A DNA stretch of 64,000 nt, taken from assembly GCA_021737145.1 (NCBI GenBank), contig JAIPEN010000013.1, positions 1 to 64,000 of the forward strand, given 5' to 3'. The stretch is from Desulfarculaceae bacterium. Lineage in GTDB: Bacteria; Desulfobacterota; Desulfarculia; Desulfarculales; Desulfarculaceae. This document shows positions 1-64,000 of this stretch, one piece after another (position 1 is the first letter of the stretch; the number at the start of each line of letters is the position of its first letter). A program made the translations under genes and the position numbers. Under the pieces are notes generated by a model. That model ran no database searches, had not been told where the DNA came from, and was given only the letters and a program-made list of their open reading frames with translations.

Positions 1-1
1 A

Positions 2-36
2 AGCGCCCGCCGGAAACTCCGGCGGGCGCTCTCTTT
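2..36 (+). terminator. Intrinsic terminator at left edge
   Basis: A perfect 13-bp inverted repeat (2-14 with 18-30, loop of three bases) is followed by CTCTTT. It looks like a rho-independent terminator for a plus-strand gene lying left of the window. The T tract is short, so a purely structural role is possible. Confidence 0.6.
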
Positions 37-134
37 GGGCGGGCCTTCCCCGCCGCCCCAGCCATCGGCCCGGCCCAGCGGCCCGCTCGACTCCCCGCCC
101 GGATATCCTGCCCGGCCTCGCGCCACACGAAAAT

Positions 135-330
135 GGCCGCCCCCTTTGAGAGTGGCCTCCCTGGCAACCCGCGCCATTCCATCGTGCCCGGCCACTTCGC
201 CCGGCCGCGCGCCCAACAAAAAGGCCGCCCCCTTTGGGAGGGGCCTCCCTGGCAACCCGCGCCATTCCATCATGCCCGGCCACTTCGCCCGGCCTCGCGC
301 CCAATAAAAAGCCCGCCCCCTTTGGGGAGC
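135..330. repeat. 88-bp tandem repeat, two full units plus truncated ends
   Basis: Units start at 135, 223 and 311, exactly 88 bp apart; the third is cut short, and a piece of unit end also lies at about 105-133. The two full units differ at only a few positions. Each unit begins with a G/C-rich dyad (GGCCGCCCC-CTTT-GGGAGGGGCC in unit two) preceded on the plus strand by AAAAA. Read on the minus strand this is a hairpin followed by TTTTT, that is, a terminator downstream of the mltD-like gene. No gene is supported in 37-362; open frames there follow the repeat, not coding signals. Confidence 0.75.
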
Positions 331-362
331 GGCCCGGCGTGTCTGTTTGGTTGGGGCTTTTT

Positions 363-1988
363 CTAGGAGCCCCCGCCCTTGACCATGAGCTTGTCGCCCG
401 GGGTGATGGCGCTGGAGCGCAGGTTGTTCCAGCGCTTGAGCTGTCTGGTGCTCACCCCGTAGCGGCGGCCGATGCTCCAGAGGTTGTCGCCCCGCTTGAC
501 GATGTAGATCTTGGTGCGGGCGGGCTTGGTGTCCACCTTGCCCTCGGCCTTGTTGCTGGGCACGTAGAGCACCAGCTTCTGGCCCACCGACAGGCGCGAG
601 GAGCGCTTGCCGTTCCAGCGCAGGATGTCGCGCCAGTTCAGGTTGTAGGCCCGGGCGATGTGCCACATGGTGTCGCCGCGGCGCACCCGGTGGGTGATCT
701 TGTGGGTGCCCCGGGGGCTGGAAGCCAGGCGGCGGGTGGATCTGCTGCTCTTGCGGCTGGCGGTGCGGTAGGCCGCCCTGCCGCCCTTGGGGGGAACCAC
801 CACCTTCTGGCCGATGCGCAGGCGGCGGGGGTTCAGGCGCGGGTTCATGGCCATCAAGTCGCCCAGGCTGACCCCGTGCACCCTGGCGATGCGCCCCAGG
901 GTGTCGCCCCGGTGCACCTTGACGGTGATGGCCCCGATGCGGGCCTTGCGCTGGGGAACCGGCAGCTTGGCGTAGGCGATCTCGAAGCTGGCCTTGCGGC
1001 CGGGCGGAATGCGCAGGGAATATTCTTTCCCGGTGGGGGGAACCGCCCAGCGCCTGAGCTCGGGGTTGAGGTAGTTCAGCTGGCGGCTGTTTATGCCGGC
1101 CAGCTTGGCCGCCACCCCCAGGGAGGTGCCGGGATGGACCTCAACCACGTCATAGGCCATGGGCGCTTCGTAGACAATGTTGGTGAAACCGTACTTTGCC
1201 GGCTCCTTGGCGATGATGGCCGCGGCGATCATCTTGGGCACGTACTGGCGGGTTTCCCGCTTCAGGTAATAGCGCCGGCCCTGGCTGATGGACCAGAAGT
1301 TGTCGGCCTTGTAGCGCTTGAGCGCCCGGCGGATCTTGTTCTCGCCGGCGTTGTAGGCCGCGGCGGCCAGATACCAGGAGCCGAACTCGGCGTGCAGGTC
1401 CTTGAGATAGCTGGCTGCGGCGTGGGTGGACTTGACCGGGTCGCGCCGCTCGTCCACCCAGTAGTTGATCTTCAGGCCGTAGCGGCGGCCGGTGGCCCGT
1501 ATGAACTGCCAGGGCCCCACCGCGTGGGCCCGGGAATAGGCCTGGCAGGAGAAGCCGCTCTCGATGAGGGCCAGATACACCAGGTCCTCGGGCAGGCCGT
1601 GCTCCTTGAGGATGGCCCGCATCATGGGCAGATAACGGCCCGAACGCGACAGCCACACCTTGAAGCGCTTGGGCACCCGGGTCTGGAAGTAGTCGATGAA
1701 ATACTCGACCCGGGAGTTGATCACGATGGGAATGTCGTAGGTGACCTGCTCGGGCTGGTCGGGCTGCTCCGCCGGCTTCTTGGTCTCGGTGACCACCTCT
1801 TTCTCGCCCAGTTCCTTGAGCTCATGGGCCACGCGGGCCGAGATCTCTGCCTGGGGAGGCTTGAGGGGTTTGACCGTCACCACCTGGGGCTGGGGGGCGG
1901 GCGCCTTGCTGGTGGTGGAAGAGGTGGAGGCGCAACCGGCCGCGGCCAGGGCCAGGCATGCGATAACTAGGATTGTCTTTAACTTCAT
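363..1988 (-). CDS. mltD: MltD-like lytic transglycosylase lipoprotein with three LysM domains
   Basis: Membrane-bound murein transglycosylase that cleaves the MurNAc-GlcNAc bond of peptidoglycan. The chosen ATG at 1988 gives a 541-residue protein starting with a lipoprotein signal (lipobox AAGC, Cys19); the open frame runs 66 codons further upstream but that part shows no signal or domain. The SLT catalytic domain lies at about 115-260 with the expected ALIES motif (Glu143), AVGPWQF and AAYNAGE. LysM peptidoglycan-binding repeats sit at about 355-398, 433-476 and 494-536, each with the GDT/GDN-W-IA pattern. It is transcribed alone, divergently from the 2189 gene, and runs into the 88-bp repeats that carry terminator-like hairpins. 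Family and function are clear. Confidence 0.93.
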   Translation of the reverse strand: MKLKTILVIACLALAAAGCASTSSTTSKAPAPQPQVVTVKPLKPPQAEISARVAHELKELGEKEVVTETKKPAEQPDQPEQVTYDIPIVINSRVEYFIDYFQTRVPKRFKVWLSRSGRYLPMMRAILKEHGLPEDLVYLALIESGFSCQAYSRAHAVGPWQFIRATGRRYGLKINYWVDERRDPVKSTHAAASYLKDLHAEFGSWYLAAAAYNAGENKIRRALKRYKADNFWSISQGRRYYLKRETRQYVPKMIAAAIIAKEPAKYGFTNIVYEAPMAYDVVEVHPGTSLGVAAKLAGINSRQLNYLNPELRRWAVPPTGKEYSLRIPPGRKASFEIAYAKLPVPQRKARIGAITVKVHRGDTLGRIARVHGVSLGDLMAMNPRLNPRRLRIGQKVVVPPKGGRAAYRTASRKSSRSTRRLASSPRGTHKITHRVRRGDTMWHIARAYNLNWRDILRWNGKRSSRLSVGQKLVLYVPSNKAEGKVDTKPARTKIYIVKRGDNLWSIGRRYGVSTRQLKRWNNLRSSAITPGDKLMVKGGGS

Positions 1989-2050
1989 ACTTCCATCCGC
2001 CGAGGGCGATCTTTTTCGCCCCATGGGCATTTGGGCTAAGATAGCAGAGA

Positions 2051-2106
2051 GGGCTTTGGCTGTAAAGTGCTTGGTTCTATAAATGCTTGCGAGCCAAAGC
2101 CCTTTT
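2051..2106. promoter_or_regulatory. 11-bp inverted repeat in divergent intergenic region
   Basis: GGGCTTTGGCT at 2051-2061 is matched by AGCCAAAGCCC at 2092-2102, followed by TTTT. It lies between the divergent murein hydrolase and thiol-disulfide genes. It could be an operator or a terminator-like hairpin on the plus strand; the 30-base loop makes termination less likely. No clear promoter hexamers were found nearby. Confidence 0.4.
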
Positions 2107-2188
2107 CGGACAAGGCCATTAAGGGTTTGACCCCGTGGACCGCCTCGGGTAGATTTTCTAGGCGCGCGAGGGGGTTTCAAACCCACCC

Positions 2189-3538
2189 ATGATTCGGGGA
2201 GCCGGTTACTTCGTCATGCCTGTAAAAACTGTGTTCCGTAGCCTGGGCCCGGCCCTGGCCGTCCTCGTGTGCCTGGCTCCCGGCGCGGCTTTGGCCGCTT
2301 CCGGGGCCGGAGTCGACGATCCCTTCAGCGGCCAGAGCTTCTGGTGGATCCTGGCCCTGGTCTTCGCCGGGGGCCTGGGGCTGAACCTCACCCCCTGCGT
2401 CTACCCCTTGATCCCCATCACGGTGGGCTATTTCGGCGGCCGCTCCTCCACCCGCAAGGCGGTGGTGGGCGACGCCCTGGCCTATTGGCTGGGCATGACC
2501 GTGATGTACGCCGCCCTGGGCAGCCTGGTGGCCTTGGGCGGGTCCTTCCTGGGCCAGGCCCTCAGCCACCCGGCGGTCATCTTGTTTCTGGTCGGGGTGC
2601 TCCTGGCCATGGCGGCCAGCATGTTCGGCCTGTGGGAGTTTCGGCTGCCCGCCTCCCTGAACAAGGTGGCCGCGGCCAACCGCTCGGGCATGTTGGGGGC
2701 CTTCCTGATGGGCCTTACCCTGGGCCTGCTGGCCGCGCCCTGCGTGGGGCCCTTCGTGGTGGGGCTCATGGCCCACGTGGCCAAGGTGGGCGAGGTGGGC
2801 TACGGCCTGCTGGTGTTTTTCATCCTGGCCGCCGGCCTGGGCCTGCCCCTGGCGGTGCTGGCCGCCTTCTCGGGCTCCATCTCCCGCCTGCCCGGAGCGG
2901 GCGAGTGGATGATATGGGTGCGCAAGTTCTTTGGCCTGATCCTGGTGATCATGGCCATCAACGTGGCCAGCCCCCTGCTGGGCGGCGGGGCCGCCCGCTG
3001 GCTGACCATCCTGGCCGGGGTGGTCGGGGGCATATACCTGGGCTTTGTGGAAAAAAGCGGAAAGGGCAAGTTCGTGAGCTTCAAAAAAGTTGCCGGCCTG
3101 ATCATCCTGGTGGCCGCGGCCAGCTTCTGGTGGTTCCTCACCCCCTCCGGCGGGCCGGACAAGACCCAGTGGGTGGCCTTCACCCCCCAGGTTCTGGAGC
3201 AGGCCCAGGCCGAGAACAAGCCGGTGGCCCTGTTCTTCACCGCCGACTGGTGCGCCCCCTGCAAGAAGCTCAAGTCCCAGACCCTGCCCGACCCCGGGGT
3301 GCAGGCCCTGCTGGCCCAGTTCGTGCCCGTCAAGGCCGACTTCACCTCCGACCCCGGCCCGGCCGCCCAGAACCTCATGCGCCAGTACCGGGTGCGCGGG
3401 GTGCCCACCATGATCTTTTTGGACGGCAAGGGCAACGAGGTCACCGAGAGCCGCTTGGTGGGCTTCATGCCGGCTGATCGCCTCATCCCCTTGATCAAGA
3501 TGGCCCTGGCCCGCGCCAAGATGGCCGGAGGGCAGTAG
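2189..3538 (+). CDS. DsbD/CcdA-type thiol-disulfide transporter fused to thioredoxin domain
   Basis: Inner-membrane protein that should carry reducing power from cytoplasmic thioredoxin to periplasmic disulfides (cytochrome c maturation or disulfide isomerisation). An N-terminal signal or first helix ends near ALAAS (residue 38). The CcdA/DsbD-beta membrane domain (about 50-290) has the two conserved cysteines, Cys70 in LNLTPCVYPLIP and Cys185 in AAPCVGPF. The C-terminal thioredoxin fold has DWCAPCKK (Cys355, Cys358) and a cis-Pro region RGVPTM. At 449 residues it lacks the N-terminal immunoglobulin-like domain of full DsbD. Start could also be the ATG at 2216, which has GGGGAG 14 bases upstream. 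Single gene. Confidence 0.88.
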   Translation: MIRGAGYFVMPVKTVFRSLGPALAVLVCLAPGAALAASGAGVDDPFSGQSFWWILALVFAGGLGLNLTPCVYPLIPITVGYFGGRSSTRKAVVGDALAYWLGMTVMYAALGSLVALGGSFLGQALSHPAVILFLVGVLLAMAASMFGLWEFRLPASLNKVAAANRSGMLGAFLMGLTLGLLAAPCVGPFVVGLMAHVAKVGEVGYGLLVFFILAAGLGLPLAVLAAFSGSISRLPGAGEWMIWVRKFFGLILVIMAINVASPLLGGGAARWLTILAGVVGGIYLGFVEKSGKGKFVSFKKVAGLIILVAAASFWWFLTPSGGPDKTQWVAFTPQVLEQAQAENKPVALFFTADWCAPCKKLKSQTLPDPGVQALLAQFVPVKADFTSDPGPAAQNLMRQYRVRGVPTMIFLDGKGNEVTESRLVGFMPADRLIPLIKMALARAKMAGGQ

Positions 3539-3645
3539 CCCACATCCTTTCCGGAGGGTGGGCGGCAGGGCATCACCTAGCAAGCTTCAGGTGGTTGTTA
3601 TGAACAAGGAAAAGGCGTTCTCAACAGGCAGTTTCCACCTGGGCT

Positions 3646-3862
3646 CGGCCCAGCCAGCCGCAGGCAGACAAGGCGGCCCAAGGCTTGGGCTGCCAAAGGG
3701 CTTCAACGGGAGTCCTAGACGCTGGTGGGGGCAAATCACTGCCCGACCCGCTTTGCCGCCAGCGGCACGCTGGCAAGCGAGGGTCGTAGGCGTGGCCCAA
3801 GCTACGTCGAGGCCCGAGCGCAGCCAGCAACACCGTATGCCGGTGGCTGGCGCAGCCGGACG
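3646..3862 (+). repeat. Dispersed repeat family A, copy 1 (interrupted)
   Basis: This gap (3539-3891) holds no confident gene. Its core matches two other sites in the window (6879-6999 inverted, 35541-35664 direct). It starts with GCCCAGCCAGCCGCAGGCAG and ends with TGCCGGTGGCTGGCGCAGCC, which are imperfect inverted repeats of each other. Compared with the other copies, about 95 extra bases are present in the middle. An open frame from ATG 3600 (SD-like AGGTGG five bases upstream) to 3890 runs through it; 96 residues, no recognisable domain. The same frame is open in the other copies (see findings). Coding status is unresolved, so it is listed as a repeat. Confidence 0.75.
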
Positions 3863-3891
3863 CGCGGCCTTCGGAAAGGAGGTGGGCTAAC

Positions 3892-5658
3892 ATGGCTTTT
3901 CAGCCCGCGCCTCCCGGCCCGGCCGACCTGGCCCGCCTGGTGCGGGTGTCCCTGGGGCAAGAGGCGGCCGACGGCCTGATCCGCGACGCAAGGGTGGTGG
4001 GCGTCTTCGACCACAGCGTGAGCGAGCCCACCTGCGTGGCCCTGGCCTGCGGCCGGGTGGCCGCCCTGGGCCAGGAGGCCGAGGCCTGGGCCGGGCCCCA
4101 CACCGAGATCTGCCAGGCGGGGGGGCGCTACCTGATCCCCGGTCTCATCGACGCCCACACCCACCTGGATTCCCTGTTCGGCCTGGAGGCCTTCGCGGCC
4201 CACGCCCTGGCCAGCGGCAACACCACCGCGGTCAGCGAGATGGCCATGGTGGCTGGGGCCTGGGGCATCGATGGGTGCCGCGCCTTCATGGACGCGGCCC
4301 AGGCCAGCCCCCAGCGGGTGCTGCTCACCGCCCCGCCCCTGGTGCCGCCCTTCCCGGCCTGGGAGACCAGCGCCGGGCTGGACCGGGATGGCTTCAATGA
4401 GTTGCTGAACCACCCCGCCTGCCTGGGGGTGGGCGAGACCTACTGGCCGGCCATCACCGACGGCGAAGAGCGGGCCCAGGCCAACTATGCCGCCGCCCTG
4501 GCCGCGGGCAAGCGCATCGAGGGCCATGCCGCCGGGGCCCGGGGGGCCAAGCTCATGGCCTATGCCGCCGCGGGCACCAGCAGTTGCCACGAGTCCATCA
4601 GCCCCGAGGACGCGGCCCAGCGCCTGTCCCTGGGCCTGGCGGTGCAGGTGCGCGAGGGCTTCGTGCGCCGCGAGATGGAGGCGGTGGTCCCGGCCCTCAA
4701 GGATCTGCCCGAGAGCGGCCAGGTCATGCTGGTCACCGATTTGGCCGACTTCGACGACCTGATGTCCTGGGGGGCCATGAACCCGCTGCTGGCCAAGGCG
4801 GTGGCCTTGGGGGTCGCCCCGGCCCGGGCCGTGGCCTGGTGCAGCCTCAACCCGGCCCGCTACTTCGGCCTGGACCGTTTGGGCGCGGTGGCCCCCGGCT
4901 GGGTGGCCGACCTGGTGCTGGTGGAGGACTTGATCGAGTTCCGCGCCTCGCGGGTGTGGCTGGAAGGCCGCGCCGTGGCCCGGGACGGCAAGCTGCTGGG
5001 CGAGCACCCGCCCTACGTTTATCCGCCCGAGGCCCGGGCCACCATGCGCTGCCCGGCCCTCACCCCGGAGGCCTTCGCCCTGCCCGCCAACGGCGAGAGC
5101 GCCCTGGTCCGGGTGGTGGAGGCATCAAACCCCACCATCACCAGGGAGGGCGAGGCCGTGGTGCCGGTGGAGGCGGGCAACGCCCGGCCCGACCCGGCCC
5201 AGGACGTGCTCAAGATCGCCCATATCAACCGCCACAGCCGAGAGCTGGAACTGGCCGTGGGCTTTGCCCGGGGCTGGGGCCTCAAGGACGGGGCCCTGGC
5301 CAGCACCGTGATCTGGGACACCACCAACATTTTCGTGGCCGGGGCCAGCGAACAGGACATGGCCGTTGCCGCCGAGGCGGTGCGGGCCATGGGCGGCGGC
5401 TGGGCCGTGGCCCGGGGGGGCCGGGTGCTGGCCTCGCTGCCCCTGCCCATCGCCGGGGTGATCTCCCCGGAGCCCCTGCCCGGCATCCTGGCCTCGGCCG
5501 AGGCCTGCCGCGCGGCCCTGGCCGAGCTGGGCTGCCCCCTGCCCCGGCCCTTCCTCACCGCCCAGACCTTCTGCTTCACCGGCCTGCCCTTCCTGCGCCT
5601 GACCAACAAGGGCCTGGTGGACATCCGGGCCCGCAAGTTCGTGGAGGTCGTCAAGTGA
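3892..5658 (+). CDS. ade: Adenine deaminase
   Basis: Amidohydrolase-superfamily enzyme converting adenine to hypoxanthine and ammonia in purine salvage; 588 residues, the usual length. The metal-binding PGLIDAHTHLDS motif puts His89 and His91 in the beta-barrel. LNPARYFGL and PGWVADLVLVED are typical of the end of the amidohydrolase domain. The adenine deaminase C-terminal domain follows (about 425-588), with INRHSREL and LPLPIAGVIS. Where many family members have a WDSHN motif, this one has WDTTN, so substrate range may differ. A strong Shine-Dalgarno (AAAGGAGGTG) precedes the ATG. The next gene overlaps by four bases, so the two are probably co-translated. Confidence 0.88.
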   Translation: MAFQPAPPGPADLARLVRVSLGQEAADGLIRDARVVGVFDHSVSEPTCVALACGRVAALGQEAEAWAGPHTEICQAGGRYLIPGLIDAHTHLDSLFGLEAFAAHALASGNTTAVSEMAMVAGAWGIDGCRAFMDAAQASPQRVLLTAPPLVPPFPAWETSAGLDRDGFNELLNHPACLGVGETYWPAITDGEERAQANYAAALAAGKRIEGHAAGARGAKLMAYAAAGTSSCHESISPEDAAQRLSLGLAVQVREGFVRREMEAVVPALKDLPESGQVMLVTDLADFDDLMSWGAMNPLLAKAVALGVAPARAVAWCSLNPARYFGLDRLGAVAPGWVADLVLVEDLIEFRASRVWLEGRAVARDGKLLGEHPPYVYPPEARATMRCPALTPEAFALPANGESALVRVVEASNPTITREGEAVVPVEAGNARPDPAQDVLKIAHINRHSRELELAVGFARGWGLKDGALASTVIWDTTNIFVAGASEQDMAVAAEAVRAMGGGWAVARGGRVLASLPLPIAGVISPEPLPGILASAEACRAALAELGCPLPRPFLTAQTFCFTGLPFLRLTNKGLVDIRARKFVEVVK

Positions 5659-6872
5659 GACTGCCGCGCCGGGCCCTCCTGGCCGTCCTTGTCGTCCTGT
5701 GCCTGGCCGCCCCGTCCTGGGCCCTCACCGTGGCCGGCAAGGTGGTGGACCACAACGGCCGGCCGGTGGCCGGGGCCCTGGTCAGCGACGGGGAGCGCAT
5801 CGTGCGCACCGGCAAGGACGGGGCCTATAGCCTGGCCAGCCGCCCCGAGCTGGTGGTGGCCCTCACCGCACCGCCCAAGATGCGCCCGGCCGGGCGCTGG
5901 TGGTGGCCCGCCGGGCGGGCGGCCAAGCTGGGCACCCTGCGCCTGAAAGAGGCCCCGCCCTCATCCAACCAGCGCTACCCCCTTTCCGTGATCAGCGATC
6001 CCCATCTTTACGTGGCCGCTCTGGAGCCCTCCTGGGCCGCGAAAAAGGTGGACTCCCGCCTGCCCATGCTCACCTGGCAGCGGGTCATGGCCCGGGTGCG
6101 CGACTTCGGCCCGGCCCTCACCCTGGTGGCCGGCGACCTGGCCATGGAGGCGGACAAGGGCGACCCGGCCCGGGGCAAGGCCTACATGGAGATGGCCGCC
6201 GAGGCGGTTAACCTGATGCCCGGCGCCTGGCGGGCCACCCCGGGCAACCACGACGTGCGCTACGACGGCGGCAAGGTGAGCCTGGCCCAATGGCGGCGGC
6301 ACCTGGGCCCGGCCCGCAGCGTGTATTTGCTGGGCCCGGCGGCGATCATCCTGCTGGACAACGTGGGCCTGACCAAGTCCCGCGACGGCAAGGCCAGCGA
6401 CTGCGGCCTGACCAGCCGGGCCGGCCTGGTCTGGCTGCGCTCGCTCCTGGCCCTGCTGCCCCGAAAAACCCCCCTGGTGCTGGTGAGCCACTACCCCCTG
6501 CTCTCGCCCCTGGCCGGGGTAAACCCCCTGTATCCCCGGGCCCTGGTGGCCGGCCAAAAGCCCGGCAGCCTGGCCCTCAGGGACGTGGACCAGAACACCG
6601 CCCTGATCATGCGGCTCTTGCAGGGCCGCCCCGTGGCCGCCCTGATCAGCGGGCACCAGCACGCCTGGTTCAACAACGTGCTCATCAGCGCGGCCGGCCC
6701 CTTGCAGCAGATCGGCGCGCCCGCGGTGTGCGGCCGCTGGTGGCAGGGCGACATGCGCTACGGCCCGCTGAAGTTCAAGCCCGGCTATCTGGAGGGCTGG
6801 CTGGTCAAGCGGGGCGGCAATTGGCAGGTGCGCTTGTCCATGGTGCAGATCACCCTTGCCAGCAAACCCTGA
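5655..6872 (+). CDS. Secreted calcineurin-like metallophosphoesterase
   Basis: Start is the GTG that overlaps the adenine deaminase stop (GTGA), giving 405 residues that begin at once with a Sec signal peptide ending near PSWAL. A short carboxypeptidase-regulatory-like beta domain (about 25-100; KVVDHNGRPVAGALV) is followed by a calcineurin-like phosphoesterase domain. Its metal ligands are visible as SDPHLY, AGDLAMEAD, TPGNHDVRY, VSHYPLL and ISGHQHAW. This layout resembles periplasmic phosphoesterases with an N-terminal regulatory-like domain. The substrate cannot be read from sequence. Coupling to adenine deaminase suggests a part in nucleotide or base scavenging, but this is inference. Repeat A copy 2 begins seven bases after the stop. 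Confidence 0.85.
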   Translation: MRLPRRALLAVLVVLCLAAPSWALTVAGKVVDHNGRPVAGALVSDGERIVRTGKDGAYSLASRPELVVALTAPPKMRPAGRWWWPAGRAAKLGTLRLKEAPPSSNQRYPLSVISDPHLYVAALEPSWAAKKVDSRLPMLTWQRVMARVRDFGPALTLVAGDLAMEADKGDPARGKAYMEMAAEAVNLMPGAWRATPGNHDVRYDGGKVSLAQWRRHLGPARSVYLLGPAAIILLDNVGLTKSRDGKASDCGLTSRAGLVWLRSLLALLPRKTPLVLVSHYPLLSPLAGVNPLYPRALVAGQKPGSLALRDVDQNTALIMRLLQGRPVAALISGHQHAWFNNVLISAAGPLQQIGAPAVCGRWWQGDMRYGPLKFKPGYLEGWLVKRGGNWQVRLSMVQITLASKP

Positions 6873-6878
6873 TTGGGG

Positions 6879-6999
6879 CGGCTTCGCCAGCCACCGGCAT
6901 ACGGCGTTGCCAGCATCGCTCGGGCCCCGACGTAGCTTCATCCACGCCCGCGGCCCTCGCTCCCTGGATGCCTTGTCTGCCGGCGGCTGGCTGTGCCGG
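6879..6999 (-). repeat. Dispersed repeat family A, copy 2 (inverted)
   Basis: A 121-bp element whose reverse complement matches 3646-3862 and 35541-35664. The ends, GGCTTCGCCAGCCACCGGCA and the complement of GGCACAGCCAGCCGCCGGCA, form imperfect terminal inverted repeats. It fills most of the 194-bp gap between the phosphoesterase and pcm genes. The shared reading frame is open here, but a TGA lies just before its start, so no start codon precedes it. Confidence 0.75.
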
Positions 7000-7066
7000 T
7001 CATGGGGGATAAAGGTGGCCCGCGCCACTCGCGGACTGCTAAGATAGGCTCCCGGAGGAGACAAGC

Positions 7067-7714
7067 TTGGCAGCAGTAAACGACTTCGCGGTTCGCCGCC
7101 GCCGCATGGTGCATGACCAGATCGCCGGCCGGGGCATCCGGGACAAGCGCCTGCTGGCGGCCATGAACGACATTCCCCGCCACATGTTCATGGACCAGAC
7201 CCTGTGGCGGCGGGCCTACGAAGACCACCCCCTGCCCATCGGCAACGGCCAGACCATCAGCCAGCCCTACATGGTGGCCCTGATGACCGACGCCATGGGC
7301 CTCACCGGCTCCGAAAAAGTGCTGGAGATCGGCACCGGCTCCGGCTATCAGACCGCCATCCTGGCCAAGCTGGCCGACTGGGTGTTCAGCCTAGAGCGCC
7401 TGTCCGAGCTGAGCCGCGCGGCCCAGCGGGTGCTGGAGGAGCTCAAGCTCTACAACGTCAATCTCATCGTGGGCGACGGCACCAAGGGCTGGCCCGAGGA
7501 GGCCCCCTACGACGCCATCATCGTCACCGCCGGAGCCCCGGTGACCCCGGGCCCCCTGGTGGAGCAGCTGGCCGAGGGCGGCCGCCTGCTGGTGCCGGTG
7601 GGCGACCGGGGCATCCAGACCCTTTTGCGCATATCCAAGCGCGACGGCCGGGTCATCGAGGAAGACCTGGGCGGCTGCCGCTTCGTGGACCTGATAGGGG
7701 AGCACGGATGGTAG
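7067..7714 (+). CDS. pcm: Protein-L-isoaspartate O-methyltransferase
   Basis: Repairs damaged proteins by methylating isoaspartyl residues with S-adenosylmethionine; cytoplasmic. The TTG at 7067 is chosen because GGAGGAG lies seven bases upstream and the N-terminus then matches the family (215 residues). The PCMT signature GQTISQPYMVALM (61-73) and AdoMet motif I EIGTGSGY (87-94) are present, followed by IVGDGTKGW and DAIIVTAGAP. The next gene starts within the last codons (ATG at 7708), so the two are translationally coupled. Confidence 0.95.
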   Translation: MAAVNDFAVRRRRMVHDQIAGRGIRDKRLLAAMNDIPRHMFMDQTLWRRAYEDHPLPIGNGQTISQPYMVALMTDAMGLTGSEKVLEIGTGSGYQTAILAKLADWVFSLERLSELSRAAQRVLEELKLYNVNLIVGDGTKGWPEEAPYDAIIVTAGAPVTPGPLVEQLAEGGRLLVPVGDRGIQTLLRISKRDGRVIEEDLGGCRFVDLIGEHGW

Positions 7715-8166
7715 AGACCGAAAGGCTAATCAGCGTAATCGGCGCGGGGGCGCCCACCGACGAGCAGGAGGAGCACGCCCGCCAGGTGGGGGTGCTCTTG
7801 GCCGCGCGGGGCTGGGGCCTGGTGTGCGGCGGCCTGGGCGGGGTGATGAACGCGGCGGCCCGGGGCTGCGCCGAGTCCGGCGGGCTCACCGTGGGCATTT
7901 TGCCCGGCCACTCCCGCCGCGAGGCCAACCCCTGGTGCAAGGTGGTGATCCCCACCGGCCTGGGCCAGGCCCGCAACCTGCTGGTGGTCATGGCCGGGCA
8001 CGGGGCCATCGCCATAGGCGGCGGGGCCGGCACCCTCAGCGAGATCGGCCATGCGCTCAAAATGGGCCGCCCAGTGGTGGGCCTGGGCTCCTGGCACATC
8101 GAGGGCATGCACCAGGCCCACGAGCCCGAGGATGCGGTGGCCACCATGCTCAGAATGGTGGAGTGA
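7708..8166 (+). CDS. TIGR00725/LOG-like Rossmann-fold protein
   Basis: A 152-residue protein of the SLOG/lysine-decarboxylase-like nucleotide-binding superfamily. Visible motifs are GGLGGVMNAAARG (41-53), the GILPG loop, and GGGAGTLSEIGHAL (104-117), where the GxGTxxE element carries the catalytic glutamate in LOG phosphoribohydrolases. Arg89 (GQARN) also fits. This short subfamily is widely conserved but its reaction is not established. It overlaps pcm by seven bases, so both genes probably come from one mRNA. Confidence 0.82.
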   Translation: MVETERLISVIGAGAPTDEQEEHARQVGVLLAARGWGLVCGGLGGVMNAAARGCAESGGLTVGILPGHSRREANPWCKVVIPTGLGQARNLLVVMAGHGAIAIGGGAGTLSEIGHALKMGRPVVGLGSWHIEGMHQAHEPEDAVATMLRMVE

Positions 8167-8218
8167 AGCACCGAGAATAAAGTTGGGAAAAAGTAAAAGG
8201 CTCTGAATGAGCCAAGGT

Positions 8219-8330
8219 TTTCTTGCTGGCCCCGATAGCTGTGCTATCGGGGCCGCGACGCGTCAGCGGCGCGGCAAGAAACGGATGCGGCCGGGCCTGC
8301 CCCGATCTTTCTTGCCGCCTTGCATCCGCT
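8219..8330. other. Nested hairpin region
   Basis: A perfect 12-bp stem with a TGT loop (GGCCCCGATAGC 8228-8239, GCTATCGGGGCC 8243-8254) sits inside an outer pair TTTCTTGC (8219-8226) / GCAAGAAA (8274-8281). The second arm with its flank (GCGGCAAGAAACGGATGC) is echoed in inverted form just downstream (TTTCTTGCCGCC...GCATCCG). No T tract follows on either strand, so it is not a standard terminator. It is part of a 593-bp gap (8167-8759) without a supportable gene. Confidence 0.55.
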
Positions 8331-8385
8331 CGGCAACCCCGGCAGACAAGCCGCCGGGGGTAGCAGGGAATAATACAGAATAGCC

Positions 8386-8600
8386 GTCATCGCGAGGAGC
8401 GGCGGCCTGAATGTTGGTAACGAAAAAGGCGGTTGTCCCGCCGCGAGGTGGCGATCTTCGATTGAAATCTTCATGCGGCGGGCAGGAAAAGAAATCCTTT
8501 TCAGGTCCCGGGGAGACAATGCAAAGGAAGATTGCCACAGCCCGCCGCAAGAGGTCTTCTTCCCTCAACAACCCCTGAGAGCGGCGGACCTCGCAATGAC
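8386..8600. repeat. MITE-like element with GTCATYGCGAGG terminal inverted repeats
   Basis: The left end GTCATCGCGAGG (8386-8397) and the complement of the right end (GTCATTGCGAGG, 8589-8600) are inverted repeats. Inside are GCGATCTTC and GAAGATTGCC, a second nested pair. Elements with GTCATTGCGAGG ends are scattered through many bacterial genomes. Here it is 215 bp, with no transposase frame. Confidence 0.6.
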
Positions 8601-8648
8601 TCACTAACCTGAAAAACAACCGTGTTGTAATGGGGCATGCAGAATAGC

Positions 8649-8731
8649 GTAGGTTGGGTAGAGCGAAGCGAAACCCAACGAATCCTTAAAAGGTATTGTT
8701 GGGTTCCGGGGCAGGAGCCCCTCTACCCAAC
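8649..8731. repeat. Palindromic repeat with GTTGGGTAGAG ends
   Basis: GTTGGGTAGAG (8653-8663) and CTCTACCCAAC (8721-8731) are perfect 11-bp inverted repeats, with a second nested pair AACCCAAC / GTTGGGTT. The whole 83-bp element could form a cruciform or RNA hairpin. The GTAGGTTGGGT...CGAAACCCAAC type is a common dispersed intergenic repeat in bacteria. It ends 28 bp from the stop of the DUF2938 gene and could act as that gene's 3' hairpin. Confidence 0.55.
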
Positions 8732-8759
8732 TCTCGCATCTTAAACCTAGTCTAAATTT

Positions 8760-9251
8760 TCAACCGAAAAAGCGGTGAAACAAGGCCACCCAGATGGCCA
8801 TGCCTATGCCGAAGTCCAGGTGATTGACGCAGCTCAGGACGATGAAATCGGTTTGCCGGGGGGACTTGGAGGCCAGGAAGCCGATACCGATGGCGGGGTA
8901 GAGCCACAGCCAGGGGAAAAGGACCGTGGCCAAGCCGAAGAGCAGGGGCGCCCAAAGCCGGCCCTGGATGGCCGGGAACCACATTTCCAAGAGCAGGTAG
9001 AAACCCGCCAAGGCGATCCCGATCAAGTAATGGGAAAGCGAGGCGGCCTTGACTTCATTGCGCAGGGGTGGGGTCTGGTCGATGTCCTGGTGGGTGAACT
9101 TGCCCTTGAGCATGTACAAGGCCCAGCGCCCGGGGACCTCGGGCCCCACCGTGGGGCGCACCACCTTTGATTTGATAAGGAACCTGGCCGACAGGTCCAT
9201 GAACAGGGTCGCGAAGCAACCCATAAGGAGGGATTCCAGGATAAACAGCAA
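8760..9251 (-). CDS. DUF2938-type small membrane protein
   Basis: A 163-residue integral membrane protein with about four hydrophobic segments (near residues 2-20, 70-90, 97-117 and 140-160). The N-terminus MGCFATLFMDLSARFL and the SHYLIGIALAGFY stretch fit the DUF2938 family, whose function is unknown. It lies five bases after ruvA on the same strand, so it is probably the last gene of the yebC-ruvC-ruvA transcript, where ruvB often sits. The family call is from memory of the motif pattern. Confidence 0.65.
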   Translation of the reverse strand: MLFILESLLMGCFATLFMDLSARFLIKSKVVRPTVGPEVPGRWALYMLKGKFTHQDIDQTPPLRNEVKAASLSHYLIGIALAGFYLLLEMWFPAIQGRLWAPLLFGLATVLFPWLWLYPAIGIGFLASKSPRQTDFIVLSCVNHLDFGIGMAIWVALFHRFFG

Positions 9252-9256
9252 GGGGC

Positions 9257-9850
9257 CTACCCCACCACCCGCTTCAGCGCCGCCTTGATGACTTCTTCCA
9301 GGCCCGCGCCCTCGCCCGCTTCCTTGAGGGCCTTCTCGACCGCCTTCTTGGCCTTGGCCTCGGGATAGCCCAGGTTCATCAGGGCGCTGGCCGCATCGTC
9401 CAGCATGGGCGCGGCGGCCTCGCTGGGAGCCTCGCCCTCGCCCGAGTCCATGGGCAAGCGTCCCTCCAGCTCCACCACCAGGCGGGCGGCGGTCTTTTTG
9501 CCCACGCCTGGTATGGCGGTGAGCTTGGCCGCGTCCCCGGCCCGGATGGCCGCGAACAGGTCACCCGGCGGCATGCCGGACAGAATCGCCTGGGCCAGCT
9601 TGGGCCCCACCCCGCTCACCCCCACCAAATGCCCGAAGGCCTGCCACTCGGCCTCGGACATGAAGCCGTGCAGATGGATGTGGTCGTCGCGCACCACGGT
9701 GTGAATAAGAAGCTGCACCGCGTTGCCGGTGTCGGGCAGGTCGCAGAAGGTGGTCAGGCTCACGAACACGCGATAGCCCACCCCGCCGCACTCCACCACC
9801 ACATGGTCGGGCCGGCGGGTGATTATGGTCCCGCTCACCGAGGCGATCAC
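9257..9850 (-). CDS. ruvA: Holliday junction DNA helicase subunit RuvA
   Basis: RuvA binds four-way junctions and loads RuvB for branch migration. The 197-residue protein has the N-terminal OB fold (MIASVSGTII; GVGYRVFV), two helix-hairpin-helix motifs (GVSGVGPKLAQAIL and IPGVGKKTAARLVVEL), an acidic/Ala-rich linker and the C-terminal RuvB-contacting domain (NLGYPEAKAKKAV). Its ATG overlaps the ruvC stop (ATGA). RuvB is not next to it in this window. Confidence 0.95.
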   Translation of the reverse strand: MIASVSGTIITRRPDHVVVECGGVGYRVFVSLTTFCDLPDTGNAVQLLIHTVVRDDHIHLHGFMSEAEWQAFGHLVGVSGVGPKLAQAILSGMPPGDLFAAIRAGDAAKLTAIPGVGKKTAARLVVELEGRLPMDSGEGEAPSEAAAPMLDDAASALMNLGYPEAKAKKAVEKALKEAGEGAGLEEVIKAALKRVVG

Positions 9851-10359
9851 TTTAGCTTCTCCAGGGTGGCCGCCAGGCGGCGGCTTTGCAGATGGGTCAG
9901 GGCCAGGGCCAGGGCGTCGCTGGCGTCCAGGGGCAGGTTCTTGCCGTTCACCCCGGCCAGGCGCTGGGCCATGGCCCGCACCTGCTCCTTGCTGGCCCGG
10001 CCGTTGCCCACCAGGGATTTTTTCACCGTGGCCGGGGGATATTCGTGGATGGACAGGCCGGCGTTGACCCCGGCCAGGATGGCCACCCCCCGCGCCTGGC
10101 CCAGCACCAGGGCGGTGCGGGCGTTCTTGGCGGTGAACACCCCCTCCACCGCCATTTCGGCCGGGGCGTGGCTCTGGATCAGTTCGCTTAGCTGGTTGTG
10201 GATGATGGCCAGGCGCTCGGGCACCGAAAGCTTGGCCGGGGCGCTGATCACCCCAGCCGTCATGAGCTGGAGCCGCCCGCCCGCGCCGGAAGCCACCACC
10301 GCGTAGCCGGTGCGATGGCTGCCGGGGTCCAGCCCCAGCACGGCGGGGGCGGGGGACAT
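9847..10359 (-). CDS. ruvC: Crossover junction endodeoxyribonuclease RuvC
   Basis: Resolves Holliday junctions by symmetrical nicking. The ATG at 10359 gives 170 residues, the normal size. All four acidic catalytic residues can be seen: Asp11 (GLDPGS), Glu72 (AVEGVF), Asp145 and Asp148 (DASDALALA). It overlaps ruvA by four bases and starts five bases after the YebC gene, so this is one operon. Confidence 0.94.
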   Translation of the reverse strand: MSPAPAVLGLDPGSHRTGYAVVASGAGGRLQLMTAGVISAPAKLSVPERLAIIHNQLSELIQSHAPAEMAVEGVFTAKNARTALVLGQARGVAILAGVNAGLSIHEYPPATVKKSLVGNGRASKEQVRAMAQRLAGVNGKNLPLDASDALALALTHLQSRRLAATLEKLK

Positions 10360-10364
10360 CGTTC

Positions 10365-11117
10365 CTACTCGTCCAGGTCCGCCAGGAGGGCCTCGTCGAT
10401 GTCGAAGTTGGAGTACACGTTCTGGGCGTCGTCGGCCTCGTCCAGGGCCTCCATAAGGGCCATGATCTTGGCCGCCTCGCCCTTGTCGGTCACCTCCACG
10501 GTGGTGGAGGACTGCTTGGTAATCTCCGCCTCCACCGGCTCCAGGCCGGCCTCGGCCAGGGCCTCGTTGACCGTGTTGAAGTCGCTGGGAGAGGTGTGCA
10601 CCTCCCACACGTCGCCCTCGTCCACCACGTCCTCGGCTCCGGCCTCCAGGGCCGCCTCCATCAGGGTGTCCTCGTCCACCGCGTCCTTCTCGAAGGTGAT
10701 GATGCCCTTGGCCTCGAAGAGGTAGCCCACCGCCCCGGCCTTGGCCAGGGAGCCGCCCCGCTTGGTCAGGATGTGGCGGATCTCGCTGGCCGCGCGGTTC
10801 TTGTTGTCGGTGAGGCACTCGATGAGAAACGCCACCCCGCCGGGACCGTAGCCCTCGTAGGTGATCTCCTCGTAGGTGACCCCCTCCAACTCGCCGGTGC
10901 CCTTTTTGATGGCCCGCTCGATGTTGTCCTTGGGCATGTTCTGGGCCTTGGCCGCAGCCACCGCGGTGCGCAGACGGGGGTTGCCCTCCACATCGCCACC
11001 GCCGGACTTGGCGGCCACGGTGATTTCCCGCATCATCCGGGTGAAGATCTGGCCCCGCTTGGCATCGGCGGCGCCCTTTTTGCGCTTAATGGTGCTCCAC
11101 TTGGAGTGACCCGACAT
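10365..11117 (-). CDS. yebC: YebC/PmpR-family (TACO1) protein
   Basis: A 250-residue member of the YebC family. The signature N-terminus [18 protein letters not shown] is present, followed by [20 protein letters not shown] and [12 protein letters not shown], and a C-terminal domain ending in acidic residues. The family is described as a transcriptional regulator and, more recently, as helping ribosomes at difficult peptide motifs. First gene of the yebC-ruvC-ruvA unit, a common arrangement. rlmE lies 15 bases upstream on the same strand and may be co-transcribed. Confidence 0.95.
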
Positions 11118-11132
11118 GGCAGTCTCCTGAAA

Positions 11133-11750
11133 CTATGGTTCTGGGGCCTGGGCGGCCTTTTTCAGACCCCTGCCCAGGAGGTATATTTCCTTGCTTGCCG
11201 AGCGGCTGGCCTCGGGCTTGTGGCCCTTGCCCAGCTTGAAGGCCCTTTTAATCCGCCGGATGAGCTCATCCACCCCCGGCCCGAAGTAGACCTTGGCCAA
11301 AAACGAGCCGCCGGGCTTGAGCAGGGCCAGGGCCAGGTTCAGGGCCGCCTCGCTCAACTCCAGGCTGGCCGCGGCGTCGCGGTCCTTGATGCCGGTGGTG
11401 CGCGGGGCCACGTCGCTGAGCACCAGGTCGAAGATCTCGATGCCCGTGTCGCCGCGAACGCCTTTGGCGGTCAATTCCAACACATCGGCCTGGATGAATT
11501 GCGCTCCGGGAGGCATTTCCACCCCCGGCGGCTGCAGGTCCACTCCCACCAAACGGCCCTTTTTACCCACCTTTTTGGCGGCATACTGCAACCAGGAGCC
11601 GGGATGGCAACCCAGGTCCAGCACCGCCTGCCCGGACTTCAAAAACCCGTAGCGCCGATCCATTTCAGATAGCTTATACACCGAACGGGCCGCGTAGCCT
11701 TGGCTCTTGGCCCGGCGGTAGTATGCGTCAGGGTGTCCGGGGCGGGTCAT
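11133..11750 (-). CDS. rlmE: 23S rRNA (uridine2552-2'-O)-methyltransferase RlmE/FtsJ
   Basis: AdoMet-dependent 2'-O-methyltransferase acting on the large ribosomal subunit. The 205-residue protein shows the K-D-K-E tetrad: Lys26 (RSVYKLSE), Asp113 (LSDVAPR), Lys153 (FLAKVY) and Glu188 (SKEIY). Motif I is DLGCHPGSWLQ. Size and motifs match RlmE. It leads the yebC-ruvC-ruvA strand and may share their promoter. Confidence 0.93.
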   Translation of the reverse strand: MTRPGHPDAYYRRAKSQGYAARSVYKLSEMDRRYGFLKSGQAVLDLGCHPGSWLQYAAKKVGKKGRLVGVDLQPPGVEMPPGAQFIQADVLELTAKGVRGDTGIEIFDLVLSDVAPRTTGIKDRDAAASLELSEAALNLALALLKPGGSFLAKVYFGPGVDELIRRIKRAFKLGKGHKPEASRSASKEIYLLGRGLKKAAQAPEP

Positions 11751-11851
11751 GGCTGGTCAAATCTAGCACAGGCCATCGTGGGGTACAAGGGGCCAGAAAT
11801 GCTGCAATGTCGCCTTGGCGAGGCAGCCGGGTACGGGTTATAGTAGCCCCC

Positions 11852-12211
11852 ATGGACGACTTGGCACCAGAGATATACCGCCAGCGCCTGCTGGTGGAAG
11901 GCCACTACCGCCACCATTTGGACGCCAAAGGGGTGGCCGCCTTTTTGCCCGAGCTGGCCAAGGCCTGCGGGCTCACCCCCTACGGCCAGGTGCTGGTGCA
12001 CTCGCCCGACGGCCAGGGCCAGGAAATTAACCAGGGATTCGATGCCTTTCTGCCCCTGGTGGACAGCGGCATCGCGGCCTATTTCTGGACCGGTCCCCGT
12101 TTTTTCAGCATAGTCCTCTATTCCTGCGCCCCCTTCCCCACGGAAGCCGCCCTGGAATATTGCGCCTCGGCCCTGGGCGCGGACGGTCCTCTGGCCAGCA
12201 AGGCCTTCTAG
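11852..12211 (+). CDS. AdoMet decarboxylase (SpeD)-fold protein lacking the catalytic ESH loop
   Basis: The ATG at 11852 gives 119 residues; upstream in-frame codons show nothing protein-like. The pattern of DSGIAAYF, then FFSIVLYSCAPF and YCASALGAD matches the end of bacterial SpeD proteins (SGVV..., SIDVYTC..., A.ALGA). The stretch that should hold Glu-Ser-His and the pyruvoyl-forming serine is shortened to FWTGPR, so autoprocessing and decarboxylation should be impossible. It may have become a binding or regulatory protein. It lies 19 bases before a lactonase-like gene on the same strand. The SpeD relation is by eye and moderately sure; otherwise this is a hypothetical protein. Confidence 0.6.
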   Translation: MDDLAPEIYRQRLLVEGHYRHHLDAKGVAAFLPELAKACGLTPYGQVLVHSPDGQGQEINQGFDAFLPLVDSGIAAYFWTGPRFFSIVLYSCAPFPTEAALEYCASALGADGPLASKAF

Positions 12212-12230
12212 AAAAAAGAGGAGACCCGCC

Positions 12231-12998
12231 ATGTCTCAATGGGAGATATACGCCCTCATGTACGCCGGCCCGGTGGAAACCAGCCGGGCGGTGACCCTGT
12301 GGAACCGCGACTTTGATCAAAACCACCAACGGGCCTATTACTTCTGGTGCCTGTTGGGCGAGGGCGGGCCGGTGGTGGTGGACGCGGGCACCCACCCGGA
12401 CACCGCCGTGGAGCGCGAGCTGCCCTCCTATGAGAGCCCGGACCAGGTGCTGGCCCGCCTGGGAGTGGATGCGGCCGCGGTCCCCCATCTGGTGCTCACC
12501 CACCTGCACTGGGACCACGCCGGAGGCGCGGGCCTGTTCCCCGGGGCCCAGGTGCATGTGCACCGCGAGGAGTGGCGCTTTTGGCAGGAAGACCCGGTGT
12601 CCCGGCGGGCCCTGTTCCAGTGGCTCAGGGACGATCCCACCGGCCGGGCCCTGGAGCGGGCCCGCGATGAGGGCCGCCTGGTGCTGCACGATGACGGCGA
12701 CGCCCCGCTGCCCGGCCTGGAGCTGGTCGCCGCGCCCGGCCACACCCCGGGGCTCATGGCCCTGGCCGCGGACACCGCCCAAGGGCGCGCGGTGGTGGGC
12801 AGCGACTGCGGCCACACCTGGGACAACTACGCCCTGGATTGGCCCAGCTCCTTTATCTGCGACCTGCCCGCCTGGCTGCGCTCCATGGACAAGCTCAAGT
12901 CCCTGGCCGCCAGCGAGCGCCTGCTCATCCCGGGCCACGACCTGGCCATGAGCCAGGACTTCCCCGAAGTGGCCCCGGGCGTGACCCGTTTGGTGTGA
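12231..12998 (+). CDS. Metallo-beta-lactamase-fold hydrolase, N-acyl-homoserine-lactonase-like
   Basis: A 255-residue di-zinc hydrolase with HLHWDH (His91, His93, Asp95, His96), PGHTPG (His171), SDCGH (Asp192) and IPGHD near the C-terminus. The overall layout, with YALMYAGP at the start and a tyrosine-rich helix region, resembles lactonases of the AttM/AiiA type. The natural substrate may be another lactone or ester. RBS AGAGGAG is nine bases upstream. Paired with the SpeD-fold gene before it. Confidence 0.8.
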   Translation: MSQWEIYALMYAGPVETSRAVTLWNRDFDQNHQRAYYFWCLLGEGGPVVVDAGTHPDTAVERELPSYESPDQVLARLGVDAAAVPHLVLTHLHWDHAGGAGLFPGAQVHVHREEWRFWQEDPVSRRALFQWLRDDPTGRALERARDEGRLVLHDDGDAPLPGLELVAAPGHTPGLMALAADTAQGRAVVGSDCGHTWDNYALDWPSSFICDLPAWLRSMDKLKSLAASERLLIPGHDLAMSQDFPEVAPGVTRLV

Positions 12999-13047
12999 TT
13001 TTCGCCTGCCGGCCCCAAAATTTTCTCAAAAATATTCGTGCTAGCTC

Positions 13048-13076
13048 TTGCAAACCAAGCACTTGGTGCTTACTGT
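13048..13076 (+). promoter_or_regulatory. groESL sigma-70-type promoter
   Basis: TTGCAA (13048-13053) and TACTGT (13071-13076) are separated by exactly 17 bases. The expected start site falls at about 13083-13085, at the left edge of the CIRCE operator. The spacer holds its own dyad, AAGCACTTGGTGCTT. Confidence 0.65.
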
Positions 13077-13083
13077 TCTGCTG

Positions 13084-13110
13084 TTAGCACTCACTAACCG
13101 CGAGTGCTAA
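13084..13110 (+). promoter_or_regulatory. CIRCE operator (HrcA binding site)
   Basis: TTAGCACTC (13084-13092), nine-base spacer, GAGTGCTAA (13102-13110): a perfect match to the CIRCE consensus. It lies right after the groESL -10 element and about 100 bases before groES, so HrcA binding should block transcription until heat or misfolded protein titrates GroEL. hrcA itself is not in this window. Confidence 0.95.
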
Positions 13111-13210
13111 CAAACCGGGCCCAAGAGGGGGGCCGGGATGAACCGGAATCAACAAGGCATCAATTAGGCATTCATATCCGTCTGTTAACAGAGATGAAGG
13201 AGAGGGACGC

Positions 13211-13498
13211 ATGGAAATTAAACCGCTGCAGGACCGCGTAATCGTGGAGCGGCTGGAGGAGGAAACCAAGACCGCGGGTGGCATCATCATCCCCGACTCG
13301 GCCAAGGAAAAGCCCCAACAGGGCAAGATTCTCGCCGTGGGCCCGGGCAAGGTGATGGACAATGGCACCAAGCTGGAGATGAGCGTCAACAAGGGCGACA
13401 AGGTCCTGTTTGGCAAGTACTCCGGCTCCGAGGTCAAGATCGACGGCAAGGAAGTCCTCATCATGCGCGAGGATGACATCCTGGGCGTCCTCAAGTAG
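13211..13498 (+). CDS. groES: Co-chaperonin GroES
   Basis: 95-residue heptameric lid of the GroEL cage. Typical start [20 protein letters not shown], mobile loop [18 protein letters not shown], and end [28 protein letters not shown] lies upstream. It is first in the groESL operon under CIRCE control. Confidence 0.97.
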
Positions 13499-13568
13499 GC
13501 CCTTTCGCCAGATCAGGCACATTTAGACTCTAAAAAGAATCCATTCAATTGGAGAGGAAGATAGCACT

Positions 13569-15221
<1,653 letters not shown>

Positions 15222-15249
15222 GCCGCGCCGCTTAACCCAAGCGACTGAA

Positions 15250-15283
15250 AAAGCCCCCGCTCTTCGGAGCGGGGGCTTTGTGT
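15250..15283 (+). terminator. groESL terminator
   Basis: A perfect 13-bp stem (15250-15262 with 15267-15279) with a TTCG tetraloop is followed by TTT-G-TGTT. The flanking A run on the left would also give a T run on the minus strand, so it may serve the convergent 15353 gene as well. Confidence 0.88.
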
Positions 15284-15352
15284 TCAGCGCCGAGATATGG
15301 CCAGGACGGCCGCTAAGAAGGCGTTTTGGTCAGGTCGCTGCCGCCGGATAAT

Positions 15353-15778
15353 TCAGGGCAGATCCAGGTTGCCGTCCTGGTCCAAAGGCCAGAAGGGGTT
15401 GAATGCCACTTCAAACAGGTGCCCATCCAGGTCCCTGAAATATCCGCTGTATCCTCCCCAAAAAACCTCTTGGGCCGGCTTTACGATTGTCGCGCCCAAC
15501 TTGGCCACCTCTTCCAGAACCTCGTCGACCTCTTTTTTGCTCTTGGCGTTGTGGGCCAGGGTGATGCCGGAAAACCCCGTGGGCTCATCCTCCACGGTCG
15601 CGTCGTCGGCCAAGAGCTTCCTTGGATAAAGGGCAAGGACGATTCCCCCTAATGGGAACAGAGCCAGCCCGTCCTCGCTGGCGGATGATTTTTGCCAACC
15701 CAACCCTTTTTCATAAAACTCCACGGACCTTTTTAAATCATTCACGCCAAGCGTAATCACATTTATTTTCTGCCTCAT
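15353..15778 (-). CDS. VOC-family (glyoxalase/bleomycin-resistance-like) protein
   Basis: A 141-residue protein built from two beta-alpha-beta-beta-beta modules. It starts with INVITLGVNDLKRSVEFYEK and ends with YFRDLDGHLFEVAFNPFW, the usual metal-ligand Glu of the VOC superfamily. The second ATG (15778) is preferred because GGGGA lies seven bases upstream; the ATG at 15790 would put the RBS too close. The substrate is unknown; members include lyases, dioxygenases and binding proteins. Stand-alone gene, convergent with groEL. Confidence 0.8.
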   Translation of the reverse strand: MRQKINVITLGVNDLKRSVEFYEKGLGWQKSSASEDGLALFPLGGIVLALYPRKLLADDATVEDEPTGFSGITLAHNAKSKKEVDEVLEEVAKLGATIVKPAQEVFWGGYSGYFRDLDGHLFEVAFNPFWPLDQDGNLDLP

Positions 15779-15911
15779 ATCATTCCCCACAAATTACTGG
15801 GCTCACCAAAAACGCCTTGCCGCCACTCCCGGCACAATCAGCCGTCAGCGGGCAAGGCGCCCGGCGAACGCCGCCGGCAACGCCGAATTTCAGCGTCTGG
15901 CCAAGCCGGCG

Positions 15912-16595
15912 CTAATTCGAAGCGGCCACGTCCTCGGGGGAGGCCACCGACACCAACAACCCGTTGCAGTCGGTGCAGTATTCGGGCTTGCGCACCTTCT
16001 CGTCGTGGAAGACCTTGTCGGGCCGCACCCGGCCCAGGAAGCGCTGGGCCTCTTCCCAGGCCGCCTGGGGGCTGAAGTCGACGGCCGCCATTTGCAGCGA
16101 TTGCAGCACCTGTCCGTCGCTGGTGTGCTGCACCACGGTCATCACCTCGGGCGCGTCCTCTTCCTCGCCCAGCACGGTGATGGTGGCCATGCCCCCCAGT
16201 CCGTCGAAGTCCGGGTTGAGCGAGCCGTGGCGGCAGGAGGACACCGGGGTCTCGGGGTCGTTGACGTACTCGCCCACCGCGTGGGCCAGCTCGTGGCCGT
16301 CGCTGAGCTTGTGGTCGGTCTCCTGGGCCCAGGCGGCAAAGGGACCGGCGGCCACCGGCACGGGCAGCACCTCCACCTCCATGGCCCGGAGAAAGTGCAT
16401 GAGATACCAGTTCTGTTTCACCTGGCGCTGGTAGTCGGCCAGGGACGCGCCGTCGCCGGGTCGGTCGTACACCGCGCGCCAGTCGTCAAAGGTAAACACC
16501 GGCAGGCGAACCGTTTCATGGCCCTTGGCCACAAAGCGCTGGGCCAGGGAGCGGGAGGTGTCGATTACTTTCTTGAGATCCAAGGGGCCCTCCAA
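15912..16595 (-). CDS. Hypothetical protein, 227 residues
   Basis: No family recognised. The coding frame is clear from codon position bias and from its acidic composition. The only in-frame start after the upstream stop is the TTG at 16595, which has no good RBS. A strong GGAGG instead precedes ATGATG in another frame, reading a 16-residue peptide that ends inside this gene (see findings). A C-terminal YCTDC motif (CxxC) and a central GHELAHAVGEYV stretch stand out; the latter recalls HELAH of zinc metalloproteins, but HExxH is not complete. No signal peptide or membrane segment. Confidence 0.65.
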   Translation of the reverse strand: MEGPLDLKKVIDTSRSLAQRFVAKGHETVRLPVFTFDDWRAVYDRPGDGASLADYQRQVKQNWYLMHFLRAMEVEVLPVPVAAGPFAAWAQETDHKLSDGHELAHAVGEYVNDPETPVSSCRHGSLNPDFDGLGGMATITVLGEEEDAPEVMTVVQHTSDGQVLQSLQMAAVDFSPQAAWEEAQRFLGRVRPDKVFHDEKVRKPEYCTDCNGLLVSVASPEDVAASN

Positions 16596-16711
16596 GCGAG
16601 AAGCATTTTCATCATAGTTTGGCCTCCAATCGCCCCCTGGTCAAGCCGCCCTTGCGCCGCGGCCCTGGCCAGGGTAATGGTGTCTGATACCCCGCGACCC
16701 CAGGAGAGAGC

Positions 16712-17410
16712 ATGGCCCCGACTCCACTCCCCCGGCCCTACCCCGTGAGCCCCGAAGGCAGCCGCTTTGCCCGGCGGGCCTGGTGGAGCCGCTGGGAGCT
16801 TACCCCCGGGGTGAGCCTGAAAACCACGGTCACCCTGCGCCCCTCCCTGGCCCGGGCGGCGGCCGATCCCTGGCGCCTGCTGGCCGCGCTCGGCTGGGCC
16901 GCCTCGGCCGCCCTGTCCCTGCACCCCCGCTTGAACTTCTTCACCTTTTGGGGCCGCCTGACCTGGGCCGGCTGGCCCCCCCGGGTGGCGGTGGTGCTGG
17001 AAAACGGCGATTCCACCTGCGACATGGTGGTGATCAGCGGGGCCCACCAGATGAGCCTGGATCAACTAAGAGCCCGTTTGGCCGCCCACCAGGGGGCCCT
17101 GGGCCCGCTGGGGGCGCGGGGCCGCCTGCGCCAGGCCCTGCCTCTTACCACCTACTGGGTCGAGCGCCTGAGCGGCTCGTTCACCCGCGACTACTGCCGG
17201 CGCAACGCCCCCCTGTTCATCAGCATGCTGGGCATGCCCTCCATCGAGGCGGTGAGCTTCACTCCGGCCCACTCCATGGGGCTCTATCCCGGCGCGCTCA
17301 AGGACGGCTGTCTGCCCCTGGGGCTGTGCTTCAACCACCAACTGGCCAACGCCCGCCCGGCGGGGCGCCTGCTGAGCTGCATAAAAAATCTATTGGAAGA
17401 GCAAGCCTAG
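16712..17410 (+). CDS. CAT-fold acyltransferase-like protein, degenerate active site
   Basis: A 232-residue protein whose C-terminal half resembles the catalytic domain of 2-oxo-acid dehydrogenase acyltransferases (E2) and chloramphenicol acetyltransferase. The end LPLGLCFNHQLANARPAGRL matches the E2 pattern ...LSFDHRxxDGAxAARFL. In E2 the motif is HxxxDG; here it reads HQLANA, keeping His but losing Asp-Gly. There is no lipoyl or subunit-binding domain. The N-terminus (about 1-90) contains a hydrophobic stretch near LLAALGWAASAALSL. Its stop overlaps the convergent TlpA-like gene by four bases. Likely a free-standing CAT-like protein of unknown substrate, or a non-catalytic relic. Confidence 0.6.
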   Translation: MAPTPLPRPYPVSPEGSRFARRAWWSRWELTPGVSLKTTVTLRPSLARAAADPWRLLAALGWAASAALSLHPRLNFFTFWGRLTWAGWPPRVAVVLENGDSTCDMVVISGAHQMSLDQLRARLAAHQGALGPLGARGRLRQALPLTTYWVERLSGSFTRDYCRRNAPLFISMLGMPSIEAVSFTPAHSMGLYPGALKDGCLPLGLCFNHQLANARPAGRLLSCIKNLLEEQA

Positions 17411-17910
17411 AATCCGGACCGGATCGCCTTTTTGATTTGAGCTAAATCCGGCTTAAGCTCCTGGGCCAACAGCAGCTTGCCGTGCTTGTCCAGCACCAGC
17501 ACCGCCGGGGTGGCGATGAGGTCGTAGGCGTCGGCCAGGGGCAGGGAGTCCTTGGGGCCCAGGTCCATGAGCCAGGGCTGGGGAAGCCCGCTCTGGGCGG
17601 CATAGGCCTTCACCGCCGGGGTCATGGCCTTGCCGTCGGTGTTCACGGTCAGAAGCACGAAGGGGTTGCCCTGGAAGCTCCGGCCCAGGCTGAGCAGCTT
17701 GGGCATGTCGATGCGGCAGTGGGGGCAGGTCACCGACCAATAGACGATGAGGGCCACCTTGTCCTTGACCAGATCGGCCAGGCGGTGGTCCTTGCCATCG
17801 GTGTCGGGCAGGGTGACCTCGACCAGGGGCTGGCCCGGCCCCACCAAGGCGGCGGCCGGGGCGGCGGCCAACAGGCTGACCAGCAACGCGAGTATGATAA
17901 ACTTGGACAC
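17407..17910 (-). CDS. TlpA-like periplasmic thioredoxin
   Basis: A signal peptide (1-22, cleavage near AAALV) is followed by an AhpC/TSA-type thioredoxin fold. The redox motif is VTCPHCRID (Cys62, Cys65) and the cis-Pro motif is IATPAVLV. GTG 17910 is preferred over TTG 17913 because AAGGAG is five bases upstream of it. It should reduce disulfides in the periplasm, for example in cytochrome maturation, and could receive electrons from the CcdA-thioredoxin protein at 2189. Transcribed alone. Confidence 0.85.
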   Translation of the reverse strand: MSKFIILALLVSLLAAAPAAALVGPGQPLVEVTLPDTDGKDHRLADLVKDKVALIVYWSVTCPHCRIDMPKLLSLGRSFQGNPFVLLTVNTDGKAMTPAVKAYAAQSGLPQPWLMDLGPKDSLPLADAYDLIATPAVLVLDKHGKLLLAQELKPDLAQIKKAIRSGF

Positions 17911-17984
17911 CAAGGCTCCTTATCTCCACAGGGGTCGCCTGTCAGTGTAGCAGAGCCCGCACGGCCAGTCCAAGGAGACCCCCT

Positions 17985-18785
17985 TTGCTTAAAACCGCCC
18001 GTCACGGCGAGGTGACCCGCTTCAAGATGGGCCGCGAAATGGACGGCCAGGTCATGTACTGGTGCGCCGCCTATCTGGTTGACGGCCTGCTGGTGGACAG
18101 CGGCTGCATCCACACCGCCCAAGAACTCCTGGAGGCCTTGAAGGACAACGGGGTTCGCCAGGTGGTGAACACCCATTCCCACGAGGATCACATCGGGGCC
18201 AACGCCCTGCTGGCCGCCGAGCTGGGGGTGGAGCTTCTGGCCCCGGCCCAGGCCCTGGACTACATCGCGGGCAACGCGCCGCCGCTCTACCCCTACCAGG
18301 AACTGATGTGGGGCAAGTCACCGCCCAGCCGCCCCGCCCCCCTGGGCGATCAGGTGCGCACCCCGTCCCATCGCTTTGAGGTGATCCCCACCCCGGGGCA
18401 CAGCCAGGATTCGGTGGTGCTCTGGGAGCCGGACCAGGGCTGGGCCTTTGTGGGCGACCTGTGGCTGGTGCCCAAGCCCAAGACCAGCCGCGATTTCGAG
18501 AACAACCGCCAGACCCTGGTCTCGCTGAAGCGCCTCCGGGACCTGGAGCCAAAGACCTTGTTCACCGGCCTGGGCGACGTGGTCGAGCCGGGCGCCCAGG
18601 CCCTGGGCCAGACCATCGCCTGGCTGGAGGAGCAACAGGCCCGCATCGAAAAGCTGGCCGCCCAAGGGGTGGAGCCGGCCGAGATGGTGAAGCGGCTCTA
18701 CGGCGGGGAGAGCTCCTTCCACGGCCTGACCCAGGGCCAGTTCTGCTATGAGAATTTCGTGCGCTCCTTTCTCAAGGGGCCTTGA
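17985..18785 (+). CDS. Metallo-beta-lactamase-fold hydrolase
   Basis: A 266-residue protein starting at TTG 17985, with AAGGAG eight bases upstream. The metal site is THSHEDH (His64, His66, Asp68, His69), with TPGHSQDSVVL and FVGDLWL further on. The C-terminal helical part (about 200-266) resembles the beta-lactamase-like hydrolases that act on thioesters or lactones. Its substrate is unknown. Divergent from the TlpA-like gene; the TPR gene follows after 95 bases. Confidence 0.8.
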   Translation: MLKTARHGEVTRFKMGREMDGQVMYWCAAYLVDGLLVDSGCIHTAQELLEALKDNGVRQVVNTHSHEDHIGANALLAAELGVELLAPAQALDYIAGNAPPLYPYQELMWGKSPPSRPAPLGDQVRTPSHRFEVIPTPGHSQDSVVLWEPDQGWAFVGDLWLVPKPKTSRDFENNRQTLVSLKRLRDLEPKTLFTGLGDVVEPGAQALGQTIAWLEEQQARIEKLAAQGVEPAEMVKRLYGGESSFHGLTQGQFCYENFVRSFLKGP

Positions 18786-18880
18786 GCCGGACCGCGGCCC
18801 CGGAGTAAAGTGAAGGACAACCGCAGACAACGCCCGCACGCGCTTTGGGGCCGGGAGCCCCGTAACAACCGGAGGGGGAT

Positions 18881-19630
18881 ATGAGACCCTTGCTGAGGCA
18901 TCTGGCCGTGATGGCCGCCCTAGTCCTTTGCCTGGCCCTGGCCACGGCCGCCGGCGCGGCCACCAGCGCCGAGCTCATCGCCCAGGGCGACGCCGCCTAC
19001 GACCAGCGGGCCGACCTGGCCAAGGCCAAGGAGGCCGCCACCATCTACGAGGCGGCCCTGGCCGCCGACCCGGGGAGCGAACAGGCCGCCTGGAAGCTGG
19101 CCCGGGCCCAGTATTGGATCGGCCTGCACAGCCCCAAGGACCAGAAAGAGGCGATCTACGACAAAGGGGTGCAGGCGGCCAAAAAGGCCATCGCCATCAA
19201 CCCCAAGAGCATCGCCGGGCACTATTGGCTGGGGGTCAGCTACGGGGTCTACGGCAGCGCCAAGGGCATCATGGAGAGCCTGTCGCTGGTGGACCCCATC
19301 AAGAAGGAGATGGCCACGGTCATCGAGATGGACCCCAACTACGAGGCCGGCGGGCCCTACCGGGTGCTGGGGCGGCTCTACTACAAGCTGCCCGGCCTGT
19401 TCGGCGGCGACAACGACCTGGCGATCGAGAACCTCAAGATCGCGGTGCACAAGGGTCCTCAGCGCTACTTGAACCACATCTACCTGGCCGAGGTCTATTA
19501 CGACGAGGATGAGGTGCTCAAGGCCAACGGGCTGTTGAAGACGGTGGTGGAGGGGCCGGTGGAGCCGGGCTACGCGCCCGAGACCGCCGAGTGGAAGGCC
19601 CAGGCCAAGGAAATGCTCTCCAAGCACTAG
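18881..19630 (+). CDS. Exported TPR-repeat protein
   Basis: A 249-residue protein with a signal peptide (1-27, ending AGAATS) and TPR-like helical repeats. These include QGDAAYDQRADLAKAKEAATIYEAALAA (split by the repeat boundary), GVQAAKKAIAINP, and AIENLKIAVHKGP. The GPYRVLGRLYYKLPGLFGGD stretch recalls the TatT-like periplasmic TPR component described with some TRAP transporters, but no TRAP gene is adjacent. RBS GGAGGGG lies upstream. Partner unknown. Confidence 0.75.
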   Translation: MRPLLRHLAVMAALVLCLALATAAGAATSAELIAQGDAAYDQRADLAKAKEAATIYEAALAADPGSEQAAWKLARAQYWIGLHSPKDQKEAIYDKGVQAAKKAIAINPKSIAGHYWLGVSYGVYGSAKGIMESLSLVDPIKKEMATVIEMDPNYEAGGPYRVLGRLYYKLPGLFGGDNDLAIENLKIAVHKGPQRYLNHIYLAEVYYDEDEVLKANGLLKTVVEGPVEPGYAPETAEWKAQAKEMLSKH

Positions 19631-19701
19631 AGGGCCGCAAGCTCAACCTCCGGGCCGGTCCCGCCGGGGCCGGCCCGGTCTTATAATGAGGCAAGGAATT
19701 T

Positions 19702-19896
19702 ATGCGACGCCCGGTGGTGGACATGGCCGCCTGCACCATGTGCGAGGGCTGCCTGGACCTGGCCCCCGAGGTCTTCGGGCTAAACCAGGCCGGAGGCTAC
19801 ATCGAGGTGGCCGAGCTGGAGGCCTATCCCGAGGAGTTGGTGCAAGAGGCCGTCGCCGACTGCCCGGCCGAGGCCATCGCATGGGAGGAGGCGTGA
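19702..19896 (+). CDS. Single-cluster [4Fe-4S] ferredoxin
   Basis: A 64-residue electron carrier. Cluster ligands are Cys11, Cys14 and Cys17 (CTMCEGC) and Cys54 (DCPAEAI), the layout of monocluster 4Fe-4S or 3Fe-4S ferredoxins. Its stop overlaps the rubrerythrin start (TGATG), so the pair is translationally coupled. It probably delivers electrons to the rubrerythrin peroxidase site. Confidence 0.9.
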   Translation: MRRPVVDMAACTMCEGCLDLAPEVFGLNQAGGYIEVAELEAYPEELVQEAVADCPAEAIAWEEA

Positions 19897-20507
19897 TGAA
19901 ACGCTGGCGCTGCACGGTCTGCGGATATGTGCACCAGGGCAAGAGCCCGCCCGACCCCTGCCCCCAGTGCGGGGCGCCCATGAACCGCTTTGTCCTGGAC
20001 CAGCCCTTGGAGCCGGAGCTGGAGGAGATGGTGCGGGCCGCCTTTGCCGGCGAGGCCAAGGCCGCCGCGCGCAACAGCGCCTTTGCCCGCCGGGCCAAAG
20101 CCGAGGGCCTGCCCCAGGTGGCCGCCCTGTTCGCGGCGGTGGCCGAGGCCGAGCGGGTGCACGCGGCCGAGCTGCTGCCCTATCTGGAGGGCGCGGTGGG
20201 CTCCACCGAGGAAAACCTGCAAGCCGCCTTTGAGCACGAGATCGACGCCAAGAGCGGCCACTACCCGCCCATCATCGCCCAGGCCATCAAGGCCAAGCGT
20301 CCCGATTTGGAGTGGGCCCTGGTGCGCTCCCGCGACGTGGAGACCCGCCACGCCGAGCTGTACAAGCGGGCGCTGGGGGCCCTGGCCGCCGAGCGCGAGG
20401 TGACCTACCACGTGTGCGAGGTCTGCGGCTACGTGTTCGACGGCTCGCTGCCGGACAAATGCCCGGTGTGCCTGAGCGGCAAGGACAAGTTCAAGAAGAT
20501 AGGTTGA
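19896..20507 (+). CDS. Rubrerythrin with rubredoxin-like domains at both ends
   Basis: A 203-residue peroxide-reducing protein for oxidative-stress defence in anaerobes. The N-terminal zinc-ribbon/rubredoxin-like knot has Cys6, Cys9, Cys22 and Cys25. The central four-helix ferritin-like diiron domain follows, with GEAKAAARNSAF, EAERVHA, EHEIDAKSGHY and DVETRHAELY (the ExxH pairs). A second rubredoxin-like domain closes the protein (VCEVCGY...KCPVC). Classical rubrerythrin has only the C-terminal rubredoxin and the reverse form only the N-terminal one. RBS GGAGGAGG precedes the start. A terminator follows at once. Confidence 0.9.
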   Translation: MKRWRCTVCGYVHQGKSPPDPCPQCGAPMNRFVLDQPLEPELEEMVRAAFAGEAKAAARNSAFARRAKAEGLPQVAALFAAVAEAERVHAAELLPYLEGAVGSTEENLQAAFEHEIDAKSGHYPPIIAQAIKAKRPDLEWALVRSRDVETRHAELYKRALGALAAEREVTYHVCEVCGYVFDGSLPDKCPVCLSGKDKFKKIG

Positions 20508-20528
20508 TCCTGGTTTGATCCAACACCA

Positions 20529-20565
20529 AGGCCCTTCTCCACGGCGGAGAAGGGCCTGGCTTTTT
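20529..20565 (+). terminator. Terminator of the ferredoxin-rubrerythrin operon
   Basis: Perfect 12-bp stem (20529-20540 with 20546-20557), five-base loop, then GGCTTTTT. It lies 21 bases after the rubrerythrin stop and just outside the convergent 52-residue gene. Confidence 0.9.
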
Positions 20566-20579
20566 GCGCTCCAAAGAGG

Positions 20580-20738
20580 CTAATCCCCGATGGCGACCCC
20601 GGCGGTGGCATCGTCGATGCACTTGCTCAGCTCATCCTGGCTGGCGTCCTTGGGGTCTTTGAGCGCCGACACCGGGCAGATGAACTGGTTGCCCGCCTTG
20701 TCCTTAACCCACACGAATCCCTCATGAGTTTCAGCCAT
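20580..20738 (-). CDS. Small conserved-looking 52-residue protein
   Basis: Minus-strand ATG at 20738 to TAG at 20580. It begins MAETHEGFVWVKDKAGNQF and ends DDATAGVAIGD. A very strong RBS (AAGGAGGG) lies nine bases before the ATG. The protein is acidic, without signal peptide or membrane segment, and has two isolated cysteines (ICPVS and SKCID). No known domain recognised. The upstream region has a near-consensus promoter built into a perfect palindrome (20762-20803), so the gene looks real and regulated. Confidence 0.75.
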   Translation of the reverse strand: MAETHEGFVWVKDKAGNQFICPVSALKDPKDASQDELSKCIDDATAGVAIGD

Positions 20739-20761
20739 GGCCCTACCCTCCTTGCTAATGG

Positions 20762-20803
20762 GACATTAAATCCAGATTGAAGCCGAAGGGGATTTAATGT
20801 CAA
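20762..20803 (-). promoter_or_regulatory. Promoter embedded in a 12-bp palindrome
   Basis: GACATTAAATCC (20762-20773) and GGATTTAATGTC (20790-20801) are perfect inverted repeats with a 16-base spacer. On the minus strand TTGACA (20803-20798) is a perfect -35 that overlaps one arm. TTCAAT (20781-20776) is a plausible -10 at 16-base spacing, and the other arm covers the expected start site. This is the geometry of a repressor-controlled promoter for the 52-residue gene, or of a 5' hairpin. Confidence 0.6.
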
Positions 20804-20850
20804 GCGGGGAGTAGGACTTTAGTTGTCGGCTGAAAAAAGGCGCGCGGGGC

Positions 20851-21324
20851 CTACAGCTTATACTCCAGGCGCTGCCGCCGGGACCGTGGCGAGCCGCCCA
20901 GGCTGAGCCAGCGGCCGGGCCAGGCCAGCAGCCACAGGGCGGGCAGGGCCATCAGGGCGTCGCGCACCGCGGCCTCGTACCCCGCCGGATGCTCCGCCTG
21001 CCCCGGGAAGCAGCCGCAGTCAAAGCCGGCCCCGGTGAGTCCGGCGTAGATCATCAGGCCGGTGAAGAACACCATCAGCCCGGTGGCCCCCAGGGCCGCC
21101 GCCCGGGTGGCCAGGCCCAACAGCAGGCACACCGCCAGCACCAGCTCCAGCCAGGCCATCAGCACGCTGCCCGGGTTGACCAGCCACAAGGGGATGAGGT
21201 CGTAGCGGGCCACCGCCGCGGCAAAGGTGGCCGGGTCCCACACCTTGTCGTGGGCCGCCCACAAGAACAGCCCGGCCAAAAACAGGCGGCAGGCCAGGGA
21301 AACAAGCTCGGCCAGGGACCTCAT
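20851..21324 (-). CDS. MauE/DoxX-family membrane protein
   Basis: A 157-residue protein with four predicted membrane helices (near 8-26, 50-72, 78-98 and 125-145). The layout fits the DoxX/MauE superfamily: ACRLFLAGLFLWAAHDKVWDP at the start and FDCGCFPG between helices three and four. The CGC motif in the loop is typical of MauE-like members linked to thiol or quinone redox. The ATG at 21324 overlaps the stop of the rhodanese-like gene (ATGA), so it is the second gene of a two-gene operon. Confidence 0.8.
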   Translation of the reverse strand: MRSLAELVSLACRLFLAGLFLWAAHDKVWDPATFAAAVARYDLIPLWLVNPGSVLMAWLELVLAVCLLLGLATRAAALGATGLMVFFTGLMIYAGLTGAGFDCGCFPGQAEHPAGYEAAVRDALMALPALWLLAWPGRWLSLGGSPRSRRQRLEYKL

Positions 21325-21800
21325 GGCCGCGCCCTCCGGGGGGCCCGCACCGGCAGGCCGGCGGCCTTCCACTGGGCCAGGCTCCCGTCCCACACATAGA
21401 CCCGGGCCAGGCCCTGGCCCCGCAAATACTGGCCGATCTGGGCGGCGGGCCAACGGCTGCGGTAGCGGCCGTAGACCACCACCGCCGGAGCCGCCTTGAG
21501 AATGTCCCCCAGCAGGGGCCAGAGCAGCTTTATCTCGCCGGGATAGAGGTTCACCGCTCCGCCCGCGTGGGCCAGCTTGTAGTCCCCCGCCTCGCGGGCG
21601 TCCACCAGCATGGCGCCCTGGGCCAGCAACCGCTCGGCCTGGGCCAGGTCCGCCTTTTGCCAGGCGGGACTGCTTATATAGGCGGGCAGCCAGCCGATGC
21701 CCTGGGGCATGACCAGATTGAAGACCAGGCCCGCCGCGGCGGACGTGGCCACGATGATGGCCAGGGACAACAGCATGGGGAGGGATCGGCGTCGGCGCAA
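21321..21800 (-). CDS. Membrane-anchored rhodanese-like protein without active-site cysteine
   Basis: TTG 21800 is chosen because TGGAG lies upstream and it supplies an Arg-rich n-region (RRRRS) to the membrane anchor at about 8-30; ATG 21776 is an alternative. A rhodanese fold follows, with MLVDAREAGDYKLAHAGGAV and VYVWDGSLAQWKAAGLPV. At the catalytic position, where sulfurtransferases have VVYCxxGxRS, it reads VVYGRYRSR: the Cys is Gly111. It therefore cannot carry a persulfide at the normal site. Coupled to the MauE/DoxX protein. Confidence 0.82.
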   Translation of the reverse strand: MRRRRSLPMLLSLAIIVATSAAAGLVFNLVMPQGIGWLPAYISSPAWQKADLAQAERLLAQGAMLVDAREAGDYKLAHAGGAVNLYPGEIKLLWPLLGDILKAAPAVVVYGRYRSRWPAAQIGQYLRGQGLARVYVWDGSLAQWKAAGLPVRAPRRARP

Positions 21801-21898
21801 GCGAACAACTCCAGCGTGGTTACCGGAGCCAGTGTAGCCCGCCGGATGCCCGTCCGCAAGCCGCCCGGCCGGCCAGTTGGGAGAGACTATCAAAGCAG

Positions 21899-21927
21899 TT
21901 GAAACAACCTTATTTAAGTGCTACATT
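21899..21927 (+). promoter_or_regulatory. Candidate promoter for the SGNH lipoprotein gene
   Basis: TTGAAA (21899-21904), 17-base spacer, TACATT (21922-21927). The region is locally AT-rich in a GC-rich genome and lies about 60 bases before the GTG start. Hexamer matches are four or more of six each. Confidence 0.4.
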
Positions 21928-21987
21928 CATCAGTCGACACCACAACTTATCTTGGAAACGCTGGGACGTCCGCAGAGGAGGGGCAGC

Positions 21988-22614
21988 GTGAAGCGCCTGC
22001 TTGCAATAGTGTTGGTGTTGGCCATGGCCGTGGTTTCGCTCAGCTCCTGTAGCGGCGGCGGCGGCGGAGGCCAAAGCGGCAACACTCTATCCAAAGACGA
22101 CATCGTCATCATGTTGGGCAACTCCATCACCCGGCGCGGCGATTGGTCGGGCCTGTTCCCCAACAACACCTTCCTCAACTACGGCATCGACGGCGCCGAG
22201 ACCAGCCAGATCCTCTCGAGGCTCAGCGCGGCCCTGTCCCGCAATCCCAAGGTGCTTTGCATCATGGGCGGGATCAACGACTTTATCCACGGCCTGTCGG
22301 TGAGCACCGCCTACAACAACCTGCGCCAGATCGTTATACGTTCCAAGGCGGCCGGGGTCATCGTCATCGTGCAGGCCACCCTGTACACCGGCGCGGACTA
22401 TCCCAACTCCACCCGGATCAACCCCAAGGTGACCGAGCTGAACCACATGCTCAACGGCCTGGCCACCGCCGAGGGCCAGACCTGGCTGGACCTCAACTCC
22501 ACCATGGCCGAAAACAGCACCCTCAAGGTGCAGTACCTGCTAACCGACAACCTGCACCTGAACAGCGACGGCTACGCGGAGTGGGCCGACCGGCTCAACA
22601 GCGCCCTGCCCTAG
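21988..22614 (+). CDS. SGNH/GDSL hydrolase lipoprotein
   Basis: GTG 21988 follows AGAGGAGGGG and gives 208 residues with a lipoprotein signal (SLSSC, Cys21) and a Gly-rich linker. The SGNH blocks are present: GNSIT (block I, Ser46), NYGIDG (block II), GGIND (block III, Asn97) and DNLHLNSDG (block V, Asp187 and His190). It should be an outer-membrane or periplasmic esterase acting on lipids or acetylated glycans. Single gene with its own terminator. Confidence 0.88.
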   Translation: MKRLLAIVLVLAMAVVSLSSCSGGGGGGQSGNTLSKDDIVIMLGNSITRRGDWSGLFPNNTFLNYGIDGAETSQILSRLSAALSRNPKVLCIMGGINDFIHGLSVSTAYNNLRQIVIRSKAAGVIVIVQATLYTGADYPNSTRINPKVTELNHMLNGLATAEGQTWLDLNSTMAENSTLKVQYLLTDNLHLNSDGYAEWADRLNSALP

Positions 22615-22640
22615 CCCGCCCCACCAGCTAGAAACAACAG

Positions 22641-22673
22641 CGCCCCGGCCGATCATGGCCGAGGCGTTTTTTT
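22641..22673 (+). terminator. Terminator after SGNH hydrolase
   Basis: CGCC-C-CGGCC (22641-22650) pairs with GGCCG-A-GGCG (22657-22666) around a six-base loop, followed by seven T (22667-22673). Confidence 0.9.
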
Positions 22674-22737
22674 GTGTAGCTAGCCTTGCAGGCCGTCCGG
22701 GACGCCAGTTCACCCCGCCCCCTTTGCCTGCAACAGG

Positions 22738-22863
22738 GGTAGGCTGCTCCAGGCGCAGCCGAAAGGCGAAGTTGTGGGGGTTTGACGACGCAGGCGTATA
22801 TGGCAATACGCCGAGGAGGCAAAGCCCGAAACGAGCCTTGCAGGCCGCCTGGGGCAGCCTACC
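22738..22863. repeat. Dispersed repeat family B, copy 1
   Basis: Ends are an 18-bp inverted repeat with one mismatch (22738-22755 and 22846-22863). The right arm includes the stop codon of the acyl-CoA synthetase gene. The core 22781-22836 is shared with 48752-48808: TTTGACG, the hairpin GGCGTAT/ATACGCC (22793-22799 and 22806-22812), GG-GGCAAA and CGAAACGAGC. CTTGCAGGCCG occurs as a direct repeat at about 22685 and 22838. No gene is supported in this gap. Confidence 0.7.
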
Positions 22864-24688
22864 GGTACATCATGTTGATCAGGTCCGCGTAAGTCTCATT
22901 AATATACTTGCGCTTGACCTTCATGGTGGGGGTGACCTCGCCGTCCTCTTCCAAGAGCTTCTTGGGCAGGATGGTGAAGCGCTTGATCTGCTCCACCCGG
23001 GCCAGGGTCTTGTTGACCGTTTCGATCTCCTGGCCGATGAGCTGGTTCACCTCTTTGGCCTTGGTTAGGCTGGCGTAGGTGGTGAAGGGTATTTTTTGGT
23101 CCTGGGCATACTTGACCACGTTGTCTTCGTCGATGAACACCAGGGCGGAGACGTACTTGCGCTGGTCGCCGATGATCACCGCATCGTTGATGTAGGGGCT
23201 GAACTTGAGCTTGTTCTCGATGTACTGGGGCGCGATGTTCTTGCCGCCGCTGGTGATGATCAGGTCCTTCTTGCGGTCGGTGATGGTCAGGTAGCCGCGC
23301 TCGTCCATCTGGCCCACGTCGCCCGAGTGCAGCCAGCCGTCTTCCAGGGTTTCGTCCGTGGCCTCGGGGTTCCGGTAGTAGCCCAGGAACACGTTCTCGC
23401 CCTTGACCAGGATCTCGCCGTCGTCGTCGATCTTCACCCTGACCCCGGGGATCTCGGGGCCCACGTTGTCCGCCTCGATGATGTCGCCCTGGTGGATGGT
23501 GGTGGGCCCGGTGTCCTCGGTCTGGCCGTACACCTGCCTCAGCGGCAGGCCGATGGCGTGGTAGAACCTCAGCACGTCCGGGCCGATGGGCGCGGCCCCG
23601 CTGACCGCCAGGCGCACCCGCTCCAGGCCCAGGCGCTCCTTGAGCTTTTTGAACACCAAAAAGTGGGCCAGGTTGAAGGCCACCCGAAGCCCCGGATTCA
23701 CCCCGCCCGGCGAAAGGCGGGCCGCGGCCCGGCGCTTGCCCAGCTTCAGGGCCAGGCCGAAGACCAGGCGCTTGAACCAGGTGGCGTCCTTCATCCTGAT
23801 GAAGATGGCGCTGGAGTATTTTTCCCAGATGCGGGGCACCGCGAAGAACACGGTGGGGCTCACCTCCACCACGTTCTCGGTCACCGTGTCCACGTTCTCG
23901 ATGAAGTTGATGGTGTACATGAAACGAAGGTGCATGTAGACCGAGAACATGCGCTCGGCGATGTGGCTCAGCGGCAAGAAGCTCAGCAGCTCGTCGTCCT
24001 CGTACACCGGGATGGCCTTGGCCAGGGCCTTGGTGGTCCAGAGCACGTTGTTGTGGCTGAGCATGGCCCCCTTGGGCGGGCCGGTGGTGCCGGAGGTGTA
24101 GATGAGCAGGGCCAGGTCGTCGCGCCCCCGGGAGGCCAGGCGCTGTTCGAACAGGCCGGGGTTGGCCGCGTCGTGCTCGTCGCCCAGGGCCAGGAGCTCA
24201 TCGAAGCTCATCACCATGGGGTCTGAAAAGTGCCTGAGGCCCTCGGTGTCGATGACCACGATCTTGGACAGGTTGGGGCAGTCGCCGCGCACCTCCAGGG
24301 CCTTGTCCAGCTGCTCCTCGTCCTCCACCACATAGATCTTGGCCTCGGAGTGGCCCAGGATGTAGCCGCACTCCTCGGCCGCGTTGGTGGTGTAGATGCC
24401 GGTGGTCACCCCGCCGGCGGCCATGGTGCCCATGTCGGCGTAGAGCCACTCGGGCCGGTTCTCCCCGATCACCGCCACGATGTCGCCGGGGCCCACCCCC
24501 AGGGCCACCAGGCCCATGGCCGCGGAGCGCGACTTTTGGCCGTAGGTGGTCCAGGAGATGTCGTGCCACAGGCCGAACTCCTTGACCCGCATGGCGGTGC
24601 GCTCCCCCAGACGGGCCACCCGCTCGAATAAAAGCTGTGGAATATTGTTGACGGCCTGGGATTCGGAGGGCGGGGCGGGGGTGCTCAT
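22859..24688 (-). CDS. Long-chain acyl-CoA synthetase (AMP-forming)
   Basis: Activates fatty acids to acyl-CoA with ATP via an acyl-adenylate; membrane-associated. The ATG at 24688, with AAAGGGAG upstream, gives 609 residues. The AMP-binding P-loop YTSGTTGPPKGAML, SFLPLSHIAERM, YGQTEDTG and DGWLHSGDVG motifs are present, and the C-terminal catalytic Lys region reads GKNIAPQYIE. The long form with YTSGTTG and LPLSHIAERMF resembles FadD15-type enzymes. pcnB ends 17 bases upstream on the same strand; repeat B copy 1 lies directly downstream. Confidence 0.93.
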   Translation of the reverse strand: MSTPAPPSESQAVNNIPQLLFERVARLGERTAMRVKEFGLWHDISWTTYGQKSRSAAMGLVALGVGPGDIVAVIGENRPEWLYADMGTMAAGGVTTGIYTTNAAEECGYILGHSEAKIYVVEDEEQLDKALEVRGDCPNLSKIVVIDTEGLRHFSDPMVMSFDELLALGDEHDAANPGLFEQRLASRGRDDLALLIYTSGTTGPPKGAMLSHNNVLWTTKALAKAIPVYEDDELLSFLPLSHIAERMFSVYMHLRFMYTINFIENVDTVTENVVEVSPTVFFAVPRIWEKYSSAIFIRMKDATWFKRLVFGLALKLGKRRAAARLSPGGVNPGLRVAFNLAHFLVFKKLKERLGLERVRLAVSGAAPIGPDVLRFYHAIGLPLRQVYGQTEDTGPTTIHQGDIIEADNVGPEIPGVRVKIDDDGEILVKGENVFLGYYRNPEATDETLEDGWLHSGDVGQMDERGYLTITDRKKDLIITSGGKNIAPQYIENKLKFSPYINDAVIIGDQRKYVSALVFIDEDNVVKYAQDQKIPFTTYASLTKAKEVNQLIGQEIETVNKTLARVEQIKRFTILPKKLLEEDGEVTPTMKVKRKYINETYADLINMMYR

Positions 24689-24705
24689 GGGGCGCTCCCT
24701 TTGTC

Positions 24706-26043
24706 TCAGCCTTGGGCCGGGGTTGTGGACTTGCGGCGTGGCTTTCTGCGGCGGCGGCGGCGGCGCTTGCTCTTGGACCCGCTCTTGGCCCCTTGGCGGT
24801 CCAGACCGCCCAGGTCGTGGCCCAGATGACGGGCCAGCTCGCAAGCCACCGGGAAGTATCCCTTGGTGGTCACCTTTTTGGGCAGGCTTTGGCCGGGCTG
24901 TTCCCAGCGCACAAAGGCCATGAGCCCGGCTATCTGACCGGCCCGCTCCATCACCCGCTTGGCGAAGGCCACCGGCTTGGTCAGCGCGGGCAGGGCATCG
25001 CGCACGAACACGGACCACTGGGCGCGGCCCTGGCGTCCGGGGGCGAACTCCATCTGGGCCGCCTGAACCTCCAAGGCGGGCCAGAACAGCAGGCACACCA
25101 CCACCGGGTCTTCCACGTCGCGGCCTCCGGCCAACTCACGGTCCACCTTGGCCATCAGCTCGCGGGCTTGGGCCCGGGCCTGGCTGTCCTTGGCCCCGTA
25201 ATAAGGCTCCAGGGTGGGCAGCAGGTGATAGAGCACCCCAGTGGCGTGGGCCAGTTCCAGCCAGTCGGCCGCGGCTCCGCCCTTGAGGTCGCGCATGAGC
25301 TCGTCGCGCACCCGGCTGGTGGGACACAGGGCCAGCTTGTCGCCGTGGGCCTGGATGGCCTCCAGGGCCTCGGGGGTCAGGTCCAGGGAGGCGCGGGCCG
25401 CGTGACGGATGGCCCTGAGCACCCGCACCGGATCGCGGTGAAAGCGCACCTGGGAGTCGCCCACCCCCCGCACCAGTCCGGCCTTGAGGTCGGCCAGGCC
25501 GTTCACGTAGTCCACCACGCTGTAGTCGGCGATGTTGTAGAATAGGGCGTTGATGGTCAGGTCGCGGCGCAGGGCGTCCTCGGCCGGGGTGCCGTAGGTG
25601 TTGTTGGCGCACAGCACATCGTTCTCGCCCTCGGTCGCGTCGCCCGCCCGGCGAAAGGTGCTCACCTCGATTATCTTGCCGCCCCGGAAAAACACCTGCA
25701 CCAGGCGGAAACGCTTGCCGATGACCCGGCTGTTCTTGAACAGACGCCGCACCTGGCTGGGAGTGGCGCTGGTGCTGATGTCGAAATCCTTGGGCCGCCG
25801 CCCCAGGAGCAGGTCGCGCACCCCGCCGCCCACCAGATAGGCCTTGTGCCCATGGTTGTGCAGACGGTAAAGAACCTTAAGGGCATCGCTGTCGATGTTT
25901 TTGCGGCTTATACCATGCTCGGCCCGGGGGATGATAAGCGGCTCGGGCAGATTTTCACAGGAGGCTGGGGGGGCGGTTGAACTCACTGGCGCTTCCGGCT
26001 GGGGTATGCCTCGGACTAGAATTGGGCTACTATCATATAGCAT
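24706..26043 (-). CDS. pcnB: Poly(A) polymerase / polynucleotide adenylyltransferase PcnB
   Basis: Adds A tails to RNA 3' ends and promotes turnover. Class II nucleotidyltransferase head at about 50-200 with VGGGVRDLLLGRRPKDFDIS (catalytic Asp86 and Asp88) and ALRRDLTINALFYN; the RNA-binding neck follows (FHRDPVRVLRAIRHAAR). The C-terminus ends in a strongly basic tail (runs of Arg/Lys near 428-440), typical of PcnB rather than CCA-adding enzyme. 445 residues. The first 40 residues are low-complexity and may not all be translated. Divergent from the inositol phosphatase gene. Confidence 0.9.
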   Translation of the reverse strand: MLYDSSPILVRGIPQPEAPVSSTAPPASCENLPEPLIIPRAEHGISRKNIDSDALKVLYRLHNHGHKAYLVGGGVRDLLLGRRPKDFDISTSATPSQVRRLFKNSRVIGKRFRLVQVFFRGGKIIEVSTFRRAGDATEGENDVLCANNTYGTPAEDALRRDLTINALFYNIADYSVVDYVNGLADLKAGLVRGVGDSQVRFHRDPVRVLRAIRHAARASLDLTPEALEAIQAHGDKLALCPTSRVRDELMRDLKGGAAADWLELAHATGVLYHLLPTLEPYYGAKDSQARAQARELMAKVDRELAGGRDVEDPVVVCLLFWPALEVQAAQMEFAPGRQGRAQWSVFVRDALPALTKPVAFAKRVMERAGQIAGLMAFVRWEQPGQSLPKKVTTKGYFPVACELARHLGHDLGGLDRQGAKSGSKSKRRRRRRRKPRRKSTTPAQG

Positions 26044-26101
26044 AGAATCCTGAAAATAAAGGGGTTGTAAACATACATCCTGGCAGGGGGAGGATTAGGT
26101 C

Positions 26102-26920
26102 TTGGACAACCTGGATGAGTACCTGGACAGCGCCCGGGCGGCTGCCCGCGCCGGGGCCGAGGTTTTGCGGGCCCACTGGGGCCGGCGGCTCAACGTGGAG
26201 AACAAGAGGGCCTTCGACTATGTGACCGACGCTGATTTGGCCAGCGAAAACGAGGTGTTGAGTTTTCTGCGTTCCCGCCATCCCAGTCACGACATACTCT
26301 CGGAGGAGACCCCGGCCGACCTGGCCATGGCCCAGGCCCAAGGGGGTCCCCTGTGGGTGGTGGACCCCTTGGACGGCACCACCAACTTCATCCACGGCTT
26401 TCCCCACGTGGCGGTGAGCGTGGGCCTGCTCCTGGACGGCCGCCCCGCGGTGGGGGTGGTGGTCGACGTGACCAAGGACGAGGAGTTTTTCGCCAGCCTG
26501 GGCGGCGGGGCCTGGCAGGGTTCGCGGCGGCTGAAAGCCACGGACCTGCCCCAGGACCGGGCCCTGCTGATGACCGGCTTCCCTTTCAGGGAAAAAGATA
26601 TACTGGAGCCCTACTTGCAGCTTTTCACTTCTCTGTTCAGCCGTTGCGCCGGGGTGCGCCGGGCCGGGGCGGCGGCCCTGGACCTGGCCTACGTGGCCGC
26701 CGGGCGGGGCCAGGGGTTTTGGGAGCTGGGGCTCAAACCGTGGGATTTGGCCGCGGGCCTGTTGCTGGTGAGCGAAGCTGGCGGAATGGTTAGCGATATC
26801 GCCGGCGGGGATAAGGCCCTCTGGTCCGGCGACGTGGTTGCCGCCGCGCCGGAGACCCATCCCTGGATATTGGCCGAATGCCGCCGCTTTTTCGCGGACC
26901 GCGCGCAGAGCCGGGGCTAG
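26102..26920 (+). CDS. Inositol monophosphatase family protein
   Basis: A 272-residue lithium-sensitive-type phosphatase. TTG 26102 follows GGAGG. Metal site 1 reads SEET (Glu68, Glu69) and VDPLDGTTNFIHG (Asp88, Asp91). The C-terminal signature is WDLAAGLLLVSEAGG. Family members hydrolyse inositol phosphates, fructose bisphosphate or PAP; SuhB of E. coli also acts in rRNA antitermination, and sequence alone does not separate these. It overlaps the convergent small Cys-rich gene by four bases. Confidence 0.9.
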   Translation: MDNLDEYLDSARAAARAGAEVLRAHWGRRLNVENKRAFDYVTDADLASENEVLSFLRSRHPSHDILSEETPADLAMAQAQGGPLWVVDPLDGTTNFIHGFPHVAVSVGLLLDGRPAVGVVVDVTKDEEFFASLGGGAWQGSRRLKATDLPQDRALLMTGFPFREKDILEPYLQLFTSLFSRCAGVRRAGAAALDLAYVAAGRGQGFWELGLKPWDLAAGLLLVSEAGGMVSDIAGGDKALWSGDVVAAAPETHPWILAECRRFFADRAQSRG

Positions 26921-27144
26921 CCGCTGCCGCCCCAGATATCTTCCCACCCGGGCGCGCAGAGATCCAGGTCGTCGATCTTCTTTTCGCCCTTGGTCTTCTT
27001 ATAGATGCAGAAGTGGCAGGTGAAATTGGGCCACATGTTGGCCGCGGCAATGTCCAAGCAGAACACGTAGTGCGGACACTCGAAGTTACGCTCCCCCTGA
27101 TGATTGCGGGGGTTGGCATCATCTGGCAGATACAAATGTTTCAA
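26917..27144 (-). CDS. Small Cys-rich protein of unknown function
   Basis: Up to 75 residues; TTG 27144 or, better placed relative to GGAG, TTG 27135. The four cysteines in CPHYVFCLD...FTCHFC suggest a small zinc- or iron-sulfur-binding knot. No signal peptide. No named family recognised. Divergent from dinB and convergent with the inositol phosphatase gene. The frame is supported by the cysteine pattern and codon bias. Confidence 0.65.
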   Translation of the reverse strand: MKHLYLPDDANPRNHQGERNFECPHYVFCLDIAAANMWPNFTCHFCIYKKTKGEKKIDDLDLCAPGWEDIWGGSG

Positions 27145-27172
27145 CTCCAGATGTGAAGAAAGCCCGATTTAA

Positions 27173-27199
27173 GCTAGGTTGCGAAACTAGCACGTTTTT
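27173..27199 (+). terminator. Terminator-like hairpin in dinB leader
   Basis: GCTAGGTT (27173-27180), GCG loop, AAACTAGC (27184-27191), then ACG-TTTTT (27195-27199). It lies six bases before the dinB RBS. It may act as an attenuator or just terminate read-through from the left. Confidence 0.45.
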
Positions 27200-27215
27200 C
27201 CCTCGGAGGCAAGTT

Positions 27216-28421
27216 TTGCTGGCTCAAGCGGGCCGTCTGGTGGCCCACGTGGACATGGACGCCTTTTACGCGGCGGTGGAGCGCCTGGACGACCCCGGCT
27301 TGACCGGCCGTCCCATCATCGTGGGCGGCGGCAGGCGGGGGGTGGTTTCGGCCGCCTCCTACGAGGCCCGCCGCTACGGGGTGCGCTCGGCCATGCCCAT
27401 GTTCCAGGCCCGGGCCCGCTGTCCCCAGGGGGCCTTTTTGCCGGTGCGCATGGAGCGCTACGTTCAGGTGAGCCGCCAGGTGATGCTGGTGCTGGCCGGC
27501 TTCAGCCCGCTTTTGGAGCAGGTCAGCGTGGACGAGGCCTACCTGGACCTGAGCGGCACCGAGCGCCTGTGGGGCGACCCGGCCCAGACCGGCCGGGCCA
27601 TCAAGCAGGCGGTGCGGGGCACCATCGGCCTCACCTGCTCGGTGGGCCTGGCGCCGGTCAGGTTTTTGGCCAAGATCGCCTCTGACCGCGACAAGCCCGA
27701 CGGCTTGACCGTGGTGAGCGACCTGGAGGCCTTTTTGGCCACCGTGAGCCTGGCCGAGGTGCCCGGGGTGGGGGCTAAGGCCCGGGAGCGCCTGGGGGCC
27801 ATGGGCCTCAACCGGCTCATCGAGGCGCGCGCCCTGGGGGCCGAGCGCCTGGAGCGGACCCTGGGGGTGTTGGGCCGCCGCCTGTGGGAGCTGGCCTGGG
27901 GCCGGGACGACACCCCGGTGACCCCGGAGCGGGAGGTCAAAAGCATCAGCAACGAGCGCACCCTGGAGCGCGACACCGCCGACCGCGAGCTGCTGGGGGC
28001 CCATCTGCTGGGCCTGAGCCAAAAGGTGGCCCGCCGCCTCAGGCGTCAGGGCCTCTCCGGCCGCACCGTCACCCTGAAGCTCAAGCACGCCGACCACCGC
28101 CTGGTCACCCGCAGCGAGACCCTGGCCGGGCCCACCGAGGCGGCCGAGGAGGTCTACGCCGCGGCCCACCGCCTGTTGGGCGCCTATTCCCCGCCCGGCC
28201 CCTTCCGGCTCATCGGGGTGGGAATCAGCGGCCTGGGCGACCCGGCCCAGGGCCAGGCCGGGCTCTTCACGGCCCGGCAAAAAGGCCGCCAAAACGCCCT
28301 GGACCGGGCCGAGGACGCCATCGTGGCCCGCTTCGGGGACCAGGCCCTCACCCGGGCCGGCAGCCTGACCACCCTGGACCAGAAGCCCTTCAAGCGGCAT
28401 AATAAGGACGAAGCCGAATAA
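27216..28421 (+). CDS. dinB: DNA polymerase IV (Y family)
   Basis: Error-prone translesion polymerase. TTG 27216 is chosen because GGAGG lies six bases upstream and the protein then starts near the first catalytic strand (AHVDMDAFYAAVE, Asp13). The second catalytic pair is SVDEAYLDL (Asp106, Glu107). The helix-hairpin-helix EVPGVGAKARERLGAMG and the little-finger domain (about 240-350) follow. 401 residues. No LexA-like site seen, but a terminator-like hairpin sits in the leader. Confidence 0.93.
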   Translation: MLAQAGRLVAHVDMDAFYAAVERLDDPGLTGRPIIVGGGRRGVVSAASYEARRYGVRSAMPMFQARARCPQGAFLPVRMERYVQVSRQVMLVLAGFSPLLEQVSVDEAYLDLSGTERLWGDPAQTGRAIKQAVRGTIGLTCSVGLAPVRFLAKIASDRDKPDGLTVVSDLEAFLATVSLAEVPGVGAKARERLGAMGLNRLIEARALGAERLERTLGVLGRRLWELAWGRDDTPVTPEREVKSISNERTLERDTADRELLGAHLLGLSQKVARRLRRQGLSGRTVTLKLKHADHRLVTRSETLAGPTEAAEEVYAAAHRLLGAYSPPGPFRLIGVGISGLGDPAQGQAGLFTARQKGRQNALDRAEDAIVARFGDQALTRAGSLTTLDQKPFKRHNKDEAE

Positions 28422-28463
28422 TTTCATCCCGGGGAGCCCGCTCCCCAAGGAGCCCGTTGATTT

Positions 28464-29825
28464 ATGCCCAGCTTCGCCCAGACCCACGCCCGGGTCACCA
28501 GCTATTACGTACTCCAGGACCTGCAGGACATCCGCCAGCAATTGGCGCACGCCGCCCGCTGGAAAAAGCCGGTTTTGATCGTGCCCGCCCTGGCCAGCGA
28601 GTTCACCGACCCCGAGAACCGCCCGGTGTTCGAAAACATCGTGGCCGAGCTGTCCGGGGCCTCGTATCTGGCCCAGGTGATCTTCGGACTGGACCAGGCC
28701 AGCGAGGCCGATGTGCGCCTGTGCATCGAAATCTGCAAGGCCAAGAAGCTCAACAACTACGTCATCCAGTGGAACGACGGCCCGGCCATCAAGGGCATCT
28801 ACGACCAGCTCGAGGAAGGCGGTTTCGACCTGAGCCGCCGGGGCAAAGGCCGCAACGTGTTCATGGGCTTCGGGGTGGCCATGGCCCTGGGGGCCACCGC
28901 CGTGGGCCTGTTGGACGCGGACATCAAGACCTTCCAGCGCCGCCAGCTCGATCGCCTGTTCTACCCGGTGTTGGTGCACAACTACCCGTTCTCCAAGGCC
29001 TTCTACGCCAGATGGAACGGCCAGCGCCTCTTCGGGCGGGTCAAGCGCCTGCTGTTGGACCCCATCCTCCTGGCCCTGAAGCGCAAGTTTTCCGAGGGCA
29101 GCGAGGAGAAGGTGCTCAGGCTGGTGGACTTTTTGCTGAGCTTCGACTACCAGCTCTCGGGCGAGGTGGCCATGGACATGTGGCTGCTCAGAAAGTTGCG
29201 CTACTCCCTGGACTGGGGGGTGGAGATATTCACCCTCATCGAGGTGTTCAGGAAGGCCTCCCACGTGGCCCAGGTGGAGTTCACCCGCAAGAGCTTTGAC
29301 CACAAGCACCAGCGGGTGAGCCCGGACGACCCCCACAAGGGCCTGCACAAGATGTCCCTGGACATCATCGACACCCTGCTGCACGCCCTGATCGTGGAGG
29401 AGGGCCTGGAGGTGGGCGAGGAGTTCTTTAGGGATCTGGCCCTGACCTACGAGTCCATCGCCGAGGAGATCATCAAAAAGTACTCGGACAACGCCGAGTT
29501 CAACAACCTGACCTACGACCGCGACGCCGAGGAGCACATCGTGTACCAGGTGCTCTCCCGGGCCATCGTCCAGGCCGGCGACCACCTGGCCGCGCCCTCC
29601 CACCTGGCCGAAAAGATGCTCCGGCTCACCGCCGCCTACGATGACTTCAAGCCCTATGTGGAGCAGGGCCTGCAGCAGACCATCCTGGCCCTGGAGGAGC
29701 GGCTGCGCGAGGAGTCCCTGGAGGTGCGCCATCTGCCCTCCTGGGAGCGCATCCAGTGGAAGCTGCCCGAGGTCGCCTCCCACATCGTGGACGCCCTGGA
29801 AGAAGACAAGCAGCGCTTCAAATAA
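28464..29825 (+). CDS. GT-A glycosyltransferase, possibly glucosyl-3-phosphoglycerate synthase-like
   Basis: A 453-residue cytoplasmic protein. A nucleotide-sugar DxD-type motif LLDADIKTF is near residues 151-159, after a GxGKGRN-like GKGRNVFMGFG stretch. The later FDYQLSGEVAMDMWLLRKLRYSLDWGVEIFTLIEV strongly recalls the GPLAGE...GYGVEIGLLID region of GpgS enzymes, which make glucosyl-3-phosphoglycerate for compatible solutes. The C-terminal 150 residues are helical with no named domain. The 93-residue gene follows 72 bases later. Glycosyltransferase is fairly sure, GpgS identity is not. Confidence 0.68.
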   Translation: MPSFAQTHARVTSYYVLQDLQDIRQQLAHAARWKKPVLIVPALASEFTDPENRPVFENIVAELSGASYLAQVIFGLDQASEADVRLCIEICKAKKLNNYVIQWNDGPAIKGIYDQLEEGGFDLSRRGKGRNVFMGFGVAMALGATAVGLLDADIKTFQRRQLDRLFYPVLVHNYPFSKAFYARWNGQRLFGRVKRLLLDPILLALKRKFSEGSEEKVLRLVDFLLSFDYQLSGEVAMDMWLLRKLRYSLDWGVEIFTLIEVFRKASHVAQVEFTRKSFDHKHQRVSPDDPHKGLHKMSLDIIDTLLHALIVEEGLEVGEEFFRDLALTYESIAEEIIKKYSDNAEFNNLTYDRDAEEHIVYQVLSRAIVQAGDHLAAPSHLAEKMLRLTAAYDDFKPYVEQGLQQTILALEERLREESLEVRHLPSWERIQWKLPEVASHIVDALEEDKQRFK

Positions 29826-29897
29826 GCGCGACATTCATAGCCAAAACGCCTGCCCCCGCGCCATGGACGGGGCGGCCCCGCAATGAGAGGAAATGAA

Positions 29898-30179
29898 GTG
29901 GCCAGTGATTACGACGAATTGACCGTGCAATACGAGGAAGACGGCCAGGTACTGGTGGAGGAGATGGACAAGCAGGTGCTCAACAAGGGCCTGTGGACCA
30001 CGGTGCTGTTCCTCTACCGCGAGCTGGACAAAAAGACCGGCGAGTTCAAGGAGCCCAAGGCCGGCTTCCGCCGCTACCAGAAGGTGGGCGGCGTGTTCCG
30101 CAAGCGCGACGCCATCAACCTGAGCGAAAAGACCGCGCCCCAGGTGGTGGAGCAGCTCAAGGCCTGGTTCAAGATTTAA
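29898..30179 (+). CDS. Conserved small protein, 93 residues
   Basis: GTG 29898 follows GAGAGGAA at six bases; the ATG at 29883 would leave the RBS inside the gene. The sequence is soluble and charged (YDELTVQYEEDGQVLVEE, KKTGEFKEPKAGF, FRRYQKVGGVF). It has the look of a small conserved deltaproteobacterial family, but I know no function. It is followed by a strong terminator and may be the end of a dinB-glycosyltransferase transcript. Confidence 0.72.
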   Translation: MASDYDELTVQYEEDGQVLVEEMDKQVLNKGLWTTVLFLYRELDKKTGEFKEPKAGFRRYQKVGGVFRKRDAINLSEKTAPQVVEQLKAWFKI

Positions 30180-30192
30180 GCCCGCCCTTTTC

Positions 30193-30233
30193 AAGCCCCG
30201 CGCGGTTATAATGGCCGCCGCGGGGCTTTTTTT
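30193..30233 (+). terminator. Intrinsic terminator
   Basis: AAGCCCCGCG (30193-30202) pairs with CGCGGGGCTT (30219-30228), and the run TTTTTTT follows. It ends the transcript of the 93-residue protein gene. Confidence 0.88.
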
Positions 30234-30254
30234 GCGTCCCGCCGGGGGAGTGTC

Positions 30255-31832
30255 TTGCCTGAGCTGATCTTTGCCAACGCCCGCCTGAGCCTGGGCCGCT
30301 GGCCCGAGCTGGAGCCGCTGGACGAATACGCGCTGGCCGGCCGCCGGGTCATCGTCTGCGGCCGCCCCGGCTGGCGGGTGGATTACCAGGGGCTCTCCTA
30401 TGAGAGCGGCGAGGCCTCGGTGCAGAGCGCCCTGGAAGGGGCCCTGGCCGCCTGGCTGGAGCAGGGCCGCCTAAGCGCCATGGCCGGTCTTTCCGGGGCC
30501 TTCTTGGTGCTGGTGGCTTCGGGCGACACCCTGGAGCAGGTGCTGGCCTCGGACGAGCTGCCCAACACGGTCTATTGGTGGCAAGGCCCAAGGGGCCTGG
30601 AGCTCGGCGACGACTGGCGGCGTTTCACCGCGAGCATCGACCCCTTGGCCTGGGAGTCCTACGACCCCGAGCAACTGGCCTGGTTCAGCCGCCGCAAAAC
30701 CTGCGCGCCGGGGCGCACCTATTTGAAGGGCCTAAACCGCCTGAGCGCGGCCACCCTGTACCAGGCGGGCCCGGCCGGCCTGGAGGCCACAGCCGCCGCC
30801 CTGCCCGATCCCCCGTCCGATGGCCGCGTTTTCACCTGGGAAGACCTCTACGCCGTGGTGGGCCGCCGTTTGTCCGGCGGGCCCTACAGCCTGTGCTACT
30901 CCACGGGCATCGACTCCCACCACCTGCTTTACAGCCAGCTCGGCCGGATCGACGACGTGCTGACCATCTACTACGCCGCGCCCTATCAGGACATCGAGCG
31001 CAGCCAGGAGGCGGCCGCCGCCCTGGTCAACTGCCTGGCCGCCCAGAAGCCCTATCGCGCCGTGGAGGTGGACTTCAGCGACCCGGCGCACCAGCCCCGC
31101 CTGGAGCACGCGGCCGGGCTGGACCCCTTCGCGGCCCACTACTCGGCCTCCATGTACCGGCTTTTCGAGGAGGCCGGCCAGGACACGGTGCTCTCCGGGC
31201 AAAACGCGGACACCATGCAGTTCTTCGCCCTGACCTCGCGCATGGGCCCGCGCCAGCTCTTGTTCAAGAGCCCGGCCTCGCCCCAGAGCCCTCCGGCCCG
31301 GGTGGCCTACCGCCTGGAGGCGGCCCGCTCCTTTGGCGGGGTCAAACCCGGCGGCATGTTGGACCAGCGCATGCTCCAGGGCCACGCCGAGCAGCTAAAC
31401 CGCCTGACCGGCGGGCGGGGCTACTGGCCCATCCTGCAATTCAAGCGCATGCACAACATGACCACCGGCAACACCGCCCTGTTCAAAAACGCGGCCCGCT
31501 TCTGGAACAAAACGGTGCGCTTCCCCTATCTGGAGCCCCTGGTGTTCTACGTGTCCGCCTACTTCCGGCGGCCCCTGGGCAGCATCCTGGACCCCAAGAA
31601 GCATTTGCGCCAGCGCTACCACCGGGTGGAGCATCACGCCATACCCCTGCCCGTGGGCCAGGGAGAGCCCTTCGCGGCCAGCCCCCTTTTCGCCTGGGCC
31701 GCCCAGGGCCTGGCAAACCTGGCCCCGGAGCTGAAACAGCGCCTGGACGCCACGGTGAGCGAGCCCCTGGCCCGGGTGGTGCTCTACACCTTTGCCCGCA
31801 TGGCCGCGGAGGGGCCAAAGGGCCTCCCATAG
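30255..31832 (+). CDS. Asparagine synthase-like protein with degenerate glutaminase domain
   Basis: A 525-residue protein; TTG 30255 follows GGGGGAG. The C-terminal half has the PP-loop synthetase fold: CYSTGIDSHHL (about 214-223) in place of SGGxDSS, and VLSGQNADTMQF in place of the AsnB GxGADE element. The N-terminal half (1-190) resembles a class II glutamine amidotransferase fold (LSGAFLVLVAS, SDELPNTVYWW), but there is no Cys2, so it cannot hydrolyse glutamine. It could adenylate a carboxylate and use free ammonia or an amine. No biosynthetic partner genes are adjacent. Confidence 0.7.
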   Translation: MPELIFANARLSLGRWPELEPLDEYALAGRRVIVCGRPGWRVDYQGLSYESGEASVQSALEGALAAWLEQGRLSAMAGLSGAFLVLVASGDTLEQVLASDELPNTVYWWQGPRGLELGDDWRRFTASIDPLAWESYDPEQLAWFSRRKTCAPGRTYLKGLNRLSAATLYQAGPAGLEATAAALPDPPSDGRVFTWEDLYAVVGRRLSGGPYSLCYSTGIDSHHLLYSQLGRIDDVLTIYYAAPYQDIERSQEAAAALVNCLAAQKPYRAVEVDFSDPAHQPRLEHAAGLDPFAAHYSASMYRLFEEAGQDTVLSGQNADTMQFFALTSRMGPRQLLFKSPASPQSPPARVAYRLEAARSFGGVKPGGMLDQRMLQGHAEQLNRLTGGRGYWPILQFKRMHNMTTGNTALFKNAARFWNKTVRFPYLEPLVFYVSAYFRRPLGSILDPKKHLRQRYHRVEHHAIPLPVGQGEPFAASPLFAWAAQGLANLAPELKQRLDATVSEPLARVVLYTFARMAAEGPKGLP

Positions 31833-31897
31833 TGGTTTGGGGCATAATCTTGTGATAATCTAAGGACTTTGAGCACCAGCACAAGGAAGGACGCGGA

Positions 31898-32740
31898 GTG
31901 AAGTTTCGCTTTTGGGGAACCCGGGGCTCCTTGCCCGCGCCGGGCCCGGACACCCTGGTCTACGGCGGCAACAGCACCTGTTGCTCCATCGAACATGAGG
32001 GCCGCCACCTGGTCATCGACGCGGGCAGCGGCATCCGCCTTTTGGGGGCCGAGCTCATGGGGCCCGGTCCCATGGGCGGAAGCGAGGACGCCTCCCTGGA
32101 GGTGACCCTGCTCATGACCCACCTGCACTTCGACCACATCATGGGCTTTCCCTTTTTCGCCCCGGCCTACACCCCTGGCGCGGTTATCCGCCTGGGCGGC
32201 TGGCCCAAGTGCCTCAAAGGCATCAAGGGCATGTTCAAGAACGGCCGCTACGACGGCGGCTTCCCGGTGTCCTTTGCCGAGCTGCCCAGCAAAATACTGC
32301 GCGACGAGGCCCTGACCCCGCCCCGCTTCGCCTGGCAGGGGATGGAGGTGCGCACCACCCCCCTGAACCACCCCCAGGGCGCGGTGGGCTACCGTTTCGA
32401 GGCCCCGGGCGGGGCCCTGGTGTTCATCACCGACAATGAGCTGGCCGTGGGCGCGCCGCCGCCCAAGGCCCTGGTGGAGTTCTGTTCCGGCGCGGCGGTG
32501 CTCATCCACGACGCCCAGTATCTTCCGTCCGAGATGGACATCTGCGCGGGCCGGGGGCACTCCGAGTTCAGGGCCTGCCTGGCCCTGGCCCAAGCCGCCG
32601 GGGCGGGCCGCCTCATCCTGACCCATCACGACCCCGGGCGCACCGACGCCCAGATCGAGGCCATGATCGACCAGGCCCGCGCCGAGGCCGGCTCCCTGCC
32701 CGTGGAGGGAGCCCGCGAGGGCCAGACCCTGGAACTCTGA
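31898..32740 (+). CDS. MBL-fold metallo-hydrolase (PhnP/RNase Z-like)
   Basis: A 280-residue protein from GTG 31898 (AGGAAGG upstream). It starts MKFRFWGTRGSLPAPGPDT and has THLHFDH as the metal motif, then VFITDNE and HDAQYLPSE, and THHDPGRTD late in the protein. These fit the MBL subgroup near PhnP and cyclic-phosphate or nucleotide phosphodiesterases. The adenylate cyclase gene starts 23 bases downstream on the same strand, so a role in cyclic-nucleotide turnover is possible but unproven. Confidence 0.78.
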   Translation: MKFRFWGTRGSLPAPGPDTLVYGGNSTCCSIEHEGRHLVIDAGSGIRLLGAELMGPGPMGGSEDASLEVTLLMTHLHFDHIMGFPFFAPAYTPGAVIRLGGWPKCLKGIKGMFKNGRYDGGFPVSFAELPSKILRDEALTPPRFAWQGMEVRTTPLNHPQGAVGYRFEAPGGALVFITDNELAVGAPPPKALVEFCSGAAVLIHDAQYLPSEMDICAGRGHSEFRACLALAQAAGAGRLILTHHDPGRTDAQIEAMIDQARAEAGSLPVEGAREGQTLEL

Positions 32741-32763
32741 CCGACCCGGAGGGGGGGCGCCGG

Positions 32764-34311
32764 ATGGCCCGGCTCAAATATTTCCTGCTGGCCAACTCCA
32801 TGGTCCTTGGCAACTTCCTGGCCAACCTCCTGGGCGTGATGGTCATGGGCCTGCTGGACCGCTTCGGCTACATGGAGTCGGTGCCCCGCACCCCGGCGGT
32901 GATCTGGCTCATCGTCCTTTACGACCTCTTCGCCCTCCTCACCGGCCTGATCATCTTTTACATCTACGAGCGGCCCATCCGCCGCCACCTGCGCAATCTG
33001 GCCCGCAAGGAGCAGACCCCCCGGCCCCTGCTGTCCCAGGCCCGCCGCCGCCTGCTCAACGAGCCCTGGCTGGGCATGGGCCTCAGCCTGGGGCTGTGGA
33101 TCCTGGCGGCCATCGTATTCCCCATATTTCTGCACCAGGTGCCCACCGCCGAACACCTGGCCCCGGTGCTGGCGGTGCGCGCCCTGTTCGTGGGTCTGTT
33201 GACCATGACCTCGGCCTTTTTCGTGCTGGAGCACATCCTGCAACACCGCCTGGCCCCGGTGTTCTTCCCCCAAGGCGGCCTCACCCGGGTGCGGGGGGCC
33301 CGGCGCATCAGCATCGGTCTGCGTTTGGGCATGCTGGTCATGGCCTCGTCCATGATTCCCTTCTTGGCCATCTTCTTCACCATCCAGAGCTCCAAGCGCA
33401 TGCTGGACCGGGGGGTGATCGCCAGCGCGGAGATGCTGGGCGAGTTGCAGACTTCGGTGCTTTTTTTGAGCATCCTGTTCATGGTCAACGCGGCGAGCCT
33501 GGCCTTTTTAACCCGGTCCAACCTGGTTCACCCCCTGCGCGAGATCATCCGCGCCCTGCGTCAGGTGCGCGAGGGCGACTTCAACGCCCGAGTGGAGGTG
33601 ATGGCCAACGACGAGGTCGGCTACACCGGCGAGGCCATCAACCAGATGACCGCCGGCCTGGCCGAACGCGAGCGCATCAAGGACACCTTCGGCAAGTACG
33701 TGTCCCAGCAGGTGCGCGACGAGATCCTGGCCGGGCGCATCCCCCTGGACGGCGAGATCAAGCAGGTCACCATGCTTTTCAGCGATCTCAGAAACTTCAC
33801 CCCCCTGGTGGAAAACACCGATCCCAAGCAGGTGGTGCAGATCATCAACGGCTACTTCACCCGCATGACCGAGGCGGTGGAGGGCCAGAGCGGCCTGGTG
33901 CTGCAATACGTGGGCGACGAGATCGAGGCGGTGTTCGGGGCGCCCCTGGCCCTGGCCGGCCATCCCCGCCTGGCCCTGGAGGCGGCCTGGAACATGCGCG
34001 CCGCCCTGGCCGAGTACAACGCCCTGTTGGCCGCCCAGGGGGGCCCGGTCCTGCGCCACGGCATCGGCATCCACACCGGCCCGGCCATGGCCGCCAACAT
34101 CGGCGGCGGAGGGCGGCTGTCCTATGCCCTGGTGGGCGACACGGTGAACCTGGCCGCCCGCCTGCAAGACCTGACCAAGGCGCTGGGCCGCGACATCCTG
34201 CTCAGCGGGACCACCGCCGCCGCCCTGGGCTCCGGGGCCCGGGTGGAGCATTTGGAAAACACCCTGGTCAAGGGGCGCAGTCAGCCGGTGGAGGTCTACG
34301 CCGCCCTATAA
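32764..34311 (+). CDS. Membrane adenylate cyclase (class III) with HAMP domain
   Basis: A 515-residue protein with about six membrane helices (near 5-30, 45-68, 103-124, 135-158, 185-207 and 230-250), a HAMP linker (250-303) and a class III cyclase domain (330-515). Metal ligands are Asp341 (LFSDLRNFT) and Asp385 (YVGDEIEAVFG). Lys333 and the LVGDTVNLAARLQ strand (Asn462, Arg466) fit ATP rather than GTP as substrate. The N-terminal sensor has no known ligand. It follows the metallo-hydrolase by 23 bases. A terminator lies 83 bases downstream. Confidence 0.9.
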   Translation: MARLKYFLLANSMVLGNFLANLLGVMVMGLLDRFGYMESVPRTPAVIWLIVLYDLFALLTGLIIFYIYERPIRRHLRNLARKEQTPRPLLSQARRRLLNEPWLGMGLSLGLWILAAIVFPIFLHQVPTAEHLAPVLAVRALFVGLLTMTSAFFVLEHILQHRLAPVFFPQGGLTRVRGARRISIGLRLGMLVMASSMIPFLAIFFTIQSSKRMLDRGVIASAEMLGELQTSVLFLSILFMVNAASLAFLTRSNLVHPLREIIRALRQVREGDFNARVEVMANDEVGYTGEAINQMTAGLAERERIKDTFGKYVSQQVRDEILAGRIPLDGEIKQVTMLFSDLRNFTPLVENTDPKQVVQIINGYFTRMTEAVEGQSGLVLQYVGDEIEAVFGAPLALAGHPRLALEAAWNMRAALAEYNALLAAQGGPVLRHGIGIHTGPAMAANIGGGGRLSYALVGDTVNLAARLQDLTKALGRDILLSGTTAAALGSGARVEHLENTLVKGRSQPVEVYAAL

Positions 34312-34394
34312 GTCCCCGGGGTTTTATGCTAAAGTGGGTTTTGAGGAGGGGTGAGCGGGGGCTTGCCCAAGGCCGCGCCATGGCGGCCGATTCG

Positions 34395-34419
34395 GCGCTC
34401 GGGTAGGGAGCGCTTTTTT
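34395..34419 (+). terminator. Terminator between cyclase and gshB
   Basis: GCGCTC (34395-34400), loop GGGTAGG, GAGCGC (34408-34413), then six T (34414-34419). It ends seven bases before the gshB ATG, so the hairpin covers the place where an RBS should be; it may both end the cyclase transcript and affect gshB. Confidence 0.65.
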
Positions 34420-34425
34420 ATACAT

Positions 34426-35433
34426 ATGCGGGTGCCAAGGATGATCATCGCCTTCATGATGGACCCCCTGGAGTCCATCTCGCCGGAGAACGAAACCACC
34501 TCCTGGTTGATGTACGAGTGCAACCAGCGGGGCCACACGGTGTTTTTCCTGGAGCCCCACGACATCTACGTGCGCGGCTCCCAGCTGGTGGCCCGCATGC
34601 GCAACGTCACCGTGCCTCCGGACCTGTCCATGCAGGACTATTGGGGCCAGGCGCTGAGCTGCCTGCAAAAGGACGAGCTGATCTTCGAGGAGATCACCGA
34701 CATCGACGCCCTGTTTCTGCGCAAGGACCCGCCGCTCAACTACCAGACCATGGAATACCTCCACCACGTGGGCAAGGACGTGTTCATCATCAACTCCACC
34801 CACGGCCAGATGGTGGCCTCATCCAAGCTCTATCTGCTCAACTTCCCGGATATCATCCCCGAGACCCACGTGAGCCGCGATCCCAAGCGCCTGCGCAAGA
34901 TCATCGACGAGTTCGGCGGGGCCATGGTGGTCAAGCCGCTGAGCCGCTCCCGGGGCGAGGGGGTGATCAAGGTCTCCAGCGCGGACCGCGACAACCTGAA
35001 CTCCCTGATCCACTATTACGTCAACTCCTACAAGCCCTATCCCTACCGCGAGGCCATCATGGTGCAGGAGTATTTGAGCCAGGTGCGCGAACATGGTGAC
35101 GTGCGCATCATGCTCCTGAACGGCGAGATCCTGGGGGCCATGCGCCGCATCCCGGCCGAGGGTGACTTCCGCACCAACATCCACGCCGGGGCCAGCCCGG
35201 CCAAGCACCGGATCACCGAGAGCGACCGCCGCATTTGCGCCACCATCAAGCCGCGGCTCATCGCCGACGGGCTCTACTTCGTGGGCCTGGACATCATCGG
35301 CGACGAGCTGGTGGAGATAAACGTGGTGAGCCCGGGAGGCATTCCGCGCATCAACCACCTGGAAGGCATCAAGATCGAGGCCACGGTTGTCGATTTCGTG
35401 GAGAAGCAGGTGGCCGCCCTCAAGGGTGGCTAG
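34426..35433 (+). CDS. gshB: Glutathione synthetase
   Basis: ATP-grasp ligase joining gamma-glutamylcysteine and glycine. ATG 34426 gives 335 residues (an in-frame ATG at 34441 is the alternative). Visible are AFMMDPLESISPENETTSW, PPLNYQTMEYL, INSTHGQMVASSKLY, VVKPLSRSRGEGV (ATP site), GDVRIMLLNGEILGAMRRIP, and VEINVVSPGGIPRIN near the end. All fit bacterial GshB. No gshA is in the window. N-formylglutamate amidohydrolase follows after repeat A copy 3. Confidence 0.92.
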   Translation: MRVPRMIIAFMMDPLESISPENETTSWLMYECNQRGHTVFFLEPHDIYVRGSQLVARMRNVTVPPDLSMQDYWGQALSCLQKDELIFEEITDIDALFLRKDPPLNYQTMEYLHHVGKDVFIINSTHGQMVASSKLYLLNFPDIIPETHVSRDPKRLRKIIDEFGGAMVVKPLSRSRGEGVIKVSSADRDNLNSLIHYYVNSYKPYPYREAIMVQEYLSQVREHGDVRIMLLNGEILGAMRRIPAEGDFRTNIHAGASPAKHRITESDRRICATIKPRLIADGLYFVGLDIIGDELVEINVVSPGGIPRINHLEGIKIEATVVDFVEKQVAALKGG

Positions 35434-35540
35434 CCTGGTTATTTCACGAGGGTTGGGTGGCATCCAACAACGAATTAACAATCACGGGGCCGCTATGAAA
35501 AACAAATCCGCGCTATCAAGGCACGGCTTGTACTTTGGCC

Positions 35541-35664
35541 CGGCACAGCCAGCCGCCGTCAGACAAGGCGTCTGGCAAGCGAGGGCCAAAGGCGTAGCCC
35601 AAGCTAAGTCGAGGCCCGGGCGCGGCCAGCAACACCGTATGCCGGTGGCTGGCGCGGCCGGACG
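35541..35664 (+). repeat. Dispersed repeat family A, copy 3
   Basis: A 124-bp compact copy matching 3646-3862 and the complement of 6879-6999, with imperfect inverted ends (CGGCACAGCCAGCCGCCG and CCGGTGGCTGGCGCGGCCG). It fills the gshB/amidohydrolase gap (35434-35700). An open frame from ATG 35495 to 35704 (69 residues) runs through it in the frame also open in the other copies, and it ends inside the start of the next gene. Not called as a gene. Confidence 0.75.
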
Positions 35665-35700
35665 CACGGCCCTCGTGAAATATCCAGGCTCATCCCGGCC

Positions 35701-36468
35701 GTGACCCTTCCCCTGATCATCACCCTGCCCCACTGCTCGGCCGAGCTGCCCGCCGAAAGCCGCACCGCTCTGGCCCTGGAGCCGGGGGAGGTGGTCCAGT
35801 CAACGGATCTGGGCATCATGGAAGTCTTCGGGCCCCTGCCGGTGCTGGCCCTGCTGCCCGCCTCTTATTCCCGCCTGGCCGTGGACCTCAACCGCGCGCC
35901 CGACGACTTCGGGAGCCATGGGGTGGTGGCCGCGGCGGACTACGCCGGGCGGCCGGTGTTCCGGCCGGGGCAAACCCCGGACCGGGCGACCAAGCAGGCG
36001 GCGGTGGAGCGCTGGTGGCGGCCCTGGCACCAGCGGCTGGCCCAGGCCCTGGCCCGGCCCGGGGTGGCCGCGCTCATCGACGGGCACAGCCTGGACGGCA
36101 TCGGACCGGCCGGGGCTCCGGATCCGGGCCGGGCGCGGGCCGAGGTGGTGCTGGGCAACCGGGGCGGAGCGGACGGCGAGGCCCTGCCGGGCCAGGAGCT
36201 TACCTGCCCGCCGGAGCTTATGCGCCGCCTGGGCGCGGCCCTGGAGTCCCGGGGCCTGTCCGTGGCCTACAACGCCCCCTATGCCGGGGGACAGGTCATC
36301 GCCCGCCACGGGCCGAAGCTCCTGGCCCAGGGCCAGGCCGCATTGCAGATGGAATTGAACAAGGATCTATACGCCGACCCGGCCTACAGCCGGGTCGACC
36401 ATGAAAGGGCGGCGGAACTCAGCCGTCGCTTGGAGTCGGCTCTGGCTTCGGTGTTTCCTCCCCGGTGA
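35701..36468 (+). CDS. N-formylglutamate amidohydrolase family protein
   Basis: A 255-residue hydrolase. Family motifs are ITLPHCSAELP at the start, STDLGIMEVF, YSRLAVDLNRAPDD and LIDGHSLDGIG (putative metal-binding Asp/His), and VAYNAPYAGGQVI. The family hydrolyses N-formyl-L-glutamate (histidine breakdown) or related N-acyl substrates; no hut genes are nearby. The GTG start has only a weak RBS. Its last 50 bases overlap the 3' end of the convergent cyclic-nucleotide-binding gene. Confidence 0.85.
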   Translation: MTLPLIITLPHCSAELPAESRTALALEPGEVVQSTDLGIMEVFGPLPVLALLPASYSRLAVDLNRAPDDFGSHGVVAAADYAGRPVFRPGQTPDRATKQAAVERWWRPWHQRLAQALARPGVAALIDGHSLDGIGPAGAPDPGRARAEVVLGNRGGADGEALPGQELTCPPELMRRLGAALESRGLSVAYNAPYAGGQVIARHGPKLLAQGQAALQMELNKDLYADPAYSRVDHERAAELSRRLESALASVFPPR

Positions 36469-36946
36469 GGAACGAGGGCGGCAGGTCGCACACCGGCATG
36501 GTGTGAATCTTGTCGTGCAGGTTGCGCAGGCGGCGGGAAAGCTCCTTGCACATCTGCAGGGCCACCTGGGGATACTCGCGCACCGTCTCCTCGAACTCCC
36601 GCTTGTACAGCACCAGCACCTGCACCTCGCCCTCGGCGGTCACCGTGGCCGAGCGGGGGGCATCGTCGAACAGGGCCATCTCGCCCACGTAGTCCCCTTC
36701 GCCCAGCTCGGCCAGCTCCAGGGCGCAACCGTCATCGCCGGCCTGGCTCACCTTCACCTTGCCCTTGACGATGAGGTACATGGTCTCGCCCACGTCGTTC
36801 TCGGCGATGATCTCCTCGCCGGGGGCGGCCACGTAGTCCTCGCACACCGTGGCCACCGCGGCCAGCTCGGCCACGGCCAGGCCCTCGAATATCTCCATGC
36901 GCCTGAGCAGCAAAATTTTTTCCGACAGACTGGTCTCGGCGGCCAT
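36419..36946 (-). CDS. Stand-alone cyclic-nucleotide-binding domain protein
   Basis: A 175-residue protein with one CNBD (about 15-135): FEGLAVAELAAVA, EENDVGETMYLIVKG-type strands, and a phosphate-binding cassette YVGEMALFDDAPRSATV that keeps the Gly-Glu and Arg contacts for cAMP or cGMP. There is no DNA-binding domain, so it is not a CRP-type regulator. The tail (about 155-175) is Pro/Glu-rich. Its ATG lies one base after the stop of the translocase-HEAT gene, so both proteins should be made together. It probably senses cyclic nucleotide for the transporter. Confidence 0.88.
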   Translation of the reverse strand: MAAETSLSEKILLLRRMEIFEGLAVAELAAVATVCEDYVAAPGEEIIAENDVGETMYLIVKGKVKVSQAGDDGCALELAELGEGDYVGEMALFDDAPRSATVTAEGEVQVLVLYKREFEETVREYPQVALQMCKELSRRLRNLHDKIHTMPVCDLPPSFLTGEETPKPEPTPSDG

Positions 36947-36947
36947 G

Positions 36948-39749
36948 TCAGCTCCTCCCCTCCGGCTTCCGGGCCCTGGCCATCAAGCGGCCGGCCTCCT
37001 GGCTCACATAGGGGTTCTTGTGCCCGGCCAGGCGCTCCAGGGTGGTCATGAACGGCTCGGGGTCCGTGTCCTGACTCCCCAGCACCAGCAGGCTCAGGTA
37101 AAGGGTGACCCAATTCTTCTTGGCCAGCAAGTCCGCGAACAGCTCCTGCGTCTGCGCGAACCTAAGCGGCATCTTGAACAGCTTGCGCCCCAGGGCCAGG
37201 GTCTCGTTCACCGGGCCGTCCTCCAGCAGGGGGATCATGGCCTGGGAGATGTCGTGGCCCACCATGGACTCCAGGGCCTCCACCGCGTTGGAGCGCATCT
37301 TGGCGTTCACCGAGGAGAGCCCCCGGATGATCAGGCGCATCTGGTCCGACTCCTCCTGGGTGGACAGCACCCGGAGGATGGTGTTGATGCGGCTCTTGAT
37401 GCGCTCGGTCAGGTGCTGGGTGAGCAGGTCGCGCTCCGGGCCCTCGGGCAGCTTGCCCAGGGCCTTGACCTCGGCCAGGTTGAGATAGGCGAACTCCAGG
37501 TTGCTGCGGGCAAAGGCGATGATCTCCCTGTCGCTGATCTTGAGCTCGGCCATTAGGCGGTAGAGCCCGTCGCGGATGCGCCGGTTGGGCAGGGTCATGG
37601 ACTCGATGAGCACCGCGCTGTCCAGGTCCTCCAGGGCCTCCAGCCGGCTCAGGGCCATCTCGTGGCGCTCGGGGTCCTCGCTGCCCAGCAGGTGGATAAA
37701 GGCCTTGATGTCGGCCTCGCTGTTGAGGTGGAAGTCGTTGAGCACCTCCAGGGGAACCGCGGCCGGGTCGTCGGACAAACGGGCCTGCACCAGCTCGTGC
37801 AGGTGGGGGTCGTCCAGGCGGTTGAGGGCCACCAAAATCTCGCCCCGGAGCTTGTTGTCCTCCTCCGAGGCCAGCATGTCGCGCAGGCGGGGGCGGAACT
37901 CCTGGTTGCCCGAGCCGCCCGCGGCCACCACCCCGGCCCGGCGCTGCTCCCGGTCCTGGCTGGCAAGCCAGTCGCTGATCACCGTCTCGTATTTCACCGG
38001 ATCGTGGCGGTAGAGCCCCACCACGGCCTGGGCCCGCACCTGGGGATCGCTCTGCTGGTCGTAGAGCCGCTGCAAAAATCCGCCCGACACCTCCCAGGGC
38101 AGGCGGGTCGCCGCCACGGCCAGGGCCGCGTTCAGCTTGGGCCGGGCCGGGTCGGCCAGCTCGGAATAGGCGGCCACCGCCGCGGGCCCGGCGCTGGAGG
38201 GTATCAGGGGCAGCAGGTCCATGGCGGTCTGCTCGTCCTTGGTGCGGATGAGCTGGAGCAGGTGCTGGTCCAGGTCGGGCACCTGCTGGGCCCGCATCAT
38301 CTCGGCGTACCAAAGGCAGGCCCGCCCCTGGGAGTTGAGGCAGGCGTCCACCAGCTGCTCCTGGGCCCGCTTGTCCTTGAAGATCACCCCCACGTCCTGC
38401 TCTTCCAGGGACTTCAGGTCGATGACGTTGCTGCCGATGAGCCCCAGCAGGATGTCGGAGTAGGAGCGTTTTAGCCAGATGGTGCTGACCACCCAGATCA
38501 GGCCCACCGCCATGCCGACCAGCGACAGCCAGCGGGGGTGGAACAGGTGCTCGGACAGGAAGATGACCCCCGAGCCGAGGAGAATGCCGATCCGGACCAC
38601 GGTGCCGCGCAGGAAAGGCCTGAGCAGGGCCCGGAACTTGTCCGGGAACAGGCCCACCAGGATGTTGCGGGCCGGGTTGTTTATGGTCACCAATAACACC
38701 CGGGTGGAGATGCGGGCGTACATGGCCGAGTAGATGCTGAAGTTGAACAGGAAGGCTCCGAAGGCGATGACGTAGTTGATGGGGTGGAACATCAGGGCCA
38801 CGGGCAGGCCCCAGCGGTTGTAGAGCTTGCCCACGAACAAGAGGATGATCAGGCTGATGATGTTGAGCACGCCCCGGAAGTAACCGAAAAAGGTCACCAT
38901 GCCGCCCTCGGTGGCATAGGTCTCGTTCACCGCGTAGTTGAACTGGTAGTTCATGATGGGCAGCACGATGTTGGGCAGCAGGGTCAGCAGCACCAGGATC
39001 TTGAGCAGGGTCGATTCCTTGAGCATGGGAACGATCTGCTTGAACTCCTCGAGCAGACCGCTCTTCTTGCCGCCCTTCTTGGCGTCGCGCTCGGGCATGT
39101 TCAGCACCGGGTAGCGCCGCGACATCTCCCACACGCACAGGGCTCCGGCGCAGGCCACCACCCCGTAGGCCAGCATCAGGTTGTCGAAATTGATGGTCCG
39201 GGCCAGGCCGGGAGTGACAAAGGAGCCCACGATGGCCCCGATGACCCCGCCGGCGGTGATCAGGGGGAAGATGCGCTTGGACTGGCGGGTGTTGAACAGG
39301 TCGTTGGCCAGGTTCCAGAACACCAGGGCCAACAGGCCCTCGTACTGGGCCTTCAGGAGAAAGAGCACCGGGTAGATCAGATCGACGCCCATCTCCAGCA
39401 CCGGCCGCAGCGCGGCCACCGACAGCCCGCAGAACATCATCATGTAGGCCAGCATGCGGCCGCTGGGCAGCTTGCGCAGCAGGCCGGTGATGGCGGCCAT
39501 GATCACGAAGGTGGTCAGGGAGTTGGCCACATAGACGATGGGCAGATACTCCACCCCAAAGCGCTTGAGGAAAGCGGTCTCGGCGAAGTTGTTGAAGAAG
39601 ATGTTGGCCGTGCGGATGAGATAGAGCAGGGCGGCGGACCACAAGAACAGCCCAATCTCGTTGGGCTGCACCTTGAGCCAACGGCCCACCATGGCGGCTG
39701 CTTTGTTCATTACCCCACTCGCAACGGAAATGGCCTCGAAAACCGGCAT
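36948..39749 (-). CDS. Nucleotide-translocase-like (NTT/MFS) membrane protein fused to HEAT repeats
   Basis: A 933-residue protein. The N-terminal ~430 residues form about 12 membrane helices of the ATP/ADP carrier (Npt/NTT) type, related to the MFS: FLWSAALLYLIRTANIFFNNFAE-like start (split), RIFPLITAGGVIGAIVGSF and NNPARNILVGLFPDKFRA. The remaining ~480 residues are HEAT-like helical repeats (for example SELADPARPKLNAALAVAA, RDMLASEEDNKLRGEILVAL, SSVNAKMRSNAVEALES). Start may instead be the ATG at 39710. NTTs of parasites exchange ATP and ADP; the free-living HEAT-fused forms have no settled function. The CNBD protein follows one base later. Confidence 0.82.
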   Translation of the reverse strand: MPVFEAISVASGVMNKAAAMVGRWLKVQPNEIGLFLWSAALLYLIRTANIFFNNFAETAFLKRFGVEYLPIVYVANSLTTFVIMAAITGLLRKLPSGRMLAYMMMFCGLSVAALRPVLEMGVDLIYPVLFLLKAQYEGLLALVFWNLANDLFNTRQSKRIFPLITAGGVIGAIVGSFVTPGLARTINFDNLMLAYGVVACAGALCVWEMSRRYPVLNMPERDAKKGGKKSGLLEEFKQIVPMLKESTLLKILVLLTLLPNIVLPIMNYQFNYAVNETYATEGGMVTFFGYFRGVLNIISLIILLFVGKLYNRWGLPVALMFHPINYVIAFGAFLFNFSIYSAMYARISTRVLLVTINNPARNILVGLFPDKFRALLRPFLRGTVVRIGILLGSGVIFLSEHLFHPRWLSLVGMAVGLIWVVSTIWLKRSYSDILLGLIGSNVIDLKSLEEQDVGVIFKDKRAQEQLVDACLNSQGRACLWYAEMMRAQQVPDLDQHLLQLIRTKDEQTAMDLLPLIPSSAGPAAVAAYSELADPARPKLNAALAVAATRLPWEVSGGFLQRLYDQQSDPQVRAQAVVGLYRHDPVKYETVISDWLASQDREQRRAGVVAAGGSGNQEFRPRLRDMLASEEDNKLRGEILVALNRLDDPHLHELVQARLSDDPAAVPLEVLNDFHLNSEADIKAFIHLLGSEDPERHEMALSRLEALEDLDSAVLIESMTLPNRRIRDGLYRLMAELKISDREIIAFARSNLEFAYLNLAEVKALGKLPEGPERDLLTQHLTERIKSRINTILRVLSTQEESDQMRLIIRGLSSVNAKMRSNAVEALESMVGHDISQAMIPLLEDGPVNETLALGRKLFKMPLRFAQTQELFADLLAKKNWVTLYLSLLVLGSQDTDPEPFMTTLERLAGHKNPYVSQEAGRLMARARKPEGRS

Positions 39750-39798
39750 TATATCTTATTACGCGGCCCGGCCGGAGACAAGGGCCTCGCGGGAGGCC

Positions 39799-40833
39799 TC
39801 ACCCCCCCAGGCGGCACTCCTCGGGCGGCGGCGGGGACTGGCCCCCCTCGGCCGCGAAGTGGCACAGGCACACCTGCTCCCCTGCCACCTGGCGCCATTC
39901 GGGGTAGGTGGCCGAACAGAGCAGCCGCTCGGCCAGGGCGCAGCGCTGGAAAAAGGGGCAACCGGCCTGCTCGCCGGCCGGGCGCGGAGCGGGCAGATAG
40001 GTGCCGTAGGTGGGCACCCCCTCGCAGCGGCCGAACTTGGGCGTGGCGTCGATCAGGGCCTTGGTATAGGGGTGGCTGGGCGAGTTGATCACCGCCTCGG
40101 CCGGGCCCTGCTCCACCAGATGGCCGTGGTAGATCACCGCGATGCGGTCGCAGAGATAGCGGGCCGCGGCCATGGAGTGGGTGATGAAGATGATGGTGGC
40201 CCCCATCTGGTCGCGCACCCCCTGCAAAATCTCGAAGATCTGGGCCGAGTAGGAGGCGTCGAGCATGCTGGTGGGCTCGTCGGCCACCAGCAGGCTGGGC
40301 TCCAACACGATGGCCCGGGCGATGGCCACCCGCTGGCGCTGTCCCCCGCTCAGCTGATGGGGGAAGCGGTAGATGAAGTCCTCGGCCGGCGAGAGCCCGG
40401 CGGTGTCCAGCACCCCGAGCACCCGCTCCAGGCGATCGGCCGGATCGCCCACCTTGTTGGTGATCAGGGGCTCGGCCACCGCGTCGGCGATGGTCATCTG
40501 GGGGTTGAGCGACTGGTAGGGGTCCTGAAAGACCATCTGCACCTTGCGGCGGTAGTCCCTGAGGCCGCCCCCCTTGAGATGGGTGATGTCCACCCCGTCC
40601 AGGGTGATGCGCCCCTCGTCGGGCTCCTCCAGGCGCACCACCAGGCGCCCGGCCGTGGTCTTGCCGCTGCCGCTCTCGCCCACCAGGCCGAATATCTCCC
40701 CGGGCCGGAGGCTAAGGTTCACCCGGCTCAGGGCCACCACGGTGCCTCCGCCCCGGCGGTAGCGGTTGCCCCGGGTGCGGTAGAACTTGCTCACCCCTTC
40801 CAGCTTGAGGATGTCCTTGTGACTCTGGCTCAT
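39799..40833 (-). CDS. Peptide ABC transporter ATP-binding protein (OppF/DppF type)
   Basis: A 344-residue ATPase, last gene of a five-gene importer operon. Walker A is GESGSGKTTA, the signature is LSGGQRQRVAIARAI, and Walker B is LLVADEPTSMLD. The C-terminal OppF extension has a Cys-containing tail (GCPFFQRCALAERLLC) of the type that can bind an iron-sulfur cluster in this family. Separated from the OppD-type gene by 16 bases. Confidence 0.94.
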   Translation of the reverse strand: MSQSHKDILKLEGVSKFYRTRGNRYRRGGGTVVALSRVNLSLRPGEIFGLVGESGSGKTTAGRLVVRLEEPDEGRITLDGVDITHLKGGGLRDYRRKVQMVFQDPYQSLNPQMTIADAVAEPLITNKVGDPADRLERVLGVLDTAGLSPAEDFIYRFPHQLSGGQRQRVAIARAIVLEPSLLVADEPTSMLDASYSAQIFEILQGVRDQMGATIIFITHSMAAARYLCDRIAVIYHGHLVEQGPAEAVINSPSHPYTKALIDATPKFGRCEGVPTYGTYLPAPRPAGEQAGCPFFQRCALAERLLCSATYPEWRQVAGEQVCLCHFAAEGGQSPPPPEECRLGG

Positions 40834-40849
40834 GGCGCGGTCCTCTCCC

Positions 40850-41803
40850 TCAGCAGTGATCGCAGAGCACCCAGTGGCGCTCGTTGATCTCCTGCCACTT
40901 GGGCGGCTCCAGCTTGCAGGAGGCGGTGTCCTTGGGGCAGCGGTCGCAGAATCGGCAACCCGGAATGGCGCCGATGAGGTTGGGCGGCTCGCCGGGGATG
41001 GGGGTCAGCTTGCTCTTGGGCCCGGCCAGGGTGGGGAAGGAGCCCACCAGGGCCCGGGTGTAGGGGTGTTTGGAGTTGAAAAACACCTCCTGGGCCGGCC
41101 CGGCCTCCACCAGCTGCCCGGCGTACATCACCCCGATGTCGTGGCACACCTCGGCCACGATGGATATGTCGTGGCTGATGAAGATGATTCCGATGTCGAA
41201 CTGCTCCTGCAGGACCTTGGTCTCCTTGAGGATCTGGTCCTGCACGATCACGTCCAGGGCGGTGGTGGGCTCGTCGGCGATTATCAGCTTGGGGTTTAAA
41301 GCCAGGGCCATGGCGATGATGGCCCGCTGCTTCATGCCCCCGGAGTACTGATGGGGGAAGTCGTGCAGCCGCTCCAGGGGCAGGCCCACCAGGTTGAACA
41401 GCCCCTCCACCCGCTGCATGATGGCCTGCTCGTCCATGTCCGGCCGGTGGGTGCGGATGGCCTCGGTCATCTGGGCGCTCACCCGGATCACCGGGTTCAG
41501 GGCGTTCATTGCCGCCTGGAAGATCATGGCCACCTGGCTCCAACGCACCTTGCGGAGCTCTTCCTCGTCCAGGGCGCTGATCTCCACCCCGTCCAGGACG
41601 ATGCGCCCGCCGGTGATGGAGCCGTTGGGGGGCAGCAGGCCCATCAGGGCCATGCCGATGGTGGTCTTGCCGCAGCCGCTCTCGCCCACCAGGCCCAGGG
41701 AGCGTCCCTCCTCCAGGCTCAGGTTCACCCCGTCCACCGCCTTGAGCATGCCTCCGGCGGTGCGGTAGCCGATGGAAAGATTCTCTACCTTGAGAAGCGC
41801 CAT
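40850..41803 (-). CDS. Peptide ABC transporter ATP-binding protein (OppD/DppD type)
   Basis: A 317-residue ATPase with Walker A GESGCGKTTI, signature YSGGMKQRAIIAMAL, and Walker B LIIADEPTTALD. The C-terminal cysteines GCRFCDRCPKDTASC fit the OppD/DppD tail. Pairs with the OppF-type subunit as a heterodimer. One base separates it from the upstream permease gene. Confidence 0.94.
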   Translation of the reverse strand: MALLKVENLSIGYRTAGGMLKAVDGVNLSLEEGRSLGLVGESGCGKTTIGMALMGLLPPNGSITGGRIVLDGVEISALDEEELRKVRWSQVAMIFQAAMNALNPVIRVSAQMTEAIRTHRPDMDEQAIMQRVEGLFNLVGLPLERLHDFPHQYSGGMKQRAIIAMALALNPKLIIADEPTTALDVIVQDQILKETKVLQEQFDIGIIFISHDISIVAEVCHDIGVMYAGQLVEAGPAQEVFFNSKHPYTRALVGSFPTLAGPKSKLTPIPGEPPNLIGAIPGCRFCDRCPKDTASCKLEPPKWQEINERHWVLCDHC

Positions 41804-41804
41804 G

Positions 41805-42740
41805 TCAGCCCGCCTGGGTCTCGTCGCGCAGCCGGGGGTCCAGGACCTCGTCCATGGCCCGGCCCAGCATGTAGAACGACAGGGTGATGAGCGAAATGCA
41901 GATGCCCGGAGGCAGCAGCCAATAGGGCGCGGTGAACATATGCCCGGTCTTCCACACCCATTGCAGCATCATGCCCCAGCTCACGGTGCCCGGGTCGCCG
42001 AAGCCCAAAAAGGCCAGGCCCGCCTCGATGACGATGGCGCTGGTCACCCGGAAGGTCATGTACAAGAAGGCCAGGGGCAGCACGTTGGGCATGATGTGCC
42101 GGAAGATGATGCGCGTGTGGCTGGCCCCGGCCACCCGGGCCGCGTCGATGAAGGGACGCTGCTTCAGGCTCAGCGTCTGGGCCCGGATCACCCGGCTTAC
42201 CCCGGGCCATCGGAACAGGGCGATCATGAGCACGATCATCCAGATGGACAACTGGCCGAACAAAGCGGCCAGCATCAGCACCACCAGCAGGGTGGGCAGC
42301 ACCATGATCATGTCGGCCAGGCGCATCAAGAGGGTGTCGGTGGTCTTGCCCAGATAGCCCGCGGTCATGCCCACCGCGGTGCCCAGCACCACGGACATGA
42401 AGGCGGCCGACACGCCCACCATGAAGGCCACCCGGGCCCCGGCCAGAAGCTGGGACAGGATGTCGCGCCCCATGAAATCGGTGCCCAGCCAGTGGGTCAG
42501 GCTGGGGCCGGTGGATTTGACCACCAAGGGGTCCACCCCGGTCATGGGGTGGTACATGGGGTCGATCAGGGGCGGGATGTAGCTTAGCCCGGCCATGAGC
42601 CCGAACATCACCAGCAGGCTCAGGCCGATCTTGCCCAACAGGTTGCCCCGGAACACCCGCCAGTTCTCGGCCAGGCGCTGGCGCCACAGGGCGCGGCGGC
42701 CGGCCTTGAGCGATTGCAAGGTTGCTTGTTGCACGCTCAT
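41805..42740 (-). CDS. Peptide ABC transporter permease (OppC/DppC type)
   Basis: A 311-residue inner-membrane protein with an N-terminal helix, a periplasmic loop with GTDFMGRDILSQLLAGARVA, and the binding-protein-dependent transport domain with EAA loop AARVAGASHTRIIFRHIMPN. Five to six helices. Two bases separate it from the OppB-type gene. Confidence 0.93.
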   Translation of the reverse strand: MSVQQATLQSLKAGRRALWRQRLAENWRVFRGNLLGKIGLSLLVMFGLMAGLSYIPPLIDPMYHPMTGVDPLVVKSTGPSLTHWLGTDFMGRDILSQLLAGARVAFMVGVSAAFMSVVLGTAVGMTAGYLGKTTDTLLMRLADMIMVLPTLLVVLMLAALFGQLSIWMIVLMIALFRWPGVSRVIRAQTLSLKQRPFIDAARVAGASHTRIIFRHIMPNVLPLAFLYMTFRVTSAIVIEAGLAFLGFGDPGTVSWGMMLQWVWKTGHMFTAPYWLLPPGICISLITLSFYMLGRAMDEVLDPRLRDETQAG

Positions 42741-42742
42741 GG

Positions 42743-43714
42743 CTAGTACCTGATCCGGGGGTCGAGGAAGGCGTAGAGCACGTCCACCACCACGTTGGAG
42801 AACAAGACCACCGTGGCGATGAGCAGGAAAGAAGCCTGGGCCAGGGGGTAGTCGTTTTGGCTCACCGCGAACACCAGCTCCCGGCCAATGCCCGGCCAGG
42901 AGAACACCGTCTCGGTGAGCGCGCCTCCGTTGATGCTAAAGGCCAGGGAAAGCCCCACGCTGGTCACCACCGGCAGCCAGGCGTTGGGCGCGGCGTGCTT
43001 GTTGCGGATGGCCCGGTCGCTGAGTCCCTTGGCCCGGGCCAGCACGATGTAGTCCTCCTTGAGAGTCTCCAGCATGGACGAGCGCATCACCAGCAGATAG
43101 GAGCCGAAGTGGATCAGGAACAGGGTGGCCAGGGGCAGCACCATGTGATAGCCCACGTCCACCGCCTTGGCCCAGAACCCGGCGTCCGGGTCCAAAAACA
43201 CCTCTTCGGAGACCATGCCGGTGATGGGGAACCAGTCCAACTGGTAGGCGAAAACCCACACCAACAACAGGGCCAGCCAGGGCAGAAACAGGGTGTGGGT
43301 CACCAGGGCGGCGATGGTCATGCCTATATCGGCGCCCTTGCCCTTTTTCCAGGCGGCTATCTTGCCCCAGGATATGCCCACCATGGCCGAGAGCAGCACC
43401 GCGGTGGTGAACAGCAGGATGGTGTTGGGCAGCTTGTCCCAGATCACCCTGGCCACCGGTTCGCCGTAGTGGATGGAATAGCCGAACTCGCCCGAGGCGA
43501 AGTTCTTCAGGTAGATCAGGTACTGCTTCCAGATGGGCTCGTCCAGGCCCAGTTGCTCGATGAGGTGCTGGGCGTCCTCGGGGGTCATCTCCGGGTCCAC
43601 CATGCGCGAAACCGGATCTCCCGGGGCCAGGCGGAAGAGCACGAACAGCACGGTGAGGATGAAAAACAGGATCACCACCACCTGAGCCAGGCGTTTTGCT
43701 ATGTATTTCCTCAT
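42743..43714 (-). CDS. Peptide ABC transporter permease (OppB/DppB type)
   Basis: A 323-residue inner-membrane protein with the standard start (MRKYIAKRLAQVVVILFFI), LFRLAPGDPVSRM, and EAA loop ARAKGLSDRAIRNKHAAPNA. Six helices. It is 37 bases after the substrate-binding protein gene, so transport subunits B, C, D and F follow the binding protein in the usual order. Confidence 0.93.
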   Translation of the reverse strand: MRKYIAKRLAQVVVILFFILTVLFVLFRLAPGDPVSRMVDPEMTPEDAQHLIEQLGLDEPIWKQYLIYLKNFASGEFGYSIHYGEPVARVIWDKLPNTILLFTTAVLLSAMVGISWGKIAAWKKGKGADIGMTIAALVTHTLFLPWLALLLVWVFAYQLDWFPITGMVSEEVFLDPDAGFWAKAVDVGYHMVLPLATLFLIHFGSYLLVMRSSMLETLKEDYIVLARAKGLSDRAIRNKHAAPNAWLPVVTSVGLSLAFSINGGALTETVFSWPGIGRELVFAVSQNDYPLAQASFLLIATVVLFSNVVVDVLYAFLDPRIRY

Positions 43715-43751
43715 GCTCCTCCGTCGGCCCGCGAGGCCCCGGTTTCCTGTC

Positions 43752-45479
43752 TTACTTGGCCTTTATCTGGCAAAGGGACCAGATGTTGCCAACTCCGCCC
43801 AGCATGGGCACCCAGCCGGTGAAGCGGTCGATGCGAACGCCCTCGATCACCTTGGGGTTGTACAGGGGCACATAGGGCACCGCCGCCATGAGCATGGCCT
43901 GCATCTGGAAGATCATCTCCTGGCGCAGCTTGGGGTCCATGGCGTTGTTGGATTCGTTGGACAGGGCGTCGTAGGCCGCGCTCTCGTAGCCGCTCATGTT
44001 GTAGCCGCGCGGCTTGTTGTAGCGGGAGTGGAAAAAGGCCCGCAGATAGCCCGGGTCCAGCGACAGCTTGCCGTAGCCCAGGATAAAGGCGTCGAAGTCG
44101 TGCTGACCCTTGACCTTCTGGATCAGGGCCCCGAAGGCCATGGGGCGGCTGACGGCCGGCATGCCCGCGGCCCGGAGCCACTCCTGGATCATCTGGCCGC
44201 TCATGGCCCGGTGGGGGTCATAGTCGGCCGGCGGGGTGAGGATGGTGAACTCCTTCATGGGCGAGCCGTCGGGCAGGCGGATGCCCTCGCCCCTGACCAC
44301 CTCGCCGTTGGCGTTCACCGGCGGGGTCTCCCAGGTGTAGCCCGCCTCCCGGAGGATGTTGTAGGCCAGCTTCATGCGCTCGTCCATGGACTTGCCATAG
44401 CCGTACTTGGGCACGTCGGGGTTGTAGTAGAAGCTGTTTCCCGGCGGAATCATGGAGTGCAGCACCTCGCCGTATCCCTGCAGGATGCGCTTGATGATGA
44501 ATTCCTTGCTCACCAGGGTGGCCACCGCGCGCCGCAGGGCCACGTCGTCGAAGGGCTCCTTGCGCAGGTTGAAGCCCAGGTAGTACAGGCCGCTCTTGTT
44601 GCTCACGAACAGCTTGATGTCCTTGTCGTCCTTGAGCTGCTCCAGATAGCCGGCCTGGATGCTGTTCCAGTAGAAGTCGATGGCGCCCTTGCGCAGGGCC
44701 AGGATGGCCGCGTCGGCGGTGCCGTAGACCTTGAAGATGATGCCCTTGATATGGGGCCCCAGTTTATGGCCGGAGATGGTCTGGCCGCGGCCGAAGAAGT
44801 GGGGGTTGGCCTTCATGAAAACGAACACGCCCTTTTGCCACTTGCTCACCACAAAGGGCCCGGTGCCGATGGGGTTGGTGAGCTTGTGCCTGAGGATGAC
44901 GGTCAGGGGCTTTTCGGCCCCCTGGGCGCTGGCCACGATCTTTTCCCACTGCTTTTTCTGCACGATGGGCGTGGTCAGGGTGCGCGAGAGGAAGATGGCC
45001 TTGGGCCGCTTGAGCTCGAAGCGCACCGTGTGCTTGTCCACGGCCACCACCCGCTCGATGAAGCTCCATTTGGAGCGGTGGCGGGGCATCCTGAATTTGT
45101 TGATGAGCTGGCCGGTGAAGATCACGTCGGCGGCGGTGAAGTCGCTGCCGTCGGACCACTTGGCCTTCTTGAGCTTGACGGTGTAGGTCATCTTGCCCGC
45201 GTCATAGACCGGCTTGCCCGCCGCCAGCCAGGGCACCAGCTCGTTGCTCTTGGGTTCGCGAATGAACAGCGGCTCGTTGATCAGGCTCAGCACCCGCTTG
45301 GACCAGGCGTCGGTGGCCAGCCACAGGTTCAGGCTCTTGGGCTCCTCCAACACCCCGATCTTGAGCATGCCGTTGGCGGCAGCCGCGGGGGTGGCGCAGA
45401 GGCCGCCCAATAAAACCGTCACCATGGCCGCCAGGGCCAAGCCACGGACCATCATGTTCCGTTTAAAACACTTCGCCAC
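43752..45479 (-). CDS. Peptide-type solute-binding protein (SBP_bac_5 family)
   Basis: A 575-residue periplasmic binding protein. GTG 45479 follows AGAGGAG at five bases. The signal peptide ends near TPAAAANG. Typical segments are LKKAKWSDGSDFTAADVIFT, PIGTGPFVVSKW and DDVALRRAVATLVSKEFI. It sets the specificity of the transporter; peptides, nickel or opines are possible. First gene of its operon, with an operator-like dyad between TATAAT and RBS, but it may also be read from the ATP-grasp gene 130 bases upstream. Confidence 0.93.
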   Translation of the reverse strand: MAKCFKRNMMVRGLALAAMVTVLLGGLCATPAAAANGMLKIGVLEEPKSLNLWLATDAWSKRVLSLINEPLFIREPKSNELVPWLAAGKPVYDAGKMTYTVKLKKAKWSDGSDFTAADVIFTGQLINKFRMPRHRSKWSFIERVVAVDKHTVRFELKRPKAIFLSRTLTTPIVQKKQWEKIVASAQGAEKPLTVILRHKLTNPIGTGPFVVSKWQKGVFVFMKANPHFFGRGQTISGHKLGPHIKGIIFKVYGTADAAILALRKGAIDFYWNSIQAGYLEQLKDDKDIKLFVSNKSGLYYLGFNLRKEPFDDVALRRAVATLVSKEFIIKRILQGYGEVLHSMIPPGNSFYYNPDVPKYGYGKSMDERMKLAYNILREAGYTWETPPVNANGEVVRGEGIRLPDGSPMKEFTILTPPADYDPHRAMSGQMIQEWLRAAGMPAVSRPMAFGALIQKVKGQHDFDAFILGYGKLSLDPGYLRAFFHSRYNKPRGYNMSGYESAAYDALSNESNNAMDPKLRQEMIFQMQAMLMAAVPYVPLYNPKVIEGVRIDRFTGWVPMLGGVGNIWSLCQIKAK

Positions 45480-45484
45480 TGTAG

Positions 45485-45540
45485 CTCCTCTCTTTCAAAT
45501 GCGGAGATCTCCGGTGCGGAGAAACGCATTTCCAATTATA
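45485..45540 (-). promoter_or_regulatory. Leader of transporter operon: -10 element, dyad and RBS
   Basis: On the minus strand TATAAT (45540-45535) is followed by AAATGCG (45531-45525) and its inverted mate CGCATTT (45503-45497). Between them are TCTCCG, CGGAGA and TCTCCG; the last two form the perfect palindrome CGGAGATCTCCG (45502-45513). The RBS GAGAGGAG (45492-45485) comes four bases later. No good -35 is found, so an activator may be needed. It may be an operator or, if transcription begins further upstream, an RNA hairpin. Confidence 0.5.
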
Positions 45541-45609
45541 AGGAATCGCGGGACAACCTGCATAATTATTCTATGGTAACCATTACTAAAAGTAAATCTG
45601 CCGTAAATT

Positions 45610-46482
45610 TCAGGGGTTTCCCAGGGAAAAATCCACGATGAGCCCGGCCGCGTCCAGGCCGGATGCCTGCTCCAGGCCCTTGAAACCAGGGGTGAAGTTC
45701 ACTTCCATCACCATAAGCTCCCCAGAGGCGGCTCTCACCAGGTCCACCCCGGCCACCTCCAGGCCCACCGCCCCGGCGGCGGCCTCGGCCAGGCGGGCGG
45801 TCTCGCCCCGGGGCAAATGGTTGGCCGGCGCGCCGCCCAAATGCAGGTTGGCCCGGAACTCGCCCGGCGCGGGGCTTAGCTCCATGCCGGCCACGGCCCG
45901 GCCCCCCAGCACCAGCACGCGATAGTCCTTCCGGCCCTCTGGCGGCAGATAGCGCTGCAAAAGTACGCCGCGCCGTTGCCTTAGCCACAGCTCCCGGGCC
46001 AGGGCGGCCTCCTCCGGGCCCGCGATCAGGGCCACGCCCGAGCCCTGGCGGCCCTGGGGCAGCTTGGCCACCAGGGGATAGCCGCCCAGGCGCTCCACCG
46101 CCTGGTCCCAGCCCCGGGGCCGGTTGACCAGGCAGGTGTCCGGGGTGGGCAGCCCGGCCCCGGCCAGGGCCTGCAGGCAAAGATACTGGTGGCTGGCCAG
46201 GCCGATGGGCCCGGGCCGGTTGACCAGGCGCGCGCCCAAAAGCTCCAGATGGCTGAGCAGGGCCATGGTGTAGGGGCTGATGGTGGAGCCCACCCGGGGC
46301 AGCACCACCGGCGGGGGCGGGTCCAGGCCCAGGAGCCCGGCCTTTGCGCCGGTCAGGGAGCACCAGGCCCGGAAGGGGTGCATGAGCACCAGCTCCACCC
46401 CGCGTTCCCGCGCCGCCTGGGCCAGCCTGCGGTTGGGGTGATAGTCCACCCCGTGCACCGAGACCACCCCCAGGCGCCTCAC
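45610..46482 (-). CDS. RimK-like ATP-grasp ligase
   Basis: A 290-residue ATP-grasp enzyme. The GTG start overlaps the stop of the radical SAM-like/GNAT gene (GTGA). Domain features: VVLPRVGSTISPYT, then VAKLPQGRQGSGVALI (glycine-rich ATP loop), VLLQRYLPPEGRKDYRVLVLG, FRANLHLGG and LMVMEVNFTPGFKG (metal ligands Glu and Asn). RimK-type ligases add amino acids, often glutamate, to peptides or small molecules. The target is unknown; the partner gene and the peptide transporter downstream suggest a peptide-like substrate. Confidence 0.87.
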   Translation of the reverse strand: MRRLGVVSVHGVDYHPNRRLAQAARERGVELVLMHPFRAWCSLTGAKAGLLGLDPPPPVVLPRVGSTISPYTMALLSHLELLGARLVNRPGPIGLASHQYLCLQALAGAGLPTPDTCLVNRPRGWDQAVERLGGYPLVAKLPQGRQGSGVALIAGPEEAALARELWLRQRRGVLLQRYLPPEGRKDYRVLVLGGRAVAGMELSPAPGEFRANLHLGGAPANHLPRGETARLAEAAAGAVGLEVAGVDLVRAASGELMVMEVNFTPGFKGLEQASGLDAAGLIVDFSLGNP

Positions 46483-48398
46483 GACCAGGGCTCCTCGCCC
46501 AGATCGGGGTCCTGGTCCCGGGGCATCCAGATCTGCATGTCCTTTTGCAGGCGGCGGGAGAAGTAGGTTTTCACCAGGCGCTGGCCGTTGCGGGCCAGGA
46601 TGCGCTGGCCGGGAATATTGTCCGCCCCGGTGATGATGACCATCTTGCGGCCCTCGGAATGCTCGATGACCCCCTGAATGAGCCGGTTGCCCACGTTCAG
46701 GCCCCGGTATTCGGGCCGGACCGAGATGTAGCCGCGCTCGGTGTAGCCGGTGAGGTCCAGGCCGCTCTGCTCCTTGATGCGCTCGATGTACTCGTCGCGG
46801 GGCCGCTTGAGGGTGTCGGTGCCCACGATCACCCCCTCCTCATGGGCATAGCCCACCAAATAGGCGTGGGCCAGGTTGTGGCGCAGCCACTTGGGCCGCA
46901 CCTTGCCCGCGGCCAGCACCAGCATGGCGATCTCTTCCAGGCGCTCGGGGCCGATCTCTCCGGGGCGGGCGAAGACGTATTCGAGGTTTTGGCCCAGGAG
47001 GTGGACCCCTCCCCCGTCGCGCACCCGCCAGCGCATGAGCCTCTGGCTGCCGTGGCGGGCCACATAGAGCAGCAGGTGAGCCGGATCGTCCATGAAGCGC
47101 CACAAGGGGCGGCCCGGCAGGGGGGCCACCTGGCGGAAGGCCTGGGCCTGGGGCTCGCCGATTGCCTGGCGGGGCCGGGGGGACCAGGGCCACAGCCAGG
47201 GGCGGCTCCAGGAGTGCACCACCTGGGGGTTGGAGCCGGTGAAGTCCAGCAGGCCCGCGGCCATGGGGTCCGAGGCCTCGGTGGGCAGCACCAGATGATT
47301 CCACAGCCCGGCCCGGTTGGACAGGGCCAGCGCCTTCTCGGCCTGGCCCAGGCGCTCCTCGGGGCTGGCGGGGGGCAGGGTCCCGCTCTGCCACTGCACC
47401 AGGCGCACCCCGCCGGCATGCAGGGCGCTAAGCACCTCGGGCGTGGGCGGGTCGTCCAGGGAAGCGGCCAGGCCCAGGGGGACCTGGTTGCCCTCCAGGG
47501 CAGGGGCCAGATCGGCCAGATAGGCGGCGGGCATCACCTGGCGCAGGGACAAGAAGGCCGCAGCCCCCTTGGACGCCTGCATGGCCATGCCCTGGGCCAG
47601 GCGGCCGGCGGGCATCAGTTGGGGCAAGGCGATGCCCGGGTCGCGCCAGTCGTGGTGCTCCAGCTCCATGCCCAGCACCGGGCGCAGGGTCATCACCGGC
47701 GCGGGCAGCAGATAATCGCCCCGGGGCGGCTCCAGATCGCGCAGCATGCAGCCCTCGCCCGGCTCGGCCCCGCTCAGGGAGGCGGCCAGGGAACGCAGGG
47801 GCACGGGGTCCAGCAGGGGCAGGGCGTGGTCCCAGCACTCGCTCCGGCCCTGGGGCGCGCCGGCCAGCTCCAGGCAGTCGCCCACCAGGGCCACCACCCA
47901 CTCGGGGCGTTGGGCCTTGAGCCAGGCGCCCATGACCAGGGCCCCCAGCCACTGGCCCGAGCTCTCCAGGGTGATGAGCGCCAGGCCGGGACCCTCGGCG
48001 GGCAGGCGGGCCTCCAGGCCGGCGGCCGCGAACTCGGCCAGGGGGGTGTCTTGGGTCCGGGCCCAGGCCAGGGAGCTCTCCAGGTCCAGGCTGGCCGGAT
48101 GCTCCAGGCCCCGCCAGGTGTAGCGGCCCGGGGATATCTCGGCTGAGAAAACCTCCAGGCGCTCGCGCAGCAGGCGGCGGGCCTGCACATAGGCGTCGGG
48201 GTCGTAAAAGCCCTCCCCGCGCAGCACCTGGGCCGCCTCCTCGCCCGGTCCGGGCAAAAGGCGCTCCCGCCAGAAGTCCAGGTTGGCGTCCCACACCTCC
48301 AAGGGCTCCAGGCCGGCCAGCATGGCCCGCACCCTGAGGGGTGCGCAGGGCGCGGCGGCCGGTGAAGCCAGGGGGGGATTGACCACGAATATGCGCAA
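46479..48398 (-). CDS. Degenerate B12-binding/radical SAM-like protein fused to a GNAT acetyltransferase
   Basis: TTG 48398 is preferred, with GAGGGA five bases upstream and RIFVVNPPLAS right at the start; ATG 48461 is possible but has no RBS. 639 residues. The N-terminal third has the layout of the cobalamin-binding part of B12-radical SAM enzymes (VVNPPL, VWDANLDFW, LALITLESSGQWLGALV). The middle resembles a radical SAM barrel, but no CxxxCxxC is present: the matching place reads LGMELEHHDW. The last ~170 residues are a GNAT domain (YISVRPEYRGLNVGNRLIQG). Co-translated with the ATP-grasp gene. Confidence 0.7.
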   Translation of the reverse strand: MRIFVVNPPLASPAAAPCAPLRVRAMLAGLEPLEVWDANLDFWRERLLPGPGEEAAQVLRGEGFYDPDAYVQARRLLRERLEVFSAEISPGRYTWRGLEHPASLDLESSLAWARTQDTPLAEFAAAGLEARLPAEGPGLALITLESSGQWLGALVMGAWLKAQRPEWVVALVGDCLELAGAPQGRSECWDHALPLLDPVPLRSLAASLSGAEPGEGCMLRDLEPPRGDYLLPAPVMTLRPVLGMELEHHDWRDPGIALPQLMPAGRLAQGMAMQASKGAAAFLSLRQVMPAAYLADLAPALEGNQVPLGLAASLDDPPTPEVLSALHAGGVRLVQWQSGTLPPASPEERLGQAEKALALSNRAGLWNHLVLPTEASDPMAAGLLDFTGSNPQVVHSWSRPWLWPWSPRPRQAIGEPQAQAFRQVAPLPGRPLWRFMDDPAHLLLYVARHGSQRLMRWRVRDGGGVHLLGQNLEYVFARPGEIGPERLEEIAMLVLAAGKVRPKWLRHNLAHAYLVGYAHEEGVIVGTDTLKRPRDEYIERIKEQSGLDLTGYTERGYISVRPEYRGLNVGNRLIQGVIEHSEGRKMVIITGADNIPGQRILARNGQRLVKTYFSRRLQKDMQIWMPRDQDPDLGEEPWS

Positions 48399-48461
48399 GC
48401 TGTCCCTCGGAATGGACTGGAGTAACGGCCAATTGGGTCGGAACCGCGGATCAGGGACCAT

Positions 48462-48489
48462 ATTTGAGCAAGAGTACTGCCCAGGTCAA
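48462..48489 (-). promoter_or_regulatory. Candidate promoter for radical SAM-like/GNAT gene
   Basis: On the minus strand TTGACC (48489-48484) and TCAAAT (48467-48462) are spaced by 16 bases, placing the start site about 50-60 bases before TTG 48398. Matches are five of six and four of six. Rest of 48490-48699: nothing coding seen; a short AT-rich patch at about 48545-48565. Confidence 0.35.
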
Positions 48490-48699
48490 GGGCCGGCCGT
48501 GGATCCTGTCCGCCAATGTAGCAAAGGCGGGCGCTCAATGTTCACAAAATTGTATAAAAATAGCCTGGCTGGGCGGGGCGGCCCCAGCCGGGCGAAGGCC
48601 ATGACCAGGGACCGGAACCGGCGGGTCCGCTCCGGTCCCCGGACTGGCGTCCCCCACCCCCGCCGGGAATGCGTTGTTAATTAAGAGCCATGGGTTGCC

Positions 48700-48838
48700 C
48701 GTCAAATCGCCGGGGCCGCGTATCCCTCGTCAAGGGGCGATGCCGCCGCGATTTGACGCTCAAGGCGTATGGGCTAATACGCCGCGGGCGGCAAACCGCG
48801 AAACGAGCGCCGCGTTCCGGAGGGGCGGCCCCGTCCCC
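48700..48838. repeat. Dispersed repeat family B, copy 2
   Basis: The core 48752-48808 matches copy 1 (22781-22836), with the same hairpin stem GGCGTAT/ATACGCC (48764-48770 and 48777-48783), a different loop, and the same flanks TTTGACG and CGAAACGAGC. A perfect 11-bp inverted repeat, CGTCAAATCGC / GCGATTTGACG (48700-48710 and 48748-48758), is specific to this copy. As with copy 1, it lies directly downstream of a minus-strand acyl-CoA ligase gene. It occupies the second half of the 440-bp gap 48399-48838. Confidence 0.68.
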
Positions 48839-50377
48839 TCACACCTTGAACTCGGCGTCTCCCCAGTATTGATCGCGCAGTTTGCGCTTGAGCACCTTGC
48901 CCACCGGGCTGCGGGGCAGCTCGGACACGAAGTCCACCGAGCGGGGCTTGAGATAGTCGGCCAGCTTGTCGGCGCAAAAGGTGGCGATCTCCTGGTAGGA
49001 CGACTCCTCCCCCGGCTTGAGCACCACCACCGCCTTGAGGGTCTCGCCCCACTTGTCGTCCGGCACCCCGACCACCGCCACCTCGGCGATCTTGGGATGC
49101 CCCAGGAGCACCTCCTCCACCTCGCTGGGGTAGATGTTCTCCCCGCCGCTGATGACCATGTCCGTGCGGCGGTCCACGATGTAGAGGAAGCCCTCGTCGT
49201 CCAGGCGGCCCATGTCCCCCAGGGTGAACCAGCCGTCTTTGAAGGCGGCGGCGGTCTTGTCCGGGTCGCGGTAGTAGCCGGAGAAGATGCTGGGGCATTG
49301 CATATATATCTCGCCCACCTGGCCCTGGGGAACCGGCTTGCCCCGGTCGTCCAGGAGCTTCACGTAGGCGTCCCACACCGGACGGCCCACCGAGCGTATC
49401 TTGCGGTTCATGTCCCTGGCCCCGATGCTGGTCACGATCAGGGTCTCGGTGGCCGCGTAGAACTCGTGGAGCACCGCCCCGAAGCGCTTGAGGGCCGCCT
49501 CCTTGACCGGGGTGGGCAGGGGAGAGCCCCCGCTCATGAGCACCTTGAGGCTGGAGGTGTCGTGCTCCTGGTGATCGGGCAGGCCCAGGATGGCGCTGAA
49601 CATGGTGGGCACCAGGAAGCTGTAGCTGACCCGGTGCCGGGCGACCAGGCGCAGGTACTCCCTGGGGTCGAAGCTGCGCATGATCACCGTGGTGCCGCCC
49701 ATGTACAGGGCCAGGGAGCTGAAGTTGCGCGGCGCGGTGTGCCAGAAGGGACCGGGGTTCAGGGTGACCTCGCCGGTTCCCAGGCCGTAGTCCAGCACCT
49801 TGTACAGATAGCCGGCCACGATGGCCCGGTTGGAGGTGAGCGCCCCCTTGGAGCGGCCGGTGGTGCCCCCGGTGTAGCCGATGAACAGGACGTCCTCGGG
49901 GCTCAGGTTCACCTCGGGCTCTTGCTCGCCGCCCGAGGCCAGCATCTGTTCATAGCTGGCCATGCCCACCGGCGGCGGCTCCTGCCCCAGCACCAGGATG
50001 CGCCCGGCCACCGCCCGCTTGATCTCCGGCTCCAGGCTGTCGAACAACAGCAGGTACTCCGGGCCCAGGATCATGGCCGAGGCCCGGGAATGGGCGAGGC
50101 GGTAGCCCACCTCCGGGGACTTCAGGCGGTAGTTGACCGGCACCATCCACACCCCCAGCTTGGCGCAGGCGTGGTAGATCTCCAGGTACTCCGGCCCGTT
50201 CAGGGCCAGCACGGCCACCTTGTCGCCCTTGCTCAGGCCCAGGGCCCCCAGGGCCCAGCAGAGGCGGTTGACCCGCCGGTTGAACTGGCCGTAGGTCCAG
50301 GAGCGGTCCTCGAAAATGATCGCGGTTTTGTCCGGGTGGCGCTCGGCGCTGTGTCCCAGGGCCTTGCCCATCAGCAT
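48839..50377 (-). CDS. AMP-dependent acyl-CoA synthetase/ligase
   Basis: A 512-residue class I adenylate-forming enzyme. The P-loop is YTGGTTGRSKGAL; FYAATET, FTLGDMGRLDDEGFLYIVDR and GGENIYPSEVEEVL are the A5, A7 and A8 regions, and PRSPVGKVLKRKLR holds the catalytic Lys. Substrate may be a fatty, aromatic or short carboxylic acid. It follows the TRAP permease gene by 25 bases, which suggests that it activates the imported acid. Repeat B copy 2 lies downstream. Confidence 0.92.
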   Translation of the reverse strand: MLMGKALGHSAERHPDKTAIIFEDRSWTYGQFNRRVNRLCWALGALGLSKGDKVAVLALNGPEYLEIYHACAKLGVWMVPVNYRLKSPEVGYRLAHSRASAMILGPEYLLLFDSLEPEIKRAVAGRILVLGQEPPPVGMASYEQMLASGGEQEPEVNLSPEDVLFIGYTGGTTGRSKGALTSNRAIVAGYLYKVLDYGLGTGEVTLNPGPFWHTAPRNFSSLALYMGGTTVIMRSFDPREYLRLVARHRVSYSFLVPTMFSAILGLPDHQEHDTSSLKVLMSGGSPLPTPVKEAALKRFGAVLHEFYAATETLIVTSIGARDMNRKIRSVGRPVWDAYVKLLDDRGKPVPQGQVGEIYMQCPSIFSGYYRDPDKTAAAFKDGWFTLGDMGRLDDEGFLYIVDRRTDMVISGGENIYPSEVEEVLLGHPKIAEVAVVGVPDDKWGETLKAVVVLKPGEESSYQEIATFCADKLADYLKPRSVDFVSELPRSPVGKVLKRKLRDQYWGDAEFKV

Positions 50378-50402
50378 GTCTGCAACTCCCTAATGGCTGC
50401 TC

Positions 50403-52340
50403 TCAGGCGCGGCGGGAGGCCGCCGCCCCGGCGGGTGAAGGCGCGGCGGCCTCGTCCGGCCCGGCGGCGCGGCCCCGGCGTTTGCGCAGGTTGTTTATCA
50501 CCAGTCCGGCCAATAGCCCCCCGGCCGGGACCAGCAGCCAGGCCAGCCCCAGGGCGGCGGCCACCAATAGCCCCAGGCCCGCGGCCAGGGACAGGCCCCG
50601 CTCCAGCAGGTTCAGGCGGTGGGCCAGATAGCCCACGAAGCTCATCTGCAAGGCACCCAGGCCCAGCACCACCAGGGTCACCGTGGCCATGAGCGGCCCG
50701 GCCTGGGTGCCCGGGGTCAGCAGCAGGGAACCGTTGTAGGCGAATACGTAGGGCACCAAAAATCCGGCCACCGCCGCGCCGATGGACAACAGGGCGGTCT
50801 TGATGTAGCGCGCCTCGGCGATGCGGCTGGCCACGATGGCCGCCATGCCCACCGGCGGGGTGAGCCCGGAAAAGGCCCCGAAGTAAAAGGCGAACATGTG
50901 GGCCTGGATGGGCTCCAGACCCAGGCGGATCAGGGCGGGGATGGCCACCATGGCCCCCACCAGATAGGCGGCCACGGTGGGCACTTCCAGGCCCAGGATG
51001 ATCACGCAGCCCATGGCCATGACCAGGGCCACGAACAGGCTGCCCCCGGCCCAGGTCTCCACCGAGTAGCCCACCAGCATCCCCAGGCCGGTCTTGGTGA
51101 CCAGGGCGATGATGGGCCCCAGGGTGGCGCAGGCCACGGCCACCTTGGCCCCGGTGACCGCGCCCTTGACGCAGCCGGCCAGCACCCGCTTGAGCGGCGG
51201 GCGGGTGCGGCGCCGGAGCAGGCTCAGGGCCAAAAGGCTGACGATGCCCCAGAAGGCGGCGAACATGGCCGGGAAGCCCAGGAAGAACAGCACCAGGATG
51301 GCCGCCACCGGCACCATGAACAGGGGCGCGGTGGCCAACAGCACCCCCCGGTCAGGCTTTTCGGTGAGCGGGGCCACCTTGAGCTTCAGGGCCGAGAAGT
51401 GCACGAAAAAGGCCACGGACACGAAGTAGAGCGCCGCCGGGATGGCCGCGGCGCTGATGATATCCGCGTAGGGCACCCCCAGCAGGTCGGCCATGACAAA
51501 GGCCCCGGCCCCCATGATCGGGGGCATGATCTGGGCCCCGCCCGAGGCCGCCGCCTCCACGCTGGCCGCCACCTCCGGCTTGTAGCCCACCCGCTTCATC
51601 AGGGGGATGGTGAAGGCGCCGGTCACCGCGATGTTGGGGGTGGCCTGGCCGGTGGTGGTGCCCATCAGGGCCGAGGAGATCACCGCGGTCATGGCCGGGC
51701 CGGAGCGGGAGTAGCGCCCCACCACCTTGCCCAGCTCCAAGAAGAAGTCGTTGGCCCCCAGGGCCCCCAGCATGCCGCCGAAGAAGATGAACAGGAAGAT
51801 GACGTTGGCGCTGATGATCAGGATGGTGCCCCACAGGTCGTAGGAGCCGAAGGTCAGGTCCACGGTGGTGATCAGCTCGCCCACCGACAGTTCGGGCCCG
51901 CCCAGCAGATGACCGAAAAAGCCGTAGGCCAGCAGCAGGCAGGCCATGGAGGGCAGAATCCAGCCGAAGCTCTGCCAGCAGGCCGCAAAGACGATGAACA
52001 GCACCAAAAAGCCCACCACCACGTCCAGGATGGTGGGGAAGCCCACGTTGAACAGCAGGCTCTCCAGGTTTATCCAGAGGTAGGCCACCACGCTCAGGCT
52101 GGCCGCTATCATCAGCCACCAGAACCAGCGCCCCTTGCCCGCCTTGGCCGCGCCCAGGAAGATGAGCACCAGGGCGAAGACCAGGTGGATCATGCGGTGC
52201 TCGATGGTGCCCACCACCGAGAAGTAGACGTTTATCAGGTGGTACAGGGCCATGGCCACCGCGACCAAAGCCAGGGCAGCGTCCCACCAGGAGGGGAACA
52301 GGCGCCGGCTTTCCGGGGTTGGCTGCGGGTCGGTGGACAT
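50403..52340 (-). CDS. TRAP transporter fused 4TM-12TM permease (DctQM type)
   Basis: A 645-residue permease with about 16-18 helices, joining the small (DctQ) and large (DctM) subunits as usual for TAXI systems. Landmarks are FGGMLGALGANDFFLELGKV, LMGTTTGQATPNIAVTGAFT, GGAQIMPPIMGAGAFVMADL and FYFGAFSGLTPPVGMAA. Secondary symporter for carboxylates or amino acids, driven by sodium or protons. The C-terminus ends in a short charged tail. Its binding protein is encoded 80 bases upstream. Confidence 0.93.
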   Translation of the reverse strand: MSTDPQPTPESRRLFPSWWDAALALVAVAMALYHLINVYFSVVGTIEHRMIHLVFALVLIFLGAAKAGKGRWFWWLMIAASLSVVAYLWINLESLLFNVGFPTILDVVVGFLVLFIVFAACWQSFGWILPSMACLLLAYGFFGHLLGGPELSVGELITTVDLTFGSYDLWGTILIISANVIFLFIFFGGMLGALGANDFFLELGKVVGRYSRSGPAMTAVISSALMGTTTGQATPNIAVTGAFTIPLMKRVGYKPEVAASVEAAASGGAQIMPPIMGAGAFVMADLLGVPYADIISAAAIPAALYFVSVAFFVHFSALKLKVAPLTEKPDRGVLLATAPLFMVPVAAILVLFFLGFPAMFAAFWGIVSLLALSLLRRRTRPPLKRVLAGCVKGAVTGAKVAVACATLGPIIALVTKTGLGMLVGYSVETWAGGSLFVALVMAMGCVIILGLEVPTVAAYLVGAMVAIPALIRLGLEPIQAHMFAFYFGAFSGLTPPVGMAAIVASRIAEARYIKTALLSIGAAVAGFLVPYVFAYNGSLLLTPGTQAGPLMATVTLVVLGLGALQMSFVGYLAHRLNLLERGLSLAAGLGLLVAAALGLAWLLVPAGGLLAGLVINNLRKRRGRAAGPDEAAAPSPAGAAASRRA

Positions 52341-52420
52341 GGGCCTATCCGTGGGGGTTCAAGGTTGCGCGCCCCCCGGCCGGGTGGGCCGGAGGGCGCG
52401 TGAAACAGGGCTGAGGACGG

Positions 52421-53488
52421 TTATTCCACCGGGTAGACCGTCTGGAAATATTTGAGGCCGTAGGGGATATTGTTCTCCTCGAAGAACTTACGGGCCCCGG
52501 GGTGCCAATCCTTTTTGGGCACGGGATAGGCCCCCAGCTTGTCCGGGGTCCAGGCCTTGCCCGAGCTGTGATAGGTCTTCATCTGGTCGCGGTGGCCAAA
52601 AGTGGTCTTAAGGATGTTGTAGACCACCTTCTCCGGGATCTGGGGATACACCGCCCAGGCCAGGACGATGTTGAAGCCCATCACCTTTTGCTGGGGCGCC
52701 CCCTTGCCCAACACGCCCTTGGGCATGGTGGCGGTGGCGGCGTACACCGGGCCGTAGAGCTCGCCGGACTTTTTACGCATGGCCGGGGTGGCGGTGACGA
52801 AGAGCACCTTGCGCTTGCTCATGAGTTCCTTGAGCTTGGGCACGGTGGTGTAGATGCCCTTGCCCCGCTCGGGGCAAAAGGCCACCGCCGCGTCGGTCTT
52901 GCCCAGGATCATGTCGTTGTAGCCGGCGTAGCCGGTGTACTGCCACTTGACCGAATCCAGGACATCCTTGCCCGCCCCGCCCAGGAGCTTGTAGGCCATG
53001 TCGTACTTGGTGGTGCCTTTGGGCCAGGTGGCCACCCGCTTGCCCTTCAGGTCGGCCAGGGTCTTGATCTTGGGGTCCAGGGTGATGAAGCTCACCGCCA
53101 GGGACTGCTGATAGCACATGACCATGATGTCCTTGACCTTGCCGGCCATCCGCTTGAAGGGGGGCCTGCCCGCCTGGGCCGCCTCGAACATCTCGGCCGA
53201 GCAGGTGAAGAAGGTGCGTGTGCGCTTCTTGGGGTCCATGCCCACCACCTTGATGTTCTCCGGGGTGCCGGTGGACTCCAGCACCGAGCCGCGCACCTGG
53301 TCCGAGTACTTGTTGAGCAAGTCGCACATGCCGAAGCCCAGTATGTAACTGGAGCCTCCGAAGGTGGTGGTGCGGGCCTCGACCCGGTAGAGCTTGCCAG
53401 CCTGGGCCGGTCCCGGCAGGGCCAGCAAACCAGCCGCCAGGGCCATCACCCCGGCCGCCGCCAACATGAGCAGGGCTTTTTTGCGCAT
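52421..53488 (-). CDS. TAXI-family TRAP solute-binding protein
   Basis: ATG 53488 has GGGAG seven bases upstream, better than TTG 53494; 355 residues. Signal peptide ends near PAQAGK. The TAXI fold is recognised by TTTFGGSSYILGFGMCDLLN at the start, DPKIKTLADLKGKRVATWPKGTT and YAGYNDMILGKTDAAVAF. It binds the substrate for the downstream permease. A strong promoter lies about 165 bases upstream (53648-53676). Confidence 0.93.
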   Translation of the reverse strand: MRKKALLMLAAAGVMALAAGLLALPGPAQAGKLYRVEARTTTFGGSSYILGFGMCDLLNKYSDQVRGSVLESTGTPENIKVVGMDPKKRTRTFFTCSAEMFEAAQAGRPPFKRMAGKVKDIMVMCYQQSLAVSFITLDPKIKTLADLKGKRVATWPKGTTKYDMAYKLLGGAGKDVLDSVKWQYTGYAGYNDMILGKTDAAVAFCPERGKGIYTTVPKLKELMSKRKVLFVTATPAMRKKSGELYGPVYAATATMPKGVLGKGAPQQKVMGFNIVLAWAVYPQIPEKVVYNILKTTFGHRDQMKTYHSSGKAWTPDKLGAYPVPKKDWHPGARKFFEENNIPYGLKYFQTVYPVE

Positions 53489-53647
53489 ATTCAAACTCCC
53501 TCTCCATAAGCAAAGTGCACGGCAAAAAACGCGCGGCCCAGCCCGGGAAGACGGCTGCCCGCCAGCCGGCTCCCTGGGCCGGACCGCTGCCTAGGGTCAT
53601 GTTAAGGCTTGGGGCTTGCCACACAAATATAATTTATCGGCAGTATT

Positions 53648-53676
53648 ATAATAGGCTAAAACTACTATTTTGTCAG
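53648..53676 (-). promoter_or_regulatory. Sigma-70-type promoter of TAXI-TRAP operon
   Basis: On the minus strand CTGACA (53676-53671), 17-base spacer, TATTAT (53653-53648): five of six matches in each box, in an AT-rich patch. It leaves a leader of about 150 bases before ATG 53488, which contains a GC-rich dyad (GGCCCAGGG ... CCCGGGCTGGGCC). Confidence 0.7.
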
Positions 53677-53691
53677 AGCGAAAAGGCCGGC

Positions 53692-54588
53692 CTATCCCTC
53701 GGACAGGCTCATCAGGTAGGAGCAAAGGTTGAGCTTTTTCTTTTTCAGGCCCAGCTTGGCCCGGATGTTCTGGCGGTGAAAGGCCACCGCGTTCTCGCTG
53801 ATCACCAGCATCTGGGCTATTTCGCTGGAAGTCTTGCCGTCGCGCACCAGGCGGGCCACCTCCAGCTCCTTGGGGGTCAGCCCCACCAGGCGCGAGGAGA
53901 GCCGCCGGGCAAAGGGCGAGGTCACCTCGCTCACCCCGGTCTTGACCGCCTCGGCCAGGGCCCGCTGGTCCGGCCCCAGGCCGCTGGCCAGCAGGCGCTC
54001 CAAAAAGGGCCGCACCAGCGACCCCACGCTGGCGGCCACCTTTTCCTCCAGCTCCTTTTTCTCCTCGGCCCGGTGGTTGAGCATCACCTTGAGCGCGTTG
54101 TTGGCCGCCTCCAGCTCGGCGGTGCGCTGGGCCACCTTGCCCTCCAGATGCTCCTCGGCCGCCTTGGCCCGGGTGATATCCTCCACGATGACGATGAAGT
54201 ACTTGGCCTGGCCCTGGTCGTCGCGGACCATGGAGCAGCGCACGCTGGCCCACCACATGGTGCCGTCCAGCCGGAAGTAGCGCTTCTCCACGATGTAGTC
54301 GGAGATCTCGCCGGCCAACAGCTTCTTGAAGCGCTCGATGGTCCACACATCGTCGGGATGGGTGCATTCCCACAGGCGCAGCTTTAAAAAAGCCGGGTCG
54401 CCCGGCGGGTAGCCGAACAGCTCGGAGGAGCGCCGGTTGGCCCGGCGGATGCGCCCGGTGAGGTCGCCGTGCACGATGCCCACCGGCGCCTGCTCAAAGG
54501 TGGCCCGGAACCGGGCCTCGCTCTCGGCCAGGGCCTTCTGGGCCCGCTCCAGCTCGGCCATGCGCCGTGTGCCTGCTTCCCGCGCCAT
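53692..54588 (-). CDS. PAS-domain LuxR-type transcription regulator
   Basis: ATG 54588 (AAAGAGGA upstream) gives 298 residues. One PAS domain with PAC (about 15-140: GIVHGDLTGRIRRANRRSSE, then RYFRLDGTMWWASVRCSMV), a coiled-coil (about 140-190), and a C-terminal LuxR helix-turn-helix (LTPKELEVARLVRDGKTSSE, ISENAVAFHRQNIRAKLG). It lies just upstream of the TAXI operon on the same strand, with that operon's promoter between, so it is a good candidate for its regulator. No receiver domain; signal is likely sensed by the PAS domain. Confidence 0.88.
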   Translation of the reverse strand: MAREAGTRRMAELERAQKALAESEARFRATFEQAPVGIVHGDLTGRIRRANRRSSELFGYPPGDPAFLKLRLWECTHPDDVWTIERFKKLLAGEISDYIVEKRYFRLDGTMWWASVRCSMVRDDQGQAKYFIVIVEDITRAKAAEEHLEGKVAQRTAELEAANNALKVMLNHRAEEKKELEEKVAASVGSLVRPFLERLLASGLGPDQRALAEAVKTGVSEVTSPFARRLSSRLVGLTPKELEVARLVRDGKTSSEIAQMLVISENAVAFHRQNIRAKLGLKKKKLNLCSYLMSLSEG

Positions 54589-54764
54589 GTCGTCCTCTTT
54601 CATTGGTCATAGGGCCTGTTTTGGATTTACTGCCATTTTACTATCACATAGTCCCTTCTGCCCAGGCCGGACCGCGGCCCCGCCGCTCTGAATAACTAAG
54701 CCTCAAAACACAGGGCAAACATGCTAAAATCCTCCTACACCTGCCTCTAGCTAAGGATTCGGAA

Positions 54765-57700
54765 TTGTTGCCTGGCAACAAACCTAAATCCAACGGAAAA
54801 ATTTTTGCCCTGAAATTCATGGGCGTGGCGGCCGTTTGTTTTGTCGCCTCCCAGCTTGGCCTGATCTTATCCACGGTGCAGGGCAACATGACCCTGCTCT
54901 GGCCGCCGGCCGGGCTGGCCCTGGCCGCCCTGTTGCTCTGGGGCCCGGGCATGGCCCCGGCCGTGGCCCTGGGGGTGCTGGCGGCCACCGCGGCCAGCGG
55001 GGCTCCCTGGCCCTTCTGCCTCCTGACCGCCCTGGGCGCCGCCGCCGGGCCCCTGATCGGCTGGCGGCTTTTGCAATGGCAGGGCCTGGACAACACCCTG
55101 GAGCGGGTGCGCGACGTGGTGGACCTGGCGGTGTGGGGCGGCCTGGCCGGGGGCATGGTCAGCGCCACGGCCGGGGCGCTTGCCCTCTGGGCCGGCGGCC
55201 TCATCAACTGGCAGGAGGTGGGCCAGCCCTGGCTCAGCTGGTGGCTGGGCGATTCGGTGGGGGTGGTCTTGATCACCCCGGTGGTGCTCGCCTGGTCCAC
55301 CCGCCCGGCCATCACCTGGCGGCCGCCGCGCATCATCGAGGGGGCCCTGTGGCTGGTGAGCTACCTGGTGATCATCGGGGTGGTGTTCAGCGGCCGGGTG
55401 TCGCCCTCCCTGGCCGACGCCCTGGATTTTTTGCCCTTCCCCCTCATCTTCTGGGCGGCTCTGAGATTCGGCCGTCGCCTCACCACCGTGGCCTGCCTGT
55501 TCATCTGCTATGCCGCGGTGGGGGCCGCCACCGCCGGAGTGGGCCCCTTTTCCGAAGAGCCCGGCCGCCAGGCGGCGCTGCTCTTGTGGGCCTATTTGGG
55601 AGCCCTGTCCCTGGGGGCCCTGTGTCTGGCCGCCTCCCTGGGCCAGACCCGCCGGGCCCTGACCTCCCTGGCCGGCCACCGCGACGCCCTGGCCCAGGCG
55701 GTGAAAAACCGCACCGCCGAGCTGGAGCAGGCGGCCCGGGCCCTGGCCGACAGCGAGGAGCGCTACCGCACCCTGGTGGAAAAATCGCCCCTGGGGGTGG
55801 CCCTGATCGAGGCGGACGGGAACTATCTCTACCTGAACCCCGGCTTCACCCGCCTGACCGGCTACACCATGGAGGACCTGCCCAGCGGCGCGGCCTGGTT
55901 CCGCCTGGCCTTCCCGGACCGGGAGCTTCGCCAAGAGGTCATCGCCACCTGGCAACAGGAGTTGGACTTCGCCGAGCCGGGCCAGGTGCGGCCCCGCACC
56001 TATCCGGTGATGTGCAAGGACGGCTCGCGCAAGCAAATACTCTTCCGGCCGGTGACCCTGAGCGGCGGCGAACAGCTGATGACCTGCGAGGACGTGAGCC
56101 AGCAGGAGCAGGCCGCCCGGGTGATGGCCGAGAGCGAGGAGCGCCATCGGGCCCTGTTGGACAGCCTGCAAGAGGGCGTGGTGCTGGTGGGCCGCGACGG
56201 GTCCCTGTTGAGCTGGAACCGGGCCGCCGCGCGCATAACCGGCTTCGACGCCCGGCGGATGCTGGGGCGCAACACCCGCGAGGCCGGCTGGCCCCTGTAC
56301 CTGCCCGACGGCTCCCCCTGCCCCCCCGAAAATCTGCCCTCGTCCCTGGTGCTGGCCAGCGGCGAACCGGTCAGCGAAAGACTCTACATCTACAAGGGCG
56401 ACAACGGAGAGCGCTGGCTCTCCACCAACGGCCAGCCCCTGTTTCAAGACGACTCCGGAAAGCCCACCGCGGCGTCGATCTCCTTCACCGACGTCACCGA
56501 GAGCCGCGAGGCCCACCAGGCGCTCAAGGCCTCGGAAGCCAAGTTCCGCCTGCTGGCCGACAACATGGCCGACGTGGTCTGGACCCTGGACCGGGACCGC
56601 AGGTTCACCTACGTCAGCCCCTCGGTGCAGCGGCTGTTGGGCTATGACCTCTCCGAGCTGCACCACCTATCCCCCCGGGTGATCATGCCCTCGAATTGGC
56701 AGGACGCGGCCACCCAGATAAAACAACAGATGCGCGCCATGCAAGGCCAGGACCCGGCCAAGGCCTCCCTGGTGGTGGAAAACCTGCTGCAGGCCAAGGA
56801 CGGGCGCCAGGTGATGGTGGAATCGCTCATCCGCCGCCTGTACAACGACCAGGGGGAGTTCATCGGCTACACCGGGGCCTCCCGCGACGTGACCGAGCGC
56901 AAGCTGACCGAGCAGGCGCTCAAGGCCAGCGAGGAAAAGTTCTCCCGCCTGTACATGACCAGCCCGGTGTGGATGTCGCTCAACCGGGTGGATGACGGGG
57001 TGTACCTGGAGGTGAACCAGGCCTTTGAGCAGATAACCGGCTACAGCCGCGACGAAGCCGTGGGCAAGGCCTCGGTCCAGTTGGGCCTCTGGCCCGACCC
57101 CGCCGAGCGGTCCCAGGTCGTGGACATGCTCAAGGCACAGGGATCCTTGCATCAGAAGCCGATGGAGTTTTGCATGCGCTCGGGCGAGAGACGCCGCTTC
57201 CTGTGGTCGTCCGAGCTGATAACCCTGCAGGACGATCAGGTAATGCTCAACGTCCTGCTGGACGTGACCGAGCTGGAGCGGGCCGAGCAGGCCCTGGCCG
57301 AGAGCGAGCAGAGTTTCCGCACCGTGGTGGAGAACTCCCTGGCCGGCATCTACGTGATCCAGGGCGGCCGCTTCACCTACGTGAATCCCCGCCTGGCCCA
57401 GATGCTGGGCTACGACTCACCCGGCGAGCTGAGGGGGGCGGTTCCCTGGGATCTGGTGCATCCCGAAGACCGGGAGATGGTGCGCAACCTGGGCAGCGCC
57501 CGCGAGGAGCACCACCTGGAGCCCAACTGCTACACCTTCCGGGTGATGACCAAGGATGGCGGGGTGCTCTGGCTGGAAACCATGGGGGCCCACGCCCAGT
57601 ACCGGGGGGCTCCGGCCAACGTGGGCAACGTGATCGACATCACCCAGCGCAAGGCCGCCGAGCAGGCCCTCAAGGAGAGCGAGGAGCAATACCGCCTGCT

Positions 57701-59186
57701 GGTGAGCACCGCCCAGGACGCCATCTACATCATCCAAGGCGGCAAGCTGGTCTTTGCCAACCCCATGGTGGAGCGCATCACCGGACGCAGCGCCCGGGAG
57801 CTGTCCCAGACCTCCTTCGCCGAGCTGCTGCATCCCGATGACCTGGACCTGGCCACAAAACGCTATCAGCAACGCCTGGCCGGCGAAAAGGCGCCGGACA
57901 ACTATCCCATGCGGGTGGTGGCTACCGACGGCAAGACCCGCTGGATACAGGCCAGCGCGGTGCCCCTCACCTGGAAAGGCCGCCCGGCCATCCTCTACGT
58001 GGCCCGGGACACCACCGAACAGCGGCGCATGGAGGCCCGCCTGCGCCAAAGCCAGAAGCTGGAGGCGGTGGGCACCCTGGCCGGAGGCATCGCCCACGAC
58101 TTCAACAACATCCTGGCAGCCATCATGGGCTACACCGAACTGAGCCTGGCGGAGGCTCCGGCTGGCAGCCATTTGGCCGAGAATTTGGACGAGGTGCTCA
58201 TCGCCAGCAAGCGGGCCCGCGACCTGGTGCGCCAGATACTCTCCTTCAGCCGCCAGAGCAAGCACCAGCTCCGCCCCCTGGCGCTGGCCGAGGCGGTGGA
58301 AGAGGTGCTGCGCCTCATCCGGGCCTCCATCCCCTCCAACGTGGCCCTGGAGGCCGATCTGGAGTCCCGGGCCAGGGTGATGGCCGATCCGGTGCAGATC
58401 CACCAGCTCTTGATGAACCTGTGCGCCAACGCGGCCCAGGCCCTGGAGGACAGCGGCGGCACCATCTGGATCAACCTGCGGGAGGAGGAGCTGTCCCCGG
58501 ACGACGAGGCGGTGGGCCCCGCTCTGCCGGCCGGGCCCTATCTGCTGCTGAGCGTGGCCGATGACGGGCCCGGCGTCCCTCCCGAGGTCAGGGACCGCAT
58601 CTTCGAGCCCTTTTTCACCACCAAGGAGACCGGACGGGGTTCGGGCCTGGGCCTTTCGGCGGCGCACGGCATCGTGCAGGGCCACCAGGGCGCCATACGC
58701 CTGGAGGACCGGCCCGGCGGCGGCACGGTGTTCCGCGTCCTGCTGCCCGAAGTAGACCAGGACTATGTGGAGGAAGCCCCCCTGCCCGAGCCTCCCCGGG
58801 CCAAGGACGGCGAGAGGGTGATGTTCGTGGACGATGAGCCCTCCCTGGTGGAGATCGCCCGCCACATCCTGAGCCGCCTGGGCTACCGGGTGGATGGCTA
58901 CACCTCCAGCACCGAGGCCCTGGCCGCCTTCCAGGCCCAGCCCGACGCCTTCGACCTGGTCATCACCGACCAGACCATGCCCTCCATGACCGGCGCGGCC
59001 CTGGTGCGCGAGATCAAGGAGCTGCGCCCCGAGCTGCCGGTGATCATCGCCACCGGCTTCAGCCGCCAGCTAAGCCCGGAGCAGGCCCGGCAGGCCGGGG
59101 TGGCCGCCTTTGTGATGAAACCCATAACCAGCCAGGAGATCGCGCACACGGTGCGCCGGGTGCTGGACGGGGAGTGGGACGGCTAG
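54765..59186 (+). CDS. MASE1 / six-PAS hybrid sensor histidine kinase
   Basis: A 1473-residue membrane sensor from TTG 54765 (AGGA upstream). The MASE1 membrane domain fills 1-290 ([19 protein letters not shown] near its start). Six PAS/PAC units follow, each starting with an SE-x-x-F/Y/H-R-type helix and linked by short coiled coils. The kinase core has [11 protein letters not shown] (His about 1111), the N box in [12 protein letters not shown], and [15 protein letters not shown]. The receiver domain at the end has phospho-acceptor Asp about 1402 (VITDQTMPS). No cognate output protein is adjacent; it is divergent from the PAS-LuxR gene. Confidence 0.9.
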
Positions 59187-59240
59187 GCCGGAACGAACCC
59201 GGGCGGCTCCCCCCCGAAGGCAGACGCGTCCTGGAGGCTG

Positions 59241-60305
59241 CTACTGCGCCAACAGCCTTTTCAACTGCGCGGCCCCGGCCTTGCTCTGGGGCTCCAGTTC
59301 CAGGAAATGGCGCATGTCGGCCACCGCCTGGTCCCGCTTTCCCATCTTTTCATAAAGCAGTCCGCGCCGGTACCAGGCCGGGGTTAGCTTGGGCCGCAGG
59401 GTCAACGAGGCGTTCATGTCGGCCAGGGCCTTGGCATAGTCGCCTTGGCGCTGATGGACCATGCCCCGGAACAGGCGGGCCTCGGCATAGCGGGGGTCAT
59501 AGGCCAGGGCTTGGTTGTAGTCGGCCAGGGCCTTGTCGTTTTCCTTCAGCAGGAAGCGGGTCACTCCCCGGTTGGCCAGGACCGTGGGATCATAGGGGTT
59601 GATGGCCAGGCTTTTATCGTAGAGCACGATTGCTTGCTGATAATTTTTTTGCCGGCGGGCCTTGGTGCCTTCAATGGCATAGCGTGAGGCCATGCCCGAG
59701 GTCTTGAGCACCCTTTCGGCGAAGTTATGGACCAGCTTCACCGGAAAGCCCGCTTTGTCCAGCGCCATGCCCATTCGGTACAGCTTGCCCACGTAACGCG
59801 GATCCAGGCACACCGCCAGCACCAGGTCGCGCTCCACCTGGGGAGACCAGGCCCTCTTCCACAACAGACGGGCCATGCCCCGGTCATGGTAAGCCCGGGC
59901 AAAGCGGGGGTCCCGCTTCAGGGCCTGGTCGAACATCTCGATGGCCACGGCGGGGCGCTCCAGAGTGGCGTAGACATAGCCTTTGTTGTAATAGGCCAGC
60001 GCGTTGTCCGGGTCTTTTTTCAGGGCCTGGTTATAATCGGCCAGAGCTTTGCTGTAGTTTTTGGCAAAGTAGTGGGCATTGCCCCGATTGTTGTAGACCG
60101 TGGCCCGCTGGCTCGGGGTGAGCTTTCGGCTGCGCAGGCATTTGGCATATAGCTTCAGGGACTGCTCGTATTGGCCCTCCCGGCCCGCCCGGTCGGCGTC
60201 AAGGCAGCTTTGCGGGGCGCACTTGGCCGCCCCCTCGGCCGCCCCGGCCCAGACGGGCAGGGCCGCCAAAAGACAGACCGCCAGCACGATATTTTTCAGG
60301 CGCAT
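59241..60305 (-). CDS. Exported TPR-repeat protein
   Basis: ATG 60305 follows GGGGGGAG and gives 354 residues with a signal peptide (1-22, VWAGAAEG). TPR repeats cover most of the chain: NNRGNAHYFAKNYSKALADY, AYYNKGYVYATLERPAVAIE, NRGVTRFLLKENDKALADYN, and a final one near LYEKMGKRDQAVADM. Two cysteine pairs occur near the N-terminus (KCAPQSC and KCLRSRK region). A periplasmic scaffold role is likely; partners unknown. It lies 54 bases from the kinase gene, convergent. Confidence 0.85.
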   Translation of the reverse strand: MRLKNIVLAVCLLAALPVWAGAAEGAAKCAPQSCLDADRAGREGQYEQSLKLYAKCLRSRKLTPSQRATVYNNRGNAHYFAKNYSKALADYNQALKKDPDNALAYYNKGYVYATLERPAVAIEMFDQALKRDPRFARAYHDRGMARLLWKRAWSPQVERDLVLAVCLDPRYVGKLYRMGMALDKAGFPVKLVHNFAERVLKTSGMASRYAIEGTKARRQKNYQQAIVLYDKSLAINPYDPTVLANRGVTRFLLKENDKALADYNQALAYDPRYAEARLFRGMVHQRQGDYAKALADMNASLTLRPKLTPAWYRRGLLYEKMGKRDQAVADMRHFLELEPQSKAGAAQLKRLLAQ

Positions 60306-60427
60306 GAACTCCCCCCACAAGAAAATTCGCACGCAATAATAACCCGGCCGCGCGGGCGGACACCCCCTGCAACGGTCCCCCCCGTATAAACCGCCCCGCG
60401 CCCCGAGCCGCCGGCGGGGGCTCTTTA

Positions 60428-61648
60428 TCAGGCCGCGAACACCTCGTCCAGCCAGTCGAAGAGAACCTGGCTCATCAGGGTGCGGTTGCCGCCGATGCAG
60501 TGGGAGGAGGCCCCCTGCTCCAGCTTGGTGATCACCAGCTTGTTGGCCGGGTTGGCCGCCTTGGCCAGGAAGTCCTGGGCCTGCTTTTGCACCTCCTCGT
60601 TGGCCCACTCCCCCTCGCCCACCAGGATCAGGGCCGGGCACTCGATCCCCGCCGGATCGAACTCAAAGCCCTGGGCCGCGTCGGCCAGACCGTGGATGTC
60701 CTTGGAGGACAGGCCGAAGCGCCAGGAGAGCACCCCGGCGTTGCGCTGGTGGAAGTCGCTCCACTGGGCCAGCTCCTCGGGAGTGGCGGTGCAGTTTTCC
60801 ATGCCCGCGAACTGGGCCCGCATGTCGCTCACCGCGCTGTTGACCGCGCAGGCCTTGATGCGGGAATCGGCGATGACCGCCCGGGGCACGAAATAGCCCC
60901 CGCCGCTGATGCCGTACATGGCCAGACCCTCCGGGTCCACCTCGGGCCGGCTCAGGGCAAAGTCCACCACCGTCTTGAGGGGCACCTCGGGGTCGGGCCG
61001 GAAGAACTGGCCCTCCAGGGGCAACATGCCCTGGCCGGGGATGTCCACGGTGAGGAAGTTGTAGCCCCGCGCCTTGGCCGCGGGCGCGATGTAGAAGTAG
61101 AGCTCCTCGGCATAGGTCTCTATCCCGCCGATCATGATGAGGGTCTTGCGCGGCTGGCCGCCGGGGTCCGCCGGGAGAAAGTAACCGGGCAGCACCGTGT
61201 CCTCAAAGGGCAGGTCAAGGGCCTCCATGGGCGGATCGAACAGGGGGCAGGCCCGTCGGAAGACGGCGCGGCACTGGTCGCCCAGGGACTTGAAGTCAGG
61301 CTCCTCGGGCAGGGCCGAAACCACGGCGGTGCGGTAATAGTTGGAGGCCTTGAGCAGGGATTCGCGAGCGCTCACCGGGTGGCCCGCGGCCAACTGCTCA
61401 CCGGCCCGCTCCTCCACCCGCTGGGCCATGGCGGCCCACTGCTCCCGCCAGGACTGGGTGTCGCCGTCGATTATGCTGCCCACGACGTAAAAAGCCTCGC
61501 CTATCTCGCAGCCCCCAAAGGGCGTGGCCCCCAGGACCCACTGCAGGATGAAGTCCATCTCCATTTCGTCGAAATGGATCTTCACGTAGAGCCGGTGGGC
61601 GTTGTATTGGTCCTTTTGCTCACTCAATTGGCTGGTGGTGGAACGCAT
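60428..61648 (-). CDS. Alpha/beta-hydrolase family protein
   Basis: ATG 61648 with the RBS AAGGAGGAGGAC gives 406 residues. Nucleophile elbow YGISGGGYF, then DIPGQGMLPLEG and, near the end, ASSHCIGGN. The long helical N-terminus (1-150) with a lid-like stretch resembles the FrsA / DUF1100 and 2,6-dihydroxypseudooxynicotine-hydrolase-like groups that cut C-C or ester bonds. It lies 175 bases after the AIR-synthase gene on the same strand and may belong to that cluster. Confidence 0.82.
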   Translation of the reverse strand: MRSTTSQLSEQKDQYNAHRLYVKIHFDEMEMDFILQWVLGATPFGGCEIGEAFYVVGSIIDGDTQSWREQWAAMAQRVEERAGEQLAAGHPVSARESLLKASNYYRTAVVSALPEEPDFKSLGDQCRAVFRRACPLFDPPMEALDLPFEDTVLPGYFLPADPGGQPRKTLIMIGGIETYAEELYFYIAPAAKARGYNFLTVDIPGQGMLPLEGQFFRPDPEVPLKTVVDFALSRPEVDPEGLAMYGISGGGYFVPRAVIADSRIKACAVNSAVSDMRAQFAGMENCTATPEELAQWSDFHQRNAGVLSWRFGLSSKDIHGLADAAQGFEFDPAGIECPALILVGEGEWANEEVQKQAQDFLAKAANPANKLVITKLEQGASSHCIGGNRTLMSQVLFDWLDEVFAA

Positions 61649-61823
61649 GTCCTCCTCCTTGGCAAAGGATCCGGGGATGGCGGCCGGGGCCGCCCGGCGG
61701 GCAGGCAGGTTGAGAGGGAGCATCCCCCCATCAAAGGCAGGCCATTAACCATATCATAGTAGGAGGCGTTTTCGGGACCCGTGGCGAGCCCGAGGGAATG
61801 GAAGGCAAAGGGGCGCTGGGCCC

Positions 61824-62819
61824 TTAGTCGGAGGGAGCCACCGGCGCGCTGATGCCGGTGATGACCTCCTGCTCGAAGTCGAACAGGGTGTGGCTTTCAT
61901 CGCCCTGGTTTAGCACCACCCGGCGCTCCGCGCTCACCTCGCCCACCTGCTCGGCGCTGACTCCGCGCTCCCGGAAACGGGCGCAGACCTCCGAGGCGTG
62001 CTCCGGCGGCGCGGCCAAGACGAATCCGTAGCTCATGAAGGCGGTGAGCCACTTGGCCATTTCCAGGCCCTCGGGCCGGGGTATGGCCCCCAGGTCGATG
62101 CGCCCGCCGCGCCCCGAGTTCTCCAGCATTATGGCCAAGGTGCCCAAGAGCCCTCCGTTGCTCACGTCCTTGCAGGCGTGGGCCAGGCCCTGCTCGGCCA
62201 GCGCGGGCAGCACCTCCAGCCGGGCCAGCAGCTCCTCGCTGGTCTTGTGGCTGTTGGCGTCCCAGGAGGTCACCGAGGCGCAGCCTGGCTGGCCGCTCAG
62301 GTCGCAGGCCACGATGAGCGCGTCGCCCGGCCGGGCGGTGTGGCAGCGCAGCAGCTTCTGGGCCCAGCCCAAAATGGCCACCGACAGGTGGGGGTGCTCC
62401 GCCTCGGCGTCGGGGTGCAAATGGCCGCCCACCATGGGCACCCTGAGCTTGGCGCAGCCCTTGGCGATGCCGCGCACGATCTCGGCCCGCTGGGCCGCCG
62501 GGCCGCTGGCCATCACGTTGACCATGGCCAGGGGCCGCCCGCCCATGGAGTAGATGTCGCCCACCACCACCATCACCGAGGCCTTGCCCGCCGCGTAGGG
62601 CTCGTTGACCAGCAGGCCCTCCATGATGCCGTCCGTGGCCAGGAGCAAAAAGCCGTCGGTGAAGGGAATCACCGCCGCGTCGTCGCCCCAGGATTCCAAC
62701 TGGGGACCGCTGGGGCTGCCCTGCACCAGGTGGTGGAACACCTCGGCGATGGGCTCCTTGCGCTTGAGCCCCATATAGCCCTTGATGTGCGCGGCCAGGG
62801 CCGTCAGGTCAAGCTGCAT
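61824..62819 (-). CDS. AIR-synthase-related protein (Sll0787-like, Nit1C cluster)
   Basis: A 331-residue member of the PurM/SelD/HypE/ThiL superfamily, which bind ATP at a dimer interface. Motifs: ESWGDDAAVIPF (metal-binding DD), LLATDGIMEGLL, VGDIYSMGGRPLAMVN, VPMVGGHLHPDA and CKDVSNGGLLGTL. It starts inside the last codons of the radical SAM-GNAT gene (11-base overlap). This pairing is diagnostic of the nitrilase-associated Nit1C cluster, reported to be needed for growth on cyanide in some bacteria; its own reaction is unknown. Confidence 0.82.
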   Translation of the reverse strand: MQLDLTALAAHIKGYMGLKRKEPIAEVFHHLVQGSPSGPQLESWGDDAAVIPFTDGFLLLATDGIMEGLLVNEPYAAGKASVMVVVGDIYSMGGRPLAMVNVMASGPAAQRAEIVRGIAKGCAKLRVPMVGGHLHPDAEAEHPHLSVAILGWAQKLLRCHTARPGDALIVACDLSGQPGCASVTSWDANSHKTSEELLARLEVLPALAEQGLAHACKDVSNGGLLGTLAIMLENSGRGGRIDLGAIPRPEGLEMAKWLTAFMSYGFVLAAPPEHASEVCARFRERGVSAEQVGEVSAERRVVLNQGDESHTLFDFEQEVITGISAPVAPSD

Positions 62820-64000
62820 GGCTCTCTCCAGGCTTCAGGTCCGGGGCCGCGTCCAGGTCGGCCTCCATGGGCTGGTGGGTCCAGCCGTGCATCTCATAGG
62901 TCTCTCCCGCCTTGGACCAGCCCAGGCGCTGGAAGAAAGCCACGTTGGCCTCCTGTATCTCGGCGGTGAACCGCGTGCATCCCCGGCGGCGCACGGTGCG
63001 CATGGCCTCCCTGACCAGGGCCGCCCCGGCGCCGCCCCGGCGCTGATCCCGGGCCACGGCCAAGCGGCCGCCCACCCAGGCGTTGGGCTGGTCCTGGCGC
63101 TGGTACACCCGCACCGTGCCCACCACCCGGCCCCGGTCCAGGGCCAGCAGGTGGATGGAGTAATCGTCGTACTCGTCGTGGTCGCTGAGCTGCACGATGT
63201 GCTGCTCCTGGACGAACACCCCCTGGCGCACGGCCAGGCCCGCCTCGCGCTCGGCCTGGTCGCGGGCCGGGCGCACCACCAGGCGGGCCTCGGGCAGCTC
63301 CCAGGACCCCAGGGCCGAGCAGGCCCCGCAGCGCACGCAGCCCGCCTTGCTCCGGGCCGCGCTCAGCCCGGTCTGTTGCAGGATGGCCGCCACCTCTTGG
63401 TAGAGCCCGGCCATGTAGGCCGGATCCGGGGGCGCGGCCTGGGCCAGCTCGGAGCCGGGGATGGGCCGCAGGGGCAGCAGGAAGGGATAGACCCCCAGCT
63501 CGGCCAGCATGCGGCAGCCGGTGATGAGTCCCTCGGGGTCCTCGCCCAGGCCGGCGATGACAAAGCTGCTCACCTGGCCGGGCCCGAACACCTCCACCGC
63601 CTCCATCCAGGCCTCGAAAAAGCGCTCCAGGCCCAGGCCGTATTTGGGGACGGCGTGGCTCTCGAGCACGTTCAGGTCGAAGCTCTCGACGTGAATGCCC
63701 ACCGTGTCCACCCCGGCCTCGGCCAGGCGTCTGAAGCTGCGGTTGAAGGGCGGGGGCAGGAACTGGGCGTGGATGGGCAGGCCCGAGGACTCCTTGATGG
63801 CCTGGGCGCAGGCGGCCAGGTGCTTGAGCTCGCTGCCCGCCGGGGCGGCGCAGCCGGTGGTGAGCACCACATGCGACGCGCCGTCCAGCTCCTTGGCCCG
63901 GGCCGCGGCCAGGGCCAGCTGCTCCGGGGTCTTGACCTCCAGGGTGCCCTCATTGGCCAGGCTGAGCTCTATGCCGCAAAAGGAGCAGCGGTTGGGGCTG
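62809..64000 (-). CDS. Radical SAM - GNAT fusion protein (MSMEG_0568/0567-like), 5' end beyond window
   Basis: Partial: the frame stays open to the right edge, where RCSFCGIE shows the last two cysteines of the radical SAM [4Fe-4S] motif. The barrel follows (LTTGCAAPAGSELKHLAACA, HVESFDLNVLE, GLGEDPEGLI), then a Cys cluster CVRCGAC. The last ~170 residues are a GNAT acetyltransferase (RDQRRGGAGAALVREAM). In most Nit1C clusters the MSMEG_0568-type radical SAM and the MSMEG_0567/Sll0786-type acetyltransferase are separate genes; here they are one chain of at least 397 residues. The AIR-synthase gene overlaps its end. Confidence 0.8.
   Translation of the reverse strand, partial: SPNRCSFCGIELSLANEGTLEVKTPEQLALAAARAKELDGASHVVLTTGCAAPAGSELKHLAACAQAIKESSGLPIHAQFLPPPFNRSFRRLAEAGVDTVGIHVESFDLNVLESHAVPKYGLGLERFFEAWMEAVEVFGPGQVSSFVIAGLGEDPEGLITGCRMLAELGVYPFLLPLRPIPGSELAQAAPPDPAYMAGLYQEVAAILQQTGLSAARSKAGCVRCGACSALGSWELPEARLVVRPARDQAEREAGLAVRQGVFVQEQHIVQLSDHDEYDDYSIHLLALDRGRVVGTVRVYQRQDQPNAWVGGRLAVARDQRRGGAGAALVREAMRTVRRRGCTRFTAEIQEANVAFFQRLGWSKAGETYEMHGWTHQPMEADLDAAPDLKPGESHAA

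Follow-up and report, generated by a model that had tools for sequence, protein, structure and literature searches.

The window analysed here is a 64,000-nucleotide stretch of Desulfarculaceae contig JAIPEN010000013.1, and its features are collected in Table 1. It holds a pair of genes for an NTT-type carrier extended by HEAT repeats and for a free cyclic-nucleotide-binding domain (CNBD) protein. The carrier matches the Pfam families TLC (38.3 bits, cut-off 21, residues 139-355) and HEAT_2 (residues 559-642), whereas its score against NCBIfam TIGR00769 (40.6 bits) lies below that model's cut-off of 387.2. The CNBD protein matches Pfam cNMP_binding at 80.3 bits. A Pfam scan found no DNA-binding domain in it, including the C-terminal one of CRP transcription factors. 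Its cassette contains the Glu and Arg of the CRP/PKA type, and G, E, R, and A are kept in all 56 fused relatives. The two genes are joined by the stop codon TGA, one base, and ATG. ORFs, cassette sequence, and Pfam scan therefore agree with the first-pass annotation, which had described a free CNBD one base past the carrier, with an intact cassette and without a DNA-binding domain.

Table 1. Features of the carrier-CNBD locus and its surroundings, with positions in the window
Feature	Position	Strand	Basis
HAMP-domain membrane cyclase of class III, Q-A at the purine-specifying positions	32764..34311	+	Pfam, residue alignment
GshB-like ATP-grasp ligase	34351..35433	+	Domain matches, synteny
N-formylglutamate amidohydrolase-like protein (FGase), convergent, 50 bp overlap with CNBD gene	35701..36468	+	
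Free cyclic-nucleotide-binding domain (CNBD) protein, 175 aa	36419..36946	-	ORF, Pfam
CNBD phosphate-binding cassette GEMALFDDAPRSATV	36641..36685	-	Sequence; conserved in 56 fused relatives
NTT-type carrier (~residues 20-440) with HEAT repeats (~450-930), 933 aa	36948..39749	-	ORF, Pfam, homologue model, structure matches
Shine-Dalgarno-like GGAGGAG, in 3' end of carrier gene, 5 nt 5' of CNBD ATG	36952..36958	-	Sequence; equivalent site in fused genes
Opp/Dpp-type ABC ATPase (labelled dppF)	39799..40833	-	Domain matches, synteny
Opp/Dpp-type ABC ATPase (labelled dppD)	40850..41803	-	Domain matches, synteny
ABC permease (labelled dppC)	41805..42740	-	Domain matches, synteny
ABC permease (labelled dppB)	42743..43714	-	Domain matches, synteny
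Solute-binding protein, SBP_bac_5 (labelled dppA)	43752..45479	-	Domain matches, synteny
RimK-family ATP-grasp ligase	45610..46482	-	TIGR00768 159 bits (cut-off 143.4), synteny
660-aa protein, C-terminal GNAT domain, 4 bp overlap with RimK-like gene	46479..48461	-	

The AlphaFold2 model is of a fused homologue (locus L046) that stands in for the window protein, to which its NTT-HEAT part is 53% identical (tblastn). Twelve long helices take up residues 17-427 of the model, residues 438-915 form a helical solenoid, and residues 932-1074 adopt a CNBD fold; with a pTM of 0.60, the placement of the domains is unsure. The best fold matches of the transmembrane part are AtNTT1 (9j3l, 9j3m; Z 36.4, 3.1 A, 413 residues aligned) and Chlamydia pneumoniae NTT1 (9j3n; Z 34.5), with the FW..AN[DE] stretch aligned, and LacY scores lower (29.6). 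As judged from this model, the fold of the window carrier is that of AtNTT1 and CpNTT1. The family described here differs from these two in adding HEAT repeats and the CNBD and shares only about 13-15% identity with them. With TLC and HEAT_2 above cut-off and 12 helices in the model, the earlier description of a 12-helix NTT-like carrier fused to HEAT repeats stands.

The carrier-CNBD pair is a member of a reshuffled cluster, recurrent among related sulfate-reducing bacteria, that includes an Opp/Dpp importer, GshB-like and RimK-like ligases, a GNAT protein, and often a cyclase. Seventeen loci have flanks of 9 kb or more on either side; of these, 13 contain a GshB-like gene, 13 a binding protein, 11 GNAT, 10 RimK, and 10 a cyclase. 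These linkage counts, like those for cyclases given below, take every locus singly, uncorrected for relatedness, and several loci are close relatives. In a phylum sample of 148 genomes, GshB was found in 9 of the 10 genomes with the carrier versus 7 of the 138 without it. In 13 of the loci, the GshB start falls between -22 and +133 bp relative to the stop of the carrier gene. The true start of the GshB-like gene in the window may be at about 34441, because homologues start at about residue 31. For the 660-aa protein, the top PDB matches of the N-terminal part agree with GNAT folds, and this part fell into no assigned family. No match to the GshA partner that glutathione biosynthesis (GshA-GshB) would call for (GCS2, Glu_cys_ligase) was obtained in the window's genome, which is 94.7% complete, and a literature search for the gene cluster returned no usable match. 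Two further candidates were rejected. Profile comparison of the AsnB-like gene at 30255-31832 with the PP-loop family of other loci gave a probability of only 4.3%, and an NAGGN-like osmolyte pathway, made up of GNAT, ATP-grasp, and an amidating enzyme, is backed by no family hit.

Two ORFs encode the pair in each of the eight genus members examined, the window among them, and a single ORF does so in all seven further relatives from the family and order. Because the split pair is kept across the genus and is fused in these relatives, the adjacency of carrier and CNBD exceeds chance. A wider set of 80 related loci provided 56 fused full-length ORFs, which were aligned; outside this alignment are 13 split loci, 9 loci cut by contig ends, one with an unclear frame (L090), and one of 998 aa (L084). 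Besides the window's genus, three other places on the tree show the split state, which amounts to at least 4-5 changes. Fusion in most relatives bears out the earlier proposal that CNBD and carrier form one unit. Desulfosarcina widdelii is an example of a species with the fused gene.

Of the 56 fused genes, 51 have an in-frame start and its Shine-Dalgarno-like core at the CNBD junction, compared to 8% of random stretches. Synonymous shuffling gave a mean of 29.2 and a maximum of 40 (1000 shuffles), and when only 6-nt cores were counted, 41 were observed against a shuffle mean of 11.9 and maximum of 21. When each 60%-identity group was represented by a single gene, the signal was present in 18 of 19 (null mean 11.3, maximum 17; 2000 shuffles). 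Its position along the ORF peaks sharply: one 10-column bin holds 31 genes and a second bin, in the linker, holds 10, against at most 3 in any other. Since the junction signal goes beyond synonymous-codon expectation, the free CNBD is probably also made from fused genes. It is not required everywhere, as five fused genes (L061, L093, L110, L112, and L119) are without the signal. The internal start might instead be a relic of a split ancestor whose stop codon was lost at fusion, in which case the free CNBD would no longer be made. The tree holds both states, and the same signal serves as a real start in split genes, where an SD-like start precedes the CNBD in 10 of 13 loci (the other three lack it by the pattern used). 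We nevertheless regard a relic as unlikely, because the core exceeds the synonymous null among the representatives although their silent sites should be saturated, these genes being less than 60% identical in protein, and because a degenerate paralogue has no convincing internal start site.

The cyclase and CNBD genes are 2.1 kb apart on opposite strands, with the GshB-like and FGase genes in between. The former had been annotated as a membrane adenylate cyclase; a class III cyclase is indeed present at this distance, whereas the word adenylate is not borne out by its Q-A pair. The enzyme keeps both metal-binding Asp residues and the transition-state Asn and Arg (D, D, N, R), and its pair is neither of the adenylate type (Lys with Asp or Thr: K-D, K-T) nor the Glu-Gly of Cya2. 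The window's own relatives had at first suggested that the cyclase neighbourhood is not conserved, a view overturned by whole-contig positions and the wider locus set. A class III cyclase occurs within 10 kb of the carrier in 28 of 80 loci, where about 1.6 are expected. When tested against genome density, 22 of 35 loci had one nearby (20 without two weak hits; 1.1 expected), the 35 genomes having been chosen by usable flanks and not by cyclase content. The survey of co-occurrence called for by the first-pass annotation thus revealed linkage far beyond chance. At the other 13 tested loci no cyclase was found nearby, and that of the window lies outside the operon. Over the loci, cyclases are located upstream in 12 (+) and 8 (-) cases and downstream in 5 (+) and 5 (-). 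A cyclase label on the tree (29/35) was not used, as it was set even on short flanks and is biased upward.

The residue type of these enzymes does not support cAMP in particular, the ligand that had been proposed earlier. The adenylate-cyclase lysine is found in none of 32 linked cyclases versus 21 of 39 unlinked ones. Most linked cyclases have the guanylyl-cyclase-like E-G pair, which is also seen in 5 of the 39 unlinked enzymes. Eighteen share it with Cya2, a guanylyl cyclase from Synechocystis (2w01), at about 46-57% identity, and their product is predicted from residues; the window cyclase differs in its Q-A pair and 34% identity to Cya2. The E-G pair of Cya2 is as stated in PMC4215837. 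The 32 linked cyclases include two weak hits (L045 and L113, both with D at the first site), four more hits that could not be aligned to Cya2 lie outside this set, and the linked hits L088 and L097 are probably not cyclases. L139 was excluded from the unlinked set as it is on the contig of L112. A further reading is that the linkage is incidental: the cyclase would serve the ligase/importer cluster or be nearby by shared ancestry, and the CNBD would read another ligand or none. It would fit the strand switch and two genes that separate cyclase and CNBD in the window, the close relationship of several loci, and genome G001, where a cyclase is found not at the genus position but on the opposite side, at a distance of 9.7 kb. 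We consider this improbable, as two types of cyclase (E-G and Q-A) occur on both sides and both strands at a frequency well above the 1.1 expected in 35, and the CNBD cassette is intact.

With regard to the substrate, the site matching AtNTT1 E245, if aligned ungapped (the register contains a one-residue gap), holds K or R in every one of the 56 fused relatives, and the site matching E385 is N in all 56, both by an inferred numbering offset. K155 and K527 of AtNTT1 fall outside the aligned stretch. An E245K exchange in AtNTT1 almost abolished transport exchange (PMC3306366). The carrier seems to be without these two functional glutamates, which makes ATP/ADP exchange doubtful and lends no support to the nucleotide substrate named first in the first-pass annotation, which also allowed for another solute. 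Both that annotation and the outline given by Major et al. (2017) would make the protein a cAMP-gated translocator of ATP/ADP or another nucleotide. The NTT fold as best structural match, the TLC score above the Pfam cut-off, and the published proposal tying cAMP to ATP uptake (PMC5381601) all suit such a function. The low TIGR00769 score, the K/R and N residues, the missing lysine in linked cyclases, and partner genes that suggest ligases and a peptide-type importer make it a poor candidate. Because the two glutamates seem not to be kept, the carrier may also transport nothing. The protein would then be a transceptor or scaffold with a transport-dead NTT part, its HEAT-CNBD arm giving the ligases or the ABC importer a platform for signalling. 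Consistent with this role, its gene shows tight, operon-like packing with the importer genes of the window and, in 13 loci, with GshB. We give it little weight, since the 56-row alignment reveals a strongly conserved NTT domain with many invariant charged and polar residues inside the membrane part, which would be unusual in a dead carrier.

The reading we prefer, with a probability of about one half, is a gated NTT-HEAT carrier with a separately made cyclic-nucleotide sensor that is fed by the cyclase. In this proposed mechanism, the cytoplasmic HEAT solenoid of an NTT-fold secondary carrier would bear or bind a separately produced sensor subunit. Within the window's genus this sensor has an ORF to itself, which begins one base after the carrier gene; among relatives it is fused to the carrier, and the conserved internal start would additionally yield the free form. 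The nearby class III cyclase would provide the ligand, for which cGMP is the better guess where the enzyme is of the E-G type, as in most relatives; the Q-A enzyme of the window could be of either kind. Once bound, the ligand would switch the transport of a substrate from the conserved pathway. This substrate is more likely a small peptide-like or amino-acid-derived compound than ATP/ADP, because the pathway holds an oligopeptide-type importer and GshB-like/RimK-like ligases. The earlier reading as a whole is thereby partly supported: it is kept for the carrier-CNBD unit, the cassette, and the cyclase linkage, whereas cAMP in particular, a nucleotide substrate, and docking of the sensor by the HEAT repeats find no clear support. 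More tentatively, NTT-HEAT-CNBD genes may be two-start genes for a fused carrier and a free CNBD, which together with a mostly guanylyl-type cyclase would form a cGMP-gated secondary transporter for an undescribed ligase/peptide-uptake pathway of Desulfobacterota; the split pair of the window would be the same device in two ORFs. Gating a carrier would be an uncommon function of cGMP in bacteria. The gene cluster offers a first handle on the substrate, and the linked cyclases offer one on the ligand; from the internal start, a concrete second protein is predicted.

The core finding is of a known kind, because Major, Embley and Williams had already published the NTT-HEAT architecture in both its split and its fused form, together with the cAMP/cyclase idea, in 2017 (PMC5381601). 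According to their text, NTT-HEAT-cNBD proteins occur widely, extending to oomycetes and, as NTT-HEAT, to Chlamydia, and none had been functionally characterised as of 2017. These proteins have the same three modules in the same order as those of the window, with HEAT C-terminal to NTT. Also as here, that text describes a split state, in which the cNBD gene follows after a few nucleotides, a fused state, repeated fusion and fission, and a cAMP/cyclase proposal. No mention was found, in the parts of this text compared here, of an internal start in fused genes, an ABC-importer/ATP-grasp/GNAT cluster, or the number or residue type of linked cyclases. Relative to those parts, the internal start, the recurrent cluster, the cyclase linkage count, and the residue type of the linked cyclases therefore appear to be new.

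Two unrelated systems work in a similar manner. Cas11, as described in PMC11899642, arises from an internal start in cas8, so that one ORF gives a large protein and its C-terminal part; the proteins are unrelated to those studied here, and the product was detected there by mass spectrometry, whereas the evidence here is the start signal. SLC9C1, a Na+/H+ exchanger gated by voltage and cAMP, is likewise a secondary carrier with a cytoplasmic CNBD. As described in PMC10620091, it differs in its unrelated carrier fold, its voltage sensor, and the lack of HEAT repeats and of a separate CNBD. SLC9C1 is also listed among the Foldseek matches, with low TM-scores.

The NTT-HEAT protein (the carrier) and the free cyclic-nucleotide sensor (CNBD) are encoded by two ORFs located where the first-pass annotation had placed them. 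The pair is a member, in the split state, of the family published by Major et al. (2017), here in Desulfarculaceae, the closest named relatives of the window's genome (29 contigs, 4.03 Mb total). The additions of the present analysis are a conserved internal start, a gene cluster, and cyclase statistics. The CNBD is its own ORF in all eight members of that genus, counting the window's own genome, and continues in frame with the carrier in 7/7 further relatives from the family and order, two of them cut at a contig edge. Among 80 related loci from a genome collection, 56 were full-length fused, 13 split, one shorter fused, one unclear, and nine cut. The state changed at least four to five times on a FastTree tree, in agreement with Major et al. 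(2017), who reported split and fused forms along with several fusion and fission events.

Positions of the gene pair and of other features in the window
Feature	Position	Strand	Remark
TLC/NTT domain + HEAT repeats protein (carrier)	39749-36948	-	933 residues
CNBD protein	36946-36419	-	175 residues; starts 1 base past carrier stop codon; GGAGGAG ahead of start
Glucosyl-3-phosphoglycerate synthase-like gene	28464-29825	+	217 bits to NF040724, under family cut-off
886-aa ORF	27174-29834	-	no family match; probably a shadow ORF
AsnB-like protein	30255-31832	+	weak Asn_synthase match; 5' of cyclase, conserved in genus
RNase Z-like metallo-beta-lactamase	31898-32740	+	5' of cyclase, conserved in genus

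In the fused genes there is more at the junction than a plain joining of carrier and CNBD. An internal start was defined as an in-frame ATG or GTG with GGAG, GAGG, or AGGA 3-14 nt upstream, at most 25 codons before the CNBD core. This signal is present in 51 of the 56 fused genes (absent from L061, L093, L110, L112, and L119) versus 8% of random stretches from the same genes, and it accompanies 54 of 91 start codons within the junction region versus 235 of 3247 elsewhere. To ask if the protein sequence forces the signal, junction codons were redrawn for each gene from its own codon usage with the amino acids unchanged, which gave a mean of 29.2 and a maximum of 40 genes (1000 draws). With stricter 6-nt cores, 41 genes were observed against a redraw mean of 11.9 and a maximum of 21. 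When one gene per 60%-identity group was kept, the signal was found in 18/19 (mean 11.3, maximum 17; 2000 draws), and strict cores in 13 (mean 4.4, maximum 10). The strict signal is concentrated in the linker: one 10-column bin there contains it in 31 genes and a second in 10, against at most three genes in any other bin along the ORF.

Because the junction signal exceeds the codon-redraw null and peaks in the linker, it is read here as probable selection for making the CNBD as a free protein too. A rival explanation is that the signal is a relic of a split ancestor. The device has a precedent in Cas11, whose translation begins inside cas8 (PMC11899642). A degenerate paralogue was also scanned and had no convincing internal site.

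The same strand carries, 5' of the window's pair, a GNAT gene, a RimK-family ligase gene, and the five genes of an Opp/Dpp-type ABC importer. Neighbouring genes are spaced at -4 to +130 bp, which suggests that the pair probably forms the end of a nine-gene operon; a search for a sigma-70 type promoter found none. Convergent to the pair, the opposite strand encodes an FGase-like protein, a GshB-like ligase, and a cyclase. The window's genome has a single strong copy of the GshB-like gene, and GshA was looked for there and not found.

Unbiased clustering of ORFs around the 80 loci, together with labelled maps, revealed a recurring set of a GshB-like ligase, ABC importer, RimK-like ligase, GNAT, PP-loop-motif protein, FGE-like protein, FGase, and class III cyclases. 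Seventeen loci had flanks of 9 kb or more on each side; among them, the counts were GshB-like 13, binding protein 13, GNAT 11, RimK 10, cyclase 10, FGE 8, PP-loop 7, and FGase 6, and every one had at least one of GshB-like, binding protein, RimK, GNAT, PP-loop, and cyclase. Partner-gene order and strand differ between loci, which speaks for kept linkage and not for a frozen order. The FGE-like gene (36/80 loci) is always directly upstream of the carrier gene on the same strand; the FGE-sulfatase-domain protein has a signal peptide-like start (e.g. L108:155-1015), and none was seen in the window's neighbourhood. Of 148 genomes sampled from the phylum, 10 had the carrier, these coming from about five families, and two more, G015 and G173, had only the paralogue. 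GshB (E <=1e-30) occurred in 9/10 carrier genomes versus 7/138 others (Fisher 1.5e-9, uncorrected for kinship). Beside the RimK-like gene recurs a 378-aa family that carries an SGGIDS motif and matches nothing in Pfam or NCBIfam (L092:3983-5119 and 30 further loci). A radical-SAM protein is encoded close to the carrier in six loci, mostly Desulfotignum (e.g. L118:6177-7466).

Structure was predicted for a fused homologue, L046 from Desulfocarbo indianensis, with 56 sequences as input (mean pLDDT 80.8, pTM 0.60), and the model stands for that homologue. It places 12 long helices before a solenoid and the CNBD. In structure comparison, the carrier part matched the exchangers AtNTT1 (Z 36.4, 3.1 A, 413 residues) and Chlamydia pneumoniae NTT1 (Z 34.5), which outscored all other carriers listed (LacY 29.6). 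With glutamate numbering in the PDB chain inferred from a common offset, the counterpart of AtNTT1 E385 is N in 56/56 fused relatives, and that of E245, in a gap-free alignment, is K in 54 and R in two. E245K nearly abolished exchange in AtNTT1 (PMC3306366), so these apparent replacements make ATP/ADP exchange by the carrier doubtful. The CNBD cassette residues G, E, R, and A are conserved in all 56, and the residue following R is S in 51, T in three, and A in two.

Other genera of the family have a second NTT-HEAT-CNBD paralogue (L036, L037, L038, L039, and L040), with about 31% identity over the carrier part. Because the phosphate cassette of this paralogue is degenerate (GAVGLF...TRL), cyclic nucleotides are probably not bound in the usual way by its CNBD. 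The window's partner genes were sought around its three long loci (L036, L037, and L039), and none were found.

A class III cyclase (E <1e-30) lies within the flanks, which extend up to 10 kb on either side, in 28/80 loci, or 32 counting weak matches. At the genome-wide density (269 cyclases in 147.6 Mb, genomes of 35 loci), 1.08 of these 35 loci would be expected to have a match versus 22 observed, or 20 once L088 and L097 were dropped; the expectation for all 80 loci over 896 kb of flank is about 1.6. The linked cyclases are of two types by their purine-specifying pair, E-G and Q-A, and the window's is Q-A. The 18 E-G sequences are 46-57% identical to Cya2, the guanylyl cyclase of Synechocystis, and the E-G pair occurs in 18/32 linked versus 5/39 unlinked cyclases of the same genomes. 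The first site is K in 0/32 linked versus 21/39 unlinked (Fisher 1.3e-7); both comparisons are uncorrected for kinship. Cya2 has the E-G pair, E replacing K in guanylyl cyclases (PMC4215837), and E488K converts it to an adenylate cyclase (PMC5995499). Because the linked cyclases lack K and are mostly E-G, cGMP is the better guess for their product in most relatives, the window's own cyclase being outside this claim. The cAMP-gated nucleotide transport proposed earlier is still hypothetical, and is weakened on the ligand by the linked cyclases and on the substrate by the E385 and E245 counterparts. Class III cyclases whose E-G pair resembles that of guanylyl cyclases are numerous in Desulfobacterota (L117:7531-8991 and relatives), where cGMP signalling may merit attention.

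Follow-up and report, generated by a model that had tools for sequence, protein, structure and literature searches.

The window, which is the whole 64,000-nucleotide stretch of DNA analysed here, carries on its minus strand a gene for a two-domain protein (46479-48398), a RimK-type ATP-grasp ligase gene and the genes of an Opp/Dpp importer. The fusion gene encodes a protein of 639 aa and starts at a TTG codon with GAGGGA just upstream; an alternative ATG lies further upstream, at 48461, without an obvious ribosome site. The rimK gene (45610-46482, 290 aa; PF08443, E 5e-29; TIGR00768) follows with the overlap of four bases that a sequence-only reading of the locus had described, positions 46479-46482 being common to both open reading frames. 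That reading had also placed an Opp operon 130 bp on along the same strand, and it is indeed there. Beyond a gap at 45480-45609, the importer is complete, with A, B, C, D and F in order from 45479 to 39799: oppA, for a family-5 solute-binding protein (43752-45479; PF00496, E 1e-67), the permease genes oppB (42743-43714; PF00528, PF19300) and oppC (41805-42740; PF00528), and the ATPase genes oppD (40850-41803) and oppF (39799-40833), both matching PF00005 and PF08352.

The cluster extends further. On the same strand lie the genes of a core partner, a TLC ATP/ADP-carrier-like protein with HEAT repeats (36948-39749; PF03219, E 9e-10; PF13646), and of a cyclic-nucleotide-binding protein (36419-36946; PF00027, E 1e-22), the two being fused in locus L070 and others. 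The plus strand encodes an N-formylglutamate amidohydrolase-like (FGase-like) protein (35701-36468; PF05013, E 2e-41), a GshB-like ATP-grasp ligase (34351-35433; PF02955, E 4e-54; NF003573) and a HAMP-adenylate/guanylate cyclase (32764-34311; PF00211, E 5e-21; PF00672). The unit is larger than first proposed; the GshB-like ligase, the TLC/HEAT and cyclic-nucleotide-binding proteins, the cyclase and the hydrolase had been missed. PADLOC matched the cyclase alone, to Pycsar cyclase models; because any class III cyclase would be expected to match these, a link to defence was rejected.

The C-terminal domain of the fusion protein, encoded together with the stop codon at 46479-46994 (minus strand), is by profile and fold a GNAT acyltransferase, with acyl-CoA transfer as its predicted activity. 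It matches PF00583 above the Pfam cut-off (E 8e-5), and Foldseek gave GNAT matches with probability 1.00, the search with the full-length model returning GNATs only. Its loop reads RGLNVG, where most homologues in the family alignment A3 have RGxGxG.

The N-terminal domain (about 468 aa) is encoded at 46995-48398 on the minus strand. Taken alone, the N-terminal 490 aa gave no Pfam or NCBIfam match, so the origin of the domain was taken from profiles. Against intact fused homologues, hhalign aligned 442 columns with a probability of 99.9% (E 5.6e-35), and against a second group of B12-binding radical SAM proteins the profile-profile probability was 99.7%. A profile of decayed sequences only found L070, an intact fused locus, with E 9e-42. 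The one intact fused homologue tested matches PF04055 (E 8.5e-19), with PF02310 below its cut-off, and its best model is the RiPP C-methyltransferase TIGR03975, at 120.7 bits and below the cut-off of 281.85. These profiles trace the domain, of about 470 aa, to a B12-binding radical SAM ancestor, an origin that we regard as secure. The AlphaFold2 model with the decayed domain reached a pLDDT of 86.3 and a pTM of 0.88. A PDB fold search with the domain alone gave at best weak matches, to MqnE, N-acetylneuraminate lyase and biotin synthase (TM 0.2-0.3); we counted these against our main reading and did not use weak barrels as proof. A GTP-binding protein from the PDB profile search was doubtful (E 0.0095) and was discarded.

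The C-x3/4-C-x2-C motif is absent from the window protein and from all 13 decayed homologues. Together with the profiles, this agrees with the earlier description of a cysteine-less radical SAM-type domain fused to GNAT. The spacing proposed for the lost motif, CxxxCxxC, was not that of the fused family, which has C-x4-C-x2-C: eight fused homologues keep CYWGKC[A/S/T]FC. Homologues with cysteines, held by the sequence-only reading to speak against its proposal, therefore exist outside the decayed clade; they show the former nature of the decayed domain, and decay here stands. Elsewhere in the domain, each of the twelve decayed sequences in alignment A4, which left out decayed loci L069 and L101, has RWGxETGH replaced and lacks the GF of (I/V)xGFPxE (the GFPGET strand) through deletion. 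By its motifs, the window protein is not an active radical SAM enzyme, both the [4Fe-4S] and the AdoMet sites having been lost. An AU test rejects a GNAT tree in which a single branch separates the decayed forms from all others (p 0.0003); one decay with three later domain losses also fits, so that decay may have occurred once or several times.

What became of the domain after its decay can be read in two ways. W336, W366, N390, H395, S396 and Q149 (window domain numbering, from alignment A4) are common to the decayed domain and the intact enzymes, as would be expected of a retained ligand site. The domain is under purifying selection, with dN/dS of about 0.28-0.47. It could nevertheless be a relic nearing loss, the GNAT alone mattering and the N-terminal half being tolerated or aiding folding or solubility. 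Such a fate would suit the GNAT-only versions that accompany the same Opp genes in related genomes of the same family and order (L030-L034), the deletion of whole segments of the domain in L026-L028 (alignment A4), and a dN/dS raised above that of the rest in two of three decayed pairs. Between the window and G008, the domain has 75% identity, versus 83-90% for GNAT and OppA. In several genomes the GNAT stands without a fused radical SAM domain, which is thus dispensable there; the fused arrangement first described for the system holds here but not throughout. Against a relic count the open reading frame, the well-folded prediction, the particular aromatic and polar residues that are kept, the recognisable presence of the domain in at least four families (f1, f51, f23 and f100), and its occurrence in every one of the 8 genomes of the genus. 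We consider loss in progress unlikely, and favour a domain retained as a substrate scaffold, for which the kept residues, the spread over families, the confident fold, the purifying selection and the homology to intact fusions all count. Against it count the dispensability of the domain elsewhere, its evolution at a faster rate than the rest and its deletions, and also that no residue points to a substrate.

Whether the importer belongs with the enzymes depends on the gap and on the neighbourhoods in other genomes. A weak promoter-like site lies within the 130 bp between rimK and oppA (45568-45596, minus strand; the scan gave 4 sites in the region, with 1.8 expected), so that co-transcription of the two genes is not assured. 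The transporter might then be an adjacent unit that has a promoter and a substrate of its own, with one pathway comprising just the ligases and the acyltransferase. Opp does not adjoin in G011, G280, G239 and G190, and the similarity of OppA, whose nearest solved relatives are AppA and DppA, singles out no ligand. The absence of a homologous Opp adjoining the fusion or GNAT in the G011, f84 and G190 loci was likewise counted against our main reading. Yet homologous OppA proteins (50-69% identity) lie beside GNAT or RimK/GshB in f1, f2, f51, f35 and f64, and in several arrangements, bearing out the Opp linkage in several families and making an independent transporter improbable.

The window RimK passes TIGR00768 (159 bits, cut-off 143.4) and keeps the metal-site residues D and E/N of RimK structures. 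It falls within this family of glutamate ligases but below all specific equivalogs (S6, LysX, MptN and CofF). The GshB-like ligase, which also keeps its metal-site residues, exceeds one glutathione synthase model (NF003573, 276.5 bits versus 272) and not another (TIGR01380, 258.7 versus 299). A search for gshA found PF04262 in none of 13 cluster genomes and PF04107 in three, with neither in the window genome (94.7% complete); since no gshA was found, canonical glutathione synthesis was rejected there. RimK modifies ribosomal protein S6, and RimI modifies S18; a comparable protein target for RimK and the GNAT here is very improbable. The nearest solved relatives of the window RimK are S6-type glutamate ligases, but it scores 137 bits against the S6-ligase equivalog cut-off of 331, the RimI model gives 11.7 against 86.4 bits, and the two are accompanied by a peptide importer, a ligase of GshB type and a hydrolase resembling FGase.

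Across Desulfobacterota, the GNAT, alone or with an intact or decayed radical SAM domain, recurs with RimK, the GshB-like ligase and the TLC/HEAT/cyclic-nucleotide-binding protein, and also with adenylate cyclase, the FGase-like protein and Opp. In a sample of 297 genomes, the TLC/HEAT protein was present in 12 of 12 GNAT genomes (hypergeometric P 8e-18), as was a close GshB (P 2e-18). The cyclase lies near the cluster in several genomes, and the FGase-like protein also recurs near it. Conserved linkage to RimK, for which the sequence-only reading had proposed a neighbourhood survey, was seen outside the window at 11 of the 13 decayed loci and at 6 of the 8 intact fused ones; two of the four exceptions are at contig ends. 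Every fused form is located within this cluster or close to it. Family f51 includes GNAT loci with none of the cluster partners close by, and this was counted against our main reading. In some genomes the cluster adds an ATP-PPase or a third ATP-grasp protein; the ATP-PPase-like candidate U377 is absent from the window genome and was rejected as a partner there. A single-protein search of genome contigs matched one contig, JAHLLJ010000160.1.

N-acetylglutaminylglutamine amide (NAGGN), a small acetylated dipeptide, is made by a GNAT, an ATP-grasp ligase and an asparagine-synthetase-like enzyme. The present cluster likewise combines a GNAT with an ATP-grasp ligase, but there the two form one protein (TIGR03103), whereas here a dead radical SAM domain is the fusion partner of the GNAT, which is accompanied by a GshB-like ligase and Opp. 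The window RimK scores 19.7 against 569 bits for TIGR03103, which is not among the matches of the fusion protein. The RiPP B12-binding radical SAM C-methyltransferases of the TIGR03975 group supply the best model for the intact homologue and the origin of the decayed domain; they differ in that the intact homologue scores below the cut-off, that the window protein is without cluster and AdoMet motifs, and that no precursor peptide gene was identified. Elp3, a radical SAM-KAT tRNA acetyltransferase, also has radical SAM and then GNAT in one chain, and in it the interface of the two forms the substrate pocket (PMC8153317). The window protein differs by its N-terminal B12-type domain, its own GNAT subfamily, its lack of cysteines and its peptide-ligase cluster. 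No Elp3 model was among the NCBIfam matches of the window protein or of L070, and membership was rejected; by analogy, Elp3 is an architectural precedent for the putative scaffold role. For predicted operons of linked ATP-grasp ligases and GNATs, successive peptide ligation with acyl capping has been proposed (PMC4431377 and work cited there); the passages on these operons concern other ATP-grasp clades and mention neither radical SAM nor TLC/HEAT nor Opp partners. The earlier statement that no system of such composition had been described agrees with our literature search, which found none (a 2009 amidoligase survey lay outside it). The gene cluster is conserved and apparently undescribed.

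Homology, motif loss, conserved linkage and co-occurrence lead us to give about an even chance (0.5) to a two-domain acyltransferase acting in a pathway of several enzymes and a dedicated importer that handles a small peptide-like metabolite, its dead radical SAM domain serving as substrate scaffold. The GNAT domain would transfer an acyl, probably acetyl, group to a substrate that the N-terminal domain, formerly a B12-dependent radical SAM enzyme and probably once a C-methylase, most likely binds and positions. RimK, and the GshB-like ligase elsewhere in the cluster, would extend this substrate with amino acids, trimming or recycling of the compound would fall to the FGase-like hydrolase, and Opp would re-import it or a precursor. 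The adenylate cyclase and the cyclic-nucleotide-binding/TLC-HEAT proteins may couple the pathway to cyclic-nucleotide signalling. We infer every catalytic step and the scaffold role, and likewise the substrate and the direction in which the system is used. For a single pathway count the presence of RimK beside the fused loci, the co-occurrence of TLC/HEAT and close GshB in all 12 genomes, and the metal sites of the ligases. More tentatively, a multi-ligase system of Desulfobacterota, comprising RimK, the GshB-like ligase, GNAT with or without fused B12-binding radical SAM domain, the FGase-like protein, the cyclic-nucleotide-linked TLC/HEAT protein and Opp, might make and retrieve an acylated peptide-like compound, the radical SAM domain of one lineage having become a dead docking domain over several families.

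If this is right, the intact fused, decayed fused and GNAT-alone forms would be a naturally staged series in which a radical SAM domain loses its chemistry and yet is kept, making a non-catalytic role of the fold testable by domain swaps. The cluster, which combines a dedicated acyltransferase and its own importer with cyclic-nucleotide parts and two to three ATP-grasp ligases, has an apparently undescribed product, and its GshB-like ligase would work in genomes where the search for gamma-glutamylcysteine ligase found none.

The N-terminal domain of the fusion protein is radical SAM by descent and not by function, and the protein itself belongs to GNAT. Its C-terminal 165 aa form the GNAT domain (PF00583, and fold-search matches), and residues 1-490 found no match among curated models. 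All eight genomes of the genus contain homologues, as do two more genera of the family (g3 and g4), and none of these proteins has a cysteine motif. When 297 phylum genomes were screened with a profile built from decayed sequences alone, fused proteins in other families came up. The 770 aa protein of L070 (genome G198) carries the same GNAT as the window's, matches PF04055 (E 8.5e-19; PF02310 below cut-off) and has the cysteine motif GCYWGKCAFC; CYWGKC[A/S/T]FC is retained in eight fused homologues. The alignment of decayed with intact profiles spans 442 columns (probability 99.9%, E 5.6e-35), and the decayed profile matched a second B12-radical SAM group at 99.7%. An AlphaFold2 model of the decayed domain gave a confident fold (pLDDT 86.3, pTM 0.88) whose PDB relatives are weak only.

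Alignment of decayed with intact fused domains located the losses. The window protein has a GMELEHHDW-like sequence in place of GCYWGKC.FC, a region deleted in other decayed rows, and every decayed row has lost RWG.ETGHPRILKLMNKGT and the (I/V).GFP.E strand. Seventeen columns are invariant across both forms, including Q149, W336, W366, N390, H395 and S396 (window domain numbering). Two loci of family f51 (L082 and L083) show an intermediate-looking sequence, EDDRLTPAYM, at the site of intact NDDCLTP.YL. The decayed domain evolves faster than its neighbours, yet is constrained: dN/dS was 0.47, 0.41 and 0.28 for three decayed pairs and 0.22 for an intact pair, rough values given a third-position GC content of about 92%.

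The radical SAM partner occurs in four states: fused intact (8 loci), fused decayed (the window and 13 others), a separate gene beside the GNAT, and none. The separate genes adjoining an unfused GNAT (L094:2153-3838, L095:10473-12122 and L085:3-1487) encode proteins of about 550 aa with a CxYRC.FC-type motif and 59-63% mutual identity; a further one lies beside the TLC/HEAT gene in L119, and L072 carries a small one. Separate and fused proteins share just 26-31% identity, and the separate ones may be different enzymes. The 47-row GNAT tree showed clustering of the decayed, the intact and the GNAT-only forms. Placing the decayed forms on one side of a branch was rejected (p 0.0003); because the tree has no known root, one decay followed by losses of the domain agrees equally well.

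The fusion gene runs on the minus strand from a TTG at 48398, preceded by GAGGGA, to a stop at 46479, and its homologues in L022 and L035 start at the same position. RimK (45610-46482, minus) overlaps it by 4 bases, and 130 bp separate RimK from oppA, followed by oppB, C, D and F. GC at codon positions backs the frames of all these genes. Upstream on the same strand (48839-53494) lie an AMP-forming acyl-CoA ligase, a fused TRAP transporter (DctM) and an NMT1/TAXI-type binding protein, whose tie to the fusion gene is limited to genera g1 and g3.

Comparison loci were annotated by homology. Recurring partners are RimK, a GshB-like ligase, OppABCDF, a TLC ATP/ADP-carrier-like/HEAT/cNMP protein, adenylate cyclase and an FGase-like hydrolase. 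Of the 297 genomes, 12 carry the GNAT, 17 the long TLC/HEAT protein and 16 a close GshB (at least 55% identity); both partners are present in every one of the 12 GNAT genomes (P 8e-18 and 2e-18, values that ignore genome relatedness). Five of the 17 have a full-length TLC/HEAT relative without the GNAT. GshB and TLC/HEAT do not always share a contig with the GNAT. In f51, some twelve GNAT-only loci show no nearby partner; several of these are on short contigs. The TLC ATP/ADP-carrier-like/HEAT protein and a cNMP-binding protein are encoded by two neighbouring genes in the window (36419-39749), but elsewhere form a single protein of some 1,100 aa. Also in the window, at 28464-31832, a glucosyl-3-phosphoglycerate-synthase-like gene, a 98-aa unknown and an asparagine-synthetase-like gene point toward the cyclase and GshB genes, a set kept in G008 and G004 (L108, L109).

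Some genomes have an extra partner, U377 (about 377 aa; L072:15185-16318, L071:10447-11586, L074:10196-11332), which has SGGIDS and CxxC motifs, gave no match in a Pfam search and looks like an ATP-PPase. It is absent from the window genome and was not seen in G198 and G345, the tested genomes with an intact fused radical SAM domain. In L072 a small radical SAM-like protein (16325-17581, 418 aa, CYWGRCIYC) adjoins U377 and a cyclase. A third ATP-grasp protein, U486, lies directly 3' of oppF in families f51 and f35 (L118:3-1463, L093:18217-19656).

Model scores ruled out Elp3, NAGGN synthetase and S6-type RimI/RimK identities. The searchable open literature, outside which most subscription papers lie, yielded no description of the combination seen here. 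The window system is a variant of both the known ATP-grasp/GNAT pathways and the radical SAM-GNAT architecture, new as such.

RimK and GshB are probably active ligases, since both retain D and E/N at the metal site, as in their solved relatives. The gshA family was not found in the window genome, nor in most cluster genomes, so GshB here is probably not finishing glutathione. A GNAT next to ATP-grasp ligases is generally read as adding an acyl cap to a ligated peptide (PMC4431377). The intact fused form scored best, below cut-off, against a RiPP C-methyltransferase model, which suggests that a peptide-like substrate is methylated ahead of acylation. In Elp3, the interface common to the radical SAM and GNAT domains holds the substrate pocket (PMC8153317). 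These points lead us to infer that the window protein still serves in binding but no longer carries out radical chemistry; the individual catalytic steps, the substrate and product transport are likewise inferred.
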